Below, one piece after another: positions 1-64,000 of a stretch of 64,000 nt of DNA (its first letter is position 1; each line of letters starts with the position of its first letter). The stretch spans positions 1-64,000 of the forward strand of contig JAGATN010000022.1 in NCBI GenBank assembly GCA_017621225.1, in the 5' to 3' direction. The translations under genes and the position numbers were made by a program. Origin of the DNA: Muribaculaceae bacterium (lineage in GTDB: Bacteria; Bacteroidota; Bacteroidia; Bacteroidales; Muribaculaceae). The notes beneath the pieces were generated by a model, which was given only the letters and a program-made list of their open reading frames with translations, searched no databases and was not told the DNA's origin.

Positions 1-183
1 TATTTTACCTGAATTATACCGTTCTTCAAAAATATCCATTGCTTCAAACGGCATAGTAAGATAAACCATACTGTTATATATAGGAGTACCGTCAGGCGTA
101 TGATATGGTTCTCCCTGACCTCTTATGATATTGTATATGTATTTGAACTGACTTTCGTTGTTCGCATTTATTGGGTTTTCCAT
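1..183 (-). CDS. Partial hypothetical protein (3' end outside window)
   Basis: An open frame begins with ATG at 183 on the minus strand and stays open for 61 codons to the left edge of the window. The visible part starts MENPINANNES and is hydrophilic, with no signal peptide or motif I recognise. It lies just downstream of the integrase, past that gene's terminator hairpin, so it is probably cargo of the same integrated element. The function is unknown. It is too short to annotate from family resemblance. Confidence 0.5.
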   Translation of the reverse strand, partial: MENPINANNESQFKYIYNIIRGQGEPYHTPDGTPIYNSMVYLTMPFEAMDIFEERYNSGKI

Positions 184-213
184 AAAGTGCTTTATTTTAG
201 GGTTGTAAAGTTA

Positions 214-246
214 CGAAAAATCCGCCTATCTGTGAATAAGCGGATT
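214..246 (-). terminator. Intrinsic terminator of the integrase gene
   Basis: Seven-base perfect inverted repeat (219-225 with 240-246). On the minus strand it is followed directly by a run of five T. It lies 23 bases past the integrase stop codon. Confidence 0.6.
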
Positions 247-268
247 CTGTAATTATATGGGAAATGTA

Positions 269-1486
269 TCAGAGCAAGTTTTTCATGGCATTGTCTATCT
301 GCTCATTGTCGAAGCTGTCAAGATAGATTTGCGTAGTGGTAAGGTCTGAATGTCCCAGTGCTTCACTGATAATAGCTACACTTGTACCTGACTTTTTTAA
401 TACACTCGCAAATGAGTGTCGGGCAACATAGGTAGTCAGATTTGCTTCGATGCCTAATTGTCTTGCTAAATATTTGAGATTTGAATTGACCTTTACCAAT
501 ATCTTGTGAATACGGTTCTGCTTCTGCTGTGCGGTCTTGTGTACTGCCTTATCAAGAATAGGAAACAAATAACCGTTTATTCCATTCTCATATTTAGAGA
601 GAATAGCGTTAGCTTCATCGCATAAACCAATGGTGATTTTCTTTCCTGTTTTTTGACGGACGTAATTTAATCTGCCATTTGTAATATTCTCCGTTGTCAG
701 GTTGGCTATATCTGTAAAGTTAATACCACCGCACAGATAACTAAACATAAAAATATCTCGGCTCAACTCCATGTACTGACGCTTGCCCTCTATCGGCTGA
801 CACTCTTTGATTTCTAAAATATCCGTTTTAGCGATTGCTCTCTTTTGAGTGGAAGTATCAAATTTGTTAATCTTGTAATCATCAAACGGATAGTCTGACT
901 TACGAGCACATTTTGCCTGAATAGCTTTGTTATACGCACTTCTCAACGTGCGAAACAATAGACTGATAGTCGTTTCTTTGTTTCCCTTTGACCGTAACCA
1001 CCTCTCATATTTGCAGAGCCATTCCATATCTATATGGCTGAAAGGAATATCAAGTTTACCTTTGTTAAAGACTTTCAGGGAATTATAAGACCCTTTATAG
1101 ATAAGACGATTGCCACAACGCTCAGAACGTGCGTATTCTTCAATCAGTTCAACGTAGAACTCTTCTACCGTCTTTGGAGTAAAATTGTCCCTCTGCGATT
1201 TAAGGAGGGTTGAGGCTGTATAATCTCGTTGCTCTGAGTTTAGTGTGAGTACACGGCTTTGTAGCTCTGCTTGTTTAGCTATGATGATTTTTAGAATTTG
1301 CTCACGATTTGGGCAACTTGCTTTTGGTGCGTTTTTAGAAAAGCTCCAATGTTTGGGATTGACAGATATACCTAAACTCCGATAAATCTTCTTTCCATCT
1401 TTGCAAACACGGAGCATCAGGGGGTGTTCGCCATTTGCAAGGGTTTTCGACTTGTAGCAAACTACTGAAAATGTTGCGTTTGACAT
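269..1486 (-). CDS. Tyrosine recombinase / integrase of an integrated element
   Basis: Site-specific recombinase of the phage-integrase family in the Bacteroidetes style: an N-terminal arm-type DNA-binding region, a SAM-like core-binding domain around residues 100-200, and a C-terminal catalytic domain. The catalytic end shows R356-H357, G378-H379 and the nucleophile Tyr388 near the C-terminus. The box I region reads LCGGINFTDIANL, so the usual arginine is not where expected; IntDOT-type integrases are known to lack it too. I chose the ATG at 1486; a GTG at 1519 in the same frame would add 11 residues. The gene sits next to tRNA-Gly(CCC) and is more AT-rich than the chromosome around it, which fits a mobile element integrated at that tRNA and extending left out of the window. 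Confidence 0.9.
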   Translation of the reverse strand: MSNATFSVVCYKSKTLANGEHPLMLRVCKDGKKIYRSLGISVNPKHWSFSKNAPKASCPNREQILKIIIAKQAELQSRVLTLNSEQRDYTASTLLKSQRDNFTPKTVEEFYVELIEEYARSERCGNRLIYKGSYNSLKVFNKGKLDIPFSHIDMEWLCKYERWLRSKGNKETTISLLFRTLRSAYNKAIQAKCARKSDYPFDDYKINKFDTSTQKRAIAKTDILEIKECQPIEGKRQYMELSRDIFMFSYLCGGINFTDIANLTTENITNGRLNYVRQKTGKKITIGLCDEANAILSKYENGINGYLFPILDKAVHKTAQQKQNRIHKILVKVNSNLKYLARQLGIEANLTTYVARHSFASVLKKSGTSVAIISEALGHSDLTTTQIYLDSFDNEQIDNAMKNLL

Positions 1487-1554
1487 TTCTCTACGGTTTA
1501 ACTCTTGGTTTAACTCCACAATGTCAAAACAGAGAATTCCTGAATATCAAATAA

Positions 1555-1594
1555 AGAAAAATCTGACAGCTAACCGAAGTTAATTGTCAGATTT
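1555..1594 (-). terminator. Terminator downstream of tRNA-Gly
   Basis: A ten-base perfect inverted repeat (1559-1568 with 1585-1594) has an inner TAAC/GTTA stem capped by TTCG. On the minus strand it is followed by TTTTTCTTTATTT. It ends tRNA-Gly transcription and separates the tRNA from the integrase gene. Confidence 0.75.
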
Positions 1595-1598
1595 ACAA

Positions 1599-1620
1599 TG
1601 GAGCGGCAAACGAGGCTCGA
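1599..1620 (-). other. Putative attachment site at the tRNA-Gly 3' end
   Basis: The 3' end of tRNA-Gly, including the T-arm half, acceptor strand and encoded CCA, faces the integrase gene 113 bases away. tRNA 3' ends are the classic target of tyrosine recombinases. The partner site would lie left of the window, so this is inference from position alone. Confidence 0.35.
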
Positions 1621-1674
1621 ACTCGCGACCCTCAGCTTGGGAAGCTGATGCTCTACCAACTGAGCTACTACCGC
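1599..1674 (-). tRNA. tRNA-Gly (anticodon CCC)
   Basis: The cloverleaf can be drawn by eye: acceptor GCGGTAG pairs with TTGCCGC, the D-stem is GCTC/GAGC, the anticodon stem TCAGC/GCTGA holds the loop TTCCCAA, and the T-arm is GCGAG/CTCGT with loop TTCGAGC. The discriminator is T and CCA is encoded. A hairpin terminator follows, and a TAAATTTG promoter element lies upstream. Confidence 0.95.
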
Positions 1675-1697
1675 AATAATCCCACTCTATTTTTGTG

Positions 1698-1705
1698 CAA
1701 ATTTA
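1698..1705 (-). promoter_or_regulatory. -7 element for tRNA-Gly
   Basis: TAAATTTG on the minus strand, 24 bases before the mature tRNA 5' end, matches the Bacteroidetes -7 consensus TAnnTTTG. No convincing -33 TTTG is seen. Confidence 0.5.
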
Positions 1706-1810
1706 GATGAAAATATTGAAACATTCAGCAATCACAGCCATAAAAATATCTTCACGACGAATTTTTGCCTTACAAGCCATAGAGCCGATACACAGTCATA
1801 CGAAACGGCA

Positions 1811-1836
1811 CATAAGCAAGCAAACATAAGCAAGCA
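1811..1836. repeat. Two copies of a 12-base direct repeat
   Basis: CATAAGCAAGCA occurs at 1811-1822 and again at 1825-1836, directly beside the terminator hairpin of the TPR lipoprotein gene. Probably local slippage; no function seen. Confidence 0.5.
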
Positions 1837-1866
1837 GGGTCACGCCCCATTTGGCATGACCCTGCT
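1833..1866 (-). terminator. Hairpin terminator of the TPR lipoprotein gene
   Basis: Ten-base perfect stem (1833-1842 with 1857-1866), 26 bases past the stop codon. The following T-tract is weak. Confidence 0.55.
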
Positions 1867-1891
1867 ACATTATATATCGTTATAGTATTAT

Positions 1892-3580
1892 TTACTTAAC
1901 GAGGTTAGAGATGTTGAACTTAGCAAATTCAAGGTCGTTAGCTGCAATCTTAGCGAATGAGTTGTCAAGCTTGATAGCCTGTGCAAGATTCGACGAAAGC
2001 ATCTGAGAGTTGTTGGTACGTGCACCGAGAATAGCCATCAGGTAGTAAGTAGTTGCATCGGGGTTCTTAACAGCCGAGAGGGTGTTCTTAGCCTTGCTGT
2101 AATCCTTGGTGAGGATCTGAGAAAGAGCGGCATTGTTGCTCTTGCTGTCGCCAAATGCCTTAACGGCAGCGGCAGCGTCACCCTGCTTGAGGTAGAACAC
2201 GCCAAGAGCGTCGTTAAGTTCCTTCAAACCACCGGCATTGCCGAAGCTGCGGTTAGCAGCAGCGTAGTCCTGGTTGAGGAGCGATACCAAACCGAGGTTC
2301 ATCTGAGCTTCTGCGCTCTGAGGAGCCAACTTGGCAGCCTGCTGGAAGCTCTTTTGAGCAGCAGCATAGTTCTTGGCGATGTACTGAGTCATACCGAGGT
2401 TGTTGAAGCCACGGAAGTCCTGAGGATAGATGCGAGTAGCAGCTTCGTAAATCTTCATCTTGCGGCCATTGTCTTCAGTAAGAGTGGCAGCATAAAGAAG
2501 TTCGTCAACGTTCAATGCCGAAGGATTGGTGTTGAAGTACTGGTTGATTTCAGCATCGCTCTTGCCGATTACGTTGATAGAAGCGGTAAGACGAGAGTAA
2601 CGGAGCTGAGGAAGGATGGTCTTAGCCAATTCGTCGAATACGTTTGACATATTGCGGATTTCGCGGTCGCGAACTTCGGGATCCTTGTACATCTTAAGAA
2701 CACTGAGGATAAGATCCTTGTCCTGGATATTGCTTGCTTCAACGAGCTTCTGGAAACCTTCCCAGTCTTCCGGAGTGAACTGAGCGGTGAGTTCACCGAA
2801 TTCAGTGATGTTTTCCTTTGCGAGAGTCTTTTCGAGGTAACCCTTGGTGTTCTTTTCACGCTTTTCGGCAAGCTGAGTGTTGAATGCATACGGACCGTCA
2901 GGTGAAGCGAACGACGAAATGTTAAGTTCTTCGATAACGCGAGAAGTGTCGGCGTTTGCATTGCGAACAGCTTCGTTCCAAGCCTTCATGGCATCAGAGT
3001 TGAGCTGATTTTCGCGAAGGTTTGCCACGTTGATAAGGAAGAGAATGTCAGCTTTGTACTTCTCGTTGATGATGCGCTGGAACTTGTCGGGAGCAAGTGC
3101 GGGGTTAACCGAACCTGCATCTGCCAAAGCAGCGGTAGCGATTACGCCATCAGCAACCTTGACGCGGGGAAGCACGTACTGCTTTTTGCCCTGCTTAACG
3201 TCGAAGTTAAGATAGAGTTCGCTCTTCATCATATCGGGAGTGTAAGCGAAATTCACGGGGATGGTCATATTGCCGCCACGGTTGTAGTTGATGACCGATG
3301 CGTTGCCACGCACCTTTTCGCCCTGGAAGGCAACGGGAGCCGAAGTGCTCTCTGTACCGGCATATACGAGTACGGGAGTAACTGTTACTTCAGCATTTTT
3401 CTTAAAGAACTTGGCGGGGATGTTGCCCGACACAGTGGCCGGAACTGAGGTTCCCACTACTTCAAGCGGATTAGGATTGGTAGTGAAGTAGTCAGCTTTA
3501 AACTGACCCATCTTCTTGCTACAACCTGTCATCACAAGCATCGCGCCCATTGCGAGGGCGAGCAAATTTGACTTTCTCAT
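1892..3580 (-). CDS. TPR-containing lipoprotein with an OmpA-like segment
   Basis: Outer-envelope lipoprotein of 562 residues. The signal sequence ends in a lipobox with Cys20 (MTGC). Residues about 30-150 look like beta-sandwich material. Around residues 170-260 there is a segment resembling an OmpA-type peptidoglycan-binding domain: the phrase SSFASPDGPYAFN followed by LAEKREKN matches the family's usual ASPDG...N..L...R pattern. Residues about 375-500 hold two or three TPR units rich in Ala and Asn. This suggests a periplasmic scaffold tethered to membrane and cell wall. The gene stands alone, divergent from speA, with its own TATATTTG promoter and hairpin terminator. The exact partner is unknown. 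The lipoprotein and TPR calls are secure; the OmpA-like call is moderate. Confidence 0.8.
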   Translation of the reverse strand: MRKSNLLALAMGAMLVMTGCSKKMGQFKADYFTTNPNPLEVVGTSVPATVSGNIPAKFFKKNAEVTVTPVLVYAGTESTSAPVAFQGEKVRGNASVINYNRGGNMTIPVNFAYTPDMMKSELYLNFDVKQGKKQYVLPRVKVADGVIATAALADAGSVNPALAPDKFQRIINEKYKADILFLINVANLRENQLNSDAMKAWNEAVRNANADTSRVIEELNISSFASPDGPYAFNTQLAEKREKNTKGYLEKTLAKENITEFGELTAQFTPEDWEGFQKLVEASNIQDKDLILSVLKMYKDPEVRDREIRNMSNVFDELAKTILPQLRYSRLTASINVIGKSDAEINQYFNTNPSALNVDELLYAATLTEDNGRKMKIYEAATRIYPQDFRGFNNLGMTQYIAKNYAAAQKSFQQAAKLAPQSAEAQMNLGLVSLLNQDYAAANRSFGNAGGLKELNDALGVFYLKQGDAAAAVKAFGDSKSNNAALSQILTKDYSKAKNTLSAVKNPDATTYYLMAILGARTNNSQMLSSNLAQAIKLDNSFAKIAANDLEFAKFNISNLVK

Positions 3581-3659
3581 AACTGATTTTTTTGTGTATA
3601 CGAAATGTTTATTTAGTTAAAACGATTGGCAGTGGGCATAGCCCCACAATTTGCAACTG

Positions 3660-3667
3660 CAAATATA
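3660..3667 (-). promoter_or_regulatory. -7 element of the TPR lipoprotein gene
   Basis: TATATTTG on the minus strand, 80 bases upstream of the ATG, is an exact match to the Bacteroidetes -7 consensus. An upstream TTG is present at a shorter than usual distance. Confidence 0.55.
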
Positions 3668-3772
3668 GTGATTTTTAACTTCACAACGGTTAACATACGC
3701 TAATTTTATATGCTTTTTAATGCAAAATTCAATTAAATCGCATAATGGGCACTCAAAATGATGAATAATGAC

Positions 3773-3780
3773 TAATTTTG
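3773..3780 (+). promoter_or_regulatory. -7 element of speA
   Basis: TAATTTTG matches TAnnTTTG and lies 79 bases before the speA ATG. No clear -33 TTTG is seen. Confidence 0.45.
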
Positions 3781-3859
3781 CTTTGTTTTAAGTCATAGTC
3801 ATAAACAACGACACTCATTTTTAATAAATACATCCAATAACTATTTCAATCTTTTGCCG

Positions 3860-5758
3860 ATGAGAAAATGGCGCATTGAAGACAGTGCTGAGCTGTACAA
3901 CATCAATGGTTGGGGAAGAAAATACTTCTCCATAAATGAAAAGGGGCACATTGCTGTAACCCCGCGCGAGGGATATGCCTCGGTCGACCTCAAAGAAATC
4001 ATGGACGAGCTTCAGGTTCGTGATGTCACGGCTCCGCTTTTGCTGCGATTTCCCGACATTCTCGACAACCGCATCGAAAAAATCTCCAATTGTTTCAAGC
4101 AGGCTGCCGAGGAATACAACTATCAGGCCCAGAATTTCATAATATACCCCATAAAGGTCAATCAAATGCGTCCGGTGGTGGAAGAAATAGTAAGCCACGG
4201 CCGTAAATTCAACATCGGACTCGAAGCCGGTTCGAAACCCGAGCTTCACGCCGTGTTGGCTACCAACATTGCCGACAACGCATTGATAATATGCAATGGC
4301 TACAAGGACGAGAAGTTCGTAGAGCTGGCGCTGTTGGCACAGAAGATGGGTCGGCGCATATATCTCGTGGTCGAAAAGATCAACGAACTGGTATTGATTG
4401 CCGACGTGGCAAAACGATTGAAGATATTGCCCAACATAGGCATCCGTATCAAGCTGTCGGCTTCGGGAGCCGGAAAATGGGAAGAATCGGGAGGCGACCA
4501 ATCGAAATTCGGCCTGAACTCGAGCGAATTGCTCGAAGCCCTCGACCTTCTGGAAAAGAACAAAATGGTCGACTGCCTGAAGCTCATACACTTCCACATC
4601 GGCAGTCAGGTCACAAAAATTCGCCGCATAAAGAATGCGCTTCGCGAAGCGACGCAATTTTACGTGCAGCTCTCGCGAATGGGCTTCAACATCGACTTCA
4701 TCGACATAGGAGGCGGCCTGGGCGTCGACTACGACGGCACACGCAACTCGGCATCCGAAAGCTCCATGAACTACTCGATACAGGAGTATGCCAACGACTC
4801 CGTGTCGGCGCTCGTGGATGCCTGCGAGAAAAACGGCATCAAGCAGCCCAACATAATAACCGAGAGCGGACGATCGCTCACCGCACACCACTCGGTGCTC
4901 GTGTTCGAGGTACTCGAAACCACTTCACTGCCCGAATGGAAAGACTCGGAAGAAACCGGGCCCGACGATCACGAGCTGGCGCGCGAACTTTACGAAATAT
5001 GGGATCGCCTCGATCAGCCGCGACTGTTCGAAAGCTGGCACGACGCCCTTCAGATACGCGAAGAAGCCCTCGACCTTTTCAGCCTGGGCATGCTCGATCT
5101 GCGCACGCGCGCACAAATCGAAAAACTGTTCTGGTCAATAGCGCGCGAAGTAGGAGACATAGCCAACGGCATGAAGCACGCGCCCGAGGAGTTGCGCAAG
5201 ATAGCAAAAATGCTCCCCGACAAATACTTCTGCAACTTCTCGCTATTCCAGTCGCTCACCGATTCATGGGCCATCGACCAGGTATTCCCGATAGTGCCCA
5301 TAAGCCGACTCGACGAAAAGCCCAACCGCACATGCTCGATACAGGACATAACCTGCGACAGCGACGGAAAGATATCGCACTTCATCACCAACCATGGCGT
5401 GACGTCGGCACTGCCCGTTCACTCCATCAAGCCCGACGAGCCATATTATTTAGGTGTATTCCTTGTGGGGGCATACCAGGAGATACTCGGCGACATGCAC
5501 AATCTGTTCGGCGATACCAATGCCGTGCACATAAGCGTGTACAAGGATCGCTACGAAATCGACCGCGTGATCGACGGCGAAACGGTGGCCGAAGTGCTCG
5601 ATTACGTGCAGTTCAACCCCAAGAAGCTCGTGCGCAACGTAGAGACATGGGTAACCGCCTCCATGAAATCGGGCAAGATATCGCCCGAAGAAGGACGCGA
5701 ATTCCTGAGCAACTATCGCTCGGGGCTATATGGCTATACGTATCTCGAAAAAGAATAA
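3860..5758 (+). CDS. speA: Biosynthetic arginine decarboxylase
   Basis: PLP-dependent enzyme that converts arginine to agmatine, the first step of the agmatine route to putrescine/spermidine. The 632-residue length and the MRKWRIED start are typical of Bacteroidales SpeA. The fold III barrel carries the PLP lysine in YPIKVNQ (K99), then HFHIGSQ, the glycine loop GGGLGVDYDG and ESGR. The C-terminal domain has CDSDG, which supplies the catalytic Cys/Asp at the dimer interface. I chose the ATG at 3860; a TTG two codons upstream is possible but the family starts at MRKW. truA follows after 18 bases, so the two are probably cotranscribed. The long open frames on the other strand and in the +2 frame here are shadows. 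Confidence 0.97.
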   Translation: MRKWRIEDSAELYNINGWGRKYFSINEKGHIAVTPREGYASVDLKEIMDELQVRDVTAPLLLRFPDILDNRIEKISNCFKQAAEEYNYQAQNFIIYPIKVNQMRPVVEEIVSHGRKFNIGLEAGSKPELHAVLATNIADNALIICNGYKDEKFVELALLAQKMGRRIYLVVEKINELVLIADVAKRLKILPNIGIRIKLSASGAGKWEESGGDQSKFGLNSSELLEALDLLEKNKMVDCLKLIHFHIGSQVTKIRRIKNALREATQFYVQLSRMGFNIDFIDIGGGLGVDYDGTRNSASESSMNYSIQEYANDSVSALVDACEKNGIKQPNIITESGRSLTAHHSVLVFEVLETTSLPEWKDSEETGPDDHELARELYEIWDRLDQPRLFESWHDALQIREEALDLFSLGMLDLRTRAQIEKLFWSIAREVGDIANGMKHAPEELRKIAKMLPDKYFCNFSLFQSLTDSWAIDQVFPIVPISRLDEKPNRTCSIQDITCDSDGKISHFITNHGVTSALPVHSIKPDEPYYLGVFLVGAYQEILGDMHNLFGDTNAVHISVYKDRYEIDRVIDGETVAEVLDYVQFNPKKLVRNVETWVTASMKSGKISPEEGREFLSNYRSGLYGYTYLEKE

Positions 5759-5776
5759 CCCAAAACACGCAAGCCG

Positions 5777-6529
5777 GTGCCACGATATTTCATGCATCTT
5801 GCCTACCGTGGAGCGCCATTCCACGGATGGCAGTCACAGCCCAACGCAGTGAGCGTGCAGTCGACAATCGAGCAAGCGCTGTCAACCATAATGCGCCGCC
5901 AAATAAAAATAACCGGTGCCGGGCGCACCGACACCGGGGTGAGCGCGCGCAAAATGGTAGCGCACTTCGACGTCGACCAACCGCTTTCCGACGAGCAAAA
6001 GACGGTGGTCGCCCTCAATTCGCTCGTGGGCCGCGACATCGCCATCTACTCCATAACGCGCGTCCATGACGACGCGCACGCGCGCTTCGACGCCACGTCG
6101 CGCACCTACCGCTATTTTGCCACCACCGTCAAGTCGCCATTTTTCCACACGTTGGCATGGCAAGCCTCTCCCCGCCTCGATTTCGAAGCCATGAATCGCG
6201 CGGCCGCCATTCTGCCCACGGTCAGCGACTTCACCTCGTTTGCCAAGCTACACTCCGACGCCAAGACCAACATATGCAAGGTGACCCGCGCATCGTGGAG
6301 CCCTATCGACGACAAAGGGTGGATGTTTGAGATAACCGCCGACCGATTTCTGCGCACCATGGTGCGCTCCATCGTAGGCACGCTCGTCGAAGTAGGGCGA
6401 GGAAAAATGTCGGAATCGCAGTTTCTCGACGTGATCAACGCCCGCAACCGATGCGAAGCCGGCACTTCGATGCCGCCGCAGGCACTTTATCTCTGGGACA
6501 TCACCTATCCGTATTATTCCACTTTATGA
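5777..6529 (+). CDS. truA: tRNA pseudouridine synthase A
   Basis: Makes pseudouridine at positions 38-40 of the tRNA anticodon stem-loop. The catalytic aspartate is Asp52 in GAGRTDTGVSA, and the N-terminus MPRYFMHLAYRG matches the first strand of the family. The length of 250 residues is normal. Translation starts with GTG; no ATG fits that keeps the first beta strand. It follows speA closely on the same strand and probably shares its transcript. Confidence 0.95.
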   Translation: MPRYFMHLAYRGAPFHGWQSQPNAVSVQSTIEQALSTIMRRQIKITGAGRTDTGVSARKMVAHFDVDQPLSDEQKTVVALNSLVGRDIAIYSITRVHDDAHARFDATSRTYRYFATTVKSPFFHTLAWQASPRLDFEAMNRAAAILPTVSDFTSFAKLHSDAKTNICKVTRASWSPIDDKGWMFEITADRFLRTMVRSIVGTLVEVGRGKMSESQFLDVINARNRCEAGTSMPPQALYLWDITYPYYSTL

Positions 6530-6642
6530 AACTATATTCATAAAACTCATACACAATTACGAAAATAATGCTTAACTTTAAGGCTGCATAGCCCATATGC
6601 ATCACAACGACCGGAAAAACTATAAACCCTAACACATAAGAG

Positions 6643-9231
6643 ATGAAAAAGAATTTTGCACTTTCGCTTGCCATCGGCATCATCATGATACCGGCATTAG
6701 CGTATGCATCCTCAAAATCCGAGAATGCAGGCAAGCGCGCCAAGGCGCTCGACAACACGCTTTGGAATCAGTCGGAATGGATTTCAGTTGCCAATGCGCC
6801 GGTGGTAACGGGGCCGATATCCGGAACTAACGAGCGCGCCGCCGATGGTGCCGGATGGTTCGTTTCGACCGTCAAAAACGACAAGAAAGTAACTTCGGCA
6901 CGATGGATGACCACCGGATTGGGCGTTTACGACTTGTTTGTAAACGGCAAAACCATAGGCGATGAGGTGCTAAAACCCGGCTTCACCCACTACGCCAAGA
7001 CCAAACGCTCATTTACATACGACGTTACCGATGCCATCTCGAAAAAGCCCGGTGCCGAAAACGTATTTGCCGTACAGGTCACTCCCGGATGGTGGGCCGA
7101 CAAAATCATAACCCCCGGCGGAATCGACGGAATGATAGGCAAAAAAGTGGCATTTCGTGGCGTACTTGAACTCACGTTTGCCGACGGCACAAAAAAATGC
7201 TACGGCACCAACACCACCGATTGGAAAGCAGGCATAGCCGGCCCGGTGACACATGCCGACATATTCGACGGCGAGGAATACGATGCGCGCATCAAGCCCG
7301 GATATCTTACTCCCGAAAAATTGTCGAAACCCGAAATCAACAACGAGTTCAACGGCGAGATATTACCGTCGGAAGGTGCCGAGATATATCTGCGCAACGA
7401 CCTTGCCATGACTCCGCAAAAGGCATACATATGGAAAGGCGTTACGGGCAACACCGACGATGCTTTCGGCAAAGTGACCATAACCAAGGAATTTGCCCCC
7501 GGCCAGGAAATAGTACTGCAACCGGGCGAAAACTTGGTTGTCGACTTCGGCCAGAACAGCTCGGCCGTACCTGAATTCGTATTCGCTGCAAAAGAGGGAA
7601 CGAAGCTTCGCTTCCTCCCTTCCGAGATACTCAACGACGGCAACGGCGCGAAAAGCCGTGGCATGGACGGCCCCGAGGGTAGCGTTCACCGCCTGAGCCT
7701 GCGCACTCCCGACATAGCCTTCAGAGCCGACTACACATTCGCCGGCAACGACGGATACGTAACGTATCAGCCCCGATACACCTTCTTCGGCTACCGCTTC
7801 GCCTCAATAACGGCCGACAACGAAGTACGCATCAAATCAATCAAATCGATTCCGGTAACCTCCATAGCCCAAGACCTGGAGATAGGCAAAATAACTACCG
7901 GAAACGATATGATAAACAAACTGATATCGAACACCATGTGGGGCATGCGCTCAAACTATCTGTCGGTGCCCACCGACTGCCCGCAGCGCAACGAACGCCT
8001 CGGATGGACAGGCGACACCCAGGCATTTGCCGAAACCGGCTCATTCTTCGCCCGCACCTCCGACTTTTTCCATAAATGGCTACGCGACATGCGCGACACT
8101 CAAACCGAAGAAGGCGCTTATCCCGGCGTGGCTCCAAGCGCACAATACGGCAGCAACGAAGTGGGCCGCGTGGGATGGTCTGACTGCGGCATCATAGTGC
8201 CCTGGACCATGTGGAAACAATTCAACAACACCAAAGTGATCGACGAAAACTGGGATGCCATGGAAAAATACATCAACTTCGGCGCACCCCACAAATTCGA
8301 TCACTCCGCCCTCAAGCACATCAACGGCAATTTCCAATGGGCCGACTGGCTCAGCTACGAACCCCTCGAAAGCTGCAGCGGCAAATATTGGATGCAAAAA
8401 GATGGTCAGAACGTAGTAAATCCCGATGCGCTGGAATACTGGAGCTTCCTTTGGGGCTGCTACTGGCACAGCAACTCGGAAATGATGCGCGACATGGCAA
8501 AAGCCACCAACCGCAATGCCGACAAATACGTTGCCATGGAGCTCGAATCGAAGAATTATCTCAAAGACCGCTTTCTCAACGAGGACGGCACATTTAAGAC
8601 CGAAATACTCAACACCATGCAGACTCCGGCACTGTTCGCTCTCCGCAACAATCTCGTCGAGGGAACGGCAAAGGACAACATGATCAAACGTCTTCGCCAA
8701 AACTTCGCCGACCACGGAAACTGCCTGCAGACAGGCTTTCTCGGCACCTCCATCCTCATGCCCACGCTAACCGAAAACGGCATGAACGACGTAGCCTACG
8801 AGCTGCTTTTCCAACGCAAAAATCCCAGCTGGCTGTACTCGATCGACAATGGAGCCACCACCATATGGGAACGCTGGAACAGCTACATGATTGAGCACGG
8901 CATGGGCCCGCAAGGCATGAACAGCTTCAACCACTACGCTTACGGATGCGTATGCGAGTGGATGTGGGAAACCATGGCCGGAATATCGTCAGACACATCG
9001 GCCCCCGGCTTCAAACGCATAATCATGAAACCCGTTCCCGACAAGCGCCTGGGCTTCGTGAAAGCTGAATACGCCTCTGCCGCCGGCCTCATCAAGAGTC
9101 ACTGGAAATACGACGGCGACAAGTGGATATGGAAATTCACCGTACCCAAGGGTGCCGTGGCCGAAGTGACGCTACCCGGCGAAACCGAATCAAAAGAATA
9201 TAAATCAGGTTCATACACCATAGTACGATAA
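6643..9231 (+). CDS. Alpha-L-rhamnosidase, GH78
   Basis: Exported glycosidase that removes alpha-L-rhamnose from plant polysaccharides or glycosides. There is a signal peptide (about residues 1-22, MKKNFALSLAIG...AYA). N-terminal beta-sandwich domains follow (about 30-400), then the (alpha/alpha)6 catalytic barrel, which begins with the GH78 signature DCPQRNERLGWTGD at residues 445-458. Glu743 in TTIWERWNSY is a likely catalytic acid/base, and a C-terminal beta domain follows. The length (862) is usual for the family. It stands alone between truA and purF, with a strong hairpin behind it and no SusC/SusD partner. Confidence 0.93.
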   Translation: MKKNFALSLAIGIIMIPALAYASSKSENAGKRAKALDNTLWNQSEWISVANAPVVTGPISGTNERAADGAGWFVSTVKNDKKVTSARWMTTGLGVYDLFVNGKTIGDEVLKPGFTHYAKTKRSFTYDVTDAISKKPGAENVFAVQVTPGWWADKIITPGGIDGMIGKKVAFRGVLELTFADGTKKCYGTNTTDWKAGIAGPVTHADIFDGEEYDARIKPGYLTPEKLSKPEINNEFNGEILPSEGAEIYLRNDLAMTPQKAYIWKGVTGNTDDAFGKVTITKEFAPGQEIVLQPGENLVVDFGQNSSAVPEFVFAAKEGTKLRFLPSEILNDGNGAKSRGMDGPEGSVHRLSLRTPDIAFRADYTFAGNDGYVTYQPRYTFFGYRFASITADNEVRIKSIKSIPVTSIAQDLEIGKITTGNDMINKLISNTMWGMRSNYLSVPTDCPQRNERLGWTGDTQAFAETGSFFARTSDFFHKWLRDMRDTQTEEGAYPGVAPSAQYGSNEVGRVGWSDCGIIVPWTMWKQFNNTKVIDENWDAMEKYINFGAPHKFDHSALKHINGNFQWADWLSYEPLESCSGKYWMQKDGQNVVNPDALEYWSFLWGCYWHSNSEMMRDMAKATNRNADKYVAMELESKNYLKDRFLNEDGTFKTEILNTMQTPALFALRNNLVEGTAKDNMIKRLRQNFADHGNCLQTGFLGTSILMPTLTENGMNDVAYELLFQRKNPSWLYSIDNGATTIWERWNSYMIEHGMGPQGMNSFNHYAYGCVCEWMWETMAGISSDTSAPGFKRIIMKPVPDKRLGFVKAEYASAAGLIKSHWKYDGDKWIWKFTVPKGAVAEVTLPGETESKEYKSGSYTIVR

Positions 9232-9259
9232 GCTCGACGAAAAGTCGACCCGACATTAT

Positions 9260-9293
9260 GCGGGGGAGCACCAAAATTAAGGCGCTCCCCCGC
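9260..9293 (+). terminator. Strong hairpin after the GH78 gene
   Basis: Ten-base perfect GC-rich stem (GCGGGGGAGC at 9260-9269 with 9284-9293), 28 bases past the stop. It lacks a T-tract, so it may act as a transcript-stabilising or weak terminator hairpin. Confidence 0.5.
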
Positions 9294-9314
9294 TGTGCAT
9301 AATGCAAATTTTAG

Positions 9315-9322
9315 TATATTTG
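9315..9322 (+). promoter_or_regulatory. -7 element of purF
   Basis: TATATTTG lies 24 bases before the purF ATG and is an exact match to the Bacteroidetes -7 consensus. Confidence 0.5.
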
Positions 9323-9346
9323 CCGCCAAATTTTAGGTTTTAACCG

Positions 9347-11233
9347 ATGGAACAACTAAAGCATGAATGCGGCATAGCGCTGATACGCCTGCTCAAGCCG
9401 CTTGAATACTACAAAGAGAAGTACGGGTCATACTGTTACGGGCTCAGCAAACTCTATCTTTTGATGGAAAAACAGCACAACCGAGGACAAGAAGGTGCAG
9501 GGATAGGAGTCGTAAAACTAAAAACAAAACCCGGAAACGAATATTTGTTCCGTGAACGAGCATTGGGCACCGGAGCCATCCAGGAAATATTCGACAAGAT
9601 ACGCCCCGTGCTCAAAGCCAACGACGTAGAAAACGGCCCGGCCGACAGAGTGGAAGAATACGCCCCCTTCATAGGTGACATATACATGGGCCACCTGCGA
9701 TACAGCACTACCGGAAAAAGCGGCATCAACTACGTCCACCCGTTTCTGCGACGCAACAACTGGCCATCGCGCAACCTCATGATGTGCGGCAACTTCAACA
9801 TGACCAACGTGTCGGAGATATTCGAGTCGATAGTGCAACGCGGACAGCATCCCCGACTTTACAGCGACACCATAGTGCTGCTCGAACAGCTCGGCTATGC
9901 CCTCGACAAAGAGAATCACCGTATATACCGTCAGTATCGCGACACCCTCTCCGAACCCGAACTGACTCGCAAGATAGAAGACAACCTCGACATCACCGAA
10001 ATGCTGCGATTTGCCGGCCCTACGTGGGATGGCGGATTCGTGATATGCGGCGCAACAGGCTCGGGCGACATGTTTGCCCTGCGCGACTCGCACGGCATCC
10101 GACCCGCATTCTATTACCACGACGACGAGATAGTGGTCGTGGCATCCGAACGCCCTGTGATACAAACTGTCATGAACGTTCGCCTTTCGGAGGTCAAGGA
10201 GCTGACGCCCGGATCGGCCATAATAGTCAACAAGTCAGGCAACGTTTCAATCACCGACATACTCGGCGAAAAAGAAAACGCCAGATGCTCGTTTGAGCGC
10301 ATATACTTTTCGCGAGGCAGCGACGCCGACATCTATCGCGAACGCAAAGCCCTCGGGCTCAACCTCGTGCCGTCGATACTCGAAAGCATAGGCTACGACC
10401 TCAACCACGCCGTATTCTCATTCATACCAAACACGGCCGAAGTGGCTTTCATAGGCATGGTCGAAGGGCTTGAAAAATACCTCGATCAGCTCAAAGCCGA
10501 CAAGATTCTCGCAGCAAGCGCCACCGGAAAGCTCGACAACGATTCGTTGCTCGAAATAATGTCAAACAAGCTCAGAATCGAAAAGATAGCCATAAAGGAC
10601 ATAAAGCTGCGCACATTCATAGCCGAAGGAGAGGCACGCAACGACCTTGCCACTCACGTTTACGACGTGACTTACGGATGCGTGACCGACAATGTCGACA
10701 CGCTCGTAGTGATCGACGACAGCATAGTGCGCGGCACCACGTTGCGTCAAAGCATATTGCGCATTCTCGACCGCCTCTGCCCGAAGAAGATAGTAGTGGT
10801 TTCATCGTCGCCCCAAGTGCGCTACCCCGACTACTACGGCATCGACATGTCGCGAATGGGCGAGTTCATAGCTTTCAAAGCAGCCGTCGAGCTACTTCGC
10901 GAAAAAGGCATGGAGCAGATACTTCACGACACCTACCAACGATGCAAAGCGCAAGCATCGCTTCCCGACGATAAGATAGAAAATTGCGTAAAATCGATAT
11001 ATGCGCCATTCTCGCAACAAGAGATATCCGACAAGATAGCCGAAATGCTTACGCCCGCCGACACTAACGCCGAAGTCGAAATAATATATCAGACCGAAAA
11101 GGGCCTGCGACTCGCCGTTCCCAACAATCCCGGCGACTGGTATTTTTCAGGCAACTACCCTACCCCGGGCGGCATACGCCTCGTCAACCAGGCATACATA
11201 AACTATTACGAAGGCAACGCCGACAAGCGCTAA
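9347..11233 (+). CDS. purF: Amidophosphoribosyltransferase (PurF-type)
   Basis: First committed step of purine synthesis: glutamine plus PRPP gives phosphoribosylamine. The N-terminal class II glutamine amidotransferase domain has its nucleophile at Cys8 (HECGIA), so seven residues must be cut off to free the N-terminal cysteine; a propeptide of this kind is known in Bacillus PurF. GHLRYSTTG lies in this domain. The C-terminal phosphoribosyltransferase domain has the PRPP loop VVIDDSIVRGTT from about residue 454. At 628 residues it is longer than E. coli PurF, as is usual for the Bacteroidales version. It has its own promoter and a hairpin terminator. Confidence 0.93.
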   Translation: MEQLKHECGIALIRLLKPLEYYKEKYGSYCYGLSKLYLLMEKQHNRGQEGAGIGVVKLKTKPGNEYLFRERALGTGAIQEIFDKIRPVLKANDVENGPADRVEEYAPFIGDIYMGHLRYSTTGKSGINYVHPFLRRNNWPSRNLMMCGNFNMTNVSEIFESIVQRGQHPRLYSDTIVLLEQLGYALDKENHRIYRQYRDTLSEPELTRKIEDNLDITEMLRFAGPTWDGGFVICGATGSGDMFALRDSHGIRPAFYYHDDEIVVVASERPVIQTVMNVRLSEVKELTPGSAIIVNKSGNVSITDILGEKENARCSFERIYFSRGSDADIYRERKALGLNLVPSILESIGYDLNHAVFSFIPNTAEVAFIGMVEGLEKYLDQLKADKILAASATGKLDNDSLLEIMSNKLRIEKIAIKDIKLRTFIAEGEARNDLATHVYDVTYGCVTDNVDTLVVIDDSIVRGTTLRQSILRILDRLCPKKIVVVSSSPQVRYPDYYGIDMSRMGEFIAFKAAVELLREKGMEQILHDTYQRCKAQASLPDDKIENCVKSIYAPFSQQEISDKIAEMLTPADTNAEVEIIYQTEKGLRLAVPNNPGDWYFSGNYPTPGGIRLVNQAYINYYEGNADKR

Positions 11234-11251
11234 AACATCTAACACATAATA

Positions 11252-11293
11252 GAAAGAGGATGCACCAAACTTTATATTGGCACATCCTCTTTC
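11252..11293 (+). terminator. Terminator of purF
   Basis: Eleven-base perfect stem (11252-11262 with 11283-11293), with an additional CCAA/TTGG inner pairing and a short T/A tract after it. It may serve both purF and the convergent lipoprotein gene. Confidence 0.65.
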
Positions 11294-11323
11294 TTATAAT
11301 TGCATATTCGTTATACCGCCGTG

Positions 11324-11794
11324 TTAGTTCTTGTTGAAAACCAAGACACCATCATTGCAGTATACATTGAGTATATTTCCGGTACGTACATATCTACGAG
11401 TCCACAATACGGTATTTGAGCTTCCGGGGAACAACATGGTAGTCTTGTCGCCCGATATGTAGCTGACTCTGAGTATATCGTTGCCATTAGAATCAGAAGT
11501 TGTCGACCAACTGAACTTCATAGTGTAAGTTTTATGCGTGGAAGCTCTTGACTCAGACGTCAATTCTTCTACAATCTCGCCGCTATTGTCTTTATTGAAT
11601 TTCAAAGTCATTTTAACGGACGTCCTGATGTCACCATCATCCGAATCATAGACTTCTTCTAACGTCCAATACCCTACAAGTCCATTTGATGAGATCGGTT
11701 CATCATCATCATCATCACCCCCGCAAGACGAAAATACGACAGGGATAAACATCAATGCAAGCAACATTGATAACAATTTGATTTTCTTTGTCAT
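11324..11794 (-). CDS. Small lipocalin-like lipoprotein
   Basis: A predicted lipoprotein of 156 residues. The signal sequence MTKKIKLLSMLLALMF ends in the lipobox SSC, followed by GGDDDDDE, an acidic tract of the kind that sends Bacteroidetes lipoproteins to the cell surface. After it comes LVGYWTLEEVYDSDDG, the usual first strand of small lipocalin-like domains, and about eight predicted beta strands ending in NVYCNDGVLVFNK. I chose the ATG at 11794 because the signal peptide begins there; an upstream ATG at 11839 would add a non-native 15-residue leader. It is AT-richer than its neighbours. The ligand is unknown. Confidence 0.75.
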   Translation of the reverse strand: MTKKIKLLSMLLALMFIPVVFSSCGGDDDDDEPISSNGLVGYWTLEEVYDSDDGDIRTSVKMTLKFNKDNSGEIVEELTSESRASTHKTYTMKFSWSTTSDSNGNDILRVSYISGDKTTMLFPGSSNTVLWTRRYVRTGNILNVYCNDGVLVFNKN

Positions 11795-11839
11795 AATTAT
11801 TTTTCTGAGCAATGTTAATAATCTGATCTTAGTGCTCAA

Positions 11840-12107
11840 TTCATCAGACCAGACCGCTTCCGACTCTCAAGAAGCATACTGAAATTCATATACAAGAGCC
11901 TATGTCAGTAGCTCCATACATCCTTGGCAAATCCCCGATTTTCATATATCGAAAGATTTTGATGGATATTTGGAATACGCATTGTCAAATGTTGACATTA
12001 ATGTATCTAACTTTCTTATATTGGAGGGTGATCGGCAATTAGAGGTTTGTTTCATTAATATCTTCTCAGATCGTATAGGCTCTCCGGATTCCGACTGACT
12101 GGTTTAT
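11840..12107. other. Gene-free stretch next to the RNA candidate
   Basis: No supported protein gene. The only pattern is a small palindrome, TGTCAA-ATG-TTGACA at 11983-11997, which could be an operator. No coding bias is visible in any frame. Confidence 0.4.
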
Positions 12108-12405
12108 AAAAAAAATAGCGTGAAGGCCTGAATCTGTTGCCCTTCCCACCTGTAGAGGCTCTCGCATTGCCCATTGGAGTAGAAAGAGCAACGCCGAAGC
12201 CTCACGCTGTATGATGAAGTACAGCCAACTCATCACTGAGCTGTCAGTAATAATCATACCCGAAAGACATCTACCGTTGCTACATTCTCGACTCCAATAA
12301 CGAATTTGCGAGATTCCTACAGGTCAAGAATTAGCGTAAGATAAACGCTATATAATATGTCTCAATCCCCGCCCACGCCCACTTCGAGCTTCGGCGAGAG
12401 ATATT
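12108..12405 (-). ncRNA. Putative structured non-coding RNA of unknown class
   Basis: About 295 bases on the minus strand with a transcription unit layout and no convincing reading frame. Upstream is a promoter (GTTG, 20 bases, TATATTTG). At the 3' end an outer helix (12202-12208 with 12117-12123) is followed by eight T on the minus strand. Inside lie several perfect or near-perfect stems: TAGCGT/ACGCTA (12332-12337 with 12345-12350), TATGAT/ATCATA (12210-12215 with 12253-12258) enclosing ACTGA/TCAGT with a four-base loop (12235-12248), and a seven-pair stem (12164-12170 with 12188-12194). It has none of the conserved words I know for RNase P RNA, tmRNA, or SRP RNA. The alternative is a decayed gene, but nested stems plus a promoter and terminator argue for an RNA. 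Confidence 0.5.
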
Positions 12406-12410
12406 GACCA

Positions 12411-12442
12411 CAAATATAAAAACATTTCTTTATAAATGCAAC
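12411..12442 (-). promoter_or_regulatory. Promoter of the putative RNA
   Basis: The minus strand carries GTTG (12439-12442), a 20-base spacer and TATATTTG (12411-12418). The -7 element is perfect, the -33 has one mismatch, and the spacing is exact. It points into a region without a protein gene. Confidence 0.6.
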
Positions 12443-12563
12443 CCTCATTTTGGATTTTATTAATATTTCGCAATGTAATTCATTGTATCACAATATCGTC
12501 ATTTCGTCAGCGTTAATGGGTAGTTACACCGTTTTTGGACGTTCCATCGATACATAACGAAAA

Positions 12564-12602
12564 CGGCACGACTTTCCCGCCATCGCAGGCAAAGTCGTGC
12601 CG
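12564..12602 (-). terminator. Bidirectional terminator after the thioredoxin lipoprotein gene
   Basis: Twelve-base perfect stem (12564-12575 with 12591-12602), followed by TTTTC on the minus strand and CTTTTTCT on the plus strand. Confidence 0.75.
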
Positions 12603-12625
12603 AATCTTTTTCTAAAGGCCGAGGA

Positions 12626-13123
12626 TTATTCAGCGGGCAATTTGCCGGCAAGAACGTTTTCGACCAACTGAGTGAACTGTTCTTCAGTCATTGAACCTAC
12701 TTGCTTTGCAGTAGAGCCGTCAGGCATTATTATGGAAATCTGAGGTATCGACTGAACGCCAAACTGCTTGGTTATAGTGGGCCATTGGTCGACGTTGACA
12801 GATGCAAACGTAACCTTTCCGGCATACTTTTCGGCTACCTTATGGAACACGGGCTTGAACTGCATGCAGGGACCGCACCATGTTGCCCAGAAATCTATCA
12901 TCAACGGTTTTTCCTTATAATCGGCGAGATTGGTCGAATCGGTAAATTCGGCTACCGCCACTTCAACGGCCGTTGCCGGAACCAATTCTGCGGCCTCTAC
13001 GGTTTCTTCCGTTTCAGTAGTTTCAGCTGTCTCGGCATTCGACGATGACGACGACGAACATGCCATGAACCAAACTGAAGCGCAGCCCACGGCTGCAATC
13101 ATTGCTAAACGAGCTATTTTCAT
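12626..13123 (-). CDS. Thioredoxin-fold lipoprotein
   Basis: A membrane-anchored thiol-disulfide oxidoreductase of 165 residues. The lipobox cysteine is Cys22, followed by a serine run and a Glu/Thr-rich linker to about residue 60. The thioredoxin fold then carries the redox motif WATWCGPC (Cys83, Cys86) and the cis-proline loop QSIPQ. It probably works in the periplasm in reduction or repair of secreted proteins. It follows the flavin reductase gene by 21 bases on the same strand, so the two are likely one operon ending at the bidirectional terminator. Confidence 0.88.
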   Translation of the reverse strand: MKIARLAMIAAVGCASVWFMACSSSSSSNAETAETTETEETVEAAELVPATAVEVAVAEFTDSTNLADYKEKPLMIDFWATWCGPCMQFKPVFHKVAEKYAGKVTFASVNVDQWPTITKQFGVQSIPQISIIMPDGSTAKQVGSMTEEQFTQLVENVLAGKLPAE

Positions 13124-13144
13124 AATTTCAAATATTAATGTTGT

Positions 13145-13654
13145 CTATTTATCATTGTCGTCGACCCACGCCCCCACTATCTTACCTATGTAACGATAAT
13201 GGAAATCGCCCTCATACCAACGATCGATTATCGATTTGTCGATGAAGGCATCGGGGTTAAATCGGTCGACATAAATTTTTTCGCACTCAATCACAAGCTT
13301 GGCGCCCTTGAATGTCAACGAGCCCGAAGGCAACTCAACGGCCTCGAGCCCCGGATAGTGCATCTTGTCGATGTCGCGACCGCTTTTGGTGCCCATTGCG
13401 GTGAGCAGCGGCTTCATCGAATCGGGGAAAAACGACATGGTAAACCGATCGTTGCTTTCGATGAACTCGTTGGTATATCGCTGCGGCCTGATCACTACTT
13501 CGGCCACATCCATACCCCACATTTCGCCCATCATGCCCCAACTTGCGGTCATGGTGTTAAACCGGTCAATCGATCCTGCCGTCACGAGCATCCAATCCTT
13601 CGATATGAGCTTGATTAAATTTTCTTTTATGTCAGTCGGCTTTATTTCTGTCAT
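13145..13654 (-). CDS. Flavin reductase family protein (flavoredoxin-like)
   Basis: A 169-residue FMN-binding split-barrel protein. Residues LVTAGSIDRFNTMTASWGMMGEMW match the flavin-binding N-terminal strand and loop of the flavin reductase-like family, and VVIRPQRYTNEFI with FTMSFF follows in the usual order. Such proteins bind FMN and move electrons between NAD(P)H or ferredoxin and flavin acceptors; the particular partner is not known. It is the first gene of a probable two-gene unit with the thioredoxin lipoprotein, which suggests a redox role. Confidence 0.82.
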   Translation of the reverse strand: MTEIKPTDIKENLIKLISKDWMLVTAGSIDRFNTMTASWGMMGEMWGMDVAEVVIRPQRYTNEFIESNDRFTMSFFPDSMKPLLTAMGTKSGRDIDKMHYPGLEAVELPSGSLTFKGAKLVIECEKIYVDRFNPDAFIDKSIIDRWYEGDFHYRYIGKIVGAWVDDNDK

Positions 13655-13689
13655 ATACTTGTATGGTTAAATATCCGGCCTGAATGATG

Positions 13690-13741
13690 CAAAAAAATTA
13701 TGCGCCGGAACGTCATTGATTACAACGAATATCCCGGCGCA
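13690..13741 (-). terminator. Terminator of mdh
   Basis: Eight-base GC-rich perfect stem (TGCGCCGG 13701-13708 with 13734-13741). On the minus strand it is followed by TAATTTTTTT. Confidence 0.75.
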
Positions 13742-13774
13742 AATGTTTTATTTCAAGCTAAAAAGCCCCATTTA

Positions 13775-14704
13775 TCAGCAAGGAAGTGCTGAATTGGTTT
13801 TGTGTACGGCTTCGGCGCTCTTGTGGAACAATTCGAGTTCTTCGGCGTTGAGATCGAATTCAACGATTTTCTCGATACCGTTGCGACCAAGTATGCAGGG
13901 AACACCGATGCAAAGGTCTTTTTCGCCATATTCGCCGTCGAGCAATGCCGAGCAAGTGATCATGCGCTTCTGATCATGCAACACGGCAGCTACTACCTGT
14001 GCGGCAGCGGCACCCGGAGCAATCCAAGCAGAAGTACCGAGCAACTTTGTCAGCGTAGCGCCACCCACCATAGTGTCGGCGGCCACCTTTGCAAGCTGAT
14101 CGGCCGGCATAAGAGTCGATGCGGGTATGCCACGATAAGCGGCGTAGCGGGTAAGAGGTATCATGGTAGTGTCGCCGTGACCACCTATTACGATGCCTTC
14201 TATTTCGGCAACGGGAGCATTGAGAGCCAAGCTCAAGAAATATTTGAAACGAGCGCTATCCAATGCACCACCCATACCGATCACGCGGTTTTTGGGAAGG
14301 CCGTAAGTCTTATGGATAAGATATGTCATGGTATCCATCGGGTTGGCAACGCATACTATTATGGCATTGGGCGAATGCTTGAGAACGTTGTCGGTAACCG
14401 ACTTTACGATTCCAGCGTTCACGCCTATAAGCTCCTCGCGAGTCATGCCCGGCTTGCGGGGAACGCCCGAAGTGATGACTACGACGTCGCTGTCGGCTGT
14501 TTTTTCATAATCGTTCGTAACGCCTACTAGACGAGTGTTGGTGTTGAGTATGTTGGCAGTCTGCATAATGTCCATGGCTTTGCCTTCCGACAAACCTTCC
14601 TTAATGTCGATCAACACAACCTCGTCGGCTATACTTTGCGTAACCAATACATTGGCACAAGTGGCACCTACGTTACCGGCGCCCACAACTGTTACTTTTG
14701 ACAT
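13775..14704 (-). CDS. mdh: Malate dehydrogenase
   Basis: NAD-dependent interconversion of malate and oxaloacetate, used in the reductive branch to fumarate and succinate in these anaerobes. The LDH-like type of 309 residues shows the Rossmann start VTVVGAGNVGATCA, the substrate loop SGVPRKPGMTREEL, and the catalytic histidine in VIGGHGDTTM. It is a single-gene unit with a TAATTTTG promoter and a hairpin terminator. Confidence 0.96.
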   Translation of the reverse strand: MSKVTVVGAGNVGATCANVLVTQSIADEVVLIDIKEGLSEGKAMDIMQTANILNTNTRLVGVTNDYEKTADSDVVVITSGVPRKPGMTREELIGVNAGIVKSVTDNVLKHSPNAIIVCVANPMDTMTYLIHKTYGLPKNRVIGMGGALDSARFKYFLSLALNAPVAEIEGIVIGGHGDTTMIPLTRYAAYRGIPASTLMPADQLAKVAADTMVGGATLTKLLGTSAWIAPGAAAAQVVAAVLHDQKRMITCSALLDGEYGEKDLCIGVPCILGRNGIEKIVEFDLNAEELELFHKSAEAVHKTNSALPC

Positions 14705-14744
14705 AGTGATTATTGTATTAATGAGTTTATTTCAATAACTTTTG

Positions 14745-14752
14745 CAAAATTA
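14745..14752 (-). promoter_or_regulatory. -7 element of mdh
   Basis: TAATTTTG on the minus strand, 41 bases upstream of the mdh ATG, fits TAnnTTTG. No clear -33 element. Confidence 0.5.
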
Positions 14753-14813
14753 ATGAATAATCCTTAATTCTCTATTTTTTAACCATTTTTAATCTCAATG
14801 CCCGCACGTGCAC

Positions 14814-16814
14814 TCATTCGGTGGCATTGACCCACACCGTCATGGCCTTGCCGGGGCCACGGTTACACCATGAGTAGTAGGGCACTAACGTAACGGCATC
14901 GGCTCCGCCGCCCATCTTTATCTGTTTCAGGCCCGACAATATGCCCGAACCTATCTCCGATACTTCGGCCGATGTGGCCGCGCTCACCGCAACTGACTTT
15001 TCGCGCACCGACGGGCCGTTGTCGATTTCTTCGGCACAATACACGAGCGGACCGCGAGTCACGGCCACCTTTCCCCTGTTTTCGGCCACCTTGTCGATGC
15101 ATCGCACCACGTTGACAGGCATCGGAAGCACGAGCTCAACATTGTCGCCCTCCTTCCATTTCCGGTCGATTACGGCAAAGCCCTTCTCCATTTTATATTT
15201 CACGCGTTTGCCGTTTACGCGAATCTCCACGTTGGCGTCGTTTCGGTTTTCATACGAATACATGCCTCCGGGAACAAACCGATAGGCCGATGTCCAGGTG
15301 GGTATGCGAAGATGCAACGAAAAGCGTGACTTCTTTGCCGGATTCAAACGTAGGCTCACGTTGCCGTCAAACGGATATTGCGAGGTCTGCAGCACGTCAA
15401 CATCGGTTCCGGCCACCGGCACGGTTGTGCGGCTTCCGCCGTATAGCGTCACGAACAGTTTGTCGTCGTCATACGAATACATATAGCCCGGCACCTGAAG
15501 TATCAGGCGCGAAATGTTTGGCGGACAGCACGAACATCCAAACCAAGGGGCACGTCCCCCCTGCCCTACATTGAATTTAAACTCACCGTCGGCTTCGAGA
15601 GGATTTACGTAGAAGAAGCTGTTGCCGTCGAGTCCTACACCCGCCAGCGCATTGTTATATAGCGACAGCTCGGCAATGTCGAGGAATTTGGCATCGCCGC
15701 TGGCCAGATACATGCCGAAATTGAAAAACACATTGGCCACGGCAGCACACGTTTCGTTGTAAGCCGTGAGGTTGGGCAGCTCATAAGGCGCGCCGAAACC
15801 CTCCACTCCGGCCACGGCACCGAGGCCTCCGGTTATATGCATTCGCGTCGACACCAAATTCGACCATATGCTGTTGAGCGCATTGTCATAGTCGCCCAGT
15901 CGGGTAAGCGCATCCACTTGAGCCATTGCGGTATACAGATAGGCGGCACGGACGGCATGCCCCACGGCCTCGGTCTGCTCCCTTACCGGCAGATGCTGCT
16001 GCGCATAAGTAGCCGACATCACTCCCGTGCCGTCGGTGTGGAACGTCACGCCGCGTATGTCGAGAAACTTTTTAGCCATGTCGAGATAAAGCTTGTCGCC
16101 CGTAACACGATAAAGCTTGCAGAGAGCAAGCTCTATTTCTTCATGGCCGGGAGCCTGCATCACCGGCTTCCCGTCGTTGTATTTCGGATTTCCACCCTTA
16201 AAAAACACTTCGTTCACGTGCTTGGCATTTTTTATGCATACGTCGAGCAGACGCCGCTTGCCGGTGGCCTGATAATAAGCCACGGCAGCTTCGTAGAGAT
16301 GCCCCACATTATACAATTCATGGCTGTGAAGCACGTAGCTGTATGGCTTGGGGCCCATCTCATCGACGTTCGGATTGCCGCACGTGTGCGATATGTACAG
16401 ATACCCGTCATCCTCCTGTGCCGCCGCTATCAGTTCGATGGTCTCGTCCATGAACGACTCCAGACGCTCGTTGCGTTCAAGCATCAGCGAATATGCCACG
16501 CCTTCCATCACCTTATACATATCGGAACTTATGAAACGGTGCGTTTCGGGCAACTCCGTTGGCTTGCCGGCCCTGAAGGCGGCCGCACGACGGAAACGCT
16601 CTACGGCGGGAGCGCATTGCTCTACCGAAAACGGCACGGTGACGCGCAGCTCCGTGGCCATGCGATGCTTCCAGAAACCGTCGGTAAGCGTAACTTCGTT
16701 AAACGGCATCGGAGTAATGCCGCCAACGTCATTTGACGCTCCAACCTGCGCTGCCGATGCCGACACGCCGATGGCAAACAACAACTTAGCCAACTTTTTC
16801 GCTTTCATACTCAT
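14814..16814 (-). CDS. GH127 family glycosidase (beta-L-arabinofuranosidase-like)
   Basis: An exported hydrolase of 666 residues with signal peptide (about 1-26). It belongs to the former DUF1680 family, which releases beta-L-arabinofuranose from plant glycans. The family's zinc-thiolate site is present: Glu354 and Cys356 in YNETCAAV, and Cys429-Cys430 in FGCSCCPPN; the second of the paired cysteines is the nucleophile in characterised members. An (alpha/alpha)6 barrel precedes C-terminal beta-sandwich domains. It sits 27 bases downstream of ychF on the same strand, so transcription may read through from there. Substrate is inferred from the family, which also has members with other specificities. 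Confidence 0.9.
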   Translation of the reverse strand: MSMKAKKLAKLLFAIGVSASAAQVGASNDVGGITPMPFNEVTLTDGFWKHRMATELRVTVPFSVEQCAPAVERFRRAAAFRAGKPTELPETHRFISSDMYKVMEGVAYSLMLERNERLESFMDETIELIAAAQEDDGYLYISHTCGNPNVDEMGPKPYSYVLHSHELYNVGHLYEAAVAYYQATGKRRLLDVCIKNAKHVNEVFFKGGNPKYNDGKPVMQAPGHEEIELALCKLYRVTGDKLYLDMAKKFLDIRGVTFHTDGTGVMSATYAQQHLPVREQTEAVGHAVRAAYLYTAMAQVDALTRLGDYDNALNSIWSNLVSTRMHITGGLGAVAGVEGFGAPYELPNLTAYNETCAAVANVFFNFGMYLASGDAKFLDIAELSLYNNALAGVGLDGNSFFYVNPLEADGEFKFNVGQGGRAPWFGCSCCPPNISRLILQVPGYMYSYDDDKLFVTLYGGSRTTVPVAGTDVDVLQTSQYPFDGNVSLRLNPAKKSRFSLHLRIPTWTSAYRFVPGGMYSYENRNDANVEIRVNGKRVKYKMEKGFAVIDRKWKEGDNVELVLPMPVNVVRCIDKVAENRGKVAVTRGPLVYCAEEIDNGPSVREKSVAVSAATSAEVSEIGSGILSGLKQIKMGGGADAVTLVPYYSWCNRGPGKAMTVWVNATE

Positions 16815-16841
16815 ATATGGGTTTCGAGGGGTGGGAGGGGG

Positions 16842-17945
16842 TTACACGTTAAACAGGTAATGCATTATGTCGCCATCCTGCACCACATAATCTTTTCCTT
16901 CTATGCTCATCTTTCCGGCGGCGCGTACGGCAGCCTCGTTGCCAAGCGACACATAGTCGTCATATTTTATCACCTCGGCACGTATGAAGCCTTTTTCGAA
17001 ATCGGTATGTATTATTCCGGCACACTTGGGGGCCTTGCTGCCACGCATGAAGGTCCATGCCCTCACCTCGTCGGGGCCGGCCGTGAAATATGTCTGAAGG
17101 TCGAGCAACGAGTATGCGGCTCTGATGAGTCGCGAAACGCCCGATTCCTCAAGACCTATCGAAGCCAAAAACTCCTGTCGATCCTCATAGGTGTCGAGCT
17201 CGGCTATTTCGGCCTCAGTTTGTGCGGCCACCACCAATATCTGCGCATTTTCACTCTTAACAGCTTCACGCACCGCATCGACATATGCGTTTCCGGTAGC
17301 TGCCGATGCGTCGTCGACATTGCACACGTAAAGCACCGGCTTATTGGTCAACAGAAACAAGTCATGGGCAAAACGTTGCTCGTCGACGGTTTCAAATTCA
17401 ACCGAGCGCGCGGGCAGCCCCTGATCGAGAGCTTCCTTATACTTGCACAGCACTTCGTATTGCATCTTGGCCACCTTGTCGCCGCCGGTCTGCGCCTGCT
17501 TTTGCGTACGAGCCATTCGGCCCTCAATGGTCTCGAGGTCCTTGATGAGCAATTCGTAGTCTATTATCTCCTTATCGCGCACCGGGTTCACCGATCCGTC
17601 AACGTGGGTTATGTTATCGTCATCGAAGCATCGGAGCACGTGTATTATCGCGTCGGTCTCGCGAATGTTTGCAAGAAATTTGTTGCCGAGACCTTCGCCA
17701 CGGCTTGCGCCCTTCACCAATCCGGCTATGTCGACAATCTCAACCGTAGCGGGAACCACGCTACGCGGCTTGCACATGTCGACGAGTTTCGTAAGTCGGT
17801 CGTCGGGAACGGTTATCACGCCCACGTTGGGCTCTATGGTGCAGAACGGAAAGTTGGCTGACTGTGCTTTGGCATTCGACAAGCAATTGAACAAAGTGGA
17901 CTTTCCGACATTCGGCAATCCCACTATACCACATTGAAGCGACAT
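16842..17945 (-). CDS. ychF: Redox-regulated ATPase YchF
   Basis: Obg-family P-loop NTPase that prefers ATP and binds the ribosome; linked to oxidative stress responses. Length 367 is standard. The P-loop is GLPNVGKST (residues 9-17), switch and G3 region DIAGLVKGAS, a coiled-coil insertion around 130-160, and a C-terminal TGS domain ending MHYLFNV. Its promoter shows TAAATTTG with a 20-base spacer to GTTG. Confidence 0.97.
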   Translation of the reverse strand: MSLQCGIVGLPNVGKSTLFNCLSNAKAQSANFPFCTIEPNVGVITVPDDRLTKLVDMCKPRSVVPATVEIVDIAGLVKGASRGEGLGNKFLANIRETDAIIHVLRCFDDDNITHVDGSVNPVRDKEIIDYELLIKDLETIEGRMARTQKQAQTGGDKVAKMQYEVLCKYKEALDQGLPARSVEFETVDEQRFAHDLFLLTNKPVLYVCNVDDASAATGNAYVDAVREAVKSENAQILVVAAQTEAEIAELDTYEDRQEFLASIGLEESGVSRLIRAAYSLLDLQTYFTAGPDEVRAWTFMRGSKAPKCAGIIHTDFEKGFIRAEVIKYDDYVSLGNEAAVRAAGKMSIEGKDYVVQDGDIMHYLFNV

Positions 17946-17988
17946 TATATAATTCTGTTTTAAAAGTTACTTATTAATATTTAACGTA

Positions 17989-18020
17989 CAAATTTAGCTA
18001 AAATATACGAATGTGCCAAC
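17989..18020 (-). promoter_or_regulatory. Promoter of ychF
   Basis: On the minus strand GTTG (18017-18020), a 20-base spacer, and TAAATTTG (17989-17996), 44 bases before the ATG. Confidence 0.6.
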
Positions 18021-18104
18021 GCTGGCACTCATTGTTTAATTTTAACCGAATTTTTGCACATCCGATAATTATGCGTAAATTCGCATCTTACTAAGGTGTA
18101 TGCG

Positions 18105-18112
18105 TACTTTTG
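18105..18112 (+). promoter_or_regulatory. -7 element of the rhamnosidase-esterase-GH3 run
   Basis: TACTTTTG fits TAnnTTTG, with TTCG 21 bases upstream as a possible -33 element. It lies 46 bases before the ATG at 18159. Confidence 0.45.
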
Positions 18113-18158
18113 GCCTTAAACGTTAAATGTAAACATACTCTAAACCAATTACAATCAC

Positions 18159-19922
18159 ATGGACACGTTTAAAACAACATCGACACGATTTTGTGCCATT
18201 GCACTGTTACTGCCGGGCCTCCTATCGGGCCATGCACGGGCCAACGACGGTGACATAAAGTAATCGACTCTGCCGCCGGCCAAAATAATATGGATTTCAG
18301 ATTCAACCGGCACCAACATACGAAACATCGAGACGCTGCTGAATCCGTTTTCGGGGCAAGTAAGCGTAAACGATGCCGCGAAGTCGGCAATGCTGATATC
18401 GACCAACGGACACAAGCCCTCCATATTGATAGATTTCGGAAAGGAGATATACGGCTCGCTGAAGCTCTATTCGGGCATGCATCGCAACCAGAAACCGAAG
18501 CACGTGAGGATATGCCTCGGAGAGTCGGTGACCGAAGCCATGAGCAATACCGACATTCCCGGAAACGTACAGAATCCGACCAACGAGCATTCGCTGCGCG
18601 ACTTCGAGGCCGCCATTCCTTGGCTCGGCAGCGCCGAATGCGGCAAATCGGGATTCCGATTCGCGCGAATCGATTTCATCGACGCTAACGACACTTTGCC
18701 GCTGCGATACGTCGAAGCGCGGTCGTTTATCCGCGACATACCCGACGTGGGCAGCTTCGAATGCTCCGACAAGCGTCTCAACGACATATGGAACACCGGC
18801 GCATACACCGTAAAGCTTTGTATGCAAGATTATGTGTGGGATGGAATAAAGCGCGACCGACTCGTGTGGCTCGGCGATATGCACCCCGAAGTGATGACGG
18901 CCGGAACCGTATGGGGCGAACTCGACGTAGTGAAACGGTCGCTCGACTTTGCAAAAGACGACACTCCGCTGCCCGGATGGATAAACGGAATGAGCGCATA
19001 TTCGCTTTGGTGGCTCATAATACAGCGCGATATGTACATGCACACCGGCAACAAGAGCTATCTGTCAGAACAGGTGCCTTACGTGAAAGGATTGGTCGAC
19101 ATGCTGTCGACCAAAATATCGGACGACGGGGTGGAACAGCTCGACGGACACAGATTTCTCGACTGGCCGTCGTCGGAAAACGCCGAAGCCATACACAGCG
19201 GACTGCAATCGCTTACCATTATGGCCTTGAACGCTGCCGCCGACATTGGTCGCTGGACGTCGGACAAGGAACTGACCGCCAATGCCGAAAAGCAATTGGC
19301 CAAGATGAAATCGGTCAACCTGCCGCACAACGGCAACAAGCAGGCCGCCGCCCTGTCGATAATATCGGGACAGAGCAAATCGCCCGAAGCGGATGCCAAA
19401 GCGCTGCTCGATGGCGGAGCCAACGGATTTTCCACTTTTTACGGTTATTACATGCTCGAAGCGCTCGCCCGCACAGGCCAAGTGAGCGAGGCGCTCGACA
19501 TCATATCCGACTTCTGGGGCTCGATGCTCCGTCTCGGAGCCACGACCTTCTGGGAGGACTTTGATTATGCCAATGCCGACAAGGCATCGCCCATCGACAC
19601 GTTTACGCCGGCAGGCAAATACGACATACACGCCGACGGAGGCAAATATTGCTACGTGGGGTTGCGCCTGAGCCTTTGTCACGGTTGGGCATCGGGACCG
19701 ACTCCGTGGCTCACCGCCAACGTGCTTGGCATACGCCCGATGGAGCCGGGATGCGCCACGATAGAGATAGCCCCCGACCTCGGCAACCTGAAGTGGGCCA
19801 AGGGCTCATTCCCCACGCCTAAAGGCCCGGTGACGGTCAGCGTGACACGCGGCTCGGACGGCAAGGCGAAAGCCAAGGTCGTTGCGCCCAAGGGCATAAA
19901 GATAATAAATCGCGCCAAATAG
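18159..19922 (+). pseudogene. GH78-like alpha-L-rhamnosidase interrupted by an in-frame TAA
   Basis: The frame opens with ATG at 18159 and a good signal peptide (MDTFKTTSTRFCAIALLLPG...), but codon 35 is TAA (18261-18263). The same frame then continues unbroken to 19922 and encodes a GH78-type enzyme: a short beta domain starting LPPAKIIWISDSTG, then the barrel with MQDYVWDGIKRDRLVWLGDMHPEV and RFLDWPSSENAEA. The next in-frame ATG is at 18390, so a restarted protein would lack the signal peptide and about 40 residues of the first domain. No other lesion is seen, so the stop is recent, read through, or a sequencing error. Esterase and GH3 genes follow after 15 and 4 bases. Confidence 0.8.
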
Positions 19923-19937
19923 AGAACAAGATAAGTC

Positions 19938-20783
19938 ATGACACTACAAACCACGTTACGAATGGCGTTGGCAGCCATAGCTCTCGGAATTGCATTTGCA
20001 TCGAATGCATTGACATATGCCACTACTACCGACATACCATACTATACCGGAAACGACGAGTATGCTTCCGAACGGTGCAAGCTCGACATATATTATCCCG
20101 AAAACGCATCGCCCGACTGCCCGGTGGTAGTATGGTTTCACGGAGGAGGTCTGACGGGCGGTGGCAAGTTCATCCCCTCCGAGCTTAAGGATTGCGGACT
20201 TGTGGTAATTGCGCCCAACTATCGGTTGCTGCCGAAAGCGTCGCTCGACGATTGCATTGACGACGCCGCGCGAGCAGTGGCGTGGGCCTTCGAGCACGCC
20301 GCCCAATATGGCGGATCGCCCGAAAAGGTGTTCGTGGCCGGACATTCGGCCGGAGGCTATCTGACGAGCATGGTAGGGTTACAGCGAAAATGGCTACGCA
20401 AATACGACATCGAAGCCGATTCGATAGCCGGACTGTTTCCGTACAGCGGACAAGCCATAACGCACTTCGCCCAACGACAACTCAACGGCGTGTCGGAGCT
20501 GCAACCCATGATTGACGAGTACGCTCCGCTGTTTCACGTGCGAAAGGATGCGCCTCCCTACATCATAATAACCGGCGACCGCAACGATGAGCTTTACGGA
20601 CGCTATGAAGAAAATGCATATATGTGGCGAATGATGAAACTGGTGGGCCACCCCGAAACGGAGATATACGAACTCGACGGCTACAACCACGGCGATATGG
20701 CCGCACCGGCGCATCACATACTGAAACGGCGCATACCCGACATATTGAAAAAACATAACAACCAATCAAAACAAAGCCAATAA
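19938..20783 (+). CDS. Exported alpha/beta hydrolase (esterase/lipase type)
   Basis: A 281-residue secreted serine hydrolase. The signal peptide covers about residues 1-24. The oxyanion loop is WFHGGGLTGG, the nucleophile elbow GHSAGGYL, and the catalytic histidine probably YNHGDM near the C-terminus, with the acid in ITGDRNDE. This resembles carbohydrate-deacetylating or feruloyl-type esterases of the BD-FAE/lipase group. It is four bases ahead of a GH3 gene and behind a rhamnosidase, which fits removal of ester decorations from plant glycans. The actual substrate is inferred. Confidence 0.85.
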   Translation: MTLQTTLRMALAAIALGIAFASNALTYATTTDIPYYTGNDEYASERCKLDIYYPENASPDCPVVVWFHGGGLTGGGKFIPSELKDCGLVVIAPNYRLLPKASLDDCIDDAARAVAWAFEHAAQYGGSPEKVFVAGHSAGGYLTSMVGLQRKWLRKYDIEADSIAGLFPYSGQAITHFAQRQLNGVSELQPMIDEYAPLFHVRKDAPPYIIITGDRNDELYGRYEENAYMWRMMKLVGHPETEIYELDGYNHGDMAAPAHHILKRRIPDILKKHNNQSKQSQ

Positions 20784-20787
20784 TCAC

Positions 20788-23034
20788 ATGACAATGCGTA
20801 TACTTACTTTTACTTTGTGGCTGACGATAGCCATGGGCCTTTCGGTTTCGGCCGGCGATGAAACGAAACCGACTTATCTCGACGAATCGAAACCATTGGA
20901 CGAGCGCGTCGACGACGCTTTGTCGCGCCTGACGCTCGAAGAAAAGATAGGACTGCTGCACGCTCAATCAAAATTCAGCTCACGAGGAGTACAGCGCCTT
21001 GGCATACCGGAGCTTTGGGCCACGGACGGCCCGCACGGAGTGCGCCCCGAAGTGCTTTGGGATGAGTGGAACCAGGCCGGTTGGACCAACGACTCGTGCG
21101 TGGCATTCCCGGCACTGACATGCCTTGCCGCCACGTGGAATCCGGAAATGGCGGCCCTCTACGGCAAGTCGATAGGCGAAGAAGCGCGCTATCGCGAGAA
21201 AGACATATTGCTCGGCCCGGGCGTAAACATTTATCGCACGCCGCTCAACGGCCGCAACTTCGAATATATGGGCGAAGACCCCTATTTGTCGGCCACCATG
21301 GTGGTGCCTTACATAAAAGGCGTACAGAGCAACGGAGTGGCTACGTGCGTCAAGCATTACGCGCTCAACAATCAGGAACTTAACCGCCATACCACCAACG
21401 CCATCGTCGACGACCGCACGCTATACGAAATATACCTGCCGGCGTTCAAGGCGGCAGTGACCGAAGGGGGCACATGGAGCATAATGGGCTCATACAATCT
21501 CTACAAGGATCAGCACGCCTGCCACAATCAGTATCTGCTTAATGACATCCTGAAAAACGAATGGGGTTTCGACGGTGTTGTGGTGAGCGACTGGGGCGGA
21601 GCGCACGATACCCGTCAGTCAATAACCAACGGCCTCGACCTCGAATTCGGATCGTGGACCAACGGACTTACCGAAGGCCGTAAAAATGCATACGACAGCT
21701 ATTATCTTGCCGTACCATACATCAAGCTGATAGAATCGGGCGAGGTGTCGACGACCGAACTCGACGACAAGGTGCGCCGGGTGCTCAAGCTGATATTCCG
21801 CACCGCAATGAAGCGCGACAAACCGTTTGGAAGCCTGTGCAGCGAGAGTCACTACGAGGCAGCGCGAAAAATAGGCAACGACGGAATAGTTTTGCTGCGA
21901 AACGAAAATGACGTACTGCCGATAAACCTCGACAATGGCAAAAAAAACATACTCGTGGTTGGCGAAAATGCCATAAAAATGATGACAGTGGGTGGCGGTA
22001 GCTCGTCACTCAAAGTGCAACACGAAATTTCGCCGCTCGACGGCATACGCGCATTTGCCGGAAACAAGGCCGACGTGAATTTCGCGCGCGGATACGTCGG
22101 CGACATTAGCGGCAACTTCGACGGCGTTACGTCGGGGCAAAACCTCGCCGACGACCGCTCGGCCGACGAACTAATATCGGAAGCCGTGGAGAAAGCAAAG
22201 AAAGCCGACTACGTGATATTCGTGGGCGGATTGAACAAGAGTGCCCATCAGGATTGCGAGGACTCCGACCGTGCCGGACTCGAGCTGCCATACGCGCAGG
22301 ATGCCGTAATCGAAGCGTTGGCCAAGGCCAACAAAAACCTTATAGTGGTAAACGTGAGCGGCAACGCCGTGGCCATGCCGTGGGTTAAAGAGGTGCCGGC
22401 AATACTTCAAGCCTGGTATCTCGGCTCGGAAGCCGGAAATTCGATAGCCGACGTAGTGTTCGGAGCAACCAACCCGTCGGGCAAGCTGCCATTCACATTC
22501 CCAATGCGCCTTCAGGACGTAGGGGCTCATTCGGCAGGCGAATATCCCGGCACGAAGCGCAACGATGCCGACATATGGGATGAACATTACAACGAGGGCA
22601 TACTCGTAGGTTACAGATGGTTCGACAAAAAAGGCGTGAAGCCGCTGTTTGCCTTCGGACACGGATTGAGCTACACGAAATTCGACTATGGCAAACTAAC
22701 CGCCGACCGAAAATCGATGACGGCCGACGAAACCATTACGTTTACCATACCGGTAACAAATTCGGGCAGCAAAGCGGGCGCCGAGGTGGTGCAATTATAC
22801 ATCAGCGACCCCAAATGCTCGGTAATGCGTCCTGAGAAAGAGCTGAAAGGATTTGCAAAGGTTTATCTCCAGCCGGGCGAAACAAAAAACGTAACGTTCA
22901 CAATCGACAAAGACGCATTGAGCTACTTCGATGCCGAGAGCCACAAATGGGTGGCCGAACCGGGACAGTTCAAGGCCCATGCGGCAGCTGCAAGCGACAA
23001 TGTGAAATCAACCGCCACGTTCGAACTTAAATAA
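20788..23034 (+). CDS. Beta-glucosidase-type glycoside hydrolase, GH3
   Basis: Exported enzyme of 748 residues with signal peptide (about 1-22). The GH3 N-terminal barrel shows ATDGPHGVRPE, the conserved VKHYALNNQE, and the nucleophile Asp268 in VVSDWGGAHD. The GH3 C-terminal alpha/beta sandwich follows (about 360-600), then a fibronectin type III-like domain (about 650-735, GAEVVQLYISDP). Usual activities are beta-glucosidase or beta-xylosidase; I cannot choose between them from sequence. It belongs to the run rhamnosidase-esterase-GH3. Confidence 0.93.
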   Translation: MTMRILTFTLWLTIAMGLSVSAGDETKPTYLDESKPLDERVDDALSRLTLEEKIGLLHAQSKFSSRGVQRLGIPELWATDGPHGVRPEVLWDEWNQAGWTNDSCVAFPALTCLAATWNPEMAALYGKSIGEEARYREKDILLGPGVNIYRTPLNGRNFEYMGEDPYLSATMVVPYIKGVQSNGVATCVKHYALNNQELNRHTTNAIVDDRTLYEIYLPAFKAAVTEGGTWSIMGSYNLYKDQHACHNQYLLNDILKNEWGFDGVVVSDWGGAHDTRQSITNGLDLEFGSWTNGLTEGRKNAYDSYYLAVPYIKLIESGEVSTTELDDKVRRVLKLIFRTAMKRDKPFGSLCSESHYEAARKIGNDGIVLLRNENDVLPINLDNGKKNILVVGENAIKMMTVGGGSSSLKVQHEISPLDGIRAFAGNKADVNFARGYVGDISGNFDGVTSGQNLADDRSADELISEAVEKAKKADYVIFVGGLNKSAHQDCEDSDRAGLELPYAQDAVIEALAKANKNLIVVNVSGNAVAMPWVKEVPAILQAWYLGSEAGNSIADVVFGATNPSGKLPFTFPMRLQDVGAHSAGEYPGTKRNDADIWDEHYNEGILVGYRWFDKKGVKPLFAFGHGLSYTKFDYGKLTADRKSMTADETITFTIPVTNSGSKAGAEVVQLYISDPKCSVMRPEKELKGFAKVYLQPGETKNVTFTIDKDALSYFDAESHKWVAEPGQFKAHAAAASDNVKSTATFELK

Positions 23035-23043
23035 CACTACACC

Positions 23044-23379
23044 ATGAGCGTAAACAGAGTGATATTGGTAGGCAATGTCGGACGCGATCCGTCGATACGA
23101 TACGTAGGGTCATGCCAGCTTGCGGAGTTTTCGTTGGCCACCACCGAACGCGCATACACCAACGCCGCAGGAGTGTCGGTGCCCGAGCGCACCGAATGGC
23201 ACAACATAGTGATGCGCGACAAGGCGGCCGAATTTGCCGAAAAATACATTCGCAAAGGCTCCAAGCTCTACATCGAAGGAAAGTTGCGCACCCGAGTATG
23301 GGTCGACCGTAACGCGCTAAAGCACAACATTACCGAAATATACGTCGAGACATTCGACGTACTGGGCCGTCAGCCCTGA
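23044..23379 (+). CDS. ssb: Short single-stranded DNA-binding protein
   Basis: OB-fold ssDNA-binding protein of 111 residues, starting MSVNRVILVGNVGRDP with the conserved ERTEWHNIV and KGSKLYIEGKLRTR. It stops right after the last OB strand (VETFDVLGRQP) and has no Gly-rich linker or acidic DDDIPF-type tail, the part that recruits partner proteins in standard SSB. It lies nine bases after the GH3 gene and 35 before the OPT transporter, so it appears cotranscribed with unrelated genes. It may be an accessory SSB, with the main one elsewhere. Confidence 0.9.
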   Translation: MSVNRVILVGNVGRDPSIRYVGSCQLAEFSLATTERAYTNAAGVSVPERTEWHNIVMRDKAAEFAEKYIRKGSKLYIEGKLRTRVWVDRNALKHNITEIYVETFDVLGRQP

Positions 23380-23414
23380 CAATTACCGATCAATCAATAT
23401 AAATCATAATAACG

Positions 23415-25409
23415 ATGAAAAAAGTAACAGACAGCGATCTCAACCCCGAGATCTACGAAAATGCCGACCCGGCCGCGCTGCCCGACAATGCGTTCAGACA
23501 GCTTGCCGACGATGAGCATTACCGACCGGTGATGCATCCGGCACGCGATTATCGCGAAGTGACCCCTTATTCCATCGGCGTAGGCCTTCTGCTTGCCGTA
23601 GTGTTCAGCGCAGCAGCCGCCTATCTCGGACTCAGAGTAGGACAGGTATTCGAGGCCGCCATTCCCATCGCCATAATAGCGGTAGGACTGTCGAGCGCGC
23701 TGAAGAAAGACAACCCATTGGGCCAAAACGTAATAATACAATCGGTAGGAGCCTGCTCGGGCGTGATAGTGGCCGGTGCCATATTCACCCTCCCCGCTCT
23801 GTACATACTTCAGGCAAAATATCCCGACATCACGGTCAACTTCCTGGAGATATTCCTTAGCTCACTCTTTGGCGGAGTTCTCGGCATTCTGTTCTTCATA
23901 CCTTTCCGAAAATATTTCGTCAAGGATATGCACGGCAAATATCCTTTCCCCGAAGCTACGGCCACCACGCAAGTGCTCGTAAGCGCTCAATCGAAAGATG
24001 ACTCCAACGGCGGACAAGCCAAGACGCTCGTAATAGCGTCGCTCATAGGCGGCATATACGACTACGTGGTAGCCACGTTCGGCTTATGGGCCGAAAACGT
24101 GACCACGGCGGCCACTACGTGGGGAACGGCCCTTGCCGAAAAGACAAAGATAATAGTAAGCTGCAACACCGGCGCCGCGCTTCTCGGCCTCGGCTACATT
24201 GTGGGATTGAAATATGCATTCGTGATATTTGCCGGATCGGCATTCGTATGGTGGGTCATAATACCGCTCCTGGGCACATATGGAGCCGCCGAATTCACCA
24301 CGATGGATCCCACCAACATATTTTCGGAATACGCTCGCCTGATAGGCATCGGCGGCATTGCAATGGCCGGCATAATCGGAATCATAAAGTCATGGGGCAT
24401 AATAGTACAGGCCGCTGGACTTGCCGGGCGCGAATTCAAGGGTGGTGCCGCAAAGACATCCACCATACGCTGGCAACGCGACATTTCAATGAAACACATA
24501 ATGTTTTTCATTGTAATAGCGTTGGTGGCCGTGCTCGTATTCTTCTGGTGCGGAGTATTGCACAACTTCTGGCAGGCGCTCGTGGCATGGATAGTGGTTA
24601 CGGTAATAGCCTTCCTGTTCACCACCGTTGCGGCAAATGCCATAGCCATCGTAGGCACCAACCCCGTATCGGGAATGACGCTCATGACGCTCATCATAGC
24701 ATCGGCCATATTCGTGGCAGCCGGCATAAGCGGCACTTCGGGCATCGTGGCATCGATGATAATAGGTGGCGTAGTATGTACCGCCCTCTCAATGGCAGGC
24801 GGATTCGTAACCGACCTGAAGATAGGTTACTGGCTCGGCTCTACGCCTAAAAAGCAGGAAAGCTGGAAATTCCTCGGCACATTGGTATCGGCTGCAACTG
24901 TCGGCGGCGTGATACTTCTGCTCAACAACGTGTACGGTTTCACCGGCGATAATGCGCTCGTGGCCCCGCAGGCCAACGCCATGGCCAAGGTGATAGAACC
25001 GATAATGATGGGCGGCGAAACTCCGTGGATTCTGTATATGACAGGAGCCATACTCGCACTGCTCCTCAACTGGCTCGGAGTGCCGGCACTTGCATTCTGT
25101 CTTGGAATGTTCATTCCGTTGCAGCTCAACACCCCGATGCTCATCGGTGGCTTGGTAGCCTGGTTCGTAAGCTCACGCTCGACCGACAAAGAGGTCAACG
25201 ACCGTCGCCGCGACCGTGGAACGCTCATTTCATCCGGCCTCATAGCCGGCGGCGCACTGTTTGGCGTATTTGCCGCCCTCACGCGATTTGCCGGATTTGA
25301 ATACAATCCCGGGATGGATACCGCGCTCAATCAAGGTCTCGGCGTTGCGATATACGCAGCTTTGATATGCTACCTCATATGGGACAGCCTTCGAGCACGC
25401 AAAGCATAA
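23415..25409 (+). CDS. OPT family oligopeptide transporter
   Basis: Integral membrane transporter of 664 residues with about 15-16 hydrophobic segments. The N-terminal cytosolic tail is followed by YSIGVGLLLAVVFSAAAAYLGLRVGQVFEA, characteristic of the bacterial OPT family, and the NPVSGMTLMTL helix later in the protein is another family feature. These carriers import small peptides or metal-chelate complexes with protons; the cargo here is unknown. The 3' end overlaps the start of the MATE gene, suggesting coupled translation. Confidence 0.92.
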   Translation: MKKVTDSDLNPEIYENADPAALPDNAFRQLADDEHYRPVMHPARDYREVTPYSIGVGLLLAVVFSAAAAYLGLRVGQVFEAAIPIAIIAVGLSSALKKDNPLGQNVIIQSVGACSGVIVAGAIFTLPALYILQAKYPDITVNFLEIFLSSLFGGVLGILFFIPFRKYFVKDMHGKYPFPEATATTQVLVSAQSKDDSNGGQAKTLVIASLIGGIYDYVVATFGLWAENVTTAATTWGTALAEKTKIIVSCNTGAALLGLGYIVGLKYAFVIFAGSAFVWWVIIPLLGTYGAAEFTTMDPTNIFSEYARLIGIGGIAMAGIIGIIKSWGIIVQAAGLAGREFKGGAAKTSTIRWQRDISMKHIMFFIVIALVAVLVFFWCGVLHNFWQALVAWIVVTVIAFLFTTVAANAIAIVGTNPVSGMTLMTLIIASAIFVAAGISGTSGIVASMIIGGVVCTALSMAGGFVTDLKIGYWLGSTPKKQESWKFLGTLVSAATVGGVILLLNNVYGFTGDNALVAPQANAMAKVIEPIMMGGETPWILYMTGAILALLLNWLGVPALAFCLGMFIPLQLNTPMLIGGLVAWFVSSRSTDKEVNDRRRDRGTLISSGLIAGGALFGVFAALTRFAGFEYNPGMDTALNQGLGVAIYAALICYLIWDSLRARKA

Positions 25410-26746
25410 AATCGCCCGACAACCGGAAGCTGCTCCGTAGCATTCTGGCCCTGTCGATACCCTCGATCGTCACGAACGTAACTACCCCTCTGCTGGGTAT
25501 TGCCGACGTGACGATCGCGGGGCATATGGGCAGTGCCGTATTCATCGCGGCCATAGCCGTAGGGGGAAGCATGTTCAACATGCTTTACTGGCTGTTCGGA
25601 TTTCTGCGCATGGGGTCGAGCGGAATGACGGCCCAATGCTTCGGTGCCGGCAACCGCAAGGAAGCATCGGCAGTGCTGTATCGGGCACTGACCATAGCAA
25701 TGGCCATCGGACTGGCCATGATACTCCTGCGCCATCCCATCGGCAATGCCATACTCGACATAATGGACACCGATGCCGACACGCGCGGATACGCCGAATC
25801 ATATTATGGCATATGCATCTGGGGAGCGCCCGCCGTACTTGGCACCTTTGCCCTCACGGGATGGTTTCTGGGCATGCAGAACAGCCGCGCGCCAATGTGG
25901 GTGTCGATATTCATGGATGTGTTTAACGTAGCTCTGAGCCTGACGCTCGTCTACGCCTTTCATCTCGGTATGGAAGGCATCGCCACCGGCACTCTGTGCG
26001 CGCAATGGGCCGGCTTCATACTCGGAGCCGCAATATGCCTGACACGCTACGGACTGCAGCGGATAGCCCTGCGCGAATTGATCAGATGGCAATCGATGAA
26101 ACGCTTTTTCTCGATCAACGTCGACATTTTTCTACGCACCATATGCCTTGTATGCGTAACGATGTGGTTCACGCGCGTAGGTGCAATGCAGGGAGCCGTG
26201 ATGCTTGCCGTAAACGCGCTGCTTATGCAGCTGTTCACGCTATTCTCATTCTTCATGGACGGATTTGCATTCTCGGGCGAGGCCCTATGCGGCCGCTTCA
26301 TAGGCGAGGGCAATGCAGCCTCGCTGCGCGCCACCATAAAAATGCTGCTGAAATGCGGCGCGGCGATAGCCTTGCTGTTCACGGCCATATACGTAACATC
26401 GGGAACCGAATTCATACGCTTGCTGAGCGACGACGATGCCGTAGTGACCAAATCGGCCGAATACTTCTGGTGGGCCGTAGCCATACCCATTGCCGGATTC
26501 ACCGCGTTTACGTGGGATGGCGTGTTCATAGGCACCACCGACACCCGATCGATGCTGATATCCATGGCAATGGCCACAACGGTGTTTTTTGCCATCTATT
26601 CAGCCTTATTCGACATTATGGGCAATCACGGCCTGTGGTTGGCCTTCATAGGCTACCTGTTCACCCGAGGCGCGGCGCTGTCGGTGATAGGCCGAAAGTA
26701 TTTCAGGGCCGACTATTTATCCGATTCGCCGTATTCGGCCAAATAA
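25379..26746 (+). CDS. MATE family efflux transporter (DinF-like)
   Basis: Twelve predicted membrane helices in two homologous halves, as in MATE/DinF Na+- or H+-driven exporters. The first helix ALSIPSIVTNVTTPLLGIADVTIAG is typical of the DinF branch. I chose the ATG at 25379; another ATG at 25367 adds four residues. Either start overlaps the OPT gene. The 3' end overlaps the convergent DUF3109 gene by 34 bases. The exported substrate is unknown. Confidence 0.92.
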   Translation: MGQPSSTQSIKSPDNRKLLRSILALSIPSIVTNVTTPLLGIADVTIAGHMGSAVFIAAIAVGGSMFNMLYWLFGFLRMGSSGMTAQCFGAGNRKEASAVLYRALTIAMAIGLAMILLRHPIGNAILDIMDTDADTRGYAESYYGICIWGAPAVLGTFALTGWFLGMQNSRAPMWVSIFMDVFNVALSLTLVYAFHLGMEGIATGTLCAQWAGFILGAAICLTRYGLQRIALRELIRWQSMKRFFSINVDIFLRTICLVCVTMWFTRVGAMQGAVMLAVNALLMQLFTLFSFFMDGFAFSGEALCGRFIGEGNAASLRATIKMLLKCGAAIALLFTAIYVTSGTEFIRLLSDDDAVVTKSAEYFWWAVAIPIAGFTAFTWDGVFIGTTDTRSMLISMAMATTVFFAIYSALFDIMGNHGLWLAFIGYLFTRGAALSVIGRKYFRADYLSDSPYSAK

Positions 26747-27324
26747 GCCTCACAAGCTTCGCACAATTCATCGTACCACTCCTTGCCAAACCGCTCAATC
26801 AGCGGTTCGCGCATGAATTGGTAAAGCCTCAGCCCCAACTTGCGCCCCAACGTTTCGGCGCAACGGCATATTTTCCATCTATGATAGTTCACAGCCGTAA
26901 ACGTAGGATACTCGGTAAGGCGCAGCGGATACAGAAAACATGACATTGGCTTGCGGAAATCCACGCGCCCCTCACGAAATGCCTTCTCGACGGCACACAG
27001 ACACTTGCCGCCCGGCGCATAGCAGGTGAACACGCAATTTCTACCATCGACGATCGACGTCACCAGATCGCCCTCCTCGTCGACATAGCCCACTCCGTTA
27101 GCCTCGATTTCTTCGCGCGCCTGCGGCATGAGCTCGTCAGATATTTCAGGCAACAGGCTTTTCAGCTTTTCATATTCGTCGCGAGTGATGGGAGCGCCCG
27201 CATCGCCTTCGATGCAACATTCGCCAAGGCAAGCATCGAGATCGCAACAAAAAAAACGTTCGGCAAGGTCAAGTGACACCAATGCATTTTGAATCTGAAG
27301 CATATAAGTTTCCTCCGTTTCCAT
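26713..27324 (-). CDS. DUF3109 family cysteine-rich protein
   Basis: A 203-residue protein with the family's spaced cysteines: FFCCDLDACLGECC near the N-terminus, NCVFTCY and GGKCLCAVE in the middle, KPMSCFLYPLR, ICRCAE, and CEAC at the end. The pattern suggests a metal or iron-sulfur centre, but function is not established. Its ATG overlaps the stop of the DUF5103 gene by one base (TAATG), so it is translated as part of that minus-strand cluster. Confidence 0.88.
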   Translation of the reverse strand: METEETYMLQIQNALVSLDLAERFFCCDLDACLGECCIEGDAGAPITRDEYEKLKSLLPEISDELMPQAREEIEANGVGYVDEEGDLVTSIVDGRNCVFTCYAPGGKCLCAVEKAFREGRVDFRKPMSCFLYPLRLTEYPTFTAVNYHRWKICRCAETLGRKLGLRLYQFMREPLIERFGKEWYDELCEACEAYLAEYGESDK

Positions 27325-28592
27325 TAATCAGTCCATTGTGGATAAATCATTGTAGCACCCATAAGTCGGTCGTACCGGCCTCCGGGCTCCCTATAAAACA
27401 CTTTTACAAGATACTCATTCTGCGTGGGGTAAAAATTCCCCTCTACCACCGACGGCGATGCGCTTCCACTTCCGCGCCGCACAAGATACGCATAATTATA
27501 TGAGCCCTGCTTCAGCAGCAGCGACTTCTCGTATCGTCCGGTAGCGCCGTCGTAATGCATTTTGGACGTGTCGTCGAGTCGACGGCACGTCATATCGCCA
27601 TCGAGGTATATGTCAACGCCATATTGCCGAGGCATTTCGAGCGAAAAATGCGTCATGACATATTCAGCCTCAGTATCGTCGTTACGCAAATCGGCCCCAC
27701 GCACCACGTAGCGGCCTCGCTGCGTTTCGTCGTACCGGTATTCTTCGCGGGGATAATCTGTAGCAACCGTTGCATGGTATTGCGTATGGTCATGGTCGAT
27801 GTCGTCCAGCCCCATTCCAGGATAAGTAAGCGACACCGTCTCGAATCGCCTGTATTCGTTGCCGGCCTCGAATATGAGCCGTGGCAAGTGCTCGTAACGC
27901 AACACAGTGGCCGAGCGCGAAAGCGGCTTGGCGATCACCGTCTCATTGTCATATCGTCCGTTCTGCCCCACCACGAGCGTCACGCTCTCAAACCGATCGG
28001 CCATGTCGCGATTGCGCGTGTCCACCTCTATCGAAAGCTGCTGATGGGCATCCATATGGTCGATGTCGGTTTTGGGCGACACGCTCCCCTGCACCGCCAC
28101 GGCGGCCTCGCTGACCGAAAAGCGCACCTGAACCAACACGGAGTCTACGTCGGCTTCGTCATACACCCTCAGCAGATAGTTGCCCGAAGCCTTCAATCGA
28201 ATCTCGTCGTTGGGCAGCGTCAGTGAGTAATGCACGTAATGCGTCAACGTGGCCTTAGAATATTCATATTCCGTAATCGGCACCTCATTGAACCCGTCGA
28301 CAAACTCCGAGTCAAGCAATCCGTCGGCACGCCACATGGCATCGCAATGCACCAACGAATAGCGCAGATAGCGATGCTCATCGGCCAATTCGTCGAAACT
28401 CACATGCAGCTTGTCGTCGCCGTCGAGGGTTATGACGGCCGGCGACATCAGATTGTCGTCAACGCGCACCTGAAGCGTGTGAAATCCGGGTGCCGACACC
28501 CCATGCCGGGTATCGTCGGCTCCTCGCAGACAGGGAGCGCACAATGCGCCGCACACCCACACTGCCACCAATGCCTCGACAAAGCGATTCAA
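27324..28592 (-). CDS. DUF5103 domain-containing exported protein
   Basis: A 422-residue Bacteroidetes-specific protein with N-terminal signal peptide (about 1-24) and a DUF5103 beta-rich body; typical phrases are LRYSLVHCDAMW, EFVDGFNEVPITEYEYS and YNYAYLVR. Its biochemical role is unknown to me. Translation starts at a TTG (28592) that overlaps the stop of the upstream gene as TTGA; no ATG is available before residue 49, and the signal peptide needs the TTG. The arrangement suggests translational coupling. Confidence 0.85.
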   Translation of the reverse strand: MNRFVEALVAVWVCGALCAPCLRGADDTRHGVSAPGFHTLQVRVDDNLMSPAVITLDGDDKLHVSFDELADEHRYLRYSLVHCDAMWRADGLLDSEFVDGFNEVPITEYEYSKATLTHYVHYSLTLPNDEIRLKASGNYLLRVYDEADVDSVLVQVRFSVSEAAVAVQGSVSPKTDIDHMDAHQQLSIEVDTRNRDMADRFESVTLVVGQNGRYDNETVIAKPLSRSATVLRYEHLPRLIFEAGNEYRRFETVSLTYPGMGLDDIDHDHTQYHATVATDYPREEYRYDETQRGRYVVRGADLRNDDTEAEYVMTHFSLEMPRQYGVDIYLDGDMTCRRLDDTSKMHYDGATGRYEKSLLLKQGSYNYAYLVRRGSGSASPSVVEGNFYPTQNEYLVKVFYREPGGRYDRLMGATMIYPQWTD

Positions 28593-28999
28593 TTATCCAA
28601 CGATTTATGCAATATTCTTATGGCATCCTCTATCAGTTCCGGGCAAGGACGCTTTCGGGCCTTCAGCTCCCTGCACACCATTGAGCCGTTGCGACCTGTG
28701 AACTCGCCACACAGAGTGCGCACGCGCGAATAAGTGGCAGGCTTATCGGCCGGTGCGCCAAACGATTCATATCCGGCAAGCATCGACATCACTGATGCCG
28801 CGCCGCATATTTCGCCCTGACCGGCCACTCCACCACCGAGGGCTGCCGATATGCGCGCCGACATATCGGCCGAAAGGCCGTGCAGGTCATCAAACGCCAT
28901 CATCACACACTGTGCGCAGTTATAACCTTCCTTGCGCAACGCCAACGCCTTTTCCACGCGTTGGTCGGCCGTCAACGGGCCTTTATTATCGTTTACCAT
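28589..28999 (-). CDS. C_GCAxxG_C_C family protein
   Basis: A 136-residue redox-type protein named for its cysteine pattern. Visible are GYNCAQCVMMAF, GGGVAGQGEICGAASVMSM, TLCGEF and MVCREL. Such proteins are thought to be membrane-associated or electron-transfer partners, but the function is not settled. It overlaps ung by seven bases at its start and the DUF5103 gene by four bases at its end. Confidence 0.87.
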   Translation of the reverse strand: MVNDNKGPLTADQRVEKALALRKEGYNCAQCVMMAFDDLHGLSADMSARISAALGGGVAGQGEICGAASVMSMLAGYESFGAPADKPATYSRVRTLCGEFTGRNGSMVCRELKARKRPCPELIEDAIRILHKSLDN

Positions 29000-29655
29000 A
29001 TTATAGGTTCCTTTCCTTGCTGTTTTAAATAATCATTAGCCCGCGAAAAATGGTGATTACCAAAAAATCCGCGCGACGCACTCAGCGGCGACGGATGCGG
29101 CGACGTAAGCACCAAATGCTTCGAGCGGTCAATCACGGCACCCTTCTTGGCCGCATAGGCGCCCCAGAGTATGAACACCAGCCCTTGACGGTCGGCCGAC
29201 AGACGCGCTATCACCTCGTCGGTAAACTCCTCCCATCCACGGCCTTGGTGCGAACCGGCCTTGTGGGCTTCGACGGTAAGCGTGGCGTTGAGCAGCAACA
29301 CCCCCTGACGCGCCCAGCGGCTCAAATCGCCGTCGAACGGAATCGGAGCTCCCGTATCGTCATGTATTTCCTTGAATATGTTGACGAGCGATCGCGGAAC
29401 GGCAACGCCGGGGTTGACCGAAAAGCACAATCCGTTGGCCTGGCCGTAGTCATGGTACGGGTCTTGCCCGAGTATGACCACTTTAACCGCCTCGAACGGA
29501 CATGCATCGAAAGCGGCAAATATGCTCTTTGCCGGAGGAAATATCGTTTTAGTGCGATATTCGGCCCTTACGAAGTCAGTAAGCTTCACGAAATAATCCT
29601 TATTCCACTCGGCCGACAGTTGCGATTTCCAAGACGGCTCTATTTTTACATCCAT
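28993..29655 (-). CDS. ung: Uracil-DNA glycosylase
   Basis: Removes uracil from DNA to start base-excision repair. The family 1 motif GQDPYHDYGQANGL contains the catalytic Asp65; the second motif is HPSPLSASRGFFG near the C-terminus. The 220-residue protein starts at the ATG at 29655. A longer frame opens at 29682, but that lies inside the -7 promoter element and cannot be translated from this promoter. It is the first gene of the minus-strand cluster ung - C_GCAxxG_C_C - DUF5103 - DUF3109. Confidence 0.96.
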   Translation of the reverse strand: MDVKIEPSWKSQLSAEWNKDYFVKLTDFVRAEYRTKTIFPPAKSIFAAFDACPFEAVKVVILGQDPYHDYGQANGLCFSVNPGVAVPRSLVNIFKEIHDDTGAPIPFDGDLSRWARQGVLLLNATLTVEAHKAGSHQGRGWEEFTDEVIARLSADRQGLVFILWGAYAAKKGAVIDRSKHLVLTSPHPSPLSASRGFFGNHHFSRANDYLKQQGKEPIIW

Positions 29656-29679
29656 AAGCTTCCAATCAATTATATTATG

Positions 29680-29687
29680 CAAATTTA
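29680..29687 (-). promoter_or_regulatory. -7 element of ung
   Basis: TAAATTTG on the minus strand, 24 bases upstream of the ATG at 29655. Its position decides between the two possible starts of ung. Confidence 0.55.
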
Positions 29688-29817
29688 ATACAAAAAATGG
29701 GATACGGAAAAATGTGGCAGAAGTGTCTTAAGATTGAATCTGTAAAAATCGCCATTTCACAATACGTTTTTTACGTAAAATTCGCCAATTAAAAATACTC
29801 TCTTTTCGTAACTTCTC

Positions 29818-29849
29818 TTTGCAAAACTACAAAAACTTTACTACATTTG
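29818..29849 (+). promoter_or_regulatory. Promoter of tRNA-Arg
   Basis: A full Bacteroidetes consensus: TTTG (29818-29821), a 20-base spacer, TACATTTG (29842-29849), about 65 bases before the mature tRNA. Confidence 0.8.
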
Positions 29850-29914
29850 CACACGAATTGTGCCTGCATAAAGCCATAATATGACGTTGCAAGCATCAGT
29901 TCGCAACACAGCGA

Positions 29915-29986
29915 GTGCCCGTAGTTCAATGGATAGAATAGCGGATTCCGGTTCCGCCGATTAGGGTTCGACTCCCTACGGGCATA
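29915..29986 (+). tRNA. tRNA-Arg (anticodon CCG)
   Basis: Acceptor GTGCCCG pairs with CGGGCAT, the D-stem is GTTC/GAAT, the anticodon stem GCGGA/TCCGC holds the loop TTCCGGT, and the T-stem TAGGG/CCCTA holds TTCGACT. The discriminator is A and CCA is not encoded, unlike tRNA-Gly in this window. A terminator follows. Confidence 0.93.
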
Positions 29987-29999
29987 CAAAAATCAAAAG

Positions 30000-30036
30000 A
30001 TCACAGCCGCATTGACGCAAAACGGTTGTGATTTTT
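30000..30036 (+). terminator. Terminator of tRNA-Arg
   Basis: Ten-base stem with one G-U pair (30000-30009 with 30023-30032), followed by TTTT and C. Confidence 0.8.
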
Positions 30037-30109
30037 CATACGGCAACACCTTGAGTATCAGCGTCTATATCCGTTCTCGAAACGTACTTTTCAAAAATAA
30101 ATGCAGCAG

Positions 30110-30128
30110 TGTCCTAAAATTTAGGACA
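30110..30128. promoter_or_regulatory. Perfect 9-base palindrome, possible operator
   Basis: TGTCCTAAA-A-TTTAGGACA sits between the tRNA-Arg terminator and the promoter of the 145-residue secreted protein, about 70 bases upstream of that promoter. It could be a regulator-binding site or two abutted insertion-sequence ends. No transposase is nearby. Confidence 0.4.
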
Positions 30129-30195
30129 GCCCATAGATAATAGTCCAAATTGAAATGGCAATCACATTTCCAAAATGTTAAACCGCTGTTTTTTT

Positions 30196-30226
30196 TTTGT
30201 TTTTATAATATTTTTAGCTACATTTA
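30196..30226 (+). promoter_or_regulatory. Promoter of the small secreted protein and barrel gene
   Basis: TTTG (30196-30199), a 19-base spacer, and TACATTTA (30219-30226, one mismatch), 21 bases before the ATG at 30248. Confidence 0.6.
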
Positions 30227-30247
30227 CGGCAATTAAAATTTACCATT

Positions 30248-30685
30248 ATGAAAACTATAACTACTTACTTATTAATCACCATCGCTTTGTGCTGTTCTTT
30301 TAATGCAAATGCACAATTAATAATAAATCCGGTTTCACCGAATAACTCATACGTATATACCTATACAACTTGGGATATTAACAGCCATACTCTTAATATT
30401 GTAACATATTCTAAATACATCAAAATAACGATTAGAAACCTAACCCAATATCCTGAATCATCACCAGACAAGCCCGTATCAGAACAGACCGCAGATGGAA
30501 AGATTTTTGACTTAAATAATAGCAGCTCATTCAAGTTAAAAAAAGATGAAGTACGCGTATTAAATTTTTATACAAACGAGTCAACCCCTGCACCATATAC
30601 ATTTACAGTAACCACTGAGTTGAATACGCCGGGAAGTACAATAGGCGTAACATTTGAAGACCCAAATCCAACAGTCAATCCTTAA
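30248..30685 (+). CDS. Small secreted beta-rich protein, unknown function
   Basis: I do not recognise the family. The 145 residues start with a clean signal peptide (MKTITTYLLITIALCCSFNANA, cut before Gln). The mature part of about 123 residues is rich in Thr, Asn, Ser and alternating hydrophobic strands, compatible with a single Ig-like beta sandwich of the sort seen in small Bacteroidetes DUF3244-type proteins; that comparison is weak. Codon use is clearly more AT-rich than in the barrel gene that starts nine bases after its stop. They are probably cotranscribed, so this may be a periplasmic or surface partner of the barrel protein. Confidence 0.7.
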   Translation: MKTITTYLLITIALCCSFNANAQLIINPVSPNNSYVYTYTTWDINSHTLNIVTYSKYIKITIRNLTQYPESSPDKPVSEQTADGKIFDLNNSSSFKLKKDEVRVLNFYTNESTPAPYTFTVTTELNTPGSTIGVTFEDPNPTVNP

Positions 30686-30694
30686 AAAATAAGC

Positions 30695-33600
30695 ATGGCA
30701 ATATCTACCTTGAAAAACAAACCATCACGTATGGCGGCCTGCATATTGGCTGCCTTATGGAGCATTGTGGCTTCGGCCAATGCATATGCCCAACAGCCAC
30801 AACCCAAGACAGTGGAGGAAATGATGGCCATGTTCATTGGCCTAAGCGGCGAAGTGTACGATGCCGAAACGAACCAGCCCGCCACCGGTGCAACAGTGCT
30901 GCTGTGCGACTCGACAGGCACCGTGATATCGAAAGTCGTGGCAGGCCAAACGTCGATGGATATTGCAAAAATGAAAAAGAGAGCCGCCGCCGAAGGCCAA
31001 TCTGACGGACAAGGCAATTTAGTAAAATTAGATGGCGGCTATGGCTTCAACATACCCCGAAAAGAGGCCACCTACATAATAAAGGCCACCAAAGGCGAAA
31101 AATATGACACCGCATATGCATTGGTGTCGATAAAACATTTGGGCAAACGCGAACGAGGGCGCAAAGTGCCACGCATAAACATATACCGCAAAGCGCGTAA
31201 GCTCGATGAGGTTACGGTGACATCGAAAGTAAAGTTTTTTTATCGCGGCGACACATTGGTATATAACGCCGATGCATTCAACCTGCCCGACGGATCGATG
31301 CTCGAGGACCTCATAAAGGCTGTCGGAGCCGAAATAAACAGCAATGGAATAATAACCCACAACGGACGAGTGGTGGAAGAATTGCTGCTAAACGGAAAGC
31401 AATTTTTCAATCGCCACAAACAACTCGTGCTCGAATCGCTTGGCAGCTACACCGTCGATCAGTTGAAATTTTACGATAAGGCCGGCGAAGCAAGCCAACT
31501 GGCAGGCCGAAAAATATCGGGCGACACAAGATATGCCCTCGACGTGAAACTCAAAAAAGAATATTCGGTGGGAACCATATTCAACATCGAAGCAGGCATA
31601 GGATCTGACAAACGCTACATAGGGCGATTGTTTGCAATGACATTCACCGACCGCGCACGCTTTACACTGATAGGCAACTTAAACAATCTGAACAATTCGA
31701 GCCGTCCGGGCGAAAGCGACATATTCAACGCTCCATCGATAGGCAACGGCGTAAGGCACAACAAAATGGGAGGCTTTGATTACAGAATAGAGCAAACGGG
31801 CAAACCCTGGACGCTCGAAGGCGAAACCACATGCAGCCATTACGACTCCAACAATCGGTCTGAAACACGAGCCCTATCGTTCATGCCTCAAGGCAACACC
31901 TTCAGGCAGTCATATTCGTCGAGCGACTCGAAGCAACTCGACATCAGCTCGTCGCATACGCTAATGGTGCGCAATAACTCGACAACCACCAAAATATCGC
32001 CAAATTTCTCGTTTAAACGGTACAATTACCATGGAGCCACCGATGCCGCCACATTCGACAGAGAGTTGACCGACGGCGTAAGTCGCGACGACATACTCAA
32101 TCTGCTCGACGGCCGTCCGGGAAACCTGCGTGAAGCCCTGATAAACCGTGCGCTCACAAGATATTCGGGCAACAATAGAGAATCGACGTTGGGAGGCGAC
32201 GTGCAAGTGATGTTTAAAGTGCCTAAAACACCCGACATCATCACATTGACAACCGACATGACCTATCATAACATGTCGAGCGACGACTACGACGACTACA
32301 ACATAGCATATGGCGACAACCAACCCTCCACCCACCGCCTGCAACATAGCCGAACCAAGCCGAGCCACGACCTGAGATACAGCGCCCGGTTGCAATATTC
32401 GCCCTTCATATACAGAGGCAACGCACCGCTAAACCTCGTCATGTCATACACCTACCGCCACGAACAAAAGCACGAGGCCACCGAGCTGGCGCTGCTGCGC
32501 GAACGCTCCGAGCGCGAGATGATTTATGGAGCGATAGCTTACGGCGAACCCGAATATGACATATCGATAGACCCGGAAAACACCCATACCACCAAAACCC
32601 GTAATGACACTCATATGCTAAACGTGGCGTATACACACTCATTCGCGCCGGGAGCATCAATATCGAGCGGAGTGACGGTGGGCATAAACGACGAAAGCCT
32701 GCACTTTGCACGCGAGGCACTCGACACCACCGTAACACGAACCAATTTCATTTTCACCCCCAATGTCAGGGCATCGTATCGAAACACGGTTTTCACTTAC
32801 GAATACCGTAAGCAATTTGCGCCACTGATGTCGTATGTCGACACCCGAAACACCTCCGACCCCCTGAGCATAACCATATCGAACCCGCAACTACGCAATG
32901 CGTCGACACATTCGATGCGTTTGATGCTGCCTCCCATAAACATACGCAAGGGCAACACCGTAATGTTGCACCAATTTGCCATAACCTCCGACATACGACC
33001 CGATGCCATAGTAAACGGCTATTCGTTCGACCAATCGACCGGCATAAGGTATTACAAACGATTCAACGTCGACGGCACATGGAACCTCGGGCCTTCATAC
33101 GAAATGAAAATGCTATTTGGCCACACGCACCAATTCGAATTGAAAAACAGCACCAACTATACGTATGGGCACGACGTTGACATGGTGGGATTTGAAGGCG
33201 ATGCCATTCAAAAAAGCATAATCAACAATAACTACCTTCGCGAAAATCTGTCGCTCTCCATGTCGATGGGCCAACAAAGCATTACGGCAAAAGCAGCCGC
33301 CACCATGCGACACGCCTCAAGCCGCCGCGACAACTTCAAAAACCTGACTATGGCCGACGTCAACTACGGGCTTACCGGCTCGTTCAAACTGCCATTCGGA
33401 CTAAGCGCATCGACCGACATAACCCTCTATTCGCGCTATGGATACGGCAACAAGGAGCTCAACACCACCGACCTGGTATGGAACGCCCGCCTGAGCCGCA
33501 CATTCATCAAGGGCAAGCTGCTGGTAATGATCGACGGATTCGACATACTCCATCAACTCAGCAACGTGCATTGCAACATAAACGCCCAAGGACGATCGGA

Positions 33601-33697
33601 ATATTACACAAACGTGCTGCCAAGCTACGTGATGCTCCATGCACAGCTACGCCTGAATCATCAGCCGCGAAAGCTGAAGACCATCGCCAATCCGTAG
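30695..33697 (+). CDS. Outer-membrane beta-barrel protein with carboxypeptidase-like plug region
   Basis: A 1000-residue TonB-receptor-like protein. The signal peptide covers about residues 1-32. A carboxypeptidase regulatory-like domain follows (LSGEVYDAETNQPATGATVLL), then a plug-like segment (KLDEVTVTSKVKFFYRGDTLVYNADAF, then GRVVEELLLNGKQFF), and from about residue 280 an outer-membrane barrel of the OMP_b-brl_3 type. No TonB box is obvious and there is no SusD gene next to it, so it is not a standard SusC. It probably acts in export, adhesion or uptake of an unknown ligand. The small secreted protein immediately upstream is a candidate partner. Confidence 0.85.
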   Translation: MAISTLKNKPSRMAACILAALWSIVASANAYAQQPQPKTVEEMMAMFIGLSGEVYDAETNQPATGATVLLCDSTGTVISKVVAGQTSMDIAKMKKRAAAEGQSDGQGNLVKLDGGYGFNIPRKEATYIIKATKGEKYDTAYALVSIKHLGKRERGRKVPRINIYRKARKLDEVTVTSKVKFFYRGDTLVYNADAFNLPDGSMLEDLIKAVGAEINSNGIITHNGRVVEELLLNGKQFFNRHKQLVLESLGSYTVDQLKFYDKAGEASQLAGRKISGDTRYALDVKLKKEYSVGTIFNIEAGIGSDKRYIGRLFAMTFTDRARFTLIGNLNNLNNSSRPGESDIFNAPSIGNGVRHNKMGGFDYRIEQTGKPWTLEGETTCSHYDSNNRSETRALSFMPQGNTFRQSYSSSDSKQLDISSSHTLMVRNNSTTTKISPNFSFKRYNYHGATDAATFDRELTDGVSRDDILNLLDGRPGNLREALINRALTRYSGNNRESTLGGDVQVMFKVPKTPDIITLTTDMTYHNMSSDDYDDYNIAYGDNQPSTHRLQHSRTKPSHDLRYSARLQYSPFIYRGNAPLNLVMSYTYRHEQKHEATELALLRERSEREMIYGAIAYGEPEYDISIDPENTHTTKTRNDTHMLNVAYTHSFAPGASISSGVTVGINDESLHFAREALDTTVTRTNFIFTPNVRASYRNTVFTYEYRKQFAPLMSYVDTRNTSDPLSITISNPQLRNASTHSMRLMLPPINIRKGNTVMLHQFAITSDIRPDAIVNGYSFDQSTGIRYYKRFNVDGTWNLGPSYEMKMLFGHTHQFELKNSTNYTYGHDVDMVGFEGDAIQKSIINNNYLRENLSLSMSMGQQSITAKAAATMRHASSRRDNFKNLTMADVNYGLTGSFKLPFGLSASTDITLYSRYGYGNKELNTTDLVWNARLSRTFIKGKLLVMIDGFDILHQLSNVHCNINAQGRSEYYTNVLPSYVMLHAQLRLNHQPRKLKTIANP

Positions 33698-33774
33698 GCT
33701 CAAGCCGCCGACCAAACGCAACCCGCCTTCGAGACGTTCCTTTTTTCGCTATTACCCAATCCGACTGAAGTGAT

Positions 33775-33782
33775 TATCTTTG
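33775..33782 (+). promoter_or_regulatory. -7 element ahead of the leader RNA and Abi gene
   Basis: TATCTTTG is an exact TAnnTTTG match, 122 bases before the GTG start of the Abi gene. No clear -33 element. Transcription would start near 33789 and cover both hairpins. Confidence 0.45.
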
Positions 33783-33788
33783 TGTTTA

Positions 33789-33866
33789 TAAAAGACTAAA
33801 CCCGATAGCTTGACGAGTCAGGGGCTACCGGGAATCAACACTACAAAAATAGTGTTTCCTTTTGAT
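33789..33866 (+). ncRNA. Putative small structured RNA upstream of the Abi/HEPN gene
   Basis: About 75 bases with two hairpins. The first (33801-33832) pairs CCCGATAGC with GCTACCGGG with one mismatch, and is extended inside by TTGA/TCAG around CGAG. The second (33837-33856) is a perfect seven-base stem AACACTA/TAGTGTT with a CAAAAA loop, followed by TTCCTTTTG, a weak terminator-like tail. It ends about 40 bases before the Abi start. Structured RNAs beside AbiF/Abi_2 HEPN toxins have been reported to act as antitoxins; whether this one does is inference. Confidence 0.45.
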
Positions 33867-33903
33867 TAAAACAAATTCTGGCACATAAAAGATCATAAAG
33901 CAA

Positions 33904-34527
33904 GTGAAATTCGCCGATTTTCAGAACATATTATCCCCGGAAAGGCTTAACAGATACGTTACGACCTGTGGCAACGACACACGGAAAGCCATGTCACTTT
34001 ATCGTATGAACCTTAATCTATCGCAGGAAGTTTTTACTCTACTAAGTTGTTTCGAGGTGGCTTTGAGAAATGCGATAGATCGGGAACTGACGGCTCGCTT
34101 AGGGTCAGATTGGCTGCGTGATTCAGTATTTAGCGGCGGCATATTCGACATTCCGGGTTGTCGGGACAGCGCAAGAATCATTACAAAGTCATACAACAGA
34201 TTGCTACGAGACGGAAAATACACCCACCACAAACTCCTTGCTGAAATGGAGTTCGGAGTGTGGAAGTACATGTTTGCCAATCCACAATATAGTGCGACAG
34301 GTCAAATACTGCTAAAAATATTTCCGAACAAACCTCGTTCATCTGCAGCCATTCAATATAACAACACTTTTATGTTCAATGAGCTTGACGGAATCAACAT
34401 TCTGCGCAACCGCATAGCCCACCATGAGCCAATCTGTTTCGCCCGCCGTCAGCCACGCATCAGCACTATTTTTATATCCTCAATGCGTATCAAACACTTC
34501 ACAAGCTATTTATGTGGATGTGGATAG
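33904..34527 (+). CDS. Abi_2-family HEPN protein, C-terminus lost by frameshift
   Basis: Abortive-infection-like protein of the Abi_2 type, possibly an RNase. The start is a GTG (33904); the N-terminus LSPERLNRYVTTCGNDTRKA and LLSCFEVALRNAIDREL match the family. The HEPN signature RNRIAHHEP holds R168, N169, H173 and H174 (R-x4-H), the usual RNase site. The frame ends at 34527, but after a run of five T at 34469-34473 the -1 frame carries the conserved family C-terminus down to a stop at 34595. One extra T would restore a protein of 230 residues. So the gene is a recent frameshift, a programmed slip, or a sequencing error. It stands alone behind a structured leader. Confidence 0.8.
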   Translation: MKFADFQNILSPERLNRYVTTCGNDTRKAMSLYRMNLNLSQEVFTLLSCFEVALRNAIDRELTARLGSDWLRDSVFSGGIFDIPGCRDSARIITKSYNRLLRDGKYTHHKLLAEMEFGVWKYMFANPQYSATGQILLKIFPNKPRSSAAIQYNNTFMFNELDGINILRNRIAHHEPICFARRQPRISTIFISSMRIKHFTSYLCGCG

Positions 34528-34595
34528 ACAGCCATTCCTTACTATATGGTCTTGACCACGTGCAACAGGTATGTAATCGGATAAATGCGATGTAA
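34464..34595 (+). other. Out-of-frame C-terminal part of the Abi_2 gene
   Basis: Translation in the -1 frame gives HYFYILNAYQTLHKLFMW and then LLYGLDHVQQVCNRINAM before TAA. This is the normal ending of Abi_2 proteins, so it belongs to the gene upstream and not to a separate one. Confidence 0.75.
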
Positions 34596-34692
34596 CCGGC
34601 TGCATTTAAGCGAACATACGGGGCCATTTCACACATAAACGACTCCTCGACACCCAAAGTCGTGTCATTCTCAAACCGGAGCGCAAAAATGA

Positions 34693-34724
34693 TTTGCATA
34701 ATTCGAAAAAAAACAGTAACTTCG
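34693..34724 (+). promoter_or_regulatory. Promoter of the rpsF operon
   Basis: TTTG (34693-34696), a 20-base spacer, and TAACTTCG (34717-34724, one mismatch), 47 bases before the rpsF ATG. Confidence 0.65.
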
Positions 34725-34771
34725 CGGCGTTTTTCAACAAACATTACATTAATATAATCATTTACAAAAAC

Positions 34772-35161
34772 ATGAAGTACGAAACCGTTTTCATTTTAAC
34801 TCCCGTTTTGTCTGACGCCCAGATGAAGGAAGCGGTAGAAAAGTTCACTTCGATGCTCACCGAAAATGGTGCCACCATCGTGAACGAAGAAAATTGGGGC
34901 TTGCGCAAGCTTGCTTACCCGATCGAAAAGAAATCGACCGGATTCTACAACCTCATCGAATTCGAAGGCGCACCGACACTCGTAAAGAAGCTCGAAACCG
35001 CTTATCGCCGTGACGAACGCGTGATTCGCTTCCTTACATTCCGTCTCGACAAATATGCCGCAGAATACGCCGAAAAGCGTCGCAGCATCAAAAGCGGTAA
35101 GGCAGCTGCCGCTCCCAAAGAAGCTGAAGTAACTGAAACCGTAGAAGCAAAGGAGGACTAA
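34772..35161 (+). CDS. rpsF: 30S ribosomal protein S6
   Basis: Small-subunit protein that pairs with S18 on the 16S platform. The start [20 protein letters not shown] is typical, and 129 residues include a charged Ala/Glu/Lys-rich tail as in other Bacteroidetes. I chose the ATG at 34772 because the upstream in-frame start lies over the promoter. First gene of rpsF-rpsR-rplI. Confidence 0.98.
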
Positions 35162-35164
35162 GCC

Positions 35165-35434
35165 ATGGCACAATCTCAATCAGAAATCCGTTACTTGACA
35201 CCCCTGTCGGTTGACGTGAAGAAGAAAAAATACTGCCGTTTCAAAAGAAGTGGCATCAAATACATCGACTACAAAGATCCCGAATTCCTCAAGAAGTTCC
35301 TCAACGAGCAAGGTAAGATTCTTCCTCGCCGCATCACCGGCACTTCGCTGAAATTCCAGCGTCGTGTGGCACAAGCAGTGAAACGTGCACGTCATCTCGC
35401 ACTTCTGCCCTACGTTACCGACTTGATGAAATAA
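35165..35434 (+). CDS. rpsR: 30S ribosomal protein S18
   Basis: Binds 16S RNA with S6. The 89-residue protein shows [19 protein letters not shown] and [19 protein letters not shown], the signature of S18. It starts three bases after the rpsF stop. Confidence 0.98.
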
Positions 35435-35456
35435 AACTCTTAAAAGCAAAGGAATT

Positions 35457-35900
35457 ATGAAGATAATATTGAAGGAAGACATTTCCAACCTCGGATATAA
35501 GGACGATGTGGTTGACGTAAAAGACGGCTATGGCCGCAACTACCTCATTCCCACCGGCAAGGCCGTAATCGCTTCACCTTCGGCTCTTAAGGTTCTCGCC
35601 GAAAACCAGCGTCAGCGCGCCCACAAGCTCGCCAAAATCAAAGCCGATGCCGAAGCTACCGCAGCTGCTTTGCAGGGCGTTACGCTCACCATTGGTGCCA
35701 AGACAAGCTCTACCGGCACTATATTCGGTTCGGTAAACAACATACAGATCGCCGAAGCGCTTGAGAAGCTCGGTCACAACATCGACCGCAAGACCATCAT
35801 CCTCAAGGACTCTGTAAAGGAAGTAGGCGACTACGTTGCCACCATAAAGCTACATAAGGAAGTCTCGGTTGAAATTCCTTTCACCGTAGTTTCTGAATAA
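35457..35900 (+). CDS. rplI: 50S ribosomal protein L9
   Basis: Large-subunit protein with two globular domains joined by a long helix. The N-terminal domain carries MKIILKEDISNLGYKDDVVDVKDGYGRNYLIP, the family signature, and the C-terminal domain follows a helical Ala/Lys/Glu stretch. 147 residues is normal. A strong terminator follows. Confidence 0.98.
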   Translation: MKIILKEDISNLGYKDDVVDVKDGYGRNYLIPTGKAVIASPSALKVLAENQRQRAHKLAKIKADAEATAAALQGVTLTIGAKTSSTGTIFGSVNNIQIAEALEKLGHNIDRKTIILKDSVKEVGDYVATIKLHKEVSVEIPFTVVSE

Positions 35901-35925
35901 GATCAACATCCGATCGACATAACGC

Positions 35926-35960
35926 CTGCCCGGTGCATTCGCATCGGGCAGACTTTTTTT
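35926..35960 (+). terminator. Terminator of rpsF-rpsR-rplI
   Basis: Eleven-base stem CTGCCCGGTGC/GCATCGGGCAG (one G-U) with an ATTC loop, then GAC and seven T. Confidence 0.9.
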
Positions 35961-36085
35961 ATATCCCGACGTCAAAGCATTCGCAAAAATTGCACGAACT
36001 ACAATTTTATGTGCAATCATTACTCCGATTTTAAGAATGTTTTGTAATTTAGGCCAATCATACCATACCCATGCCTCATTAAACA

Positions 36086-37528
36086 ATGGTTTGCGCAGCT
36101 ACATACTCAAGTTTGTGGTGGATCTACTGGACCCTCATAATAGGCTATGCCATAACCGTATGCGTAATAATCGGGGTGGTATTGCTCGAAAATCGCAACC
36201 CGCTGAAGTCGCTGGCGTGGATCACGGTACTGCTGCTGTTTCCGATAGGAGGCATAATACTCTACATATTTTTCGGCCGGAGCATAAAAAACACCCATAT
36301 GATATCGCGGCGCAACAAGCGCAAGCTGTTGCAGTCGGAAGGAGCCGATTATCGCGAACCGAGCGTGTCGGACATGCCGCCCGAACACCGCCAGCAGATA
36401 CAACTGGCCCGATCGCTCACCGGCGCACGATTTTATGACGGCAACGACGTGACCATATTCAACGACGGACGGTCGAAATTCACCGCCCTCGAGCGCGACA
36501 TACGCAACGCCCGCCGTTACATCCACATACAATACTACATAATCGAGGACGACGAGACGGGGCGACGAATACGCCAACTGCTCATAGAGCGCGCAAAAGC
36601 CGGAGTATCGGTGCGCGTCATATACGACCACATCGGGTCGATACACGTGCGCCGCAAGTTTTTCCGCTCCATGGAAGAAGCCGGAATAGAAGTGTATCCA
36701 TTCTTCAAAGTGGCCTTTCCGCCCTTCGCCACAAGAATCAACTGGCGCAACCACAGGAAACTGTGCGTAATCGACGGCGAGATAGGCTACATCGGTGGTA
36801 TGAACATAGCCGACCGATACATCACCGGCGGAAAATTCGGCAAATGGCGCGACACGCATCTGCGCATAACCGGTCCTGCAATAGCGGCGCTGCAATTTTC
36901 GTTTGCCGTCGACTGGAACTTCATGGGGCAGCCTCTGATCACCGAAACCGTGGAGTCGAAAGCATCCGACTCGCCCGACTCGGCCGGAATGCAGATGCTC
37001 GTCAGCGGCCCTACGAGCGAGTGGAGCAACATAGCCTTCCTGCTGCTTAAGGCGATAGGCAACGCCAAAAAGCGCGTGTTCATACAAACGCCCTACTTCC
37101 TGCCCACCGAGAGCCTTCTTCGAGCCCTTCAGGCAGCGGCGCTGGCGCGCCTCGACGTGCGCATAATGATTCCGCGCCACAGCGACTCTGTGATACTCAC
37201 CTACGCGTCATACAGCTACATAAACGAGTGCCTGCGCTCTGGCATAAAGATATATCTCTACAATGCCGGAATGCTGCACGGCAAAACGGTGATGATCGAC
37301 GACGACTTCAGCTCGGTAGGGTCGGCCAACATCGACTTCCGCAGCTTCGAGCACAACTTCGAAGCCAACATGTTCATCTACTCGCACAGCGTCAACGCCA
37401 AGCTCACCCGTCAGTTCTTGGCCGACATCGACGAAAGCGACCGCATAAAAGCCTCGGAATGGCGACACAGACCGCTGCTGCAAAAAATCAAGGAATCGAT
37501 ATTGCGCCTGCTTAGCCCCATATTGTAA
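36086..37528 (+). CDS. cls: Cardiolipin synthase
   Basis: Phospholipase D superfamily enzyme that joins two phosphatidylglycerols to make cardiolipin. Two N-terminal membrane helices (about residues 10-60) are followed by two HKD half-sites: H223 in NHRKLCVIDGE with GGMN after it, and H398 in MLHGKTVMIDDDFSSVGSAN. The length (480) matches bacterial Cls. It stands alone after the ribosomal operon. Confidence 0.95.
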   Translation: MVCAATYSSLWWIYWTLIIGYAITVCVIIGVVLLENRNPLKSLAWITVLLLFPIGGIILYIFFGRSIKNTHMISRRNKRKLLQSEGADYREPSVSDMPPEHRQQIQLARSLTGARFYDGNDVTIFNDGRSKFTALERDIRNARRYIHIQYYIIEDDETGRRIRQLLIERAKAGVSVRVIYDHIGSIHVRRKFFRSMEEAGIEVYPFFKVAFPPFATRINWRNHRKLCVIDGEIGYIGGMNIADRYITGGKFGKWRDTHLRITGPAIAALQFSFAVDWNFMGQPLITETVESKASDSPDSAGMQMLVSGPTSEWSNIAFLLLKAIGNAKKRVFIQTPYFLPTESLLRALQAAALARLDVRIMIPRHSDSVILTYASYSYINECLRSGIKIYLYNAGMLHGKTVMIDDDFSSVGSANIDFRSFEHNFEANMFIYSHSVNAKLTRQFLADIDESDRIKASEWRHRPLLQKIKESILRLLSPIL

Positions 37529-37619
37529 CGGCCCATGCGACCATTGCTATCGTCACCCCGCCACGGCTCGACGATTTAACCTATTTTTACGACCGAAGCA
37601 TACAAATTTTACATTTCGG

Positions 37620-37651
37620 CTTTCCGAATTCCAAAATTATAACTAATTTTG
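37620..37651 (+). promoter_or_regulatory. Promoter of the coiled-coil/zapA unit, flanked by an inverted repeat
   Basis: TAATTTTG at 37644-37651 lies 20 bases after a weak -33 (CTTT). The -7 element is enclosed by a perfect inverted repeat ATTCCAAA (37628-37635) and TTTGGAAT (37658-37665), which could be an operator overlapping the promoter and start site. Confidence 0.5.
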
Positions 37652-37669
37652 TAAAAATTTGGAATCAGA

Positions 37670-37963
37670 ATGGGTGGCATTCTCGAAAAACGGATTGACA
37701 GGATACAAAACAAAGCCGAAATGCTGATAAAGCATTACGAGCACCTGCGTCAATCGAAAATAGCCGCCGACTCAAAGATTGAGGAGCTACTCGACACCGT
37801 CGAAAGCCAACGGAAAGAGATAGCCCGCCTGAACAAACAGGTGGAATACCTTAAAGTAGCGGCAACCATATCACCCGATCGAAGCGACGTACAGCGAAGC
37901 CGGGCCATTCTGACTGAATTAGTGCGGGAAATCGACAAGTGCATTTCAGAGCTAAACGACTGA
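37670..37963 (+). CDS. Small coiled-coil protein upstream of zapA
   Basis: A 97-residue soluble protein, almost entirely helical and heptad-like, with many Lys/Glu/Arg/Leu (for example EELLDTVESQRKEIARLNKQ). It resembles the small coiled-coil division factors such as ZapB in general build only. It lies four bases ahead of zapA, so a role in cell division with ZapA is likely but inferred. Confidence 0.75.
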   Translation: MGGILEKRIDRIQNKAEMLIKHYEHLRQSKIAADSKIEELLDTVESQRKEIARLNKQVEYLKVAATISPDRSDVQRSRAILTELVREIDKCISELND

Positions 37964-37967
37964 CGCA

Positions 37968-38270
37968 ATGAAAGACGAGCTTGATATAAACCTACGCATA
38001 GGCGACGTTGCCCTCAGAATGACGATTGATCGTAGCGAGGAGGAGCTGCTCAGAGAGGCCGCCGGACAAATAAACATAGCGTTGGAAAAATGGCGCAAAA
38101 AATTTGCCAACCGTTCCAACCGCGAACTTATGGCCATGGTGACCCTTCTGTTTGCCAAAGCTTTCTTGATACAGAGAAAGCATGAGGACAAAGTTGATAC
38201 AACATTAGCCGACTTTGAGGATGAGCTTGACAATCTGCTCTTACGCCTCAATGACGGCACTATGATATAA
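37968..38270 (+). CDS. zapA: Cell division protein ZapA
   Basis: Binds FtsZ and bundles its filaments at midcell. The 100-residue protein has the short N-terminal beta domain (DINLRIGDVALRMTIDRSEEELLREAAGQIN) and a long C-terminal coiled coil (FANRSNRELMAMVTLLFAKAFL), as in other ZapA proteins. It is cotranscribed with the upstream coiled-coil gene; a structured intergenic region follows before rny. Confidence 0.88.
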   Translation: MKDELDINLRIGDVALRMTIDRSEEELLREAAGQINIALEKWRKKFANRSNRELMAMVTLLFAKAFLIQRKHEDKVDTTLADFEDELDNLLLRLNDGTMI

Positions 38271-38282
38271 AGCCTATACGGC

Positions 38283-38446
38283 TCAAAGCCTCAGAGGAGG
38301 CTTGGCAAGGCACATGCATGACTTATCGCTTTCTCACCAACGATAAAGTGTGAACCGTCAATCCTGCACAACACGCGCCACAACTCGGCGTCGGAATAGC
38401 CTCCGGCGTCGGAAAAGCGGCAAAATGTTGGTGCAGATTTTTTTAT
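38283..38446 (+). ncRNA. ssrS: Putative 6S-like RNA between zapA and rny
   Basis: The 199-base gap is densely structured: AAGCCTC/GAGGCTT (38286-38303), ACTTATCG/CGATAAAGT (around 38321-38348), two copies of GGCGTCGGAA, and a closing helix CTGCAC-AACA with TGTT-G-GTGCAG that ends directly before a run of seven or more T (38438-38445). In E. coli the 6S RNA gene is directly downstream of zapA. Position, size (about 165 bases), internal bulges and terminal T-run fit a 6S RNA, which binds RNA polymerase. The class is inferred; a long leader of rny is the main alternative. Confidence 0.45.
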
Positions 38447-38469
38447 AAACTACTAATCAACAATTTGAT

Positions 38470-40020
38470 ATGACATTAGTAAATATCCTGATCTACGCGG
38501 CAATAATCTTGATTGCCGCTGCCATGGGGGTGATTGGCACAATAATTACCCAAAAAACGATAGCGCGAAACAGCGCCAAGATAATAGTCAGCGAGGCACG
38601 CAAGGAAGCCGAGGTGATAAAAAAGAACAAGATGCTTGAAGCCCGCGAAGAAGAACTCAAGATACTGACCGACGCCGAAAAGCAAGCCAACCAGCGCCTG
38701 TCGAAAGCTCAACAGGCCGAAAGCCGCATAAAGCAGCGAGAGTTGCAGCTCAATCAGCAGCAAAGCGAAAACCAACGCAACAAAAACGAAAACGAGCAAA
38801 CCCGCGTGAAACTCGAAGAACAGCTGCAGATTGCCGAATCGAAAAAAAACGAACTCGACGCTCTGCGACGCAAAGCACAGGACGAGCTCGAACACATATC
38901 GGGTCTGTCGTCTGACGAAGCCAAGGAAAAGCTCATCGAATCGCTTAAGGACGAGGCCAAAACGGCTGCCGCAAGCTACATAAACGACATAATGGACGAA
39001 GCGAAGATGACCGCTAACAAAGAGGCCAAGCGCATCGTGGTGCAGTCGATACAGCGAGTAGCCACCGAAACCGCCATCGAAAACTCCGTGACGGTGTTCC
39101 AGATTGACTCCGACGAGATAAAAGGACGCATAATAGGACGCGAAGGACGCAACATCCGCGCCCTCGAAGCCGCAACGGGAATTGAAATCATAGTCGACGA
39201 CACCCCTGAAGCAATAGTGTTGTCGGGATTCGACCCCGTGCGCCGCGAAATAGCCCGCCTGGCATTGCATCAGCTCGTTGCCGACGGCCGCATACACCCG
39301 GCACGAATAGAGGAAGTGGTAACGAAAGTGCGCAAACAGGTGGAGGAAGAAATAATCGAAACCGGCAAGCGCACCGCCATCGACCTCGGCATACACGGAC
39401 TTCACCCCGACCTCATACGCCTCGTGGGCAAAATGAAATACCGCTCAAGCTACGGCCAGAACCTGCTTCAGCACTCGCGCGAAACGGCCAATCTGTGCGC
39501 CGTAATGGCATCGGAACTCGGACTCAACCCCAAGAAAGCACGTCGCGCCGGATTGCTGCATGACATAGGCAAAGTGCCCGACGAAGAGCCCGAATTGCCG
39601 CACGCACTCCTCGGCATGAAGCTGGCCGAAAAATACAAGGAAAAGCCTGAAATATGCAACGCCATCGGAGCTCACCATGACGAAATAGAGCAAACGAGCC
39701 TCCTGGCACCGATAGTACAAGTGTGCGACGCCATATCGGGAGCGCGTCCGGGCGCGCGCCGCGAAATAGTCGAAGCCTACATAAAGCGCCTCAACGACCT
39801 CGAACAGCTTGCGCTCTCTTATCCGGGCGTAATAAAGACATATGCCATACAGGCCGGCCGCGAACTCCGCGTGATAGTGGGAGCCGACAAGATCGACGAC
39901 ATCGAAACCGAAAAGCTGTCGTCGGAAATAGCAAAGCGCATACAAGACGAAATGACATATCCCGGACAGGTGAAAATAACCGTAATCCGCGAGACTCGTT
40001 CGGTAAGCTTCGCAAAATAG
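38470..40020 (+). CDS. rny: Ribonuclease Y
   Basis: Membrane-bound endoribonuclease that starts mRNA decay. The 516-residue protein has an N-terminal membrane helix (about 4-25), a long charged coiled coil (about 30-200), a KH domain ([15 protein letters not shown]), and the HD domain with [13 protein letters not shown]. ricT follows after 21 bases; in Bacillus subtilis RicT is part of the complex that directs RNase Y, so the pairing is functionally meaningful. Confidence 0.97.
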
Positions 40021-40041
40021 TCACACCACATTTCAGCGACT

Positions 40042-41361
40042 ATGATCACAGACGACAACGAACATACCGACGATTTTGTCGACGGAGCGCAACACCCCTG
40101 CGGACACTCCTGCCGATGCTCCGGCAAGGAAGCGCCGCGCGGCAAATTGCACTGCTACGACTGGTTGGCCGACGTACCAGGCAACATGGCCGACTTCGAC
40201 ATCGTGGAGGTACAATTCAAAAACACTCGAAAGGGATTTTTCCGCAACAGCCTCAACCTGCCGCTCGAAATAGGCGACCTCGTGGCCGTGGAATCGGCTC
40301 CCGGACATGACATAGGCCAGGTAACGCTGACCGGACGCCTCGTCGACGTGCAGATGAAAAAGGCCAACATAAAGCCCGATGCCGAGATACGACGCGTATT
40401 CCGAAAGGCCAAACCCGGCGACCTCGAAAAATACGAGGAAGCAAAGGCCAAGGAAAACGACACCATGATTCGTGCCCGAAAAATTGCCGAAAGCCTGCAT
40501 CTGAATATGAAGATAGGCGACGTTGAGTATCAGGGCGACGGAAACAAAGCGATATTCTATTACATAGCCGACGAGCGTGTCGACTTCAGGCAACTCATAA
40601 AAGTGTTGGCCGAAACGTTCAAGGTGCGCATCGAAATGAAGCAGATAGGCGCGCGCCAGGAAGCAGGCCGCATAGGCGGCATAGGCCCCTGCGGCCGACC
40701 GCTGTGCTGTGCAAGCTGGATGACCAACTTCGTGTCGGTAGGCACTGCCGCCGCTCGCTATCAGGACATATCGCTAAACCCGCAAAAGCTTGCCGGACAA
40801 TGCGCAAAGCTAAAATGTTGCCTGAACTTCGAAGTCGACTCATACGTCGAAAGCGTAAAGAGGATGCCCTCGAAGGATGTCAGACTCGAAACCGCCGACA
40901 ATACTTATTTCCACTTCAAATACGACGTATTCAAGCGCGAAATAACCTATTCGACCGACAAGAACATCCCCGCCAACCTCGTGACCATCGATGCCGACCG
41001 AGCATTTGAGGTGATTTCGATGAACAAGCGAGGCGAAAAGCCGCAATCATTGTTGCGCGAAGGCGACGAGAAACCCGACTCGAAACGTCAGTTCAACGAC
41101 ATACTCGGACAAGACATAACGCGATTCGACAAGAAAAAGAAAAAGCGAAAGCCGAAGCCGAAAACCGACGGACAGGACCAACAGCAACCAAACGACCAAC
41201 AGCAGAAGCGCAACAAACCCGAACGACAGCCCAAAGCGCAATCGGAGGGGAAACCGCGCACAAACAAACGTCCCGACCGACAGCAAAAGAACGAACAACG
41301 CCCCGACCGAGACCGCAACGGAAGCGAACGCCGACAAAAAAATCAGAACCCTGATGAATAA
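40042..41361 (+). CDS. ricT: PSP1-domain protein RicT (YaaT-like)
   Basis: A 439-residue protein of the PSP1/RicT family. An N-terminal Cys/His segment (HPCGHSCRCSG) precedes the PSP1 core (about 50-300), which carries the cysteines GIGPCGRPLCCASW and QCAKLKCCLNFE that hold Fe-S in the Bacillus complex. The last 110 residues are low complexity, rich in Lys, Arg, Gln, Pro and Asp, unlike the Bacillus protein, and could bind RNA. It follows rny directly and overlaps gldH by eight bases. Confidence 0.9.
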   Translation: MITDDNEHTDDFVDGAQHPCGHSCRCSGKEAPRGKLHCYDWLADVPGNMADFDIVEVQFKNTRKGFFRNSLNLPLEIGDLVAVESAPGHDIGQVTLTGRLVDVQMKKANIKPDAEIRRVFRKAKPGDLEKYEEAKAKENDTMIRARKIAESLHLNMKIGDVEYQGDGNKAIFYYIADERVDFRQLIKVLAETFKVRIEMKQIGARQEAGRIGGIGPCGRPLCCASWMTNFVSVGTAAARYQDISLNPQKLAGQCAKLKCCLNFEVDSYVESVKRMPSKDVRLETADNTYFHFKYDVFKREITYSTDKNIPANLVTIDADRAFEVISMNKRGEKPQSLLREGDEKPDSKRQFNDILGQDITRFDKKKKKRKPKPKTDGQDQQQPNDQQQKRNKPERQPKAQSEGKPRTNKRPDRQQKNEQRPDRDRNGSERRQKNQNPDE

Positions 41362-41806
41362 GCTATCGCTATGTTCGGCTCTTATCATAAGCTGTGCGGC
41401 CTGCACGTCGCACAGCTCTTGCTATTCTGAGTTTGCCGACATCGAATCGGGCGAATGGCCTTATGGCCGCACGCTTACATTCGCCATCGACACGCTCTCG
41501 CAACCCACCGCCGACAAAAAGCTGTATGTGTCGTTGCGCCACGACAATTCATACGAGTTCAGCAACGCCTGGCTTGAAATAAAATACCCCACGGCCGACT
41601 CGACGGCCACTGATACGCTCAACATACAGTTGGCCGACATATACGGACGTTGGGCCGGCAAAGGAGTAGGAGTTTCATACCAGCTTCAAACGCCACCGCT
41701 CGAACGCTTTGAATACCGACCCGGAGCGGAGATAAAGATACGCCACATCATGCGGGCCGACACGCTACGCGGCATACAGCAAATAGGAATAACCATACAA
41801 CCATAA
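41354..41806 (+). CDS. gldH: Gliding motility lipoprotein GldH
   Basis: A 150-residue lipoprotein with signal sequence and lipobox SCAAC (Cys17), followed by the GldH beta-sandwich body (YSEFADIESGEWPYGR, LEIKYPTADSTATDTLNIQLADIYGRWAGKG). GldH is required for gliding in Flavobacterium; in nonmotile Bacteroidales its role is in the envelope and not well defined. It overlaps the end of ricT as ATGAATAA, so the two are translationally coupled. Confidence 0.9.
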   Translation: MNKLSLCSALIISCAACTSHSSCYSEFADIESGEWPYGRTLTFAIDTLSQPTADKKLYVSLRHDNSYEFSNAWLEIKYPTADSTATDTLNIQLADIYGRWAGKGVGVSYQLQTPPLERFEYRPGAEIKIRHIMRADTLRGIQQIGITIQP

Positions 41807-41824
41807 CCAAATCTTCACGATATT

Positions 41825-42997
41825 ATGTCACAACTTATCATACTGCCCGACACAGAGTACGGCATACGCCTCGGCAACATACAACGTGCCTTGTCGGCAC
41901 AACATATCGACGCCGCACTGATAACCGACAACGCCAATAAATACTACATAACGGGGCGCGTATTCTCAGGCTCGGCATACATACCGGCCGAGGGCATGCC
42001 CATATTTTTCGTTCGCCGCCCGGTAGGGCTCGAAGGCGACGGAGTGATCTACGTGCGCAAGCCCGAGGAGATGGCCGCATCGATAGGCCTCAACATGCCT
42101 CACGTCATAGGTCTGGAACTCGACGTAACCCCCTACTCCACCGCCGAGAGACTGAAAAAAATATTCAGCTCGTCGGATATGGCCAACGTATCCAAAATAA
42201 TGTCGCAGATACGCTCCGTCAAGACCGACTACGAAATAGAGCTGATCAGACAGTCGGGCGTAAAGCATGAGCGGGTGTACCGACGCATACCGCACATATT
42301 CCGATCGGGAATGACCGACATCGAATTTCAAATCGAGATAGAGCGCATATCGCGTCTCGAAGGATGCTTGGGGCAGTTCCGCATAAGCGGCAACTCGATG
42401 GAACTTTTCATGGGCAACATACTAACCGGTAAAAACGCCGACAATCCCACGCCCTACGACTTTGCAATGGGAGGCGAAGGCATCGACCCGTCGCTGCCCG
42501 TCGGAGCCAACGGATCGGTGATACGCCCGGGCGAAACGATAATGGTAGACCTGAATGGGAATTACACCGGCTATATGACCGATATGACCCGCACATTCTC
42601 ATTGGGCAACGTGGAGCCGCTTGCATCAAAAGCTCACGAATGCTCCATCGCCATATGCCACGAGATAGCCAAGACGGCCCGTCAAGGCATGGAAGCCAAA
42701 GCGTTGTACGAATTGGCCGAAAAGATAGTGGCAGAGCATGACCTGCACGCTTACTTCATGGGGCACCGTCAGAAAGCCGGCTTCATAGGCCACGGAGTGG
42801 GCATAGAGATAAACGAAGCGCCGGTAATAGCGCCACGAAGCCGCGACATACTCGCCATAGGCAACGTAGTGGCACTCGAACCGAAATTCGTCATTCCGGG
42901 AGTGGGCGCGGTAGGCATCGAAAACACCTACGTGCTTACGGCCGACGGACTCACGTCGCTCACAAACGCACCCGAACAGCTCATCAACTTAGAATAA
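41825..42997 (+). CDS. M24 family Xaa-Pro peptidase
   Basis: Metal-dependent aminopeptidase or dipeptidase of 390 residues. The C-terminal pita-bread domain holds all five metal ligands: VDLNGNYTGYMTDMTRTF (two Asp), GHGVGIEINEAP (His), ALEPKF and IENTYVL (two Glu). The N-terminal creatinase-like domain spans about 1-140. It is presumably soluble and releases residues before proline. It follows gldH by 18 bases. Confidence 0.92.
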   Translation: MSQLIILPDTEYGIRLGNIQRALSAQHIDAALITDNANKYYITGRVFSGSAYIPAEGMPIFFVRRPVGLEGDGVIYVRKPEEMAASIGLNMPHVIGLELDVTPYSTAERLKKIFSSSDMANVSKIMSQIRSVKTDYEIELIRQSGVKHERVYRRIPHIFRSGMTDIEFQIEIERISRLEGCLGQFRISGNSMELFMGNILTGKNADNPTPYDFAMGGEGIDPSLPVGANGSVIRPGETIMVDLNGNYTGYMTDMTRTFSLGNVEPLASKAHECSIAICHEIAKTARQGMEAKALYELAEKIVAEHDLHAYFMGHRQKAGFIGHGVGIEINEAPVIAPRSRDILAIGNVVALEPKFVIPGVGAVGIENTYVLTADGLTSLTNAPEQLINLE

Positions 42998-43025
42998 ACA
43001 CCCAAATCCATACGTCAAGAAAACG

Positions 43026-44450
43026 ATGACAAAAACCGACAACAGCAATTACGACATGCCGATATTTCACCTTGTGGGCGCTCAGGCCGACAAGCTAAAC
43101 TATCCGTGCTACGTGGTGGGCGGATACGTGCGCGACGTGTTTTTGCACCGACACTCAAAGGACATCGACTTTGTAAGCGTCGGGAGCGGCATCGACATTG
43201 CTAAAGCCGTTGCCGCCGAACTCGGAAAAGGCACATCGCTAAGCGTATTCCGCAATTTCGGCACCGCACAGGTGAAACGCGGCGATATGGAGATAGAATT
43301 CGTTGGAGCCAGACGCGAGTCGTACTCGCACGAGAGCCGCAAGCCCATAGTGGAGGACGGTACGCTCGAGGAAGACTTGGCCCGACGCGACTTCACCATC
43401 AATGCCCTTGCCGTATGCGTCAACAAATCGCAGTTCGGCGAACTCATCGACCGATACAACGGCCTCGACGACCTGCGACAAGGCATAATACGCACGCCGC
43501 TCGACCCCGACATCACGTTCAGCGACGATCCGCTGCGCATGATGCGGGCCATACGGTTTGCCACGCAGCTCGACTTCGAGATATGCCCCGAAACGTTCGC
43601 GGCAATAAGGCGCAATGCCGAGCGCATAAAGATAATATCGCGCGAACGCATCATGGACGAACTTATGAAGATAATGGCATCGTCCACGCCGTCGATAGGA
43701 TGGGAACTGCTCGACGATTCAGGATTGCTGCCGCTCATATTCCCCGAGCTCAACGACATGAAGGGAGTGGAAATAGTGCGCGGGCGCGGACACAAGGACA
43801 ACTTTGCCCACACGCTCGAAGTGCTCGACAACGTGGCGCGCAAATCCGACAACATATGGCTACGCTGGAGCGCGCTGCTCCACGACATAGCCAAGCCCCG
43901 CACCAAGCGTTGGGACGACAAGATAGGATGGACGTTTCACAACCATAACTTCATAGGAGCCAAAATGGTGCCGCGCATATTCCGCAACATGAAGTTTCCG
44001 CTCAACGAAAAGATGAAATACGTGGCCAAGATGGTGGAGCTGCACATGCGCCCCATAGCGCTCGTCGAGGATGAAGTGACCGACTCGGCCGTGCGCAGGC
44101 TCATATGCGAGGCCGGCGACGACATCGACGACCTTATGTTGCTGTGCGAAGCCGACATAACCTCGAAAAATGCCGAAAAGGTGCGACGCCACCTCGAAAA
44201 CTTCAACCACGTGCGCGAGAAAATGGTGGAGCTCGAAGCGCGCGACCACATACGCAACTTCCAACCGCCGATCGACGGAAGCGAGATAATGGCCATATTC
44301 GGCATCGAGCCGTCAAAGGAAGTGGGCGAATTGAAAGCCGCCATCAAGGAAGCCATTCTCGACGGAGTGATTCCGAACGAACGCGAAGCAGCCTACAAGC
44401 TACTGCTCGAAAAAGCCGCATTGATTAACTTACATCCAATAGACCGATAA
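43026..44450 (+). CDS. cca: CCA tRNA nucleotidyltransferase with HD domain
   Basis: Adds or repairs the 3' CCA of tRNAs. The 474-residue protein starts with the class II nucleotidyltransferase head: VVGGYVRDVFLHRHSKDIDFVSVG with the metal-binding DxD, then RRDFTINALA and the RNA-binding neck and body. A C-terminal HD domain shows LLHDIAKPRTK. Such an enzyme is needed here since tRNA-Arg lacks encoded CCA. Its stop overlaps the queD start by one base. Confidence 0.93.
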   Translation: MTKTDNSNYDMPIFHLVGAQADKLNYPCYVVGGYVRDVFLHRHSKDIDFVSVGSGIDIAKAVAAELGKGTSLSVFRNFGTAQVKRGDMEIEFVGARRESYSHESRKPIVEDGTLEEDLARRDFTINALAVCVNKSQFGELIDRYNGLDDLRQGIIRTPLDPDITFSDDPLRMMRAIRFATQLDFEICPETFAAIRRNAERIKIISRERIMDELMKIMASSTPSIGWELLDDSGLLPLIFPELNDMKGVEIVRGRGHKDNFAHTLEVLDNVARKSDNIWLRWSALLHDIAKPRTKRWDDKIGWTFHNHNFIGAKMVPRIFRNMKFPLNEKMKYVAKMVELHMRPIALVEDEVTDSAVRRLICEAGDDIDDLMLLCEADITSKNAEKVRRHLENFNHVREKMVELEARDHIRNFQPPIDGSEIMAIFGIEPSKEVGELKAAIKEAILDGVIPNEREAAYKLLLEKAALINLHPIDR

Positions 44451-44782
44451 TGTACTACATCACAAAACGAATGGAGATAGCCGGCTGTCACGCCCTCTCG
44501 CTCAACTATCCGAGCAAGTGCAGCAACCTGCACGGACACAATTGGATAGTGACAGTACATTGCAAAGCGCCGGAGCTTAACGAAAATGGCATGGTGGCCG
44601 ATTTCTCCCGGATAAAAGAGCTCATAATGTCGCACCTCGACCACGGAAACTTCAACGAGCTGCTGCCATTCAACCCGACAGCCGAAAACATAGCGCGCTG
44701 GATATGCGATCAAATTCCGGAATGCTATCGCGTCGACGTGCAGGAAAGCGAAGGAAACATTGCATCATATGTGGTCGACTGA
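44450..44782 (+). CDS. queD: 6-carboxytetrahydropterin synthase (QueD)
   Basis: Second step of queuosine and 7-deazaguanine synthesis. The 110-residue T-fold protein carries the zinc histidines (GCHAL, NLHGHNW), the catalytic Cys in KCSNLHGH, the Asp-His pair in SHLDHGNFNEL and the Glu near the C-terminus (VQESEG). It overlaps queE, so QueD and QueE are made together. Confidence 0.93.
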   Translation: MYYITKRMEIAGCHALSLNYPSKCSNLHGHNWIVTVHCKAPELNENGMVADFSRIKELIMSHLDHGNFNELLPFNPTAENIARWICDQIPECYRVDVQESEGNIASYVVD

Positions 44783-45332
44783 CGAAACATATCGCATAAA
44801 CGAAATATTCTACTCGCTGCAAGGCGAAGGTTATTTCACCGGCACTCCGGCCGTATTCATACGGTTCAGCGGATGCAACAGGGCCTGCCCGTTTTGCGAC
44901 ACCGACCATAGCGCATACACCACGATGACGACCGACGAGATAATGGCCGAAGTAAGGCGGTTTAACTCGCATCACATAGTGGTGACCGGCGGCGAACCGC
45001 TGCTGCAACTGTCAACGCCGTTGCTGCTTGCCTTAAAGGCCGACGGATATTTCATTGCCGTGGAAACCAACGGATCATTGCCCGTTCCGCCGATGGTCGA
45101 CTGGGTTACATGTTCGCCCAAAGAGGAGCCGTGGAACATAGATCGCGTCGACGAGCTAAAAATAGTATATCAAGGGCAAGACGTAGAGGCGATTGCCGAA
45201 CGCTTCAACGCCCCGCACCTGTTTCTGCAGCCCTGCTCGAGCCTGAACACAGCGGAGACCATCGGCTACATCATGGCCCATCCACATTGGCGGCTGTCGC
45301 TGCAAACCCATAAAATACTGAACATCCAATAA
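44769..45332 (+). CDS. queE: 7-carboxy-7-deazaguanine synthase (QueE)
   Basis: Radical SAM enzyme acting after QueD. The 187-residue protein has the QueE start INEIFYSLQGEGYFTGTPAVFIRFSGC, with the Fe-S motif CNRACPFCDT (the radical SAM Cys triad), then VTGGEPLLQL. I chose the ATG at 44769, which overlaps queD by 14 bases. The protein is of the short QueE type. Confidence 0.94.
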   Translation: MWSTDETYRINEIFYSLQGEGYFTGTPAVFIRFSGCNRACPFCDTDHSAYTTMTTDEIMAEVRRFNSHHIVVTGGEPLLQLSTPLLLALKADGYFIAVETNGSLPVPPMVDWVTCSPKEEPWNIDRVDELKIVYQGQDVEAIAERFNAPHLFLQPCSSLNTAETIGYIMAHPHWRLSLQTHKILNIQ

Positions 45333-45352
45333 CCTACTAAACAATCATACCT

Positions 45353-46108
45353 ATGAGACTTAACGCTCTCTTTTCAGCAATCTTTGCCGCAGCCGCCATC
45401 ACGGCTTCGGCAGCAGTGCCCAAAGTGATAGCACACAGAGGACACTGGGTGCCGGCCGGCTCGGCACAAAACTCAATCCGCTCGATAGTAAAGGCCGACT
45501 CAATCAACTGCTTCGGCTCTGAATTCGACGTATGGTCAACGTCCGACGGCGTACTCGTCGTAAACCATGACCGCAAATTCGGAGGACTCGTAATCGAAGA
45601 ATCTCCGGCCGAAAAAGTACTTGCCATAACGCTGCCCAACGGCGAAAAGCTCCCCACGCTCGACCAATATCTCGACGCAGCCAAGGATCTCGACGTGAAG
45701 CTCATATGCGAAATGAAGGCTCATTCCAATCCTAAAACCGACATCGAAGCAGCTAAAAAAATAGTAAAAGCCATCAACTCCAAAGGACTGACCGAACGCA
45801 CCGAGTACATTACCTTCTCGCGTCCGGGTCTCGAGGAATTAATCAAACTGGCCCCGAATAATCCCACCTACTATCTGTCGGGAGGATTGTCGCCCGCCGA
45901 GCTCAAAAACCTCGGTGCCGCAGGAGCCGACTACCACATAAACGAATTCCGCAAAAATCCTCAATGGATAAAGGAAGCTCATGACCTCGGACTGAAAATA
46001 AACATCTGGACCGTCGACGACGAAGCCGACATGAAATGGTGCATCGACAACGGAGCCGATTTCATAACCACCAACCAGCCCGAACGCCTGTTCCGCCTCC
46101 TCTGGTAA
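45353..46108 (+). CDS. Exported glycerophosphodiester phosphodiesterase
   Basis: Hydrolyses deacylated phospholipids to glycerol-3-phosphate and an alcohol. The signal peptide covers about residues 1-22 of 251. GDPD motifs follow in order: VIAHRGHW (catalytic His-Arg), SEFDVW with VNHD, then LICEMKAH, and INIWTVDDEADMKW at the C-terminus. A perfect 14-base inverted repeat follows. Confidence 0.92.
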   Translation: MRLNALFSAIFAAAAITASAAVPKVIAHRGHWVPAGSAQNSIRSIVKADSINCFGSEFDVWSTSDGVLVVNHDRKFGGLVIEESPAEKVLAITLPNGEKLPTLDQYLDAAKDLDVKLICEMKAHSNPKTDIEAAKKIVKAINSKGLTERTEYITFSRPGLEELIKLAPNNPTYYLSGGLSPAELKNLGAAGADYHINEFRKNPQWIKEAHDLGLKINIWTVDDEADMKWCIDNGADFITTNQPERLFRLLW

Positions 46109-46129
46109 CGACGCCCGCTTCACGACATT

Positions 46130-46175
46130 ACGAAAGCTTTGCCCTGCCCCACACTACGCATGGCAAAGCTTTCGT
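46130..46175 (+). terminator. Long hairpin after the glycerophosphodiesterase gene
   Basis: Fourteen-base perfect stem ACGAAAGCTTTGCC (46130-46143) with 46162-46175 and an 18-base loop, 21 bases past the stop. There is no proper T-run. Confidence 0.6.
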
Positions 46176-46203
46176 GTTATAATGTGCTAAACAGCTCGAT
46201 GTT

Positions 46204-46235
46204 ATTGGGCAATCTCGATTTTTTTTGTAATTTTG
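46204..46235 (+). promoter_or_regulatory. Promoter of the TPR/PD40 gene
   Basis: ATTG (46204-46207), a 20-base spacer, and TAATTTTG (46228-46235), 21 bases before the ATG. Confidence 0.6.
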
Positions 46236-46256
46236 GAGCATTAAAAGAGTACGACA

Positions 46257-47648
46257 ATGAAAATGAAATTACGCCACATATTATTATCGATATTCACGGG
46301 TGTGACTTGCGCTTTCTCCTATGCCATGACACTCGACGAAGCAAAAAAAGCTTTCGAGAACGGCGACTATGCCGAAGCTCTCCCCACCCTGCAAGCCATA
46401 GCCGATAAAGAGCCTAAAAATCAATCCGTAAACCTTATGACCGGTGTAGCATTGATGCGAACCGGCGATTCGGATGCGGCAATAAAATACCTCAACCGAG
46501 GCTCAAACGAAGCAAAGATACATCTTGCCGAGATAGCTTTCTACGACTATCGTTTCGACGATGGAATAGAGCTGCTCGACAAATATGCCGAATTGCAAAA
46601 GAAGGCACGCAAGCCTGAATCGCCCGATGCCGAAGCGGTGCGCCAACGCATCGAAATGGGTCAGTCGATGCTCGACCGCGTTGAAAAAATCACGATAATC
46701 GACAGCATCAACGTGGATCGCGACGACTTTTTCAACTTCTACAAGCTATCGGCTCCGACCGGAAAAATCGTATCGGCCAACGAGCTGCCGAATGATTTCG
46801 AAGCAGCCGACCCCACCACCGTATACGTCACCGAGTCAGGAAGCCGCATGGTATGGGCTAAACCCGACTCGCTTGAAAATTACGTACTGGTAGAGACTAA
46901 CCGCCTTGCCGACGGGTCGTGGGAAACGCCGTCCGACTTAGGCACCGTGCTCAACGAAGGCGGCGATGCCAACTATCCCTTCCTCATGAGCGACGGCGTG
47001 ACGCTATATTATGCCAACGATGGCGAAAACTCGCTCGGCGGTTACGACATATTCATTTCACGCAATGACGGAACGTCGTTTCTTGCCCCGCAAAACATAG
47101 GTATGCCCTACAACTCACCATACAACGACTACCTCCTGGCCATCGACGAAGTGTCGGGGATAGGCTGGTGGGCTACCGACCGCAACAACATCGACGACAA
47201 AGTAACCATCTACATATTCTTACCGCAAGAGTTACGAATCAACTACCCCGTCGACCAAGAGGGGCTGAAAGACCTTGCCATAGTAAAAAGCATACGCAAC
47301 ACATGGCAGCCCGGAGCCGACTACGGTGCCGAATTGCAAAAGATAGCCAATCTCGACAACGAGAAGTCAAAAAAGAAAGCCGAATTCCATTTCGCGCTTC
47401 CCGGACGAAGGGTATACACGTCGCTGTCCGACTTCAAGTCGGAGACCACGCGCAACCTTATGACCGACTACCTGCACGCGCAAGCCGAATTGCAAAAGAC
47501 GAAACAAAAGCTTGCCACCCTGAGAGCCGCCTATGCCAAAGGCGACAAGAACACCGAAGCTGAAATAAAGCAACTTGAGCGCGAAGTAGAAACAACCGCT
47601 TCCGACCTCAAACGACGGGTTAACGACATAGTAAAAGCCGAGAAATAA
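46257..47648 (+). CDS. Exported TPR and PD40 repeat protein
   Basis: A 463-residue exported protein. Signal peptide about 1-22. Residues 23-130 hold two to three TPR units (DEAKKAFENGDYAEALPTL). The middle has WD40-like PD40 segments (FLMSDGVTLYYANDGENSLGGYDIFIS, then LAIDEVSGIGWWATD), and the last 80 residues form a charged coiled coil. The build recalls T9SS-associated PorE-type proteins but it lacks their OmpA-like C-terminal domain. The exact role is unknown. The gene has its own promoter; floA follows after 30 bases. Confidence 0.8.
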   Translation: MKMKLRHILLSIFTGVTCAFSYAMTLDEAKKAFENGDYAEALPTLQAIADKEPKNQSVNLMTGVALMRTGDSDAAIKYLNRGSNEAKIHLAEIAFYDYRFDDGIELLDKYAELQKKARKPESPDAEAVRQRIEMGQSMLDRVEKITIIDSINVDRDDFFNFYKLSAPTGKIVSANELPNDFEAADPTTVYVTESGSRMVWAKPDSLENYVLVETNRLADGSWETPSDLGTVLNEGGDANYPFLMSDGVTLYYANDGENSLGGYDIFISRNDGTSFLAPQNIGMPYNSPYNDYLLAIDEVSGIGWWATDRNNIDDKVTIYIFLPQELRINYPVDQEGLKDLAIVKSIRNTWQPGADYGAELQKIANLDNEKSKKKAEFHFALPGRRVYTSLSDFKSETTRNLMTDYLHAQAELQKTKQKLATLRAAYAKGDKNTEAEIKQLEREVETTASDLKRRVNDIVKAEK

Positions 47649-47678
47649 AATTAACTAATCACATAAAACCAAACGTCA

Positions 47679-48656
47679 ATGGACATCACAATCATCATTT
47701 TATGCGTAGTCATAGTAGCCGCATTGTGCGTATTTCTATATTACGTACCGTTCTTCCTATGGATTTCGGCCCGCGTAAGCGGAGTTCACATCTCGCTCAT
47801 ACAACTCGTATTGATGCGCATACGTAAAGTTCCGGCATCGGTAATAGTACGCGCTATGATCGAAGCTCACAAGGCAGGCCTGCAGGACGTGACGCGCGAC
47901 GACCTCGAAGCGCACTATCTTGCCGGCGGCGACGTCGAGAAAGTGGTGCACGCACTGGTATCGGCATCCAAAGCCAACATCGACCTCGGATTCAAAATGG
48001 CCACCGCCATCGACCTCGCCGGACGCGATGTATTCCAGGCCGTGCAGATGAGCGTAAACCCGAAAGTAATCGACACTCCCCCCGTCACCGCCGTGGCCAA
48101 GGACGGCATACAGCTGATAGCAAAAGCCCGCGTGACAGTGCGCGCCAACATCCGACAGCTCGTAGGCGGCGCCGGCGAGGACACCGTACTTGCCCGCGTA
48201 GGCGAAGGCATCGTATCGTCGATAGGCTCGTCGGAAAGCCACAAACAAGTGCTTGAAAATCCCGACAGCATATCGAAGCTCGTACTCCGCAAGGGTCTCG
48301 ACTCGGGAACGGCCTTCGAAATATTGTCGATCGACATTGCCGACATCGACATAGGCAAGAACATCGGAGCCGCACTGCAGATCGACCAGGCCCAGGCCGA
48401 CAAAAACATAGCCCAGGCAAAAGCCGAGGAACGCAGAGCCATGGCAATAGCCCTCGAACAGGAAATGAAAGCGAAGGCTCAGGAAGCCCGCGCAAAAGTG
48501 ATTGAAGCCGAAGCCGAACTGCCCAAGGCAATGGCCGAAGCATTCACGTCGGGCAATCTCGGCATAATGGATTACTACCGCATGAAAAATATGCAGGCCG
48601 ACACTACCATGCGCGAAATAATAGCAAACCCCACATCGTCATCGACCACAAAATAA
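47679..48656 (+). CDS. floA: Flotillin-like protein FloA
   Basis: SPFH/UPF0365 family membrane-raft scaffold of 325 residues. One N-terminal membrane helix (about 2-25) is followed by the SPFH core with [21 protein letters not shown] and a C-terminal coiled coil rich in Ala, Glu and Lys ([20 protein letters not shown]), all typical of FloA. It organises membrane microdomains. The neighbours do not narrow its job. Confidence 0.93.
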
Positions 48657-48669
48657 CAAGGACCGCACA

Positions 48670-50121
48670 ATGACCTCATTTCTAATATCACTTGCAATAC
48701 TCATAGGCGGATATTTCATCTACGGACTGTTTGTAGATAAAGTGATCGGCACCAGCCGCACCACTCCCATGCCGGCTTTGACCCAGCGCGACGACATCGA
48801 CTTCATACCGATGGCGCCCTGGCGCATATTCCTGATACAATTTCTGAACATTGCCGGACTCGGCCCGATATTCGGAGCCATAATGGGCATAATGTTCGGA
48901 CCGGCAGCCTTTCTATGGATAGTGCTCGGAACGATATTCGGAGGTGCCGTGCACGATTTTCTTTCGGCCGTAATATCGATACGGTCGAAAGGAGCGTCGC
49001 TGCCCGAGATAGTCGGCAATGAACTCGGAAACGCCATAAAGCAAGTGATGCGCGGATTTTCGGTAATACTGCTCATACTCGTAGGTGCCGTATTCGTGCT
49101 CACGCCCGCCGACCTGCTTTCGGGAATGACACCCGAATGGTTCGACCGCAGTTTCTGGATACTGATAATATTCGGTTACTACATATTGGCAACGCTTCTG
49201 CCCATCGACAAATTGATAGGCAACCTCTATCCCGTTTTCGGGTTCGCGCTGCTGTTCATGGCACTCGGCATATTGGTAATACTGCTGTTTGGAGGCCACG
49301 TGATTCCCGACGGATTTGCCGACGGGTTGTCAAATCGATATGCCACCGACCAGTCATCGCATCCCATATTCCCGATGATGTTTGTCAGCATAGCCTGCGG
49401 AGCCATTTCGGGCTTCCATGCCACCCAGTCGCCAATGATGGCGCGATGCCTTACAAACGAAAAGCTTGCGCGTCCGATATTCTACGGCGCCATGGTGGCC
49501 GAAGGTATAGTGGCCCTCATATGGGCCGCCGCCGCAATAACGTTTACGGGCGGATATGAAGAGCTCAACCAATATATGGCCGCGCACGGCAACAGCGCCG
49601 GCGCGCTCGTAAAAGAGATATCGTTCACATGGCTCGGCACGGCCGGCGGCATACTCGCGCTGCTCGGTGTGATAGCGGCTCCGATAAGCACCGGCGACAC
49701 GGCGTTGCGAAGCGCACGTCTCATAGTTTCCGACTTCCTGCACGTGCCGCAAACCACCATGATAAAGCGTCTTGCCGTGTCTGTTCCCATATTCATCGCG
49801 GTATTCCTGCTGATGATGATTGACTTCAACATTTTGTGGCGATACTTTGCATGGAGCAATCAAACGCTTGCCGTGTTTACGCTATGGGCCGTAACCGTTT
49901 ATCTGGCACGCAATCACAAGGCATACATCGTGACGCTCGGCCCCGCAATGTTCATGACCGCCGTAAGCGTAAGCTACCTGCTGTTTGCCCGCACGCCCGA
50001 AGGATTCGGCCTCGACATCAGCATAGCCTGCGGAGCCGGAATCATCGTAGCCACCGTATTTGCATTGATATTTTTCGATTACACCCGACGAATAGCAAAA
50101 ACCACTGCATTACAAAACTGA
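48670..50121 (+). CDS. cstA: Carbon starvation CstA family transporter
   Basis: Integral membrane protein of 483 residues with about 13 hydrophobic segments. The N-terminus (GGYFIYGLFVDKVIG) and GPIFGAIMGIMFGPAAFLWIVLG are CstA hallmarks. The short Bacteroidales form lacks much of the C-terminal half of E. coli CstA (about 700 residues). Family members import peptides or pyruvate. The gene lies between floA and a PHP phosphatase with short gaps. Confidence 0.92.
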   Translation: MTSFLISLAILIGGYFIYGLFVDKVIGTSRTTPMPALTQRDDIDFIPMAPWRIFLIQFLNIAGLGPIFGAIMGIMFGPAAFLWIVLGTIFGGAVHDFLSAVISIRSKGASLPEIVGNELGNAIKQVMRGFSVILLILVGAVFVLTPADLLSGMTPEWFDRSFWILIIFGYYILATLLPIDKLIGNLYPVFGFALLFMALGILVILLFGGHVIPDGFADGLSNRYATDQSSHPIFPMMFVSIACGAISGFHATQSPMMARCLTNEKLARPIFYGAMVAEGIVALIWAAAAITFTGGYEELNQYMAAHGNSAGALVKEISFTWLGTAGGILALLGVIAAPISTGDTALRSARLIVSDFLHVPQTTMIKRLAVSVPIFIAVFLLMMIDFNILWRYFAWSNQTLAVFTLWAVTVYLARNHKAYIVTLGPAMFMTAVSVSYLLFARTPEGFGLDISIACGAGIIVATVFALIFFDYTRRIAKTTALQN

Positions 50122-50123
50122 CA

Positions 50124-50963
50124 ATGACATTGAATCCGATAATACGATTGCTCGAAAACGAGCGCCGCTACAACTTGCACTCTCACACTCAGTTTTGCGA
50201 CGGTCGCGCCACGATGCGCGACTTTGCCGCGCAAGCCGTGGCCGAGGGTTTCAGGCATTATGGATTCTCTCCGCACTCCCCCATTCCCATCGAGTCGCCA
50301 TGCAATATGGCCGAAGCCGACGTGCCCGTATATCTGGCCGAAGTTGAATCGATACGACGCATGTATGCCGACAGGCCCATCAAGTTCTATGCTTCAATGG
50401 AAATCGATTATCTTTCGCCGCAATTCGGCCCCGCATCCGATTACTTTGCCAATCTACCGCTCGACTATCGGATAGGTTCGGTACATTTCATTCCATCCGA
50501 CGAGGGGTTCGTCGACATCGACGGCCGGTTCGAGTCGTTTAAATTGAAGATGGACCGATATTTCCACAACGACATTCGCCACGTCGTCGAATCGTTCTAC
50601 TCGCAATCGACCAAGATGCTCGAAGCCGGCGGATTCGACATAATAGGCCACTTCGACAAGATAGGCCATAATGCGAGTCACTTCAAACTGGGCATAGAGG
50701 ATGAGCCTTGGTATCGTTCGCTCGTCAACGACCTGATCGACCTGATAATAGAAAAGAAGGTCACGGTAGAGATAAACACAAAGGCATGGGCCGACCACGG
50801 CAGGATGTTCCCGGCCATCAACCTGCTTCCGCGACTCGTCGAAGCCGACACGCCCATAGTGGTGAACAGCGATGCCCATTATCCCAACCTCATCGACGCG
50901 TCGCGCGGCACGGCATTCGAAATGCTCGACAAGATATCTTCAACAAAACATCAGCATACCTAA
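50124..50963 (+). CDS. PHP-domain phosphatase (histidinol-phosphatase-like)
   Basis: A 279-residue metal-dependent PHP phosphoesterase. The N-terminus NLHSHTQFCDGRATMRDF supplies two His and an Asp ligand, then HYGFSPHSPI, MEIDYL, IGSVHFI, HFDKIGHN, and the last VVNSDAHYP. This order matches HisK-type histidinol phosphatases, but no other his gene is close, so the substrate is uncertain. The start at ATG 50124 follows the CstA stop by two bases; a longer frame reaching back into cstA is a shadow. Confidence 0.87.
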   Translation: MTLNPIIRLLENERRYNLHSHTQFCDGRATMRDFAAQAVAEGFRHYGFSPHSPIPIESPCNMAEADVPVYLAEVESIRRMYADRPIKFYASMEIDYLSPQFGPASDYFANLPLDYRIGSVHFIPSDEGFVDIDGRFESFKLKMDRYFHNDIRHVVESFYSQSTKMLEAGGFDIIGHFDKIGHNASHFKLGIEDEPWYRSLVNDLIDLIIEKKVTVEINTKAWADHGRMFPAINLLPRLVEADTPIVVNSDAHYPNLIDASRGTAFEMLDKISSTKHQHT

Positions 50964-50976
50964 TATTACTTGACTT

Positions 50977-51729
50977 ATGGAATTCGTAGGCATCATTCCG
51001 GCCAGATATGCTTCGACCCGCTTTCCGGGCAAGCCTCTCGCCGACATAGGTGGAATGACAATGATAGAGCGAGTGTATCGCCAAGCGTCAAAGTCGCTCG
51101 ACAACGTATGGGTTGCCACTGACGACACCAGAATATTCGATACCGTGACCGCTTTTGGCGGAAATGCCATAATGACATCCGACAAGCACCGCAGCGGTAC
51201 CGACAGATGTTATGAAGCGTATTGCAACATCGCGTCGAAAGCCGACGTGATAATCAACATACAAGGCGACGAACCATTCATCGACCCGGCTCAGATAGAA
51301 GCGCTTAAAAGCTGCTTCACCGACCAATGCTGCCGCCAGATAGCCACGCTCGTAAGGGAGTTTGACCCCAAAAAGGGATTTGACGCGCTATTCGACCCCA
51401 ATACGCCCAAAGTGGTGTTTGACGACAATATGAACGCGCTCTATTTCAGCCGCTCGATAATACCCTACGTGCGCAACGCCGAATGGAAGGAATGGCTCAA
51501 CAAAGCTAAATTTCACACGCACATAGGCATGTATGCCTATCACGCCGACATACTCAAGGAGCTTGTCAAGCTGCCGCAATCGTCGCTCGAAATAGCCGAA
51601 TCGCTCGAACAGCTTCGTTGGCTGCAAGCCGGATACAAGATAAAAATAGGCATCACCAACGTCGACACCATAGGCATCGACACGCCGGCCGACCTCGAAG
51701 CGGCACGCCGACTGCTCGCCGAAAGCTGA
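50977..51729 (+). CDS. kdsB: 3-deoxy-manno-octulosonate cytidylyltransferase
   Basis: Activates Kdo as CMP-Kdo for lipopolysaccharide core assembly. The 250-residue enzyme starts MEFVGIIPARYASTRFPGKPL, with INIQGDEPFI, YFSRSIIPYVR, THIGMYAYHADIL and SLEQLRWLQAGYKI in the order seen in KdsB. This confirms a Gram-negative envelope. Confidence 0.97.
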   Translation: MEFVGIIPARYASTRFPGKPLADIGGMTMIERVYRQASKSLDNVWVATDDTRIFDTVTAFGGNAIMTSDKHRSGTDRCYEAYCNIASKADVIINIQGDEPFIDPAQIEALKSCFTDQCCRQIATLVREFDPKKGFDALFDPNTPKVVFDDNMNALYFSRSIIPYVRNAEWKEWLNKAKFHTHIGMYAYHADILKELVKLPQSSLEIAESLEQLRWLQAGYKIKIGITNVDTIGIDTPADLEAARRLLAES

Positions 51730-51777
51730 CACCGCCGACAAGGCAACGCATACATTTTACCATCAATACAGGCCAAT

Positions 51778-53082
51778 ATGAATACACCCGACCGTTCAAA
51801 AGCGCCAAAGACCGACAGACCTCGCAACATGTCATTGCCCCCAGTGCAATACGACACGTTGCCCAACGGCATAAAGATGGTGACATACAATCGTTCGGAT
51901 CAGGACGTGAACCGCATTGCCGTGATGGTGCCCGGCGCCGAGGCCGAATCGGCCGGCGCGCCCGAGCTCCCGCTGATCATGGCCAACATGCTTTGCGAGG
52001 GCACGGCCGACATGAGCGGATCGGAAATATCCGAGCTGCTCGACTTCAACGGATCGTGGTACAAAGGGATGGCAAATGCTCATTACACCACCATATCAAC
52101 ATACTCGCTCAACTCGCGGCTAAGCCACGTGCTGCCGGCCATAATCGGCATGCTCACTCAGCCCTCGTTTCCCGAAAAGGCACTCCGAACGGTCTGTGAA
52201 AATCAAGCGGCCAAAATAGAGACCGCACGAAAAGAGGTCGACTTCCATTCAAACTATTCGTCGATGCGGTTATCGATGGGCAACGGTCATCCGCTTGCCA
52301 CCGTGCCCGACCCCGAACGCATAAGGGCGCTAACGCCCGACATGCTGCGCGAATTTCACGCCCGGCACTATCGGCCCGATGCCATGACGGTGTTCGTGGC
52401 CGGCAACATAACGCCACAAATCGACCGCATGATAAAGCAACGGTTTTCGAAGATTGCTTCGCGTCGTTCCACTCCGACACCGCAACCCAACATACAGCCA
52501 TTCGCGCCGCAAACCGACGTCGACCGTTACTACGTTGACCGTCACGGCGCGTTGCAAAGTTCAGTGCGCATCACATTGCCGGCAATCGCCCGTTCGCATC
52601 CCGACTACACCGCGCTGTGGCTCACCGTATATGCGCTCGGCGGGTACTTCGGAAGCCGCCTGATGAGCAACATTCGCGAGGACAAAGGCTTTACCTACGG
52701 CATAAACGCATCGCTGCTCGGATACCTCGAAGGATCGTTCGTGCAGATAGCCACCAACTGCGATAACCGATACGTAAACCCGGCCATCAACGAGATATTC
52801 GACGAAATGCACAAAATGGCAACCAACCCGTGCGGAGCATCGGAACTCGAAAGACTTAAGCAACAAGCCACGGCAGGGCTACTCGAAACGTTCGACTCGC
52901 CTTTCTCGATAATGGACTGCTACCAAGGTTTGCAAACCATGGGCGTGGGCACCGAATACATGGCTCGTCGATGCCGCACCATCGACACCATCACCCCCAA
53001 AAAGATAGTTGAGATGTCACAAAAATACCTCAACCCCGCAAATGCAATGACGGTTGTGGCCGGCGACATAACAAAAATGTAA
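51778..53082 (+). CDS. M16 peptidase homologue without the zinc motif
   Basis: A 434-residue protein with two M16-type alpha/beta halves (about 25-215 and 216-434), including FHARHYRPDAMTVFVAGNI and the second-half YALGGYFGSRLMSNIREDKGFTYG. Where active M16 enzymes have HxxEH followed by GT, this one reads ELPLIMANMLCEGT, so the zinc ligands are absent and the protein should not cleave peptides by itself. In known pairs the inactive subunit works with an active partner; none is adjacent. No signal peptide is visible. Confidence 0.87.
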   Translation: MNTPDRSKAPKTDRPRNMSLPPVQYDTLPNGIKMVTYNRSDQDVNRIAVMVPGAEAESAGAPELPLIMANMLCEGTADMSGSEISELLDFNGSWYKGMANAHYTTISTYSLNSRLSHVLPAIIGMLTQPSFPEKALRTVCENQAAKIETARKEVDFHSNYSSMRLSMGNGHPLATVPDPERIRALTPDMLREFHARHYRPDAMTVFVAGNITPQIDRMIKQRFSKIASRRSTPTPQPNIQPFAPQTDVDRYYVDRHGALQSSVRITLPAIARSHPDYTALWLTVYALGGYFGSRLMSNIREDKGFTYGINASLLGYLEGSFVQIATNCDNRYVNPAINEIFDEMHKMATNPCGASELERLKQQATAGLLETFDSPFSIMDCYQGLQTMGVGTEYMARRCRTIDTITPKKIVEMSQKYLNPANAMTVVAGDITKM

Positions 53083-53097
53083 CCACGGCGGCACAAC

Positions 53098-53123
53098 CGA
53101 CAGAAATAATCGACAGAAATAAT
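53098..53123. repeat. Tandem 13-base repeat
   Basis: CGACAGAAATAAT occurs twice in direct succession, between the M16 homologue and pfp. Local duplication without a visible function. Confidence 0.6.
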
Positions 53124-53257
53124 CGCGTACTCGCACTTCGTTTAAAAAAAAGAAGTTTTAAGCCGCATATATGTGAAAAAAAATTGCGAAATTTGCAGTA
53201 ATTACGATAATCGTAATCAATAACGACAATTTATTAACGTTTTAACAATCTAAACAT

Positions 53258-54904
53258 ATGAAGAAAAGTGCTCTGCAGACAGCCCGCGCTGCTTATCAGC
53301 CCAAATTGCCGGTAACACTCACCGGTGCTGTAAAAGCGGTTGAAGGCGTTCCGACCCAATCAGTAGCCGATCAGGAAGAAATAAAGAAATTGTTTCCCAA
53401 CACATACGGCCTTCCTGAATTGAGATTCGAAAAAAATCCCAATCCCGTGGTAGGCAAGCCCATCAACGTAGGCGTAATACTTTCCGGCGGACAAGCTCCC
53501 GGCGGACACAACGTAATCTGCGGCCTTTTCGACGGTATCAAGAAAATCAACAAGGACAGCCGTCTGTACGGATTTTTAATGGGTCCCGGCGGACTCGTCG
53601 ACCATGACTACATCGAGCTCACCGCTCCCATAATCGACGAATATCGCAATACCGGCGGTTTCGACATAATCGGTTCGGGCCGCACCAAGCTCGAAAAGAA
53701 AGAACAATTCGACAAGGGTCTCGAAATACTCAAAGAGCTTAACATCAAGGCTCTCGTAATAATAGGTGGCGACGACTACAACACCAATGCTGCCGTATTG
53801 GCCGAATACTACAAGAGCATCGACGCCGGCGTACAGGTAATCGGCTGCCCGAAGACCATCGACGGCGACCTCAAAAACGAAGTTATCGAAGCTTCGTTCG
53901 GATTCGACACTGCAACAAAGGTTTATTCAGAACTCATTGGCAACATACAGCGCGACTGTTTCTCAGCCAAGAAGTACTGGCACTTTATCAAGCTCATGGG
54001 ACGTTCGGCTTCGCACATAGCACTCGAATGCGCGCTCCAGACTCAGCCCAACATCTGCATAATATCGGAAGAAGTTGAAGCCAAGAACCTCACGCTGCAA
54101 AACGTGGTCAATTCGATAGCCAACGTAGTGGCACAGCGCGCAGCCGCCGGCAACAACTTCGGCACCGTGCTCATTCCCGAAGGCCTCATCGAATTCATCC
54201 CGGCAATGAAAAGCCTCATCGCCGAGCTCAACGACCTTCTGGCTAAATCGCCCGAATTTGCATCGCTCTCAGCGCCCGAACAGCGCGAATTTGTCATCAA
54301 GAACCTTTCGACCGACAATGCAGCCGTATATCAGTCGCTGCCCGAAGGTGTGGCACGTCAGCTTACTCTCGACCGCGACCCCCACGGCAACGTACAGGTA
54401 TCGCTCATCGAAACCGAAAAGCTTCTCAGCGAAATGGTAGGCCGTCGACTCAAGGAAATGAAGAAAGAAGGATGCTACAACGGCAAATTCTCGGCATTGC
54501 ACCACTTCTTCGGTTACGAAGGACGCTGCGCTGCTCCCTCGAACTTCGATGCCGACTATTGCTACGCATTGGGCTACAACGCCGCATGCCTCATAAACGA
54601 AGGCGTTACCGGCTACATGTCGAGCCTGCGCAACCTCACCAAACCTTCGGTACAGTGGCTTGCAGGTGGCATACCCATCACCATGATGTTCAACATGGAA
54701 CGCCGCCACGGCGAAATGAAGCCCGTTATACAAAAGGCTCTCGTTCGTCTTGACGGAACTCCTTTCCGTCGTTTCGCTGCAAAACGCGACGAATGGGCAC
54801 TCAACACCTCATACGTATTCCCCGGCCCGATACAATACTTCGGCCCGTCGGAAGTATGCGATCAGCCCACCAAGACGCTCCATTACGAACACCTCGACAA
54901 GTAA
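53258..54904 (+). CDS. pfp: Pyrophosphate-fructose 6-phosphate 1-phosphotransferase
   Basis: Glycolytic phosphofructokinase that uses pyrophosphate and is reversible. The 548-residue long form matches the PfpB clade. Phosphate-binding loop GGQAPGGHN, then [11 protein letters not shown] with D172-D173, and PKTIDGDL (K199, D202). The second Asp of GGDD and Lys in PKTIDGD, in place of Gly and GTIDND, mark PPi rather than ATP use. The gene has AAATTTG-type promoter sequence ahead and a terminator hairpin behind. Confidence 0.95.
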
Positions 54905-54935
54905 TCTCATAGATTAAGTAATCTCATAGATTAAG
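54902..54935. repeat. Tandem 17-base repeat spanning the pfp stop codon
   Basis: TAATCTCATAGATTAAG is repeated twice in direct succession. The first three bases of the first copy are the pfp stop. Each copy contains the small palindrome TAATCT-CAT-AGATTA. Confidence 0.75.
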
Positions 54936-54958
54936 ATATACCTAACTTCAGCTTGCAT

Positions 54959-54997
54959 CAAAGCCATCGCTCAGGAATAAATCTGACGATGGCTTTG
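54959..54997 (+). terminator. Terminator of pfp
   Basis: Eleven-base perfect stem CAAAGCCATCG (54959-54969) with 54987-54997, then an A/T-rich tail. Confidence 0.65.
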
Positions 54998-55033
54998 ATT
55001 ATTTATGCCGCCGGCACAATGCACGAAAAAAAA

Positions 55034-55065
55034 TTCGGCCATATCAATTTTTATTGATAATTTTG
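55034..55065 (+). promoter_or_regulatory. Promoter of manA
   Basis: TTCG (55034-55037, one mismatch to TTTG), a 20-base spacer, and TAATTTTG (55058-55065), 30 bases before the ATG at 55096. Confidence 0.6.
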
Positions 55066-55095
55066 CCGCCGATTGAAAACAATTTTGTAACAGAG

Positions 55096-56073
55096 ATGGA
55101 AAAAGCAAACATACCACCCTTAAAATTCGAACCCATTTTGAAAAGCACAATATGGGGAGGCGAGAAAATTGCCAAGTTGAAAGGCATTGAGAGCGACCAG
55201 CATAAAATAGGCGAGAGCTGGGAAATATCGGGCGTGGCCGGCAATGAGTCGGTAGTTTCCAACGGACCCGATGCAGGCCTTACCTTATCGCAGATGATAG
55301 ACAAATATAAGGGATTGCTGACGGGCGACAAAATATACAGCAAGTTCGGCAACAAGTTTCCATTGCTCATAAAGATAATCGATGCCACCGACGACCTTTC
55401 GCTTCAGGTGCATCCAAACGACGAGCTCGCCATGCGACGACACAATTCATTGGGCAAAACAGAGATGTGGTATATACTCGAAACCGAACCCGACGCACTC
55501 ATATGCTCGGGCTTGTCGCGGTCGATAACGCCAAACGAATATGTGGAAAAGGTAGCCGACCACTCGCTGATGGACATCGTGGCTCACCACATTTCGCATC
55601 CGGGCGACGTATTTTTCCTCCCGGCAGGGCGCGTACACAGCATAGGCGCGGGCAATTTGCTCATAGAGGTACAAGAAACGTCGGACGTAACATATCGCAT
55701 ATACGACTTCGGGCGCGTCGACGCAAAAACGGGCAAACCGCGCGAACTGCACGTCGACCTTGCAAAAGATGCCATCGACTACACGGTGTACCCCTCATAT
55801 ATAACAAAACCGTCGGTTGAACTCGACGGCATAACAAAACTTGTGGCTTGCGATCACTTCACGGTGTATCGCGTAAGAGTGGATGGTGAAAAGATACTAT
55901 ATCCCGACATCAAGTCATTCTTCACCATAACCTGCTACGAGGGCAACCTTACCATTACCGACGATCGCGACAACTCCGTGTCGCTGAAAGCAGGCGAAAG
56001 CGCCCTGATACCCGCAATGGCAACCTCAGTCACCATCACGGGCAACGGAACGTCGATTCACGCCTATATTTGA
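55096..56073 (+). CDS. manA: Mannose-6-phosphate isomerase
   Basis: Zinc enzyme that interconverts mannose 6-phosphate and fructose 6-phosphate. The 325-residue type I-like cupin protein shows LSLQVHPND with a zinc His, GKTEMWYIL, the HRPxxGxVF-like PGDVFFLPAGRVHSIG, and ISYRIYDFGR-like VTYRIYDFGR. I chose the ATG at 55096; an upstream frame start at 55054 overlaps the promoter. The stop overlaps the convergent permease gene by ten bases. Confidence 0.94.
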   Translation: MEKANIPPLKFEPILKSTIWGGEKIAKLKGIESDQHKIGESWEISGVAGNESVVSNGPDAGLTLSQMIDKYKGLLTGDKIYSKFGNKFPLLIKIIDATDDLSLQVHPNDELAMRRHNSLGKTEMWYILETEPDALICSGLSRSITPNEYVEKVADHSLMDIVAHHISHPGDVFFLPAGRVHSIGAGNLLIEVQETSDVTYRIYDFGRVDAKTGKPRELHVDLAKDAIDYTVYPSYITKPSVELDGITKLVACDHFTVYRVRVDGEKILYPDIKSFFTITCYEGNLTITDDRDNSVSLKAGESALIPAMATSVTITGNGTSIHAYI

Positions 56074-56978
56074 GCCGAGTGTCGTTCGACACGGCGTCGT
56101 TCGGCAAAATACTGATTATATACGATTCCCGAAACTATCAGCAACAGACCAACGTAAGTGGTCGGCACGATAGATTCCCTGAGAACCATCGAAATGAAGA
56201 ACAATGACAAGAACGGCGCGAGATAACACATCTGGTTTATCAGCGCCGGATTGCTTGTCAGACGTATGGCCAGGCCGAAGCATATGAACGGAATGCCTAT
56301 TTCGAAGCATCCCACGTATATGCCCGACAACAATCCCGACACCGAGCCAAGATTATCGACCGGCATAAACGATGTCATTATGACAAGATATATGGTGCCG
56401 AACAAGAAACCCACGAACAGGCTTACGCACTCGTCCACGCGCTCCTTGAGCTTGTTGTTAAACATCCAATAGCTTGCCCAGAGCAATGCGCTCATCGCGG
56501 CGAGACCTATTCCCTCAATCGAAATGCCGCCTTCTATCTCCTTGCCGCCAAGCGATATGAGCGTCAAGCCGCCGAGCGACACCGCCATACCGATGTACTT
56601 GCGCGGCGCGATCGGCTTTTTGTCAAACACGGCAAGCAGCACCAGCAGCACTATCGGCCAAAGATAATTGACCGGTTGGGCCACCTGTGCCGGCAAAAAG
56701 GAATATGATTTGAACAGCACTAAGTAATAAGCCACCGGATTCAGCAATCCGAGCAACGCAAGCGTCACCCACAAGCGACCCGTGAGCCGACGAACGTCGG
56801 CCCACTTGCGCTCTATGGTTATCCATACCGTAAATATGCATAATGCCGCCACACAAGCCACGAGCAGCATTTCAAAATAGGTAAGGTGGCTTAAAGCTAC
56901 TTTAAAAGCCGTGGCTACGGTCGACCAACTCAATACGGCCACCGAAGCCAACAGCACTGACTTTGTATTTGAATTCAT
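56064..56978 (-). CDS. EamA/DMT family permease
   Basis: Inner-membrane transporter of 304 residues with ten predicted helices in two EamA repeats (about 7-140 and 155-295). LLNPVAYYLVLFKSYSFLPAQVAQPVNYLWPI in the first repeat is typical of the drug/metabolite transporter superfamily. The cargo is unknown. Its ATG overlaps the stop of the upstream aminopeptidase gene (ATGA), so translation is coupled. Confidence 0.9.
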   Translation of the reverse strand: MNSNTKSVLLASVAVLSWSTVATAFKVALSHLTYFEMLLVACVAALCIFTVWITIERKWADVRRLTGRLWVTLALLGLLNPVAYYLVLFKSYSFLPAQVAQPVNYLWPIVLLVLLAVFDKKPIAPRKYIGMAVSLGGLTLISLGGKEIEGGISIEGIGLAAMSALLWASYWMFNNKLKERVDECVSLFVGFLFGTIYLVIMTSFMPVDNLGSVSGLLSGIYVGCFEIGIPFICFGLAIRLTSNPALINQMCYLAPFLSLFFISMVLRESIVPTTYVGLLLIVSGIVYNQYFAERRRVERHSAQI

Positions 56979-58348
56979 CGCAGAGCCTCTACTTCGTCGG
57001 TAGTCAAAGGTATCTTCTTTCCAAGTCGGCGCGCACCGTCGGCCGTTATCAGATAATCTTCCTCGTTGCGAATGCCGGTGAAGTCGCGATACGATTCAAG
57101 CTTACCGTAGTCGATGAAATCCTCAAACCGCTTTTCAGCCTTCCAATAGTCGATGAGTTCGGGAATGAAGTACACGCCCGGCTCTATGGTGAGCACGAAT
57201 CCCGGTTCGAGCGGGCGGGCAAGACGCAGCGACTTGCGACCGAACTGAGTGCTCTTGGGCTGTCCGTCATATCCTACCCATACTTCGCCAAGGTTCTCCA
57301 TATCATGCACGTCGAGCCCCATCATATGGCCCAGGCCGCAAGGGAAGAACATTGCGTGCGCTCCGGCGGCCACTGCTTCGGCAGGATCGCCCTTCATGAT
57401 GCCAAGATCCTTCAGTCCCTGGCATATCACGCGCGCCGAAAGTTCGTAGACATCCTTAAACGGCACGCCCGGCTTAAGAGCGGCCACGGCAGCCAGATGC
57501 GAAGCTACCTGAATGTCATATATCTCCTTTTGACGGGTGGTGAATTTCTTATCGGCGCAGATGGTCGACGACATGTCGCCGGCATATCCCATCTCGGTTT
57601 CGGCACCGGCATCCACGAGCAGCATGTCGCCCGGCTTCACGGTGTGTCCGTGATAGTGATTGTGGAGCGTCTGTCCGCAAACGGTGGCAATGGTGGGGAA
57701 CGACAGTCCGCATCCGTTTGCAGCGGCCACGGCCTCGAGCGCGGCCACTACCTCATACTCCTTCATGCCGGGGCGAAGCACCTTCGTGGCTTCGATGTGC
57801 ATGTCGGCCGTAACGTTGCAGGCACGTTCTATCTCCACTATCTCCTCGTCGGTTTTATGATTACGCATGTCGACTATGGCGCGTATCATATCCACCGAAG
57901 GCATTTCTGTGCCGGGCTTAATGCCAAGATATTCCCACAGTTTCAGCTTATGTTCGGGGCGATAGGTCGGCAAATAGTGTATTTTTCGGCCCGACTTCAC
58001 GGCCTTGTCGAGATATGCGGTGATGTCGCGCGACGGCAATGTCTCGTTGATGCCTATCAGCTCAGCCTTTTCATGGAGCGTGGGCTGGGTACCCATCCAT
58101 ACTATGTGGTCGATGGTCAATTCGTCGCCAAATATTATCTCGCGGTCGTTGTCAATGTCGATTATGGCATTCAAGCCGGCAAACGGCAATCCGAAATAAT
58201 ACAAAAACGATGAATCCTGTCGGTACGGATATGTATTGTCCTCGTAATTGGCACCACACTCGTCGTTGCCAAGGAATAGCAACAATCCACTGCCCACCTT
58301 TTCTTTCAAGGCTTTGCGGCGGTTTACGTAAGTTTCTTTCTTAAACAT
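56975..58348 (-). CDS. M24B aminopeptidase P family protein
   Basis: A 457-residue Xaa-Pro aminopeptidase. The N-terminal domain begins MFKKETYVNRRKALKEKV and RQDSSFLYYFGL, as in PepP. The metal ligands are present: LLVDAGAETEMGYAGDMSST (two Asp), GLGHMMGLDVHD (His), TIEPGVYF and GIRNEEDYLI (two Glu). It is the second M24 peptidase in the window and is longer than the one near gldH. Upstream of the EamA permease in one unit. Confidence 0.94.
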   Translation of the reverse strand: MFKKETYVNRRKALKEKVGSGLLLFLGNDECGANYEDNTYPYRQDSSFLYYFGLPFAGLNAIIDIDNDREIIFGDELTIDHIVWMGTQPTLHEKAELIGINETLPSRDITAYLDKAVKSGRKIHYLPTYRPEHKLKLWEYLGIKPGTEMPSVDMIRAIVDMRNHKTDEEIVEIERACNVTADMHIEATKVLRPGMKEYEVVAALEAVAAANGCGLSFPTIATVCGQTLHNHYHGHTVKPGDMLLVDAGAETEMGYAGDMSSTICADKKFTTRQKEIYDIQVASHLAAVAALKPGVPFKDVYELSARVICQGLKDLGIMKGDPAEAVAAGAHAMFFPCGLGHMMGLDVHDMENLGEVWVGYDGQPKSTQFGRKSLRLARPLEPGFVLTIEPGVYFIPELIDYWKAEKRFEDFIDYGKLESYRDFTGIRNEEDYLITADGARRLGKKIPLTTDEVEALR

Positions 58349-58372
58349 AGTCTAATATCTTTTTATTATCGG

Positions 58373-60292
58373 TTATTTCAATCCTTCCGTGGTCATCACC
58401 ACACGTTTCAATGTTCCGTCGGCATTATATTGCAGCTTATCGACGCACACCGAACGGCTGTAACTTCCGCCATCGGTCTGTATGCCGCCATTGTGGTATA
58501 TGAAATACCAGTCGTCGCCAAACTTCAAAATGGCCTGATGATTGGTATTGCTGTTGCCTGCCAACTCATTCAATATGCCTTTGTACACATACGGGCCTTC
58601 TATGTTATCGGCCATCGCATATGCTATGCGTTCGGGAAATCCGGTGGCATAGCTAAGATAGTATTTGCCGTTGTGCTTGTGCACCCAGGGGGCTTCGGTA
58701 AATTCGAGTCCGGGAAATTCCACGCGCTTCACCTCGCCATCTATCTCCACCATGTTGTCTTTGAGTTTCGCGTAATAGCACTCGCGGTTGCCCCAGAACA
58801 GCCATGCCTGGCCATCGTCGTCGATAAACACCGCCGGGTCGATGCAGGCCCACGAATGAGTCGAAGCGAAGCAATCGTCGTTGGTAAGCAGCGGTTTTCC
58901 GAGCGCATCCTTATACGGGCCCTGAGGCTTGTCGGCCACGGCCACGCCTATGCCCGACCAGTTGGTGCTGATGTACCAGTAGTATTTGCCATTGCGCTCT
59001 ATCACATGTCCGGCAAACGCATCGCCGCTCTTTGCCCAACGGAAATCGTCGACGGTCAGGGGCACGGGATGCTCGGTCCATGTCTTCATATCGGTAGTCG
59101 AGAATACAAGCCAGTCCTTCATCTTGTAATTCGACTGACCGCCGGCAAAGTCATGGCCGGTAAACAGCCAAAGCGTGTCGCCCTCGACAAACGCGGCGGG
59201 GTCGGCCGTGTAATGATGCGTTATGAACGGATTGCCGGCAGCCTCGAAGCGATAATTTCCATCGGAGTCGGCGTTGGGCAAAACAGGGCGTATGGCACCG
59301 TCGGCATCGAAAGTCATCCTGTCGATGCAGACTTCGCGATGAATGCCCGGATTCTTCTTGCGGTCAATGTAATCGGGGTTGATTCGGTGATACACTATGC
59401 GCCATTCATCGGTGCTCGGTATGTTGAGAACCGAATTGTGGGCCGTGCCGAAGATGTTGCGGCGAGGCACCCCATTAAGCACGTTGCACGGCGAAGCCAC
59501 CTTAATGGGGCCCATAGGCGAATCGGACGTACCGTATGCCACGTGGTAGTTGGGCGAACCGGTATCGTCGACCGACCACATGAAGTAGTATATGCCATTG
59601 CGATAGAACACGTATGGAGCTTCGCGATAAGCATATGTAAGCAAGTCGCCACCCTCGGGAGTAAGCACCTTTATGGTCTCCTCCTTAATCGATGTCATAT
59701 CGTCATTGAGTTCGGCACCCGCCATGTATCCGTTGCCCCAATAGAGAAAATATTTTCCGGATACCGGATCTTGAAACACGTCAACGTCGATCTGCTGACC
59801 GCCGCCGGTGGGCGACTCGGTAATTATGGGTTTGCCGAAATCGACAAACGGCCCGGTAGGATTGTCGGACACGGCCACGCCTATGGATTTACGGCCTGTC
59901 GACGGAACGTTGGCACTATAATAGAAATAATATTTATACTTCTTTTTCGATATCTTGCGCTCTATTATGGCAGGAGCCCAGGCATTGCCGTCGGCCCATT
60001 TCACCTGATCGGACTTTACGTCAAGCATCACCCCTTCATCAGTCCAATTAACGAGATCGGGCGACGAAAAGACGCTGAATTCATATCCGCCCCACCCAGG
60101 AGTGCCGTCAGTGGTTGAATAAATGTAATAACGGCCCGTTTTCTGCGAATGCAGAATTTCGGGATCGGCATGAAATCCGGGCAATATCGGATTCACGGAA
60201 CGCTTCACATCGTTGCCGAGACCTGCGGCATTGCCAAATTGCGTTAACAGCAAAGAAAAAACCATCAAAAAGGTCAATCGATAATTAGTCAT
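58373..60292 (-). CDS. Exported tandem GH43-GH43 glycosidase
   Basis: A 639-residue exported enzyme with signal peptide (about 1-22) and two consecutive five-bladed beta-propellers of the GH43 type. The first (about 30-340) starts NPILPGFHADPEIL, holds IDVDVFQDP, and has the likely acid Glu in YREAPYVF. The second (about 350-635) has YTADPAAF, WACIDPAVFIDDDG and TEAPWVHKHNGKYYL. Both look complete. The family removes arabinose, xylose or galactose; the pairing suggests two linkages or two sites on a branched plant glycan. It has its own consensus promoter. Confidence 0.9.
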   Translation of the reverse strand: MTNYRLTFLMVFSLLLTQFGNAAGLGNDVKRSVNPILPGFHADPEILHSQKTGRYYIYSTTDGTPGWGGYEFSVFSSPDLVNWTDEGVMLDVKSDQVKWADGNAWAPAIIERKISKKKYKYYFYYSANVPSTGRKSIGVAVSDNPTGPFVDFGKPIITESPTGGGQQIDVDVFQDPVSGKYFLYWGNGYMAGAELNDDMTSIKEETIKVLTPEGGDLLTYAYREAPYVFYRNGIYYFMWSVDDTGSPNYHVAYGTSDSPMGPIKVASPCNVLNGVPRRNIFGTAHNSVLNIPSTDEWRIVYHRINPDYIDRKKNPGIHREVCIDRMTFDADGAIRPVLPNADSDGNYRFEAAGNPFITHHYTADPAAFVEGDTLWLFTGHDFAGGQSNYKMKDWLVFSTTDMKTWTEHPVPLTVDDFRWAKSGDAFAGHVIERNGKYYWYISTNWSGIGVAVADKPQGPYKDALGKPLLTNDDCFASTHSWACIDPAVFIDDDGQAWLFWGNRECYYAKLKDNMVEIDGEVKRVEFPGLEFTEAPWVHKHNGKYYLSYATGFPERIAYAMADNIEGPYVYKGILNELAGNSNTNHQAILKFGDDWYFIYHNGGIQTDGGSYSRSVCVDKLQYNADGTLKRVVMTTEGLK

Positions 60293-60343
60293 GTCAAAAA
60301 TTATAATTGATTGTAAAGTGAATTCTCACGGTAAGTCGATATG

Positions 60344-60374
60344 CAAATTTACCACAAATCTTTGATTGCGCAAA
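60344..60374 (-). promoter_or_regulatory. Promoter of the double GH43 gene
   Basis: On the minus strand TTTG (60371-60374), a 19-base spacer, and TAAATTTG (60344-60351): a full consensus match, 51 bases before the ATG. Confidence 0.75.
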
Positions 60375-60404
60375 CTATTAACTTACAGATTTATTTGTGA
60401 CTGT

Positions 60405-63400
60405 TTATTTGTCAACGGTGTCAACTGTCACGGTGGTGTCGGCCTCTACCGGTTTCGGCTTTTCAGCCTCCTTTTTGCGGAACTTGCGACGCAATGGCCT
60501 GAGGAAGGAGAACACATTGTCGAAATCGCGCTTAAACACCACTCCCACTCCCTGCGTGGTCAATGAATTTTTCACGTAATAGTTCTGGTCGTTATATCTG
60601 TTGTAAGCCTTCAATCGGATGGAGCCGCTGCGATTGAGCAGATACTCGATGTCGAAGTCGCCGATAAACGAGTTGTTGTTAAGCGACTTATCGCGATAGC
60701 CGAAATTACCGTTAAACAGCAGGCGATTGTTGAGCAGATGGCTCGACAATGCGAGATCGACCTCAACGTCCGAAAAGTCGCCGCGATCGCTTCGGAAGTT
60801 AGGCGCAATGCTCCAGTTGTCGCTGAGCTGCCCCAGGATGCTGCCGAGATGCGACGAGATGGTCGACGATGCCACCGAAACGAGCTCGTTGCCCTTGGTA
60901 GTGTTCATATATTCGGGCGTATAGAACCTATTCAACGCCAACAGATATATTATCTGCCTGTTCATCATGTCCTCGGTGCTGACTATGCTTCGCACCTTTC
61001 GGTAAGTGTCTTGCGTGAGCGTGGGGAATTCGAGGTCGAAATTTATGTCGGGCTGACGCATGTCGCCGTTCACGTTGAGCAGGGCGTTGACCGGCACGTT
61101 GGTTCGGTTCAATTCCTTGTCGTCAAGGAACGACTCGTCGAGATCGCTCAGGTTGGCATTTACCGAATATACGGCCTTTATATCGAGTTGCGCCGAGTAG
61201 GGATCGCCGTGAAACGATATCGAGCTACCGTCTCTGATGGTAAAATCCTTGATTATTATGTCCTGCAACGTAAAGTTATAATTTCCGCGAGTAAGAGTGT
61301 AGGTGCCGAACATCTTCAAATCCTCGTTGGCCGAGTCGTACGACATTCGCAAGTTGCCCGAGCCGTAAGCCTTTATGCGGTCGCCACCCACGGGATCCAT
61401 CACAAGGGTTACAAGCGCCGACGGAGTGACGTCGACCGCAATGTTCATCTTATAGACGCTCGAGCCGCCCCCCTCCTCGCTGCGGGCTATGCGTTTTTTT
61501 AGTTCGCGCACTATCTGCGGCGTAGCGTTATCGGCGCGCAACGAATCTTTCAGAGCCTGATCGCGGTCGCGGAAGGTTATGAAATTATAGTCATAAGCCT
61601 GCTCGGCATCCGACAACACGAACGTAAACGTGGAGCGCGCCGCCGTCGACATGTTGACGTTTATGTCAACCTCGCCAGGCACGCCTACTATTCCGGCCGA
61701 GCCATTACCGTAAATGGTGCCGTACCATATCGATTCGGGATTTTCGCGCACATCGTACACCAACATGTTGCGTGCATTGGTAATGGCAAAGTTAAACCTC
61801 GGCTGCTTGAAGCATTTGTGCGTTATCCATCCGTTGAGCAACGCGGTGTTTCCGTTTACGTCTCTCAACGTTATATTGTCGAGGTCGATGCGTCCCGGAG
61901 TAAGCCGCACCGAATCGGTGGCGGTATAATATGTATTCGTGAAGTCGAGCTTGAGCTTAACGTCCTGAGCATATATGTCGCCCACCATGTCAATGAGTTT
62001 GAACGTGCCCCACAATCGGGCTTTTCCAGAAGCGAATCCGCTCACGTCGGAGGTGAAAGCCTCCATAAACGGCTTCATGAAGCCTATCTCTATCTTATCC
62101 GCGTCGAAATGGAAGTCGAGCGAATCGGCCATCGGGAATATGGCTCCGAGTATCTTCGATTTGCATCCGTTGGGCTGATCGATCAAGGCATTTATCGTGA
62201 CGGCCTTTTCGTCGGGAAGCCATTCAGACTTAATGGATGCGTTGCCCATCAACGATTTGTTATACGAAAGATTCTGCACGTCGAGCGACGGAGTGTACAG
62301 GCAAGGCGCGGGAGAGAACAACGACGAGGCATAGAACGTGCCGGTGGCAATGCCGCCAAACATTGCAGTGCCTATGTCGAGCGTTTCGAATATGTAGTCG
62401 AGGTTCACATCCTTCAACACCAAAGTCAGGCTGTCGTCGGGCGTCGATGACACCTGCCCGTTTATCGAGATGTATTGATTCTGTCGGCCTACCCTGAAGC
62501 CGTTTACCTTGGCCCTGTTGTCAGAAATGTCGATCGAAGCCGAGTTCACGTTCCAAACCGTATCGTTAAACACGAGTTCGCTCGGATTTACGTTAACGCG
62601 GGTGGTCTGACGGTTTTCGTCATCACGGCCGAATGAAGCCGACAGTCGCACGTCGCCCTTGAATGTGCGGTCGCGCGCCACGTTCCATGAAAAATCGAAG
62701 TCGACGTGATCGTTAACGGCAAAAGCATCGGCCATAAGCGTCATAGCGCCTTTCTTGGTAGGATAAAGCATTGTGAAGTACATGTCGGCTTGCTTGCCGG
62801 CATCCTCTCCGGCATCGACGTTTATCCGTAAAGAGGTGTTTTCGATGAGTTTGTCTTTTTGCTGAAGATATGGCGCATCGAGATCGAAGCTGAAAGCATG
62901 CGCGGGATAATCGACTTCACCGCTTATGGTCATAGGGTATATTACGTTGACCGGCAACTTTATGAGATTGCCCAACGGTTCGGTGTCCTTGATAACGAAA
63001 TTGTAGGTAAAGTCGTTAACGGCCACGTGCGGGTTGGAGTGTATGGCCACGGAATCCCTCATCTCTATCAGCGACGGGAATATGTGCGACATCAAATCGC
63101 GCACGGCCGGCACCACTCCCATAAAGCTATAATTTCCGTCTATGCGCCCCTCGATGAAATCGCTCAACAGCACCATAGTGCGAATGGAATCGGGAGAATA
63201 TGACGCTTCAACGCTCAGCGAACCGAGATTGAGCCCACGGTCGTCATCGTCGACAAACTTAATGTTCTGAAAATCGATCGAACCGCATATGTCGTCGATG
63301 TTCGACCCCTCAAGCTCCACTCCGCCATGTATCGACAACCGGTGATCGGGATAACGGTTTATCACATTCAGCTGATAGAGGCTTATATCATCGGCATCGA

Positions 63401-64000
63401 TCTGCATGTTCAGGCTTTTCCCATTCTTGCCCAAATCGGCATCGGCCACCAGCATAATGCTTGCGCCGGGATTGTCAAGATCCAGGTCGAGATGGCCTTT
63501 GGTGCCCTCTATGTCAAGCGAAGCCATAAGATTGGTGTAGGCATGCTCCTTGAAGACCACCTTGCCAACCTCCACGGCCACCTTGCCGTCGGCAACGCCG
63601 GCACCCACGTTGAGGTCGCACGTCACTTTCGCGCTTACTCCGCCCAGCGCGGCGAGCATGCCGGTGGCATTCTTGGTCAACGCCACGCCGTCGAAATCGG
63701 GCATCTGAACATTTCCGTATATCTTATACGACGACTGCTTGCGACGATAGTCGGCCTCAGCCTCTATGACACCGGGATCGGTGAGAAGCTGCGCCGTCAT
63801 ATGGCCCGACTCTCGTGTTCCTGACAACGATCCGAGCAGGTTGACATGGCCTAAATTGACGCACATATTCGTGACGTTGCCGTCAATCGCGGGCGACAGG
63901 AACTGCAAAATGTCGGCAATGTCGGTGCCATAAGCCCCTATGCTTATACGGGGCACGTCGGCTTCCACGGCATCTATTCCCGAAAGCAGGTTGCGCACTT
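60405..64000 (-). CDS. TamB-like translocation and assembly protein (partial)
   Basis: Partial gene: the frame is open through the right edge of the window, so the N-terminus is missing; about 1198 residues are seen. It is almost wholly repeated beta strands (NFAITNARNMLVYD, ISISDNRAKVNGFRVGRQNQ), and the C-terminal 350 residues match the TamB/DUF490 domain (KAYGSGNLRMSYD, TLTRGNYNFTLQDIIIKDFTI, and RQIIYLLALNRF). The end is a Lys/Pro/Val tail (VDTVDK). TamB-like proteins bridge inner and outer membranes and move lipid or help barrel assembly. No TamA/BamA gene is in the window. Confidence 0.88.
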   Translation of the reverse strand, partial: VRNLLSGIDAVEADVPRISIGAYGTDIADILQFLSPAIDGNVTNMCVNLGHVNLLGSLSGTRESGHMTAQLLTDPGVIEAEADYRRKQSSYKIYGNVQMPDFDGVALTKNATGMLAALGGVSAKVTCDLNVGAGVADGKVAVEVGKVVFKEHAYTNLMASLDIEGTKGHLDLDLDNPGASIMLVADADLGKNGKSLNMQIDADDISLYQLNVINRYPDHRLSIHGGVELEGSNIDDICGSIDFQNIKFVDDDDRGLNLGSLSVEASYSPDSIRTMVLLSDFIEGRIDGNYSFMGVVPAVRDLMSHIFPSLIEMRDSVAIHSNPHVAVNDFTYNFVIKDTEPLGNLIKLPVNVIYPMTISGEVDYPAHAFSFDLDAPYLQQKDKLIENTSLRINVDAGEDAGKQADMYFTMLYPTKKGAMTLMADAFAVNDHVDFDFSWNVARDRTFKGDVRLSASFGRDDENRQTTRVNVNPSELVFNDTVWNVNSASIDISDNRAKVNGFRVGRQNQYISINGQVSSTPDDSLTLVLKDVNLDYIFETLDIGTAMFGGIATGTFYASSLFSPAPCLYTPSLDVQNLSYNKSLMGNASIKSEWLPDEKAVTINALIDQPNGCKSKILGAIFPMADSLDFHFDADKIEIGFMKPFMEAFTSDVSGFASGKARLWGTFKLIDMVGDIYAQDVKLKLDFTNTYYTATDSVRLTPGRIDLDNITLRDVNGNTALLNGWITHKCFKQPRFNFAITNARNMLVYDVRENPESIWYGTIYGNGSAGIVGVPGEVDINVNMSTAARSTFTFVLSDAEQAYDYNFITFRDRDQALKDSLRADNATPQIVRELKKRIARSEEGGGSSVYKMNIAVDVTPSALVTLVMDPVGGDRIKAYGSGNLRMSYDSANEDLKMFGTYTLTRGNYNFTLQDIIIKDFTIRDGSSISFHGDPYSAQLDIKAVYSVNANLSDLDESFLDDKELNRTNVPVNALLNVNGDMRQPDINFDLEFPTLTQDTYRKVRSIVSTEDMMNRQIIYLLALNRFYTPEYMNTTKGNELVSVASSTISSHLGSILGQLSDNWSIAPNFRSDRGDFSDVEVDLALSSHLLNNRLLFNGNFGYRDKSLNNNSFIGDFDIEYLLNRSGSIRLKAYNRYNDQNYYVKNSLTTQGVGVVFKRDFDNVFSFLRPLRRKFRKKEAEKPKPVEADTTVTVDTVDK

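Follow-up and report, generated by a model that had tools for sequence, protein, structure and literature searches.

Does a strongly folded segment between two genes of a gut bacterium encode an RNA of its own, or is it the beginning of a longer transcript? The segment lies on the minus strand of the window, that is, the whole stretch of 64,000 nucleotides analyzed here (positions 1 to 64,000 of contig JAGATN010000022.1 from a Muribaculaceae bacterium). The initial annotation, made from the sequence alone, had described it as a stand-alone structured RNA in a protein-free gap. Its features are collected in Table 1.

The window locus and its RNA family

The promoter GTTG-20-TATATTTG that had been read on the minus strand is present at 12442-12411, with TATATTTG presumably serving as a Bacteroidetes-type -7 element. 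A strongly folded RNA of ~298 nt followed by eight T, as previously proposed, was also found. The 311-nt minus strand folded at -116.2 kcal/mol, compared with a shuffle mean of -86.9 (SD 5.35, n = 100; z = -5.48), and 0 of 100 shuffles folded as well as the window RNA. The window U-run was absent from the output of a simple terminator scan, which is limited to loops of 3-8 nt; the present loop exceeds that size. A clean intrinsic-terminator-like hairpin of 18 pairs was observed at 11251-11294, between the lipoprotein gene and a gene that we take to be purF-like. The gene for the 156-aa lipoprotein-like protein is likely the second gene of the window unit.

Table 1. Features of the locus (window positions)
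Feature	Position	Strand	Pairing partner or basis
GTTG upstream promoter element	12439..12442	-	TTG at the matching place in 98/165 copies
TATATTTG, presumed Bacteroidetes-type -7 element	12411..12418	-	20 bases after GTTG
Leader RNA, predicted start to U-run, ~298 nt	12108..12405	-	fold z; 35-copy alignment A1
5' domain, likely small hairpin/pseudoknot, length variable	12361..12405	-	weak covariation, one pair
Closing helix P0	12345-12351 (H1 5' arm with flanking AT) with 12115-12121	-	compensatory counts
Hairpin H1	12333..12349	-	5' arm alternatively in P0
PK1, H1 loop strand TTTATC	12340..12345	-	pairs with GGTAGA 12270-12275
Hairpin R, 5' strand	12323..12330	-	pairs with 12285-12292 (state B); 96.1% of cells paired
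P1, 5' strand	12317..12323	-	pairs with 12149-12155 (state A)
TCTCGCA	12307..12313	-	pairs with TGCGAGA 12160-12166 (rod)
P2, 5' strand	12291..12298	-	pairs with 12173-12180 (rod)
Rod tip hairpin, hypervariable	12209..12259	-	fold and alignment
Terminator 5' arm	12182..12207	-	12188-12193 alternatively in rod
Terminator 3' arm with strand S adjoining U-run	12118..12146	-	paired-cell counts
U-run	12108..12117	-	eight T at 12115-12108
Hairpin D, 3' of U-run	12070..12095	-	family-wide D-S test
37-aa frame at usual start distance	11942..12055	-	without Pfam match
156-aa lipoprotein-like protein	11324..11794	-	without Pfam match

The statement that the segment holds no usable frame stood in part. 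Frames are not kept between copies, and a 63-aa frame (12257-12066, minus strand) nevertheless spans the 3' half of the RNA and continues beyond the U-run. A protein gene was rejected on the ground that frames are not preserved: of the 588 internal gaps counted in 128 pairs of related copies, 525 have lengths not divisible by three. No conserved short frame of a leader-peptide attenuator was found in the 3' 225 nt of the same 128 pairs (63 of 588 gaps being multiples of three). Long open frames are commoner than chance, occurring in 84 of 193 copies with 29.2 expected from shuffles, a surplus that we attribute, without proof, to composition.

The RNA had not been assigned to any known RNA class, and this agrees with searches of Rfam 15. 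The element gave no match at gathering score when window positions 8000-17000 were searched, and it remained unmatched in a permissive search of positions 12030-12450 (421 bases) up to E 10 and in the loci of 20 divergent copies. A known family was ruled out on the basis of these negative searches of the window and the 20 copies. The sole Rfam matches, all outside the element, were a tRNA and a sub-threshold DUF805b. The DUF805b match (L109:1042-1077, minus strand; 28.4 bits, gathering score 35.6) lies >400 nt downstream of the RNA.

The suggestion of a new RNA family was borne out both by homologs and by strong compensatory changes. BLAST with the segment gave matches in 29 of the genus's 34 genomes, at up to 16 places per genome. 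A covariance model of the 3' 99 positions (R1, briefly calibrated) found matches in 178 of the 198 genomes that made up the sample of the window's family, covering 29 of 30 genera, with a maximum of 17 matches per genome when up to 20 candidates were scored. In a sample of the order, R1 at a threshold of E 0.001 matched 55 of 295 genomes, representing 38 of 184 genera; four of these 295 are themselves members of the window's family, and chance may account for the weakest matches. Of 296 genomes sampled across the phylum, none but the genome of the window itself passed E 1e-5, so R1 is specific. The RNA occurs at three places in that genome. Among the matches listed from a pattern scan, named cultured carriers include Segatella copri iAQ1173, Paraprevotella xylaniphila YIT 11841, Prevotella sp. 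P5-50, and Xylanibacter rodentium. The RNA was found by profile in three of five viral contigs carrying the pattern, and one copy lies on an unverified phage scaffold. Two Phocaeicola plasmids gave a partial BLAST match, the copy on the plasmid of P. dorei CL06T03C03 starting at model position 68.

Matches reaching the 3' end numbered 214, and 196 were retained after identical ones were dropped. Subsets of these copies comprised 174 with a called gene and sufficient DNA downstream, 162 in the long alignment, 150 in the energy test, and 193 in the D-S test. Four of the 196 copies are in records titled Firmicutes, Lachnospiraceae (two), and Eubacteriales, and these are taken for misbinned contigs.

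Cis position and alternative folds

The nearest downstream gene lies on the same strand in 167 of 174 copies. Its start codon is located a median of 59 nt (quartiles 49-79) past the U-run, and at most 120 nt past it in 147 of the 167. The nearest upstream gene is co-directional in 98 of 141 copies. Of 190 copies, 164 have the motif TAnnTTTG at 225-400 nt upstream of the end of the U-run; a control window at 625-800 nt contained it in 12 of 182, so the promoter element is above chance. Between the U-run and the start codon, it was detected in only 1 of 162 copies. The idea of a stand-alone RNA in a protein-free gap did not survive this comparison, which establishes the cis position and indicates that the RNA is the 5' leader of the next gene, not a stand-alone gene. 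From the sequence comparison, the segment is evidently one copy of a real, large family of cis-acting leaders without an Rfam 15 match.

The nearest called gene is on the opposite strand in seven of the 174 copies, L173 among them. In L173, the RNA is broken off just after CACG (after 2148, RNA strand), and an opposite-strand transposase-like protein, which by its looks we take to be of the IS110 type, lies 36 nt on. Contigs L008 and L071 stop 127 nt beyond the RNA, perhaps from a cause similar to that of the break in L173. Contig ends were considered as a sign of strain variation and set aside, since 6 downstream and 1 upstream among 80 loci (within 150 nt) are too few.

Two sets of helices were evaluated in 35 copies. 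State A consists of P0, P1, the TCTCGCA helix, P2, and the GCAACG/CGTTGC helix, in which the rod's GCAACG (12275-12280) pairs with 12188-12193, part of the terminator 5' arm. In this state, 92.3% of cells were paired, compared with 36-49% in slid controls, and 197 double-change cells were counted, compared with 62.8 in shuffles (covariation 0.440 versus 0.151). P1 was paired in 97.6% with all four Watson-Crick pair types and reached E values down to 2.8e-8 under a tree-based null. The TCTCGCA/TGCGAGA helix was paired in 99.6% with double-sided changes in 4 of 7 pairs, and P2 in 76.3% with double-sided changes in 7 of 8 pairs.

State B consists of H1 with PK1, hairpin R, and the terminator. Here, 94.2% of cells were paired (slid controls, 42-46%), with 30 double-change cells compared with 11.5 in shuffles and a covariation of 0.218 versus 0.179. 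The base helix of the terminator was paired in 99.2% of cells and its upper helix in 86.7%. All six pairs of PK1 were formed in 126 of 156 copies. Its variable positions change together, CT occurring with AG 31 times and TC with GA 20 times, never crossed, while GG goes with both by wobble.

A covariation check of the kind suggested for this RNA yielded 12 column pairs at E < 0.05 in 162 copies under the tree-based null, which consisted of 12 simulated alignments from our own script. Nine of these, complementary in at least 80% of copies, are located in P1, its neighbor helix, and P2; complementarity is partial or absent in the remaining three. Helices other than these three failed the tree-based null in the 162 copies, and the terminator, P0, R, and PK1 are supported by counts outside that null. 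In a partner-swap test, P0 gave a weak difference (own 0.929, swapped 0.904).

States A and B are mutually exclusive because their helices share or cross strands: P0 and the terminator base use one 3' strand, the rod and the terminator use one GTTGC, and hairpin R crosses P1. Comparison of the copies bears out both helix sets, and we regard the comparative evidence for two alternative folds as good.

Energies calculated for the window copy were -112.3 kcal/mol for the rod, -112.0 with P0 forced, and -105.4 with nine terminator pairs forced, which places states A and B 6.9 kcal/mol apart. When more terminator pairs were forced, the rod was favored by a median of 16.7 kcal/mol in the 150 copies tested of the 162 aligned, and by 16.8 in the window copy. 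The rod was at most 1 kcal/mol from the optimum in 129 of the 150. Hairpin R is missing from the computed rod state as a consequence of the nested model, and this is not evidence. In view of the median advantage of the rod, the terminator cannot win at equilibrium according to nearest-neighbor energies, and termination would need kinetics (early formation of hairpin R), a ligand, or a protein factor.

Complementarity between the D loop and strand S reached a score of at least 14 in 115 of 193 own pairs, compared with 23% with swapped partners, and at least 16 in 78 of 193, compared with 10.8%. The D-S pairing is thus established across the family by comparison; in the window copy, it is imperfect, consisting of AGGC/GCCU and a short further stretch. 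A conserved hairpin between the U-run and the start codon that pairs with the terminator strand also contradicts the earlier picture of a stand-alone RNA. Since D is made after the terminator, it cannot decide termination and needs another role, such as in translation or stability.

We consider it probable that these RNAs are a family of structured Bacteroidales 5' leaders that control the gene behind them in cis through transcription attenuation. Of the readings considered, that of a portable and riboswitch-like attenuator leader appears best, with a termination switch as its most likely role. The computed preference for the rod, the late formation of hairpin D, the limitation of tree-based support to the rod helices, and the seven copies with an opposite-strand gene weigh against this reading. 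We infer the identity of the on state, the occurrence of termination, and the sensing and nature of a signal as follows. Transcription would start directly after TATATTTG. In state B, the off state, R would stay closed, the terminator arms would pair, and RNA polymerase would stop at the U-run. In state A, the on state, both halves of R would pair with a later strand to give a long rod that absorbs the terminator 5' arm. The freed 3' arm would then pair with the H1 arm (P0) and with the D loop beyond the U-run, and the gene would be transcribed. A ligand, a protein, or the folding rate would choose between the two states.

The leader might instead be controlled by a protein or the ribosome, with an incidental U-run and with D-S pairing governing translation of the next gene. 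The location of hairpin D between the U-run and the start codon, its conservation as a pairing, and the rod as computed ground state are consistent with this. However, translation control alone needs no terminator helix directly before the U-run, where the base is paired in 99.2% of cells, and we rate this explanation as considerably less probable than attenuation.

It is unlikely that the copies are stand-alone, trans-acting small RNA genes of a multicopy-sRNA-like family that lie before genes by chance and end at the U-run. A same-strand gene within a tight range of distances in 167 of 174 copies, a gap without the promoter element in 161 of 162, and a conserved hairpin past the U-run that pairs back all argue against it, despite the promoter and U-run of the window locus itself and the high copy number per genome (up to 16 places by BLAST, up to 17 matches with R1). 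Multicopy sRNAs such as FopS are known in Bacteroides according to the available part of PMC11697453, which would fit such a family.

Downstream genes and leader histories

The 178 first genes fell into 133 clusters, 107 of them singletons. Pfam domains among the 102 of 178 first genes scanned belonged to 49 families, the commonest of which was found in 3. Control of a single pathway, as is typical of riboswitches, was not observed among these 178 first genes and 133 clusters. They include BspA-like repeat proteins, CsgG-like and other exported proteins, a Dam methylase, one UpxY antiterminator match, and regulators that we take to be LytTR-like. Signal-peptide-like starts are enriched (80 of 167 versus 63 of 260, by a crude score of our own), and the set is not defined by them. 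The first genes of L180, L171, L128, and L164 form one cluster of short proteins resembling what are presumably lone LytTR domains. Those at L065:1649-1927 and L126:4053-4322 look like radical SAM target peptides with Cys-Xaa-Xaa-Xaa repeats; the NCBIfam model for this repeat has 2 members among the 102, and the two loci were assigned to it by their Cys-rich sequence.

In L246, a contig from a viral collection, the leader RNA (11425-11768, minus strand) precedes BrxP, BrxC, PglZ, and BrxL (1386-11347), a BREX operon presumably of type 4. BrxP is also found behind the leader in L127 (Prevotella sp. P5-50) and L006 (390 nt away, frame as called). A regulon of defense genes was rejected as a general rule, as PADLOC, applied to 102 of the 178 first genes, gave single members per model among the best 25 of 48.

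Copy pairs with leaders at least 80% identical mostly have unrelated flanks on both sides. Two pairs (L248/L249 and L250/L251) share the upstream flank and leader and differ downstream. In the first, one locus in two related genomes (L248:9893-10193 and L249:9613-9962), the leader and a further 54 nt are kept, the first frames are unrelated (84 versus 98 aa), and the second genes match at 92% identity, which places the swap precisely between the leader and the second gene. In the second, homology ends at the U-run, and one contig stops 101 nt later. For 71 leaders, the gene behind them has a relative within the set, and in 52 of these cases the most similar leader stands before an unrelated gene. 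For example, the proteins of L067 and L034 are 80% identical and their leaders 73%, whereas the leaders of L067 and L010 are 89% identical. These comparisons indicate that leaders and genes do not share a history.

Among 25 pairs at least 86% identical with a called promoter, leader homology ends at -10 to +59 of the U-run in 21, starts within ~20 nt of the promoter element in 7, and extends >300 nt further upstream in 3. Because these boundaries are non-uniform, a defined mobile element is not claimed. Synteny via the neighboring thioredoxin gene was abandoned; it was found at E 1e-30 in 14 of 34 genus genomes, and the others, at 38-52% identity, were too distant for an empty site to be recognized.

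We tentatively propose that the leader could be a portable module, exchanged as a unit between loci and species, that places hundreds of unrelated Bacteroidales accessory genes under one common signal, with the first gene swapped in a cassette-like manner. Its targets, no more certain than the module itself, might be surface proteins, small variable first genes, methylases, and the BREX defense operon. A mobile DNA element (MITE-like or a cassette site) whose structure serves recombination, with gene control secondary, is very improbable, since orientation and distance to the gene are fixed, the promoter is conserved, the folds are single-stranded with alternatives, and homology boundaries vary between leader pairs, even though near-identical leaders between unrelated flanks, the replacement of a first gene between an identical leader and a conserved second gene, and the 52 of 71 leaders nearest to that of an unrelated gene are in keeping with it.

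Transcription attenuation by a cis-acting leader, if it applies to these copies, would be a common regulatory layer invisible to genome annotation, with multicopy structured leaders in 178 of 198 sampled genomes of a dominant mouse-gut family. The leader family may bring to light a tier of gene regulation in gut bacteria that has been overlooked. If one signal governs all copies, one RNA-seq comparison would be enough to expose a regulon beyond the reach of any shared protein domain. The mismatch between leaders and genes would be a natural experiment on the exchange of regulatory RNA independent of genes.

Comparison with known systems

The family resembles riboswitches and attenuator leaders in its 5'-leader position (167 of 174 copies), in the structure that comes first, in two exclusive conserved folds, rod and terminator (35 copies), and in the U-run before the gene. 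It differs from them in its ~300 nt with a pseudoknot, in genes without a common pathway, and in a hairpin past the U-run that pairs back; a ligand is putative. EAR and put, for example, are processive antitermination RNAs, leaders that promote read-through of terminators. The present leaders would similarly favor read-through of a terminator, but here the terminator lies inside the element, and many of the units resemble single genes or short operons.

No such RNA is named in the accessible portions of the literature searched, PMC10994844 included, and for PMC8040213 this refers to its text. As far as its available text goes, PMC8040213 reports thousands of motifs, for example HMP2_1881, a 108-bp motif of Bacteroidetes near radical SAM genes that is expressed in 13/13, and fragments of the present family may already be in its motif lists. 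HMP2_1881, compared by description, is alike in coming from Bacteroidetes, and some copies of the present family also precede radical SAM genes; it has a third of the family's length (PMC8040213, in part).

With the Bacteroides sRNAs FopS and GibS, as described in the part of PMC11697453 at hand, the present family shares a Bacteroidales-type promoter, many copies per genome, and a terminator-like 3' end. The same source describes FopS as trans-acting, with a single-stranded 5' stretch and one terminator hairpin. The present family is unlike FopS (PMC11697453, in part) in being large, folded, and in cis, and these differences in size, fold, and position place it outside the FopS sRNAs.
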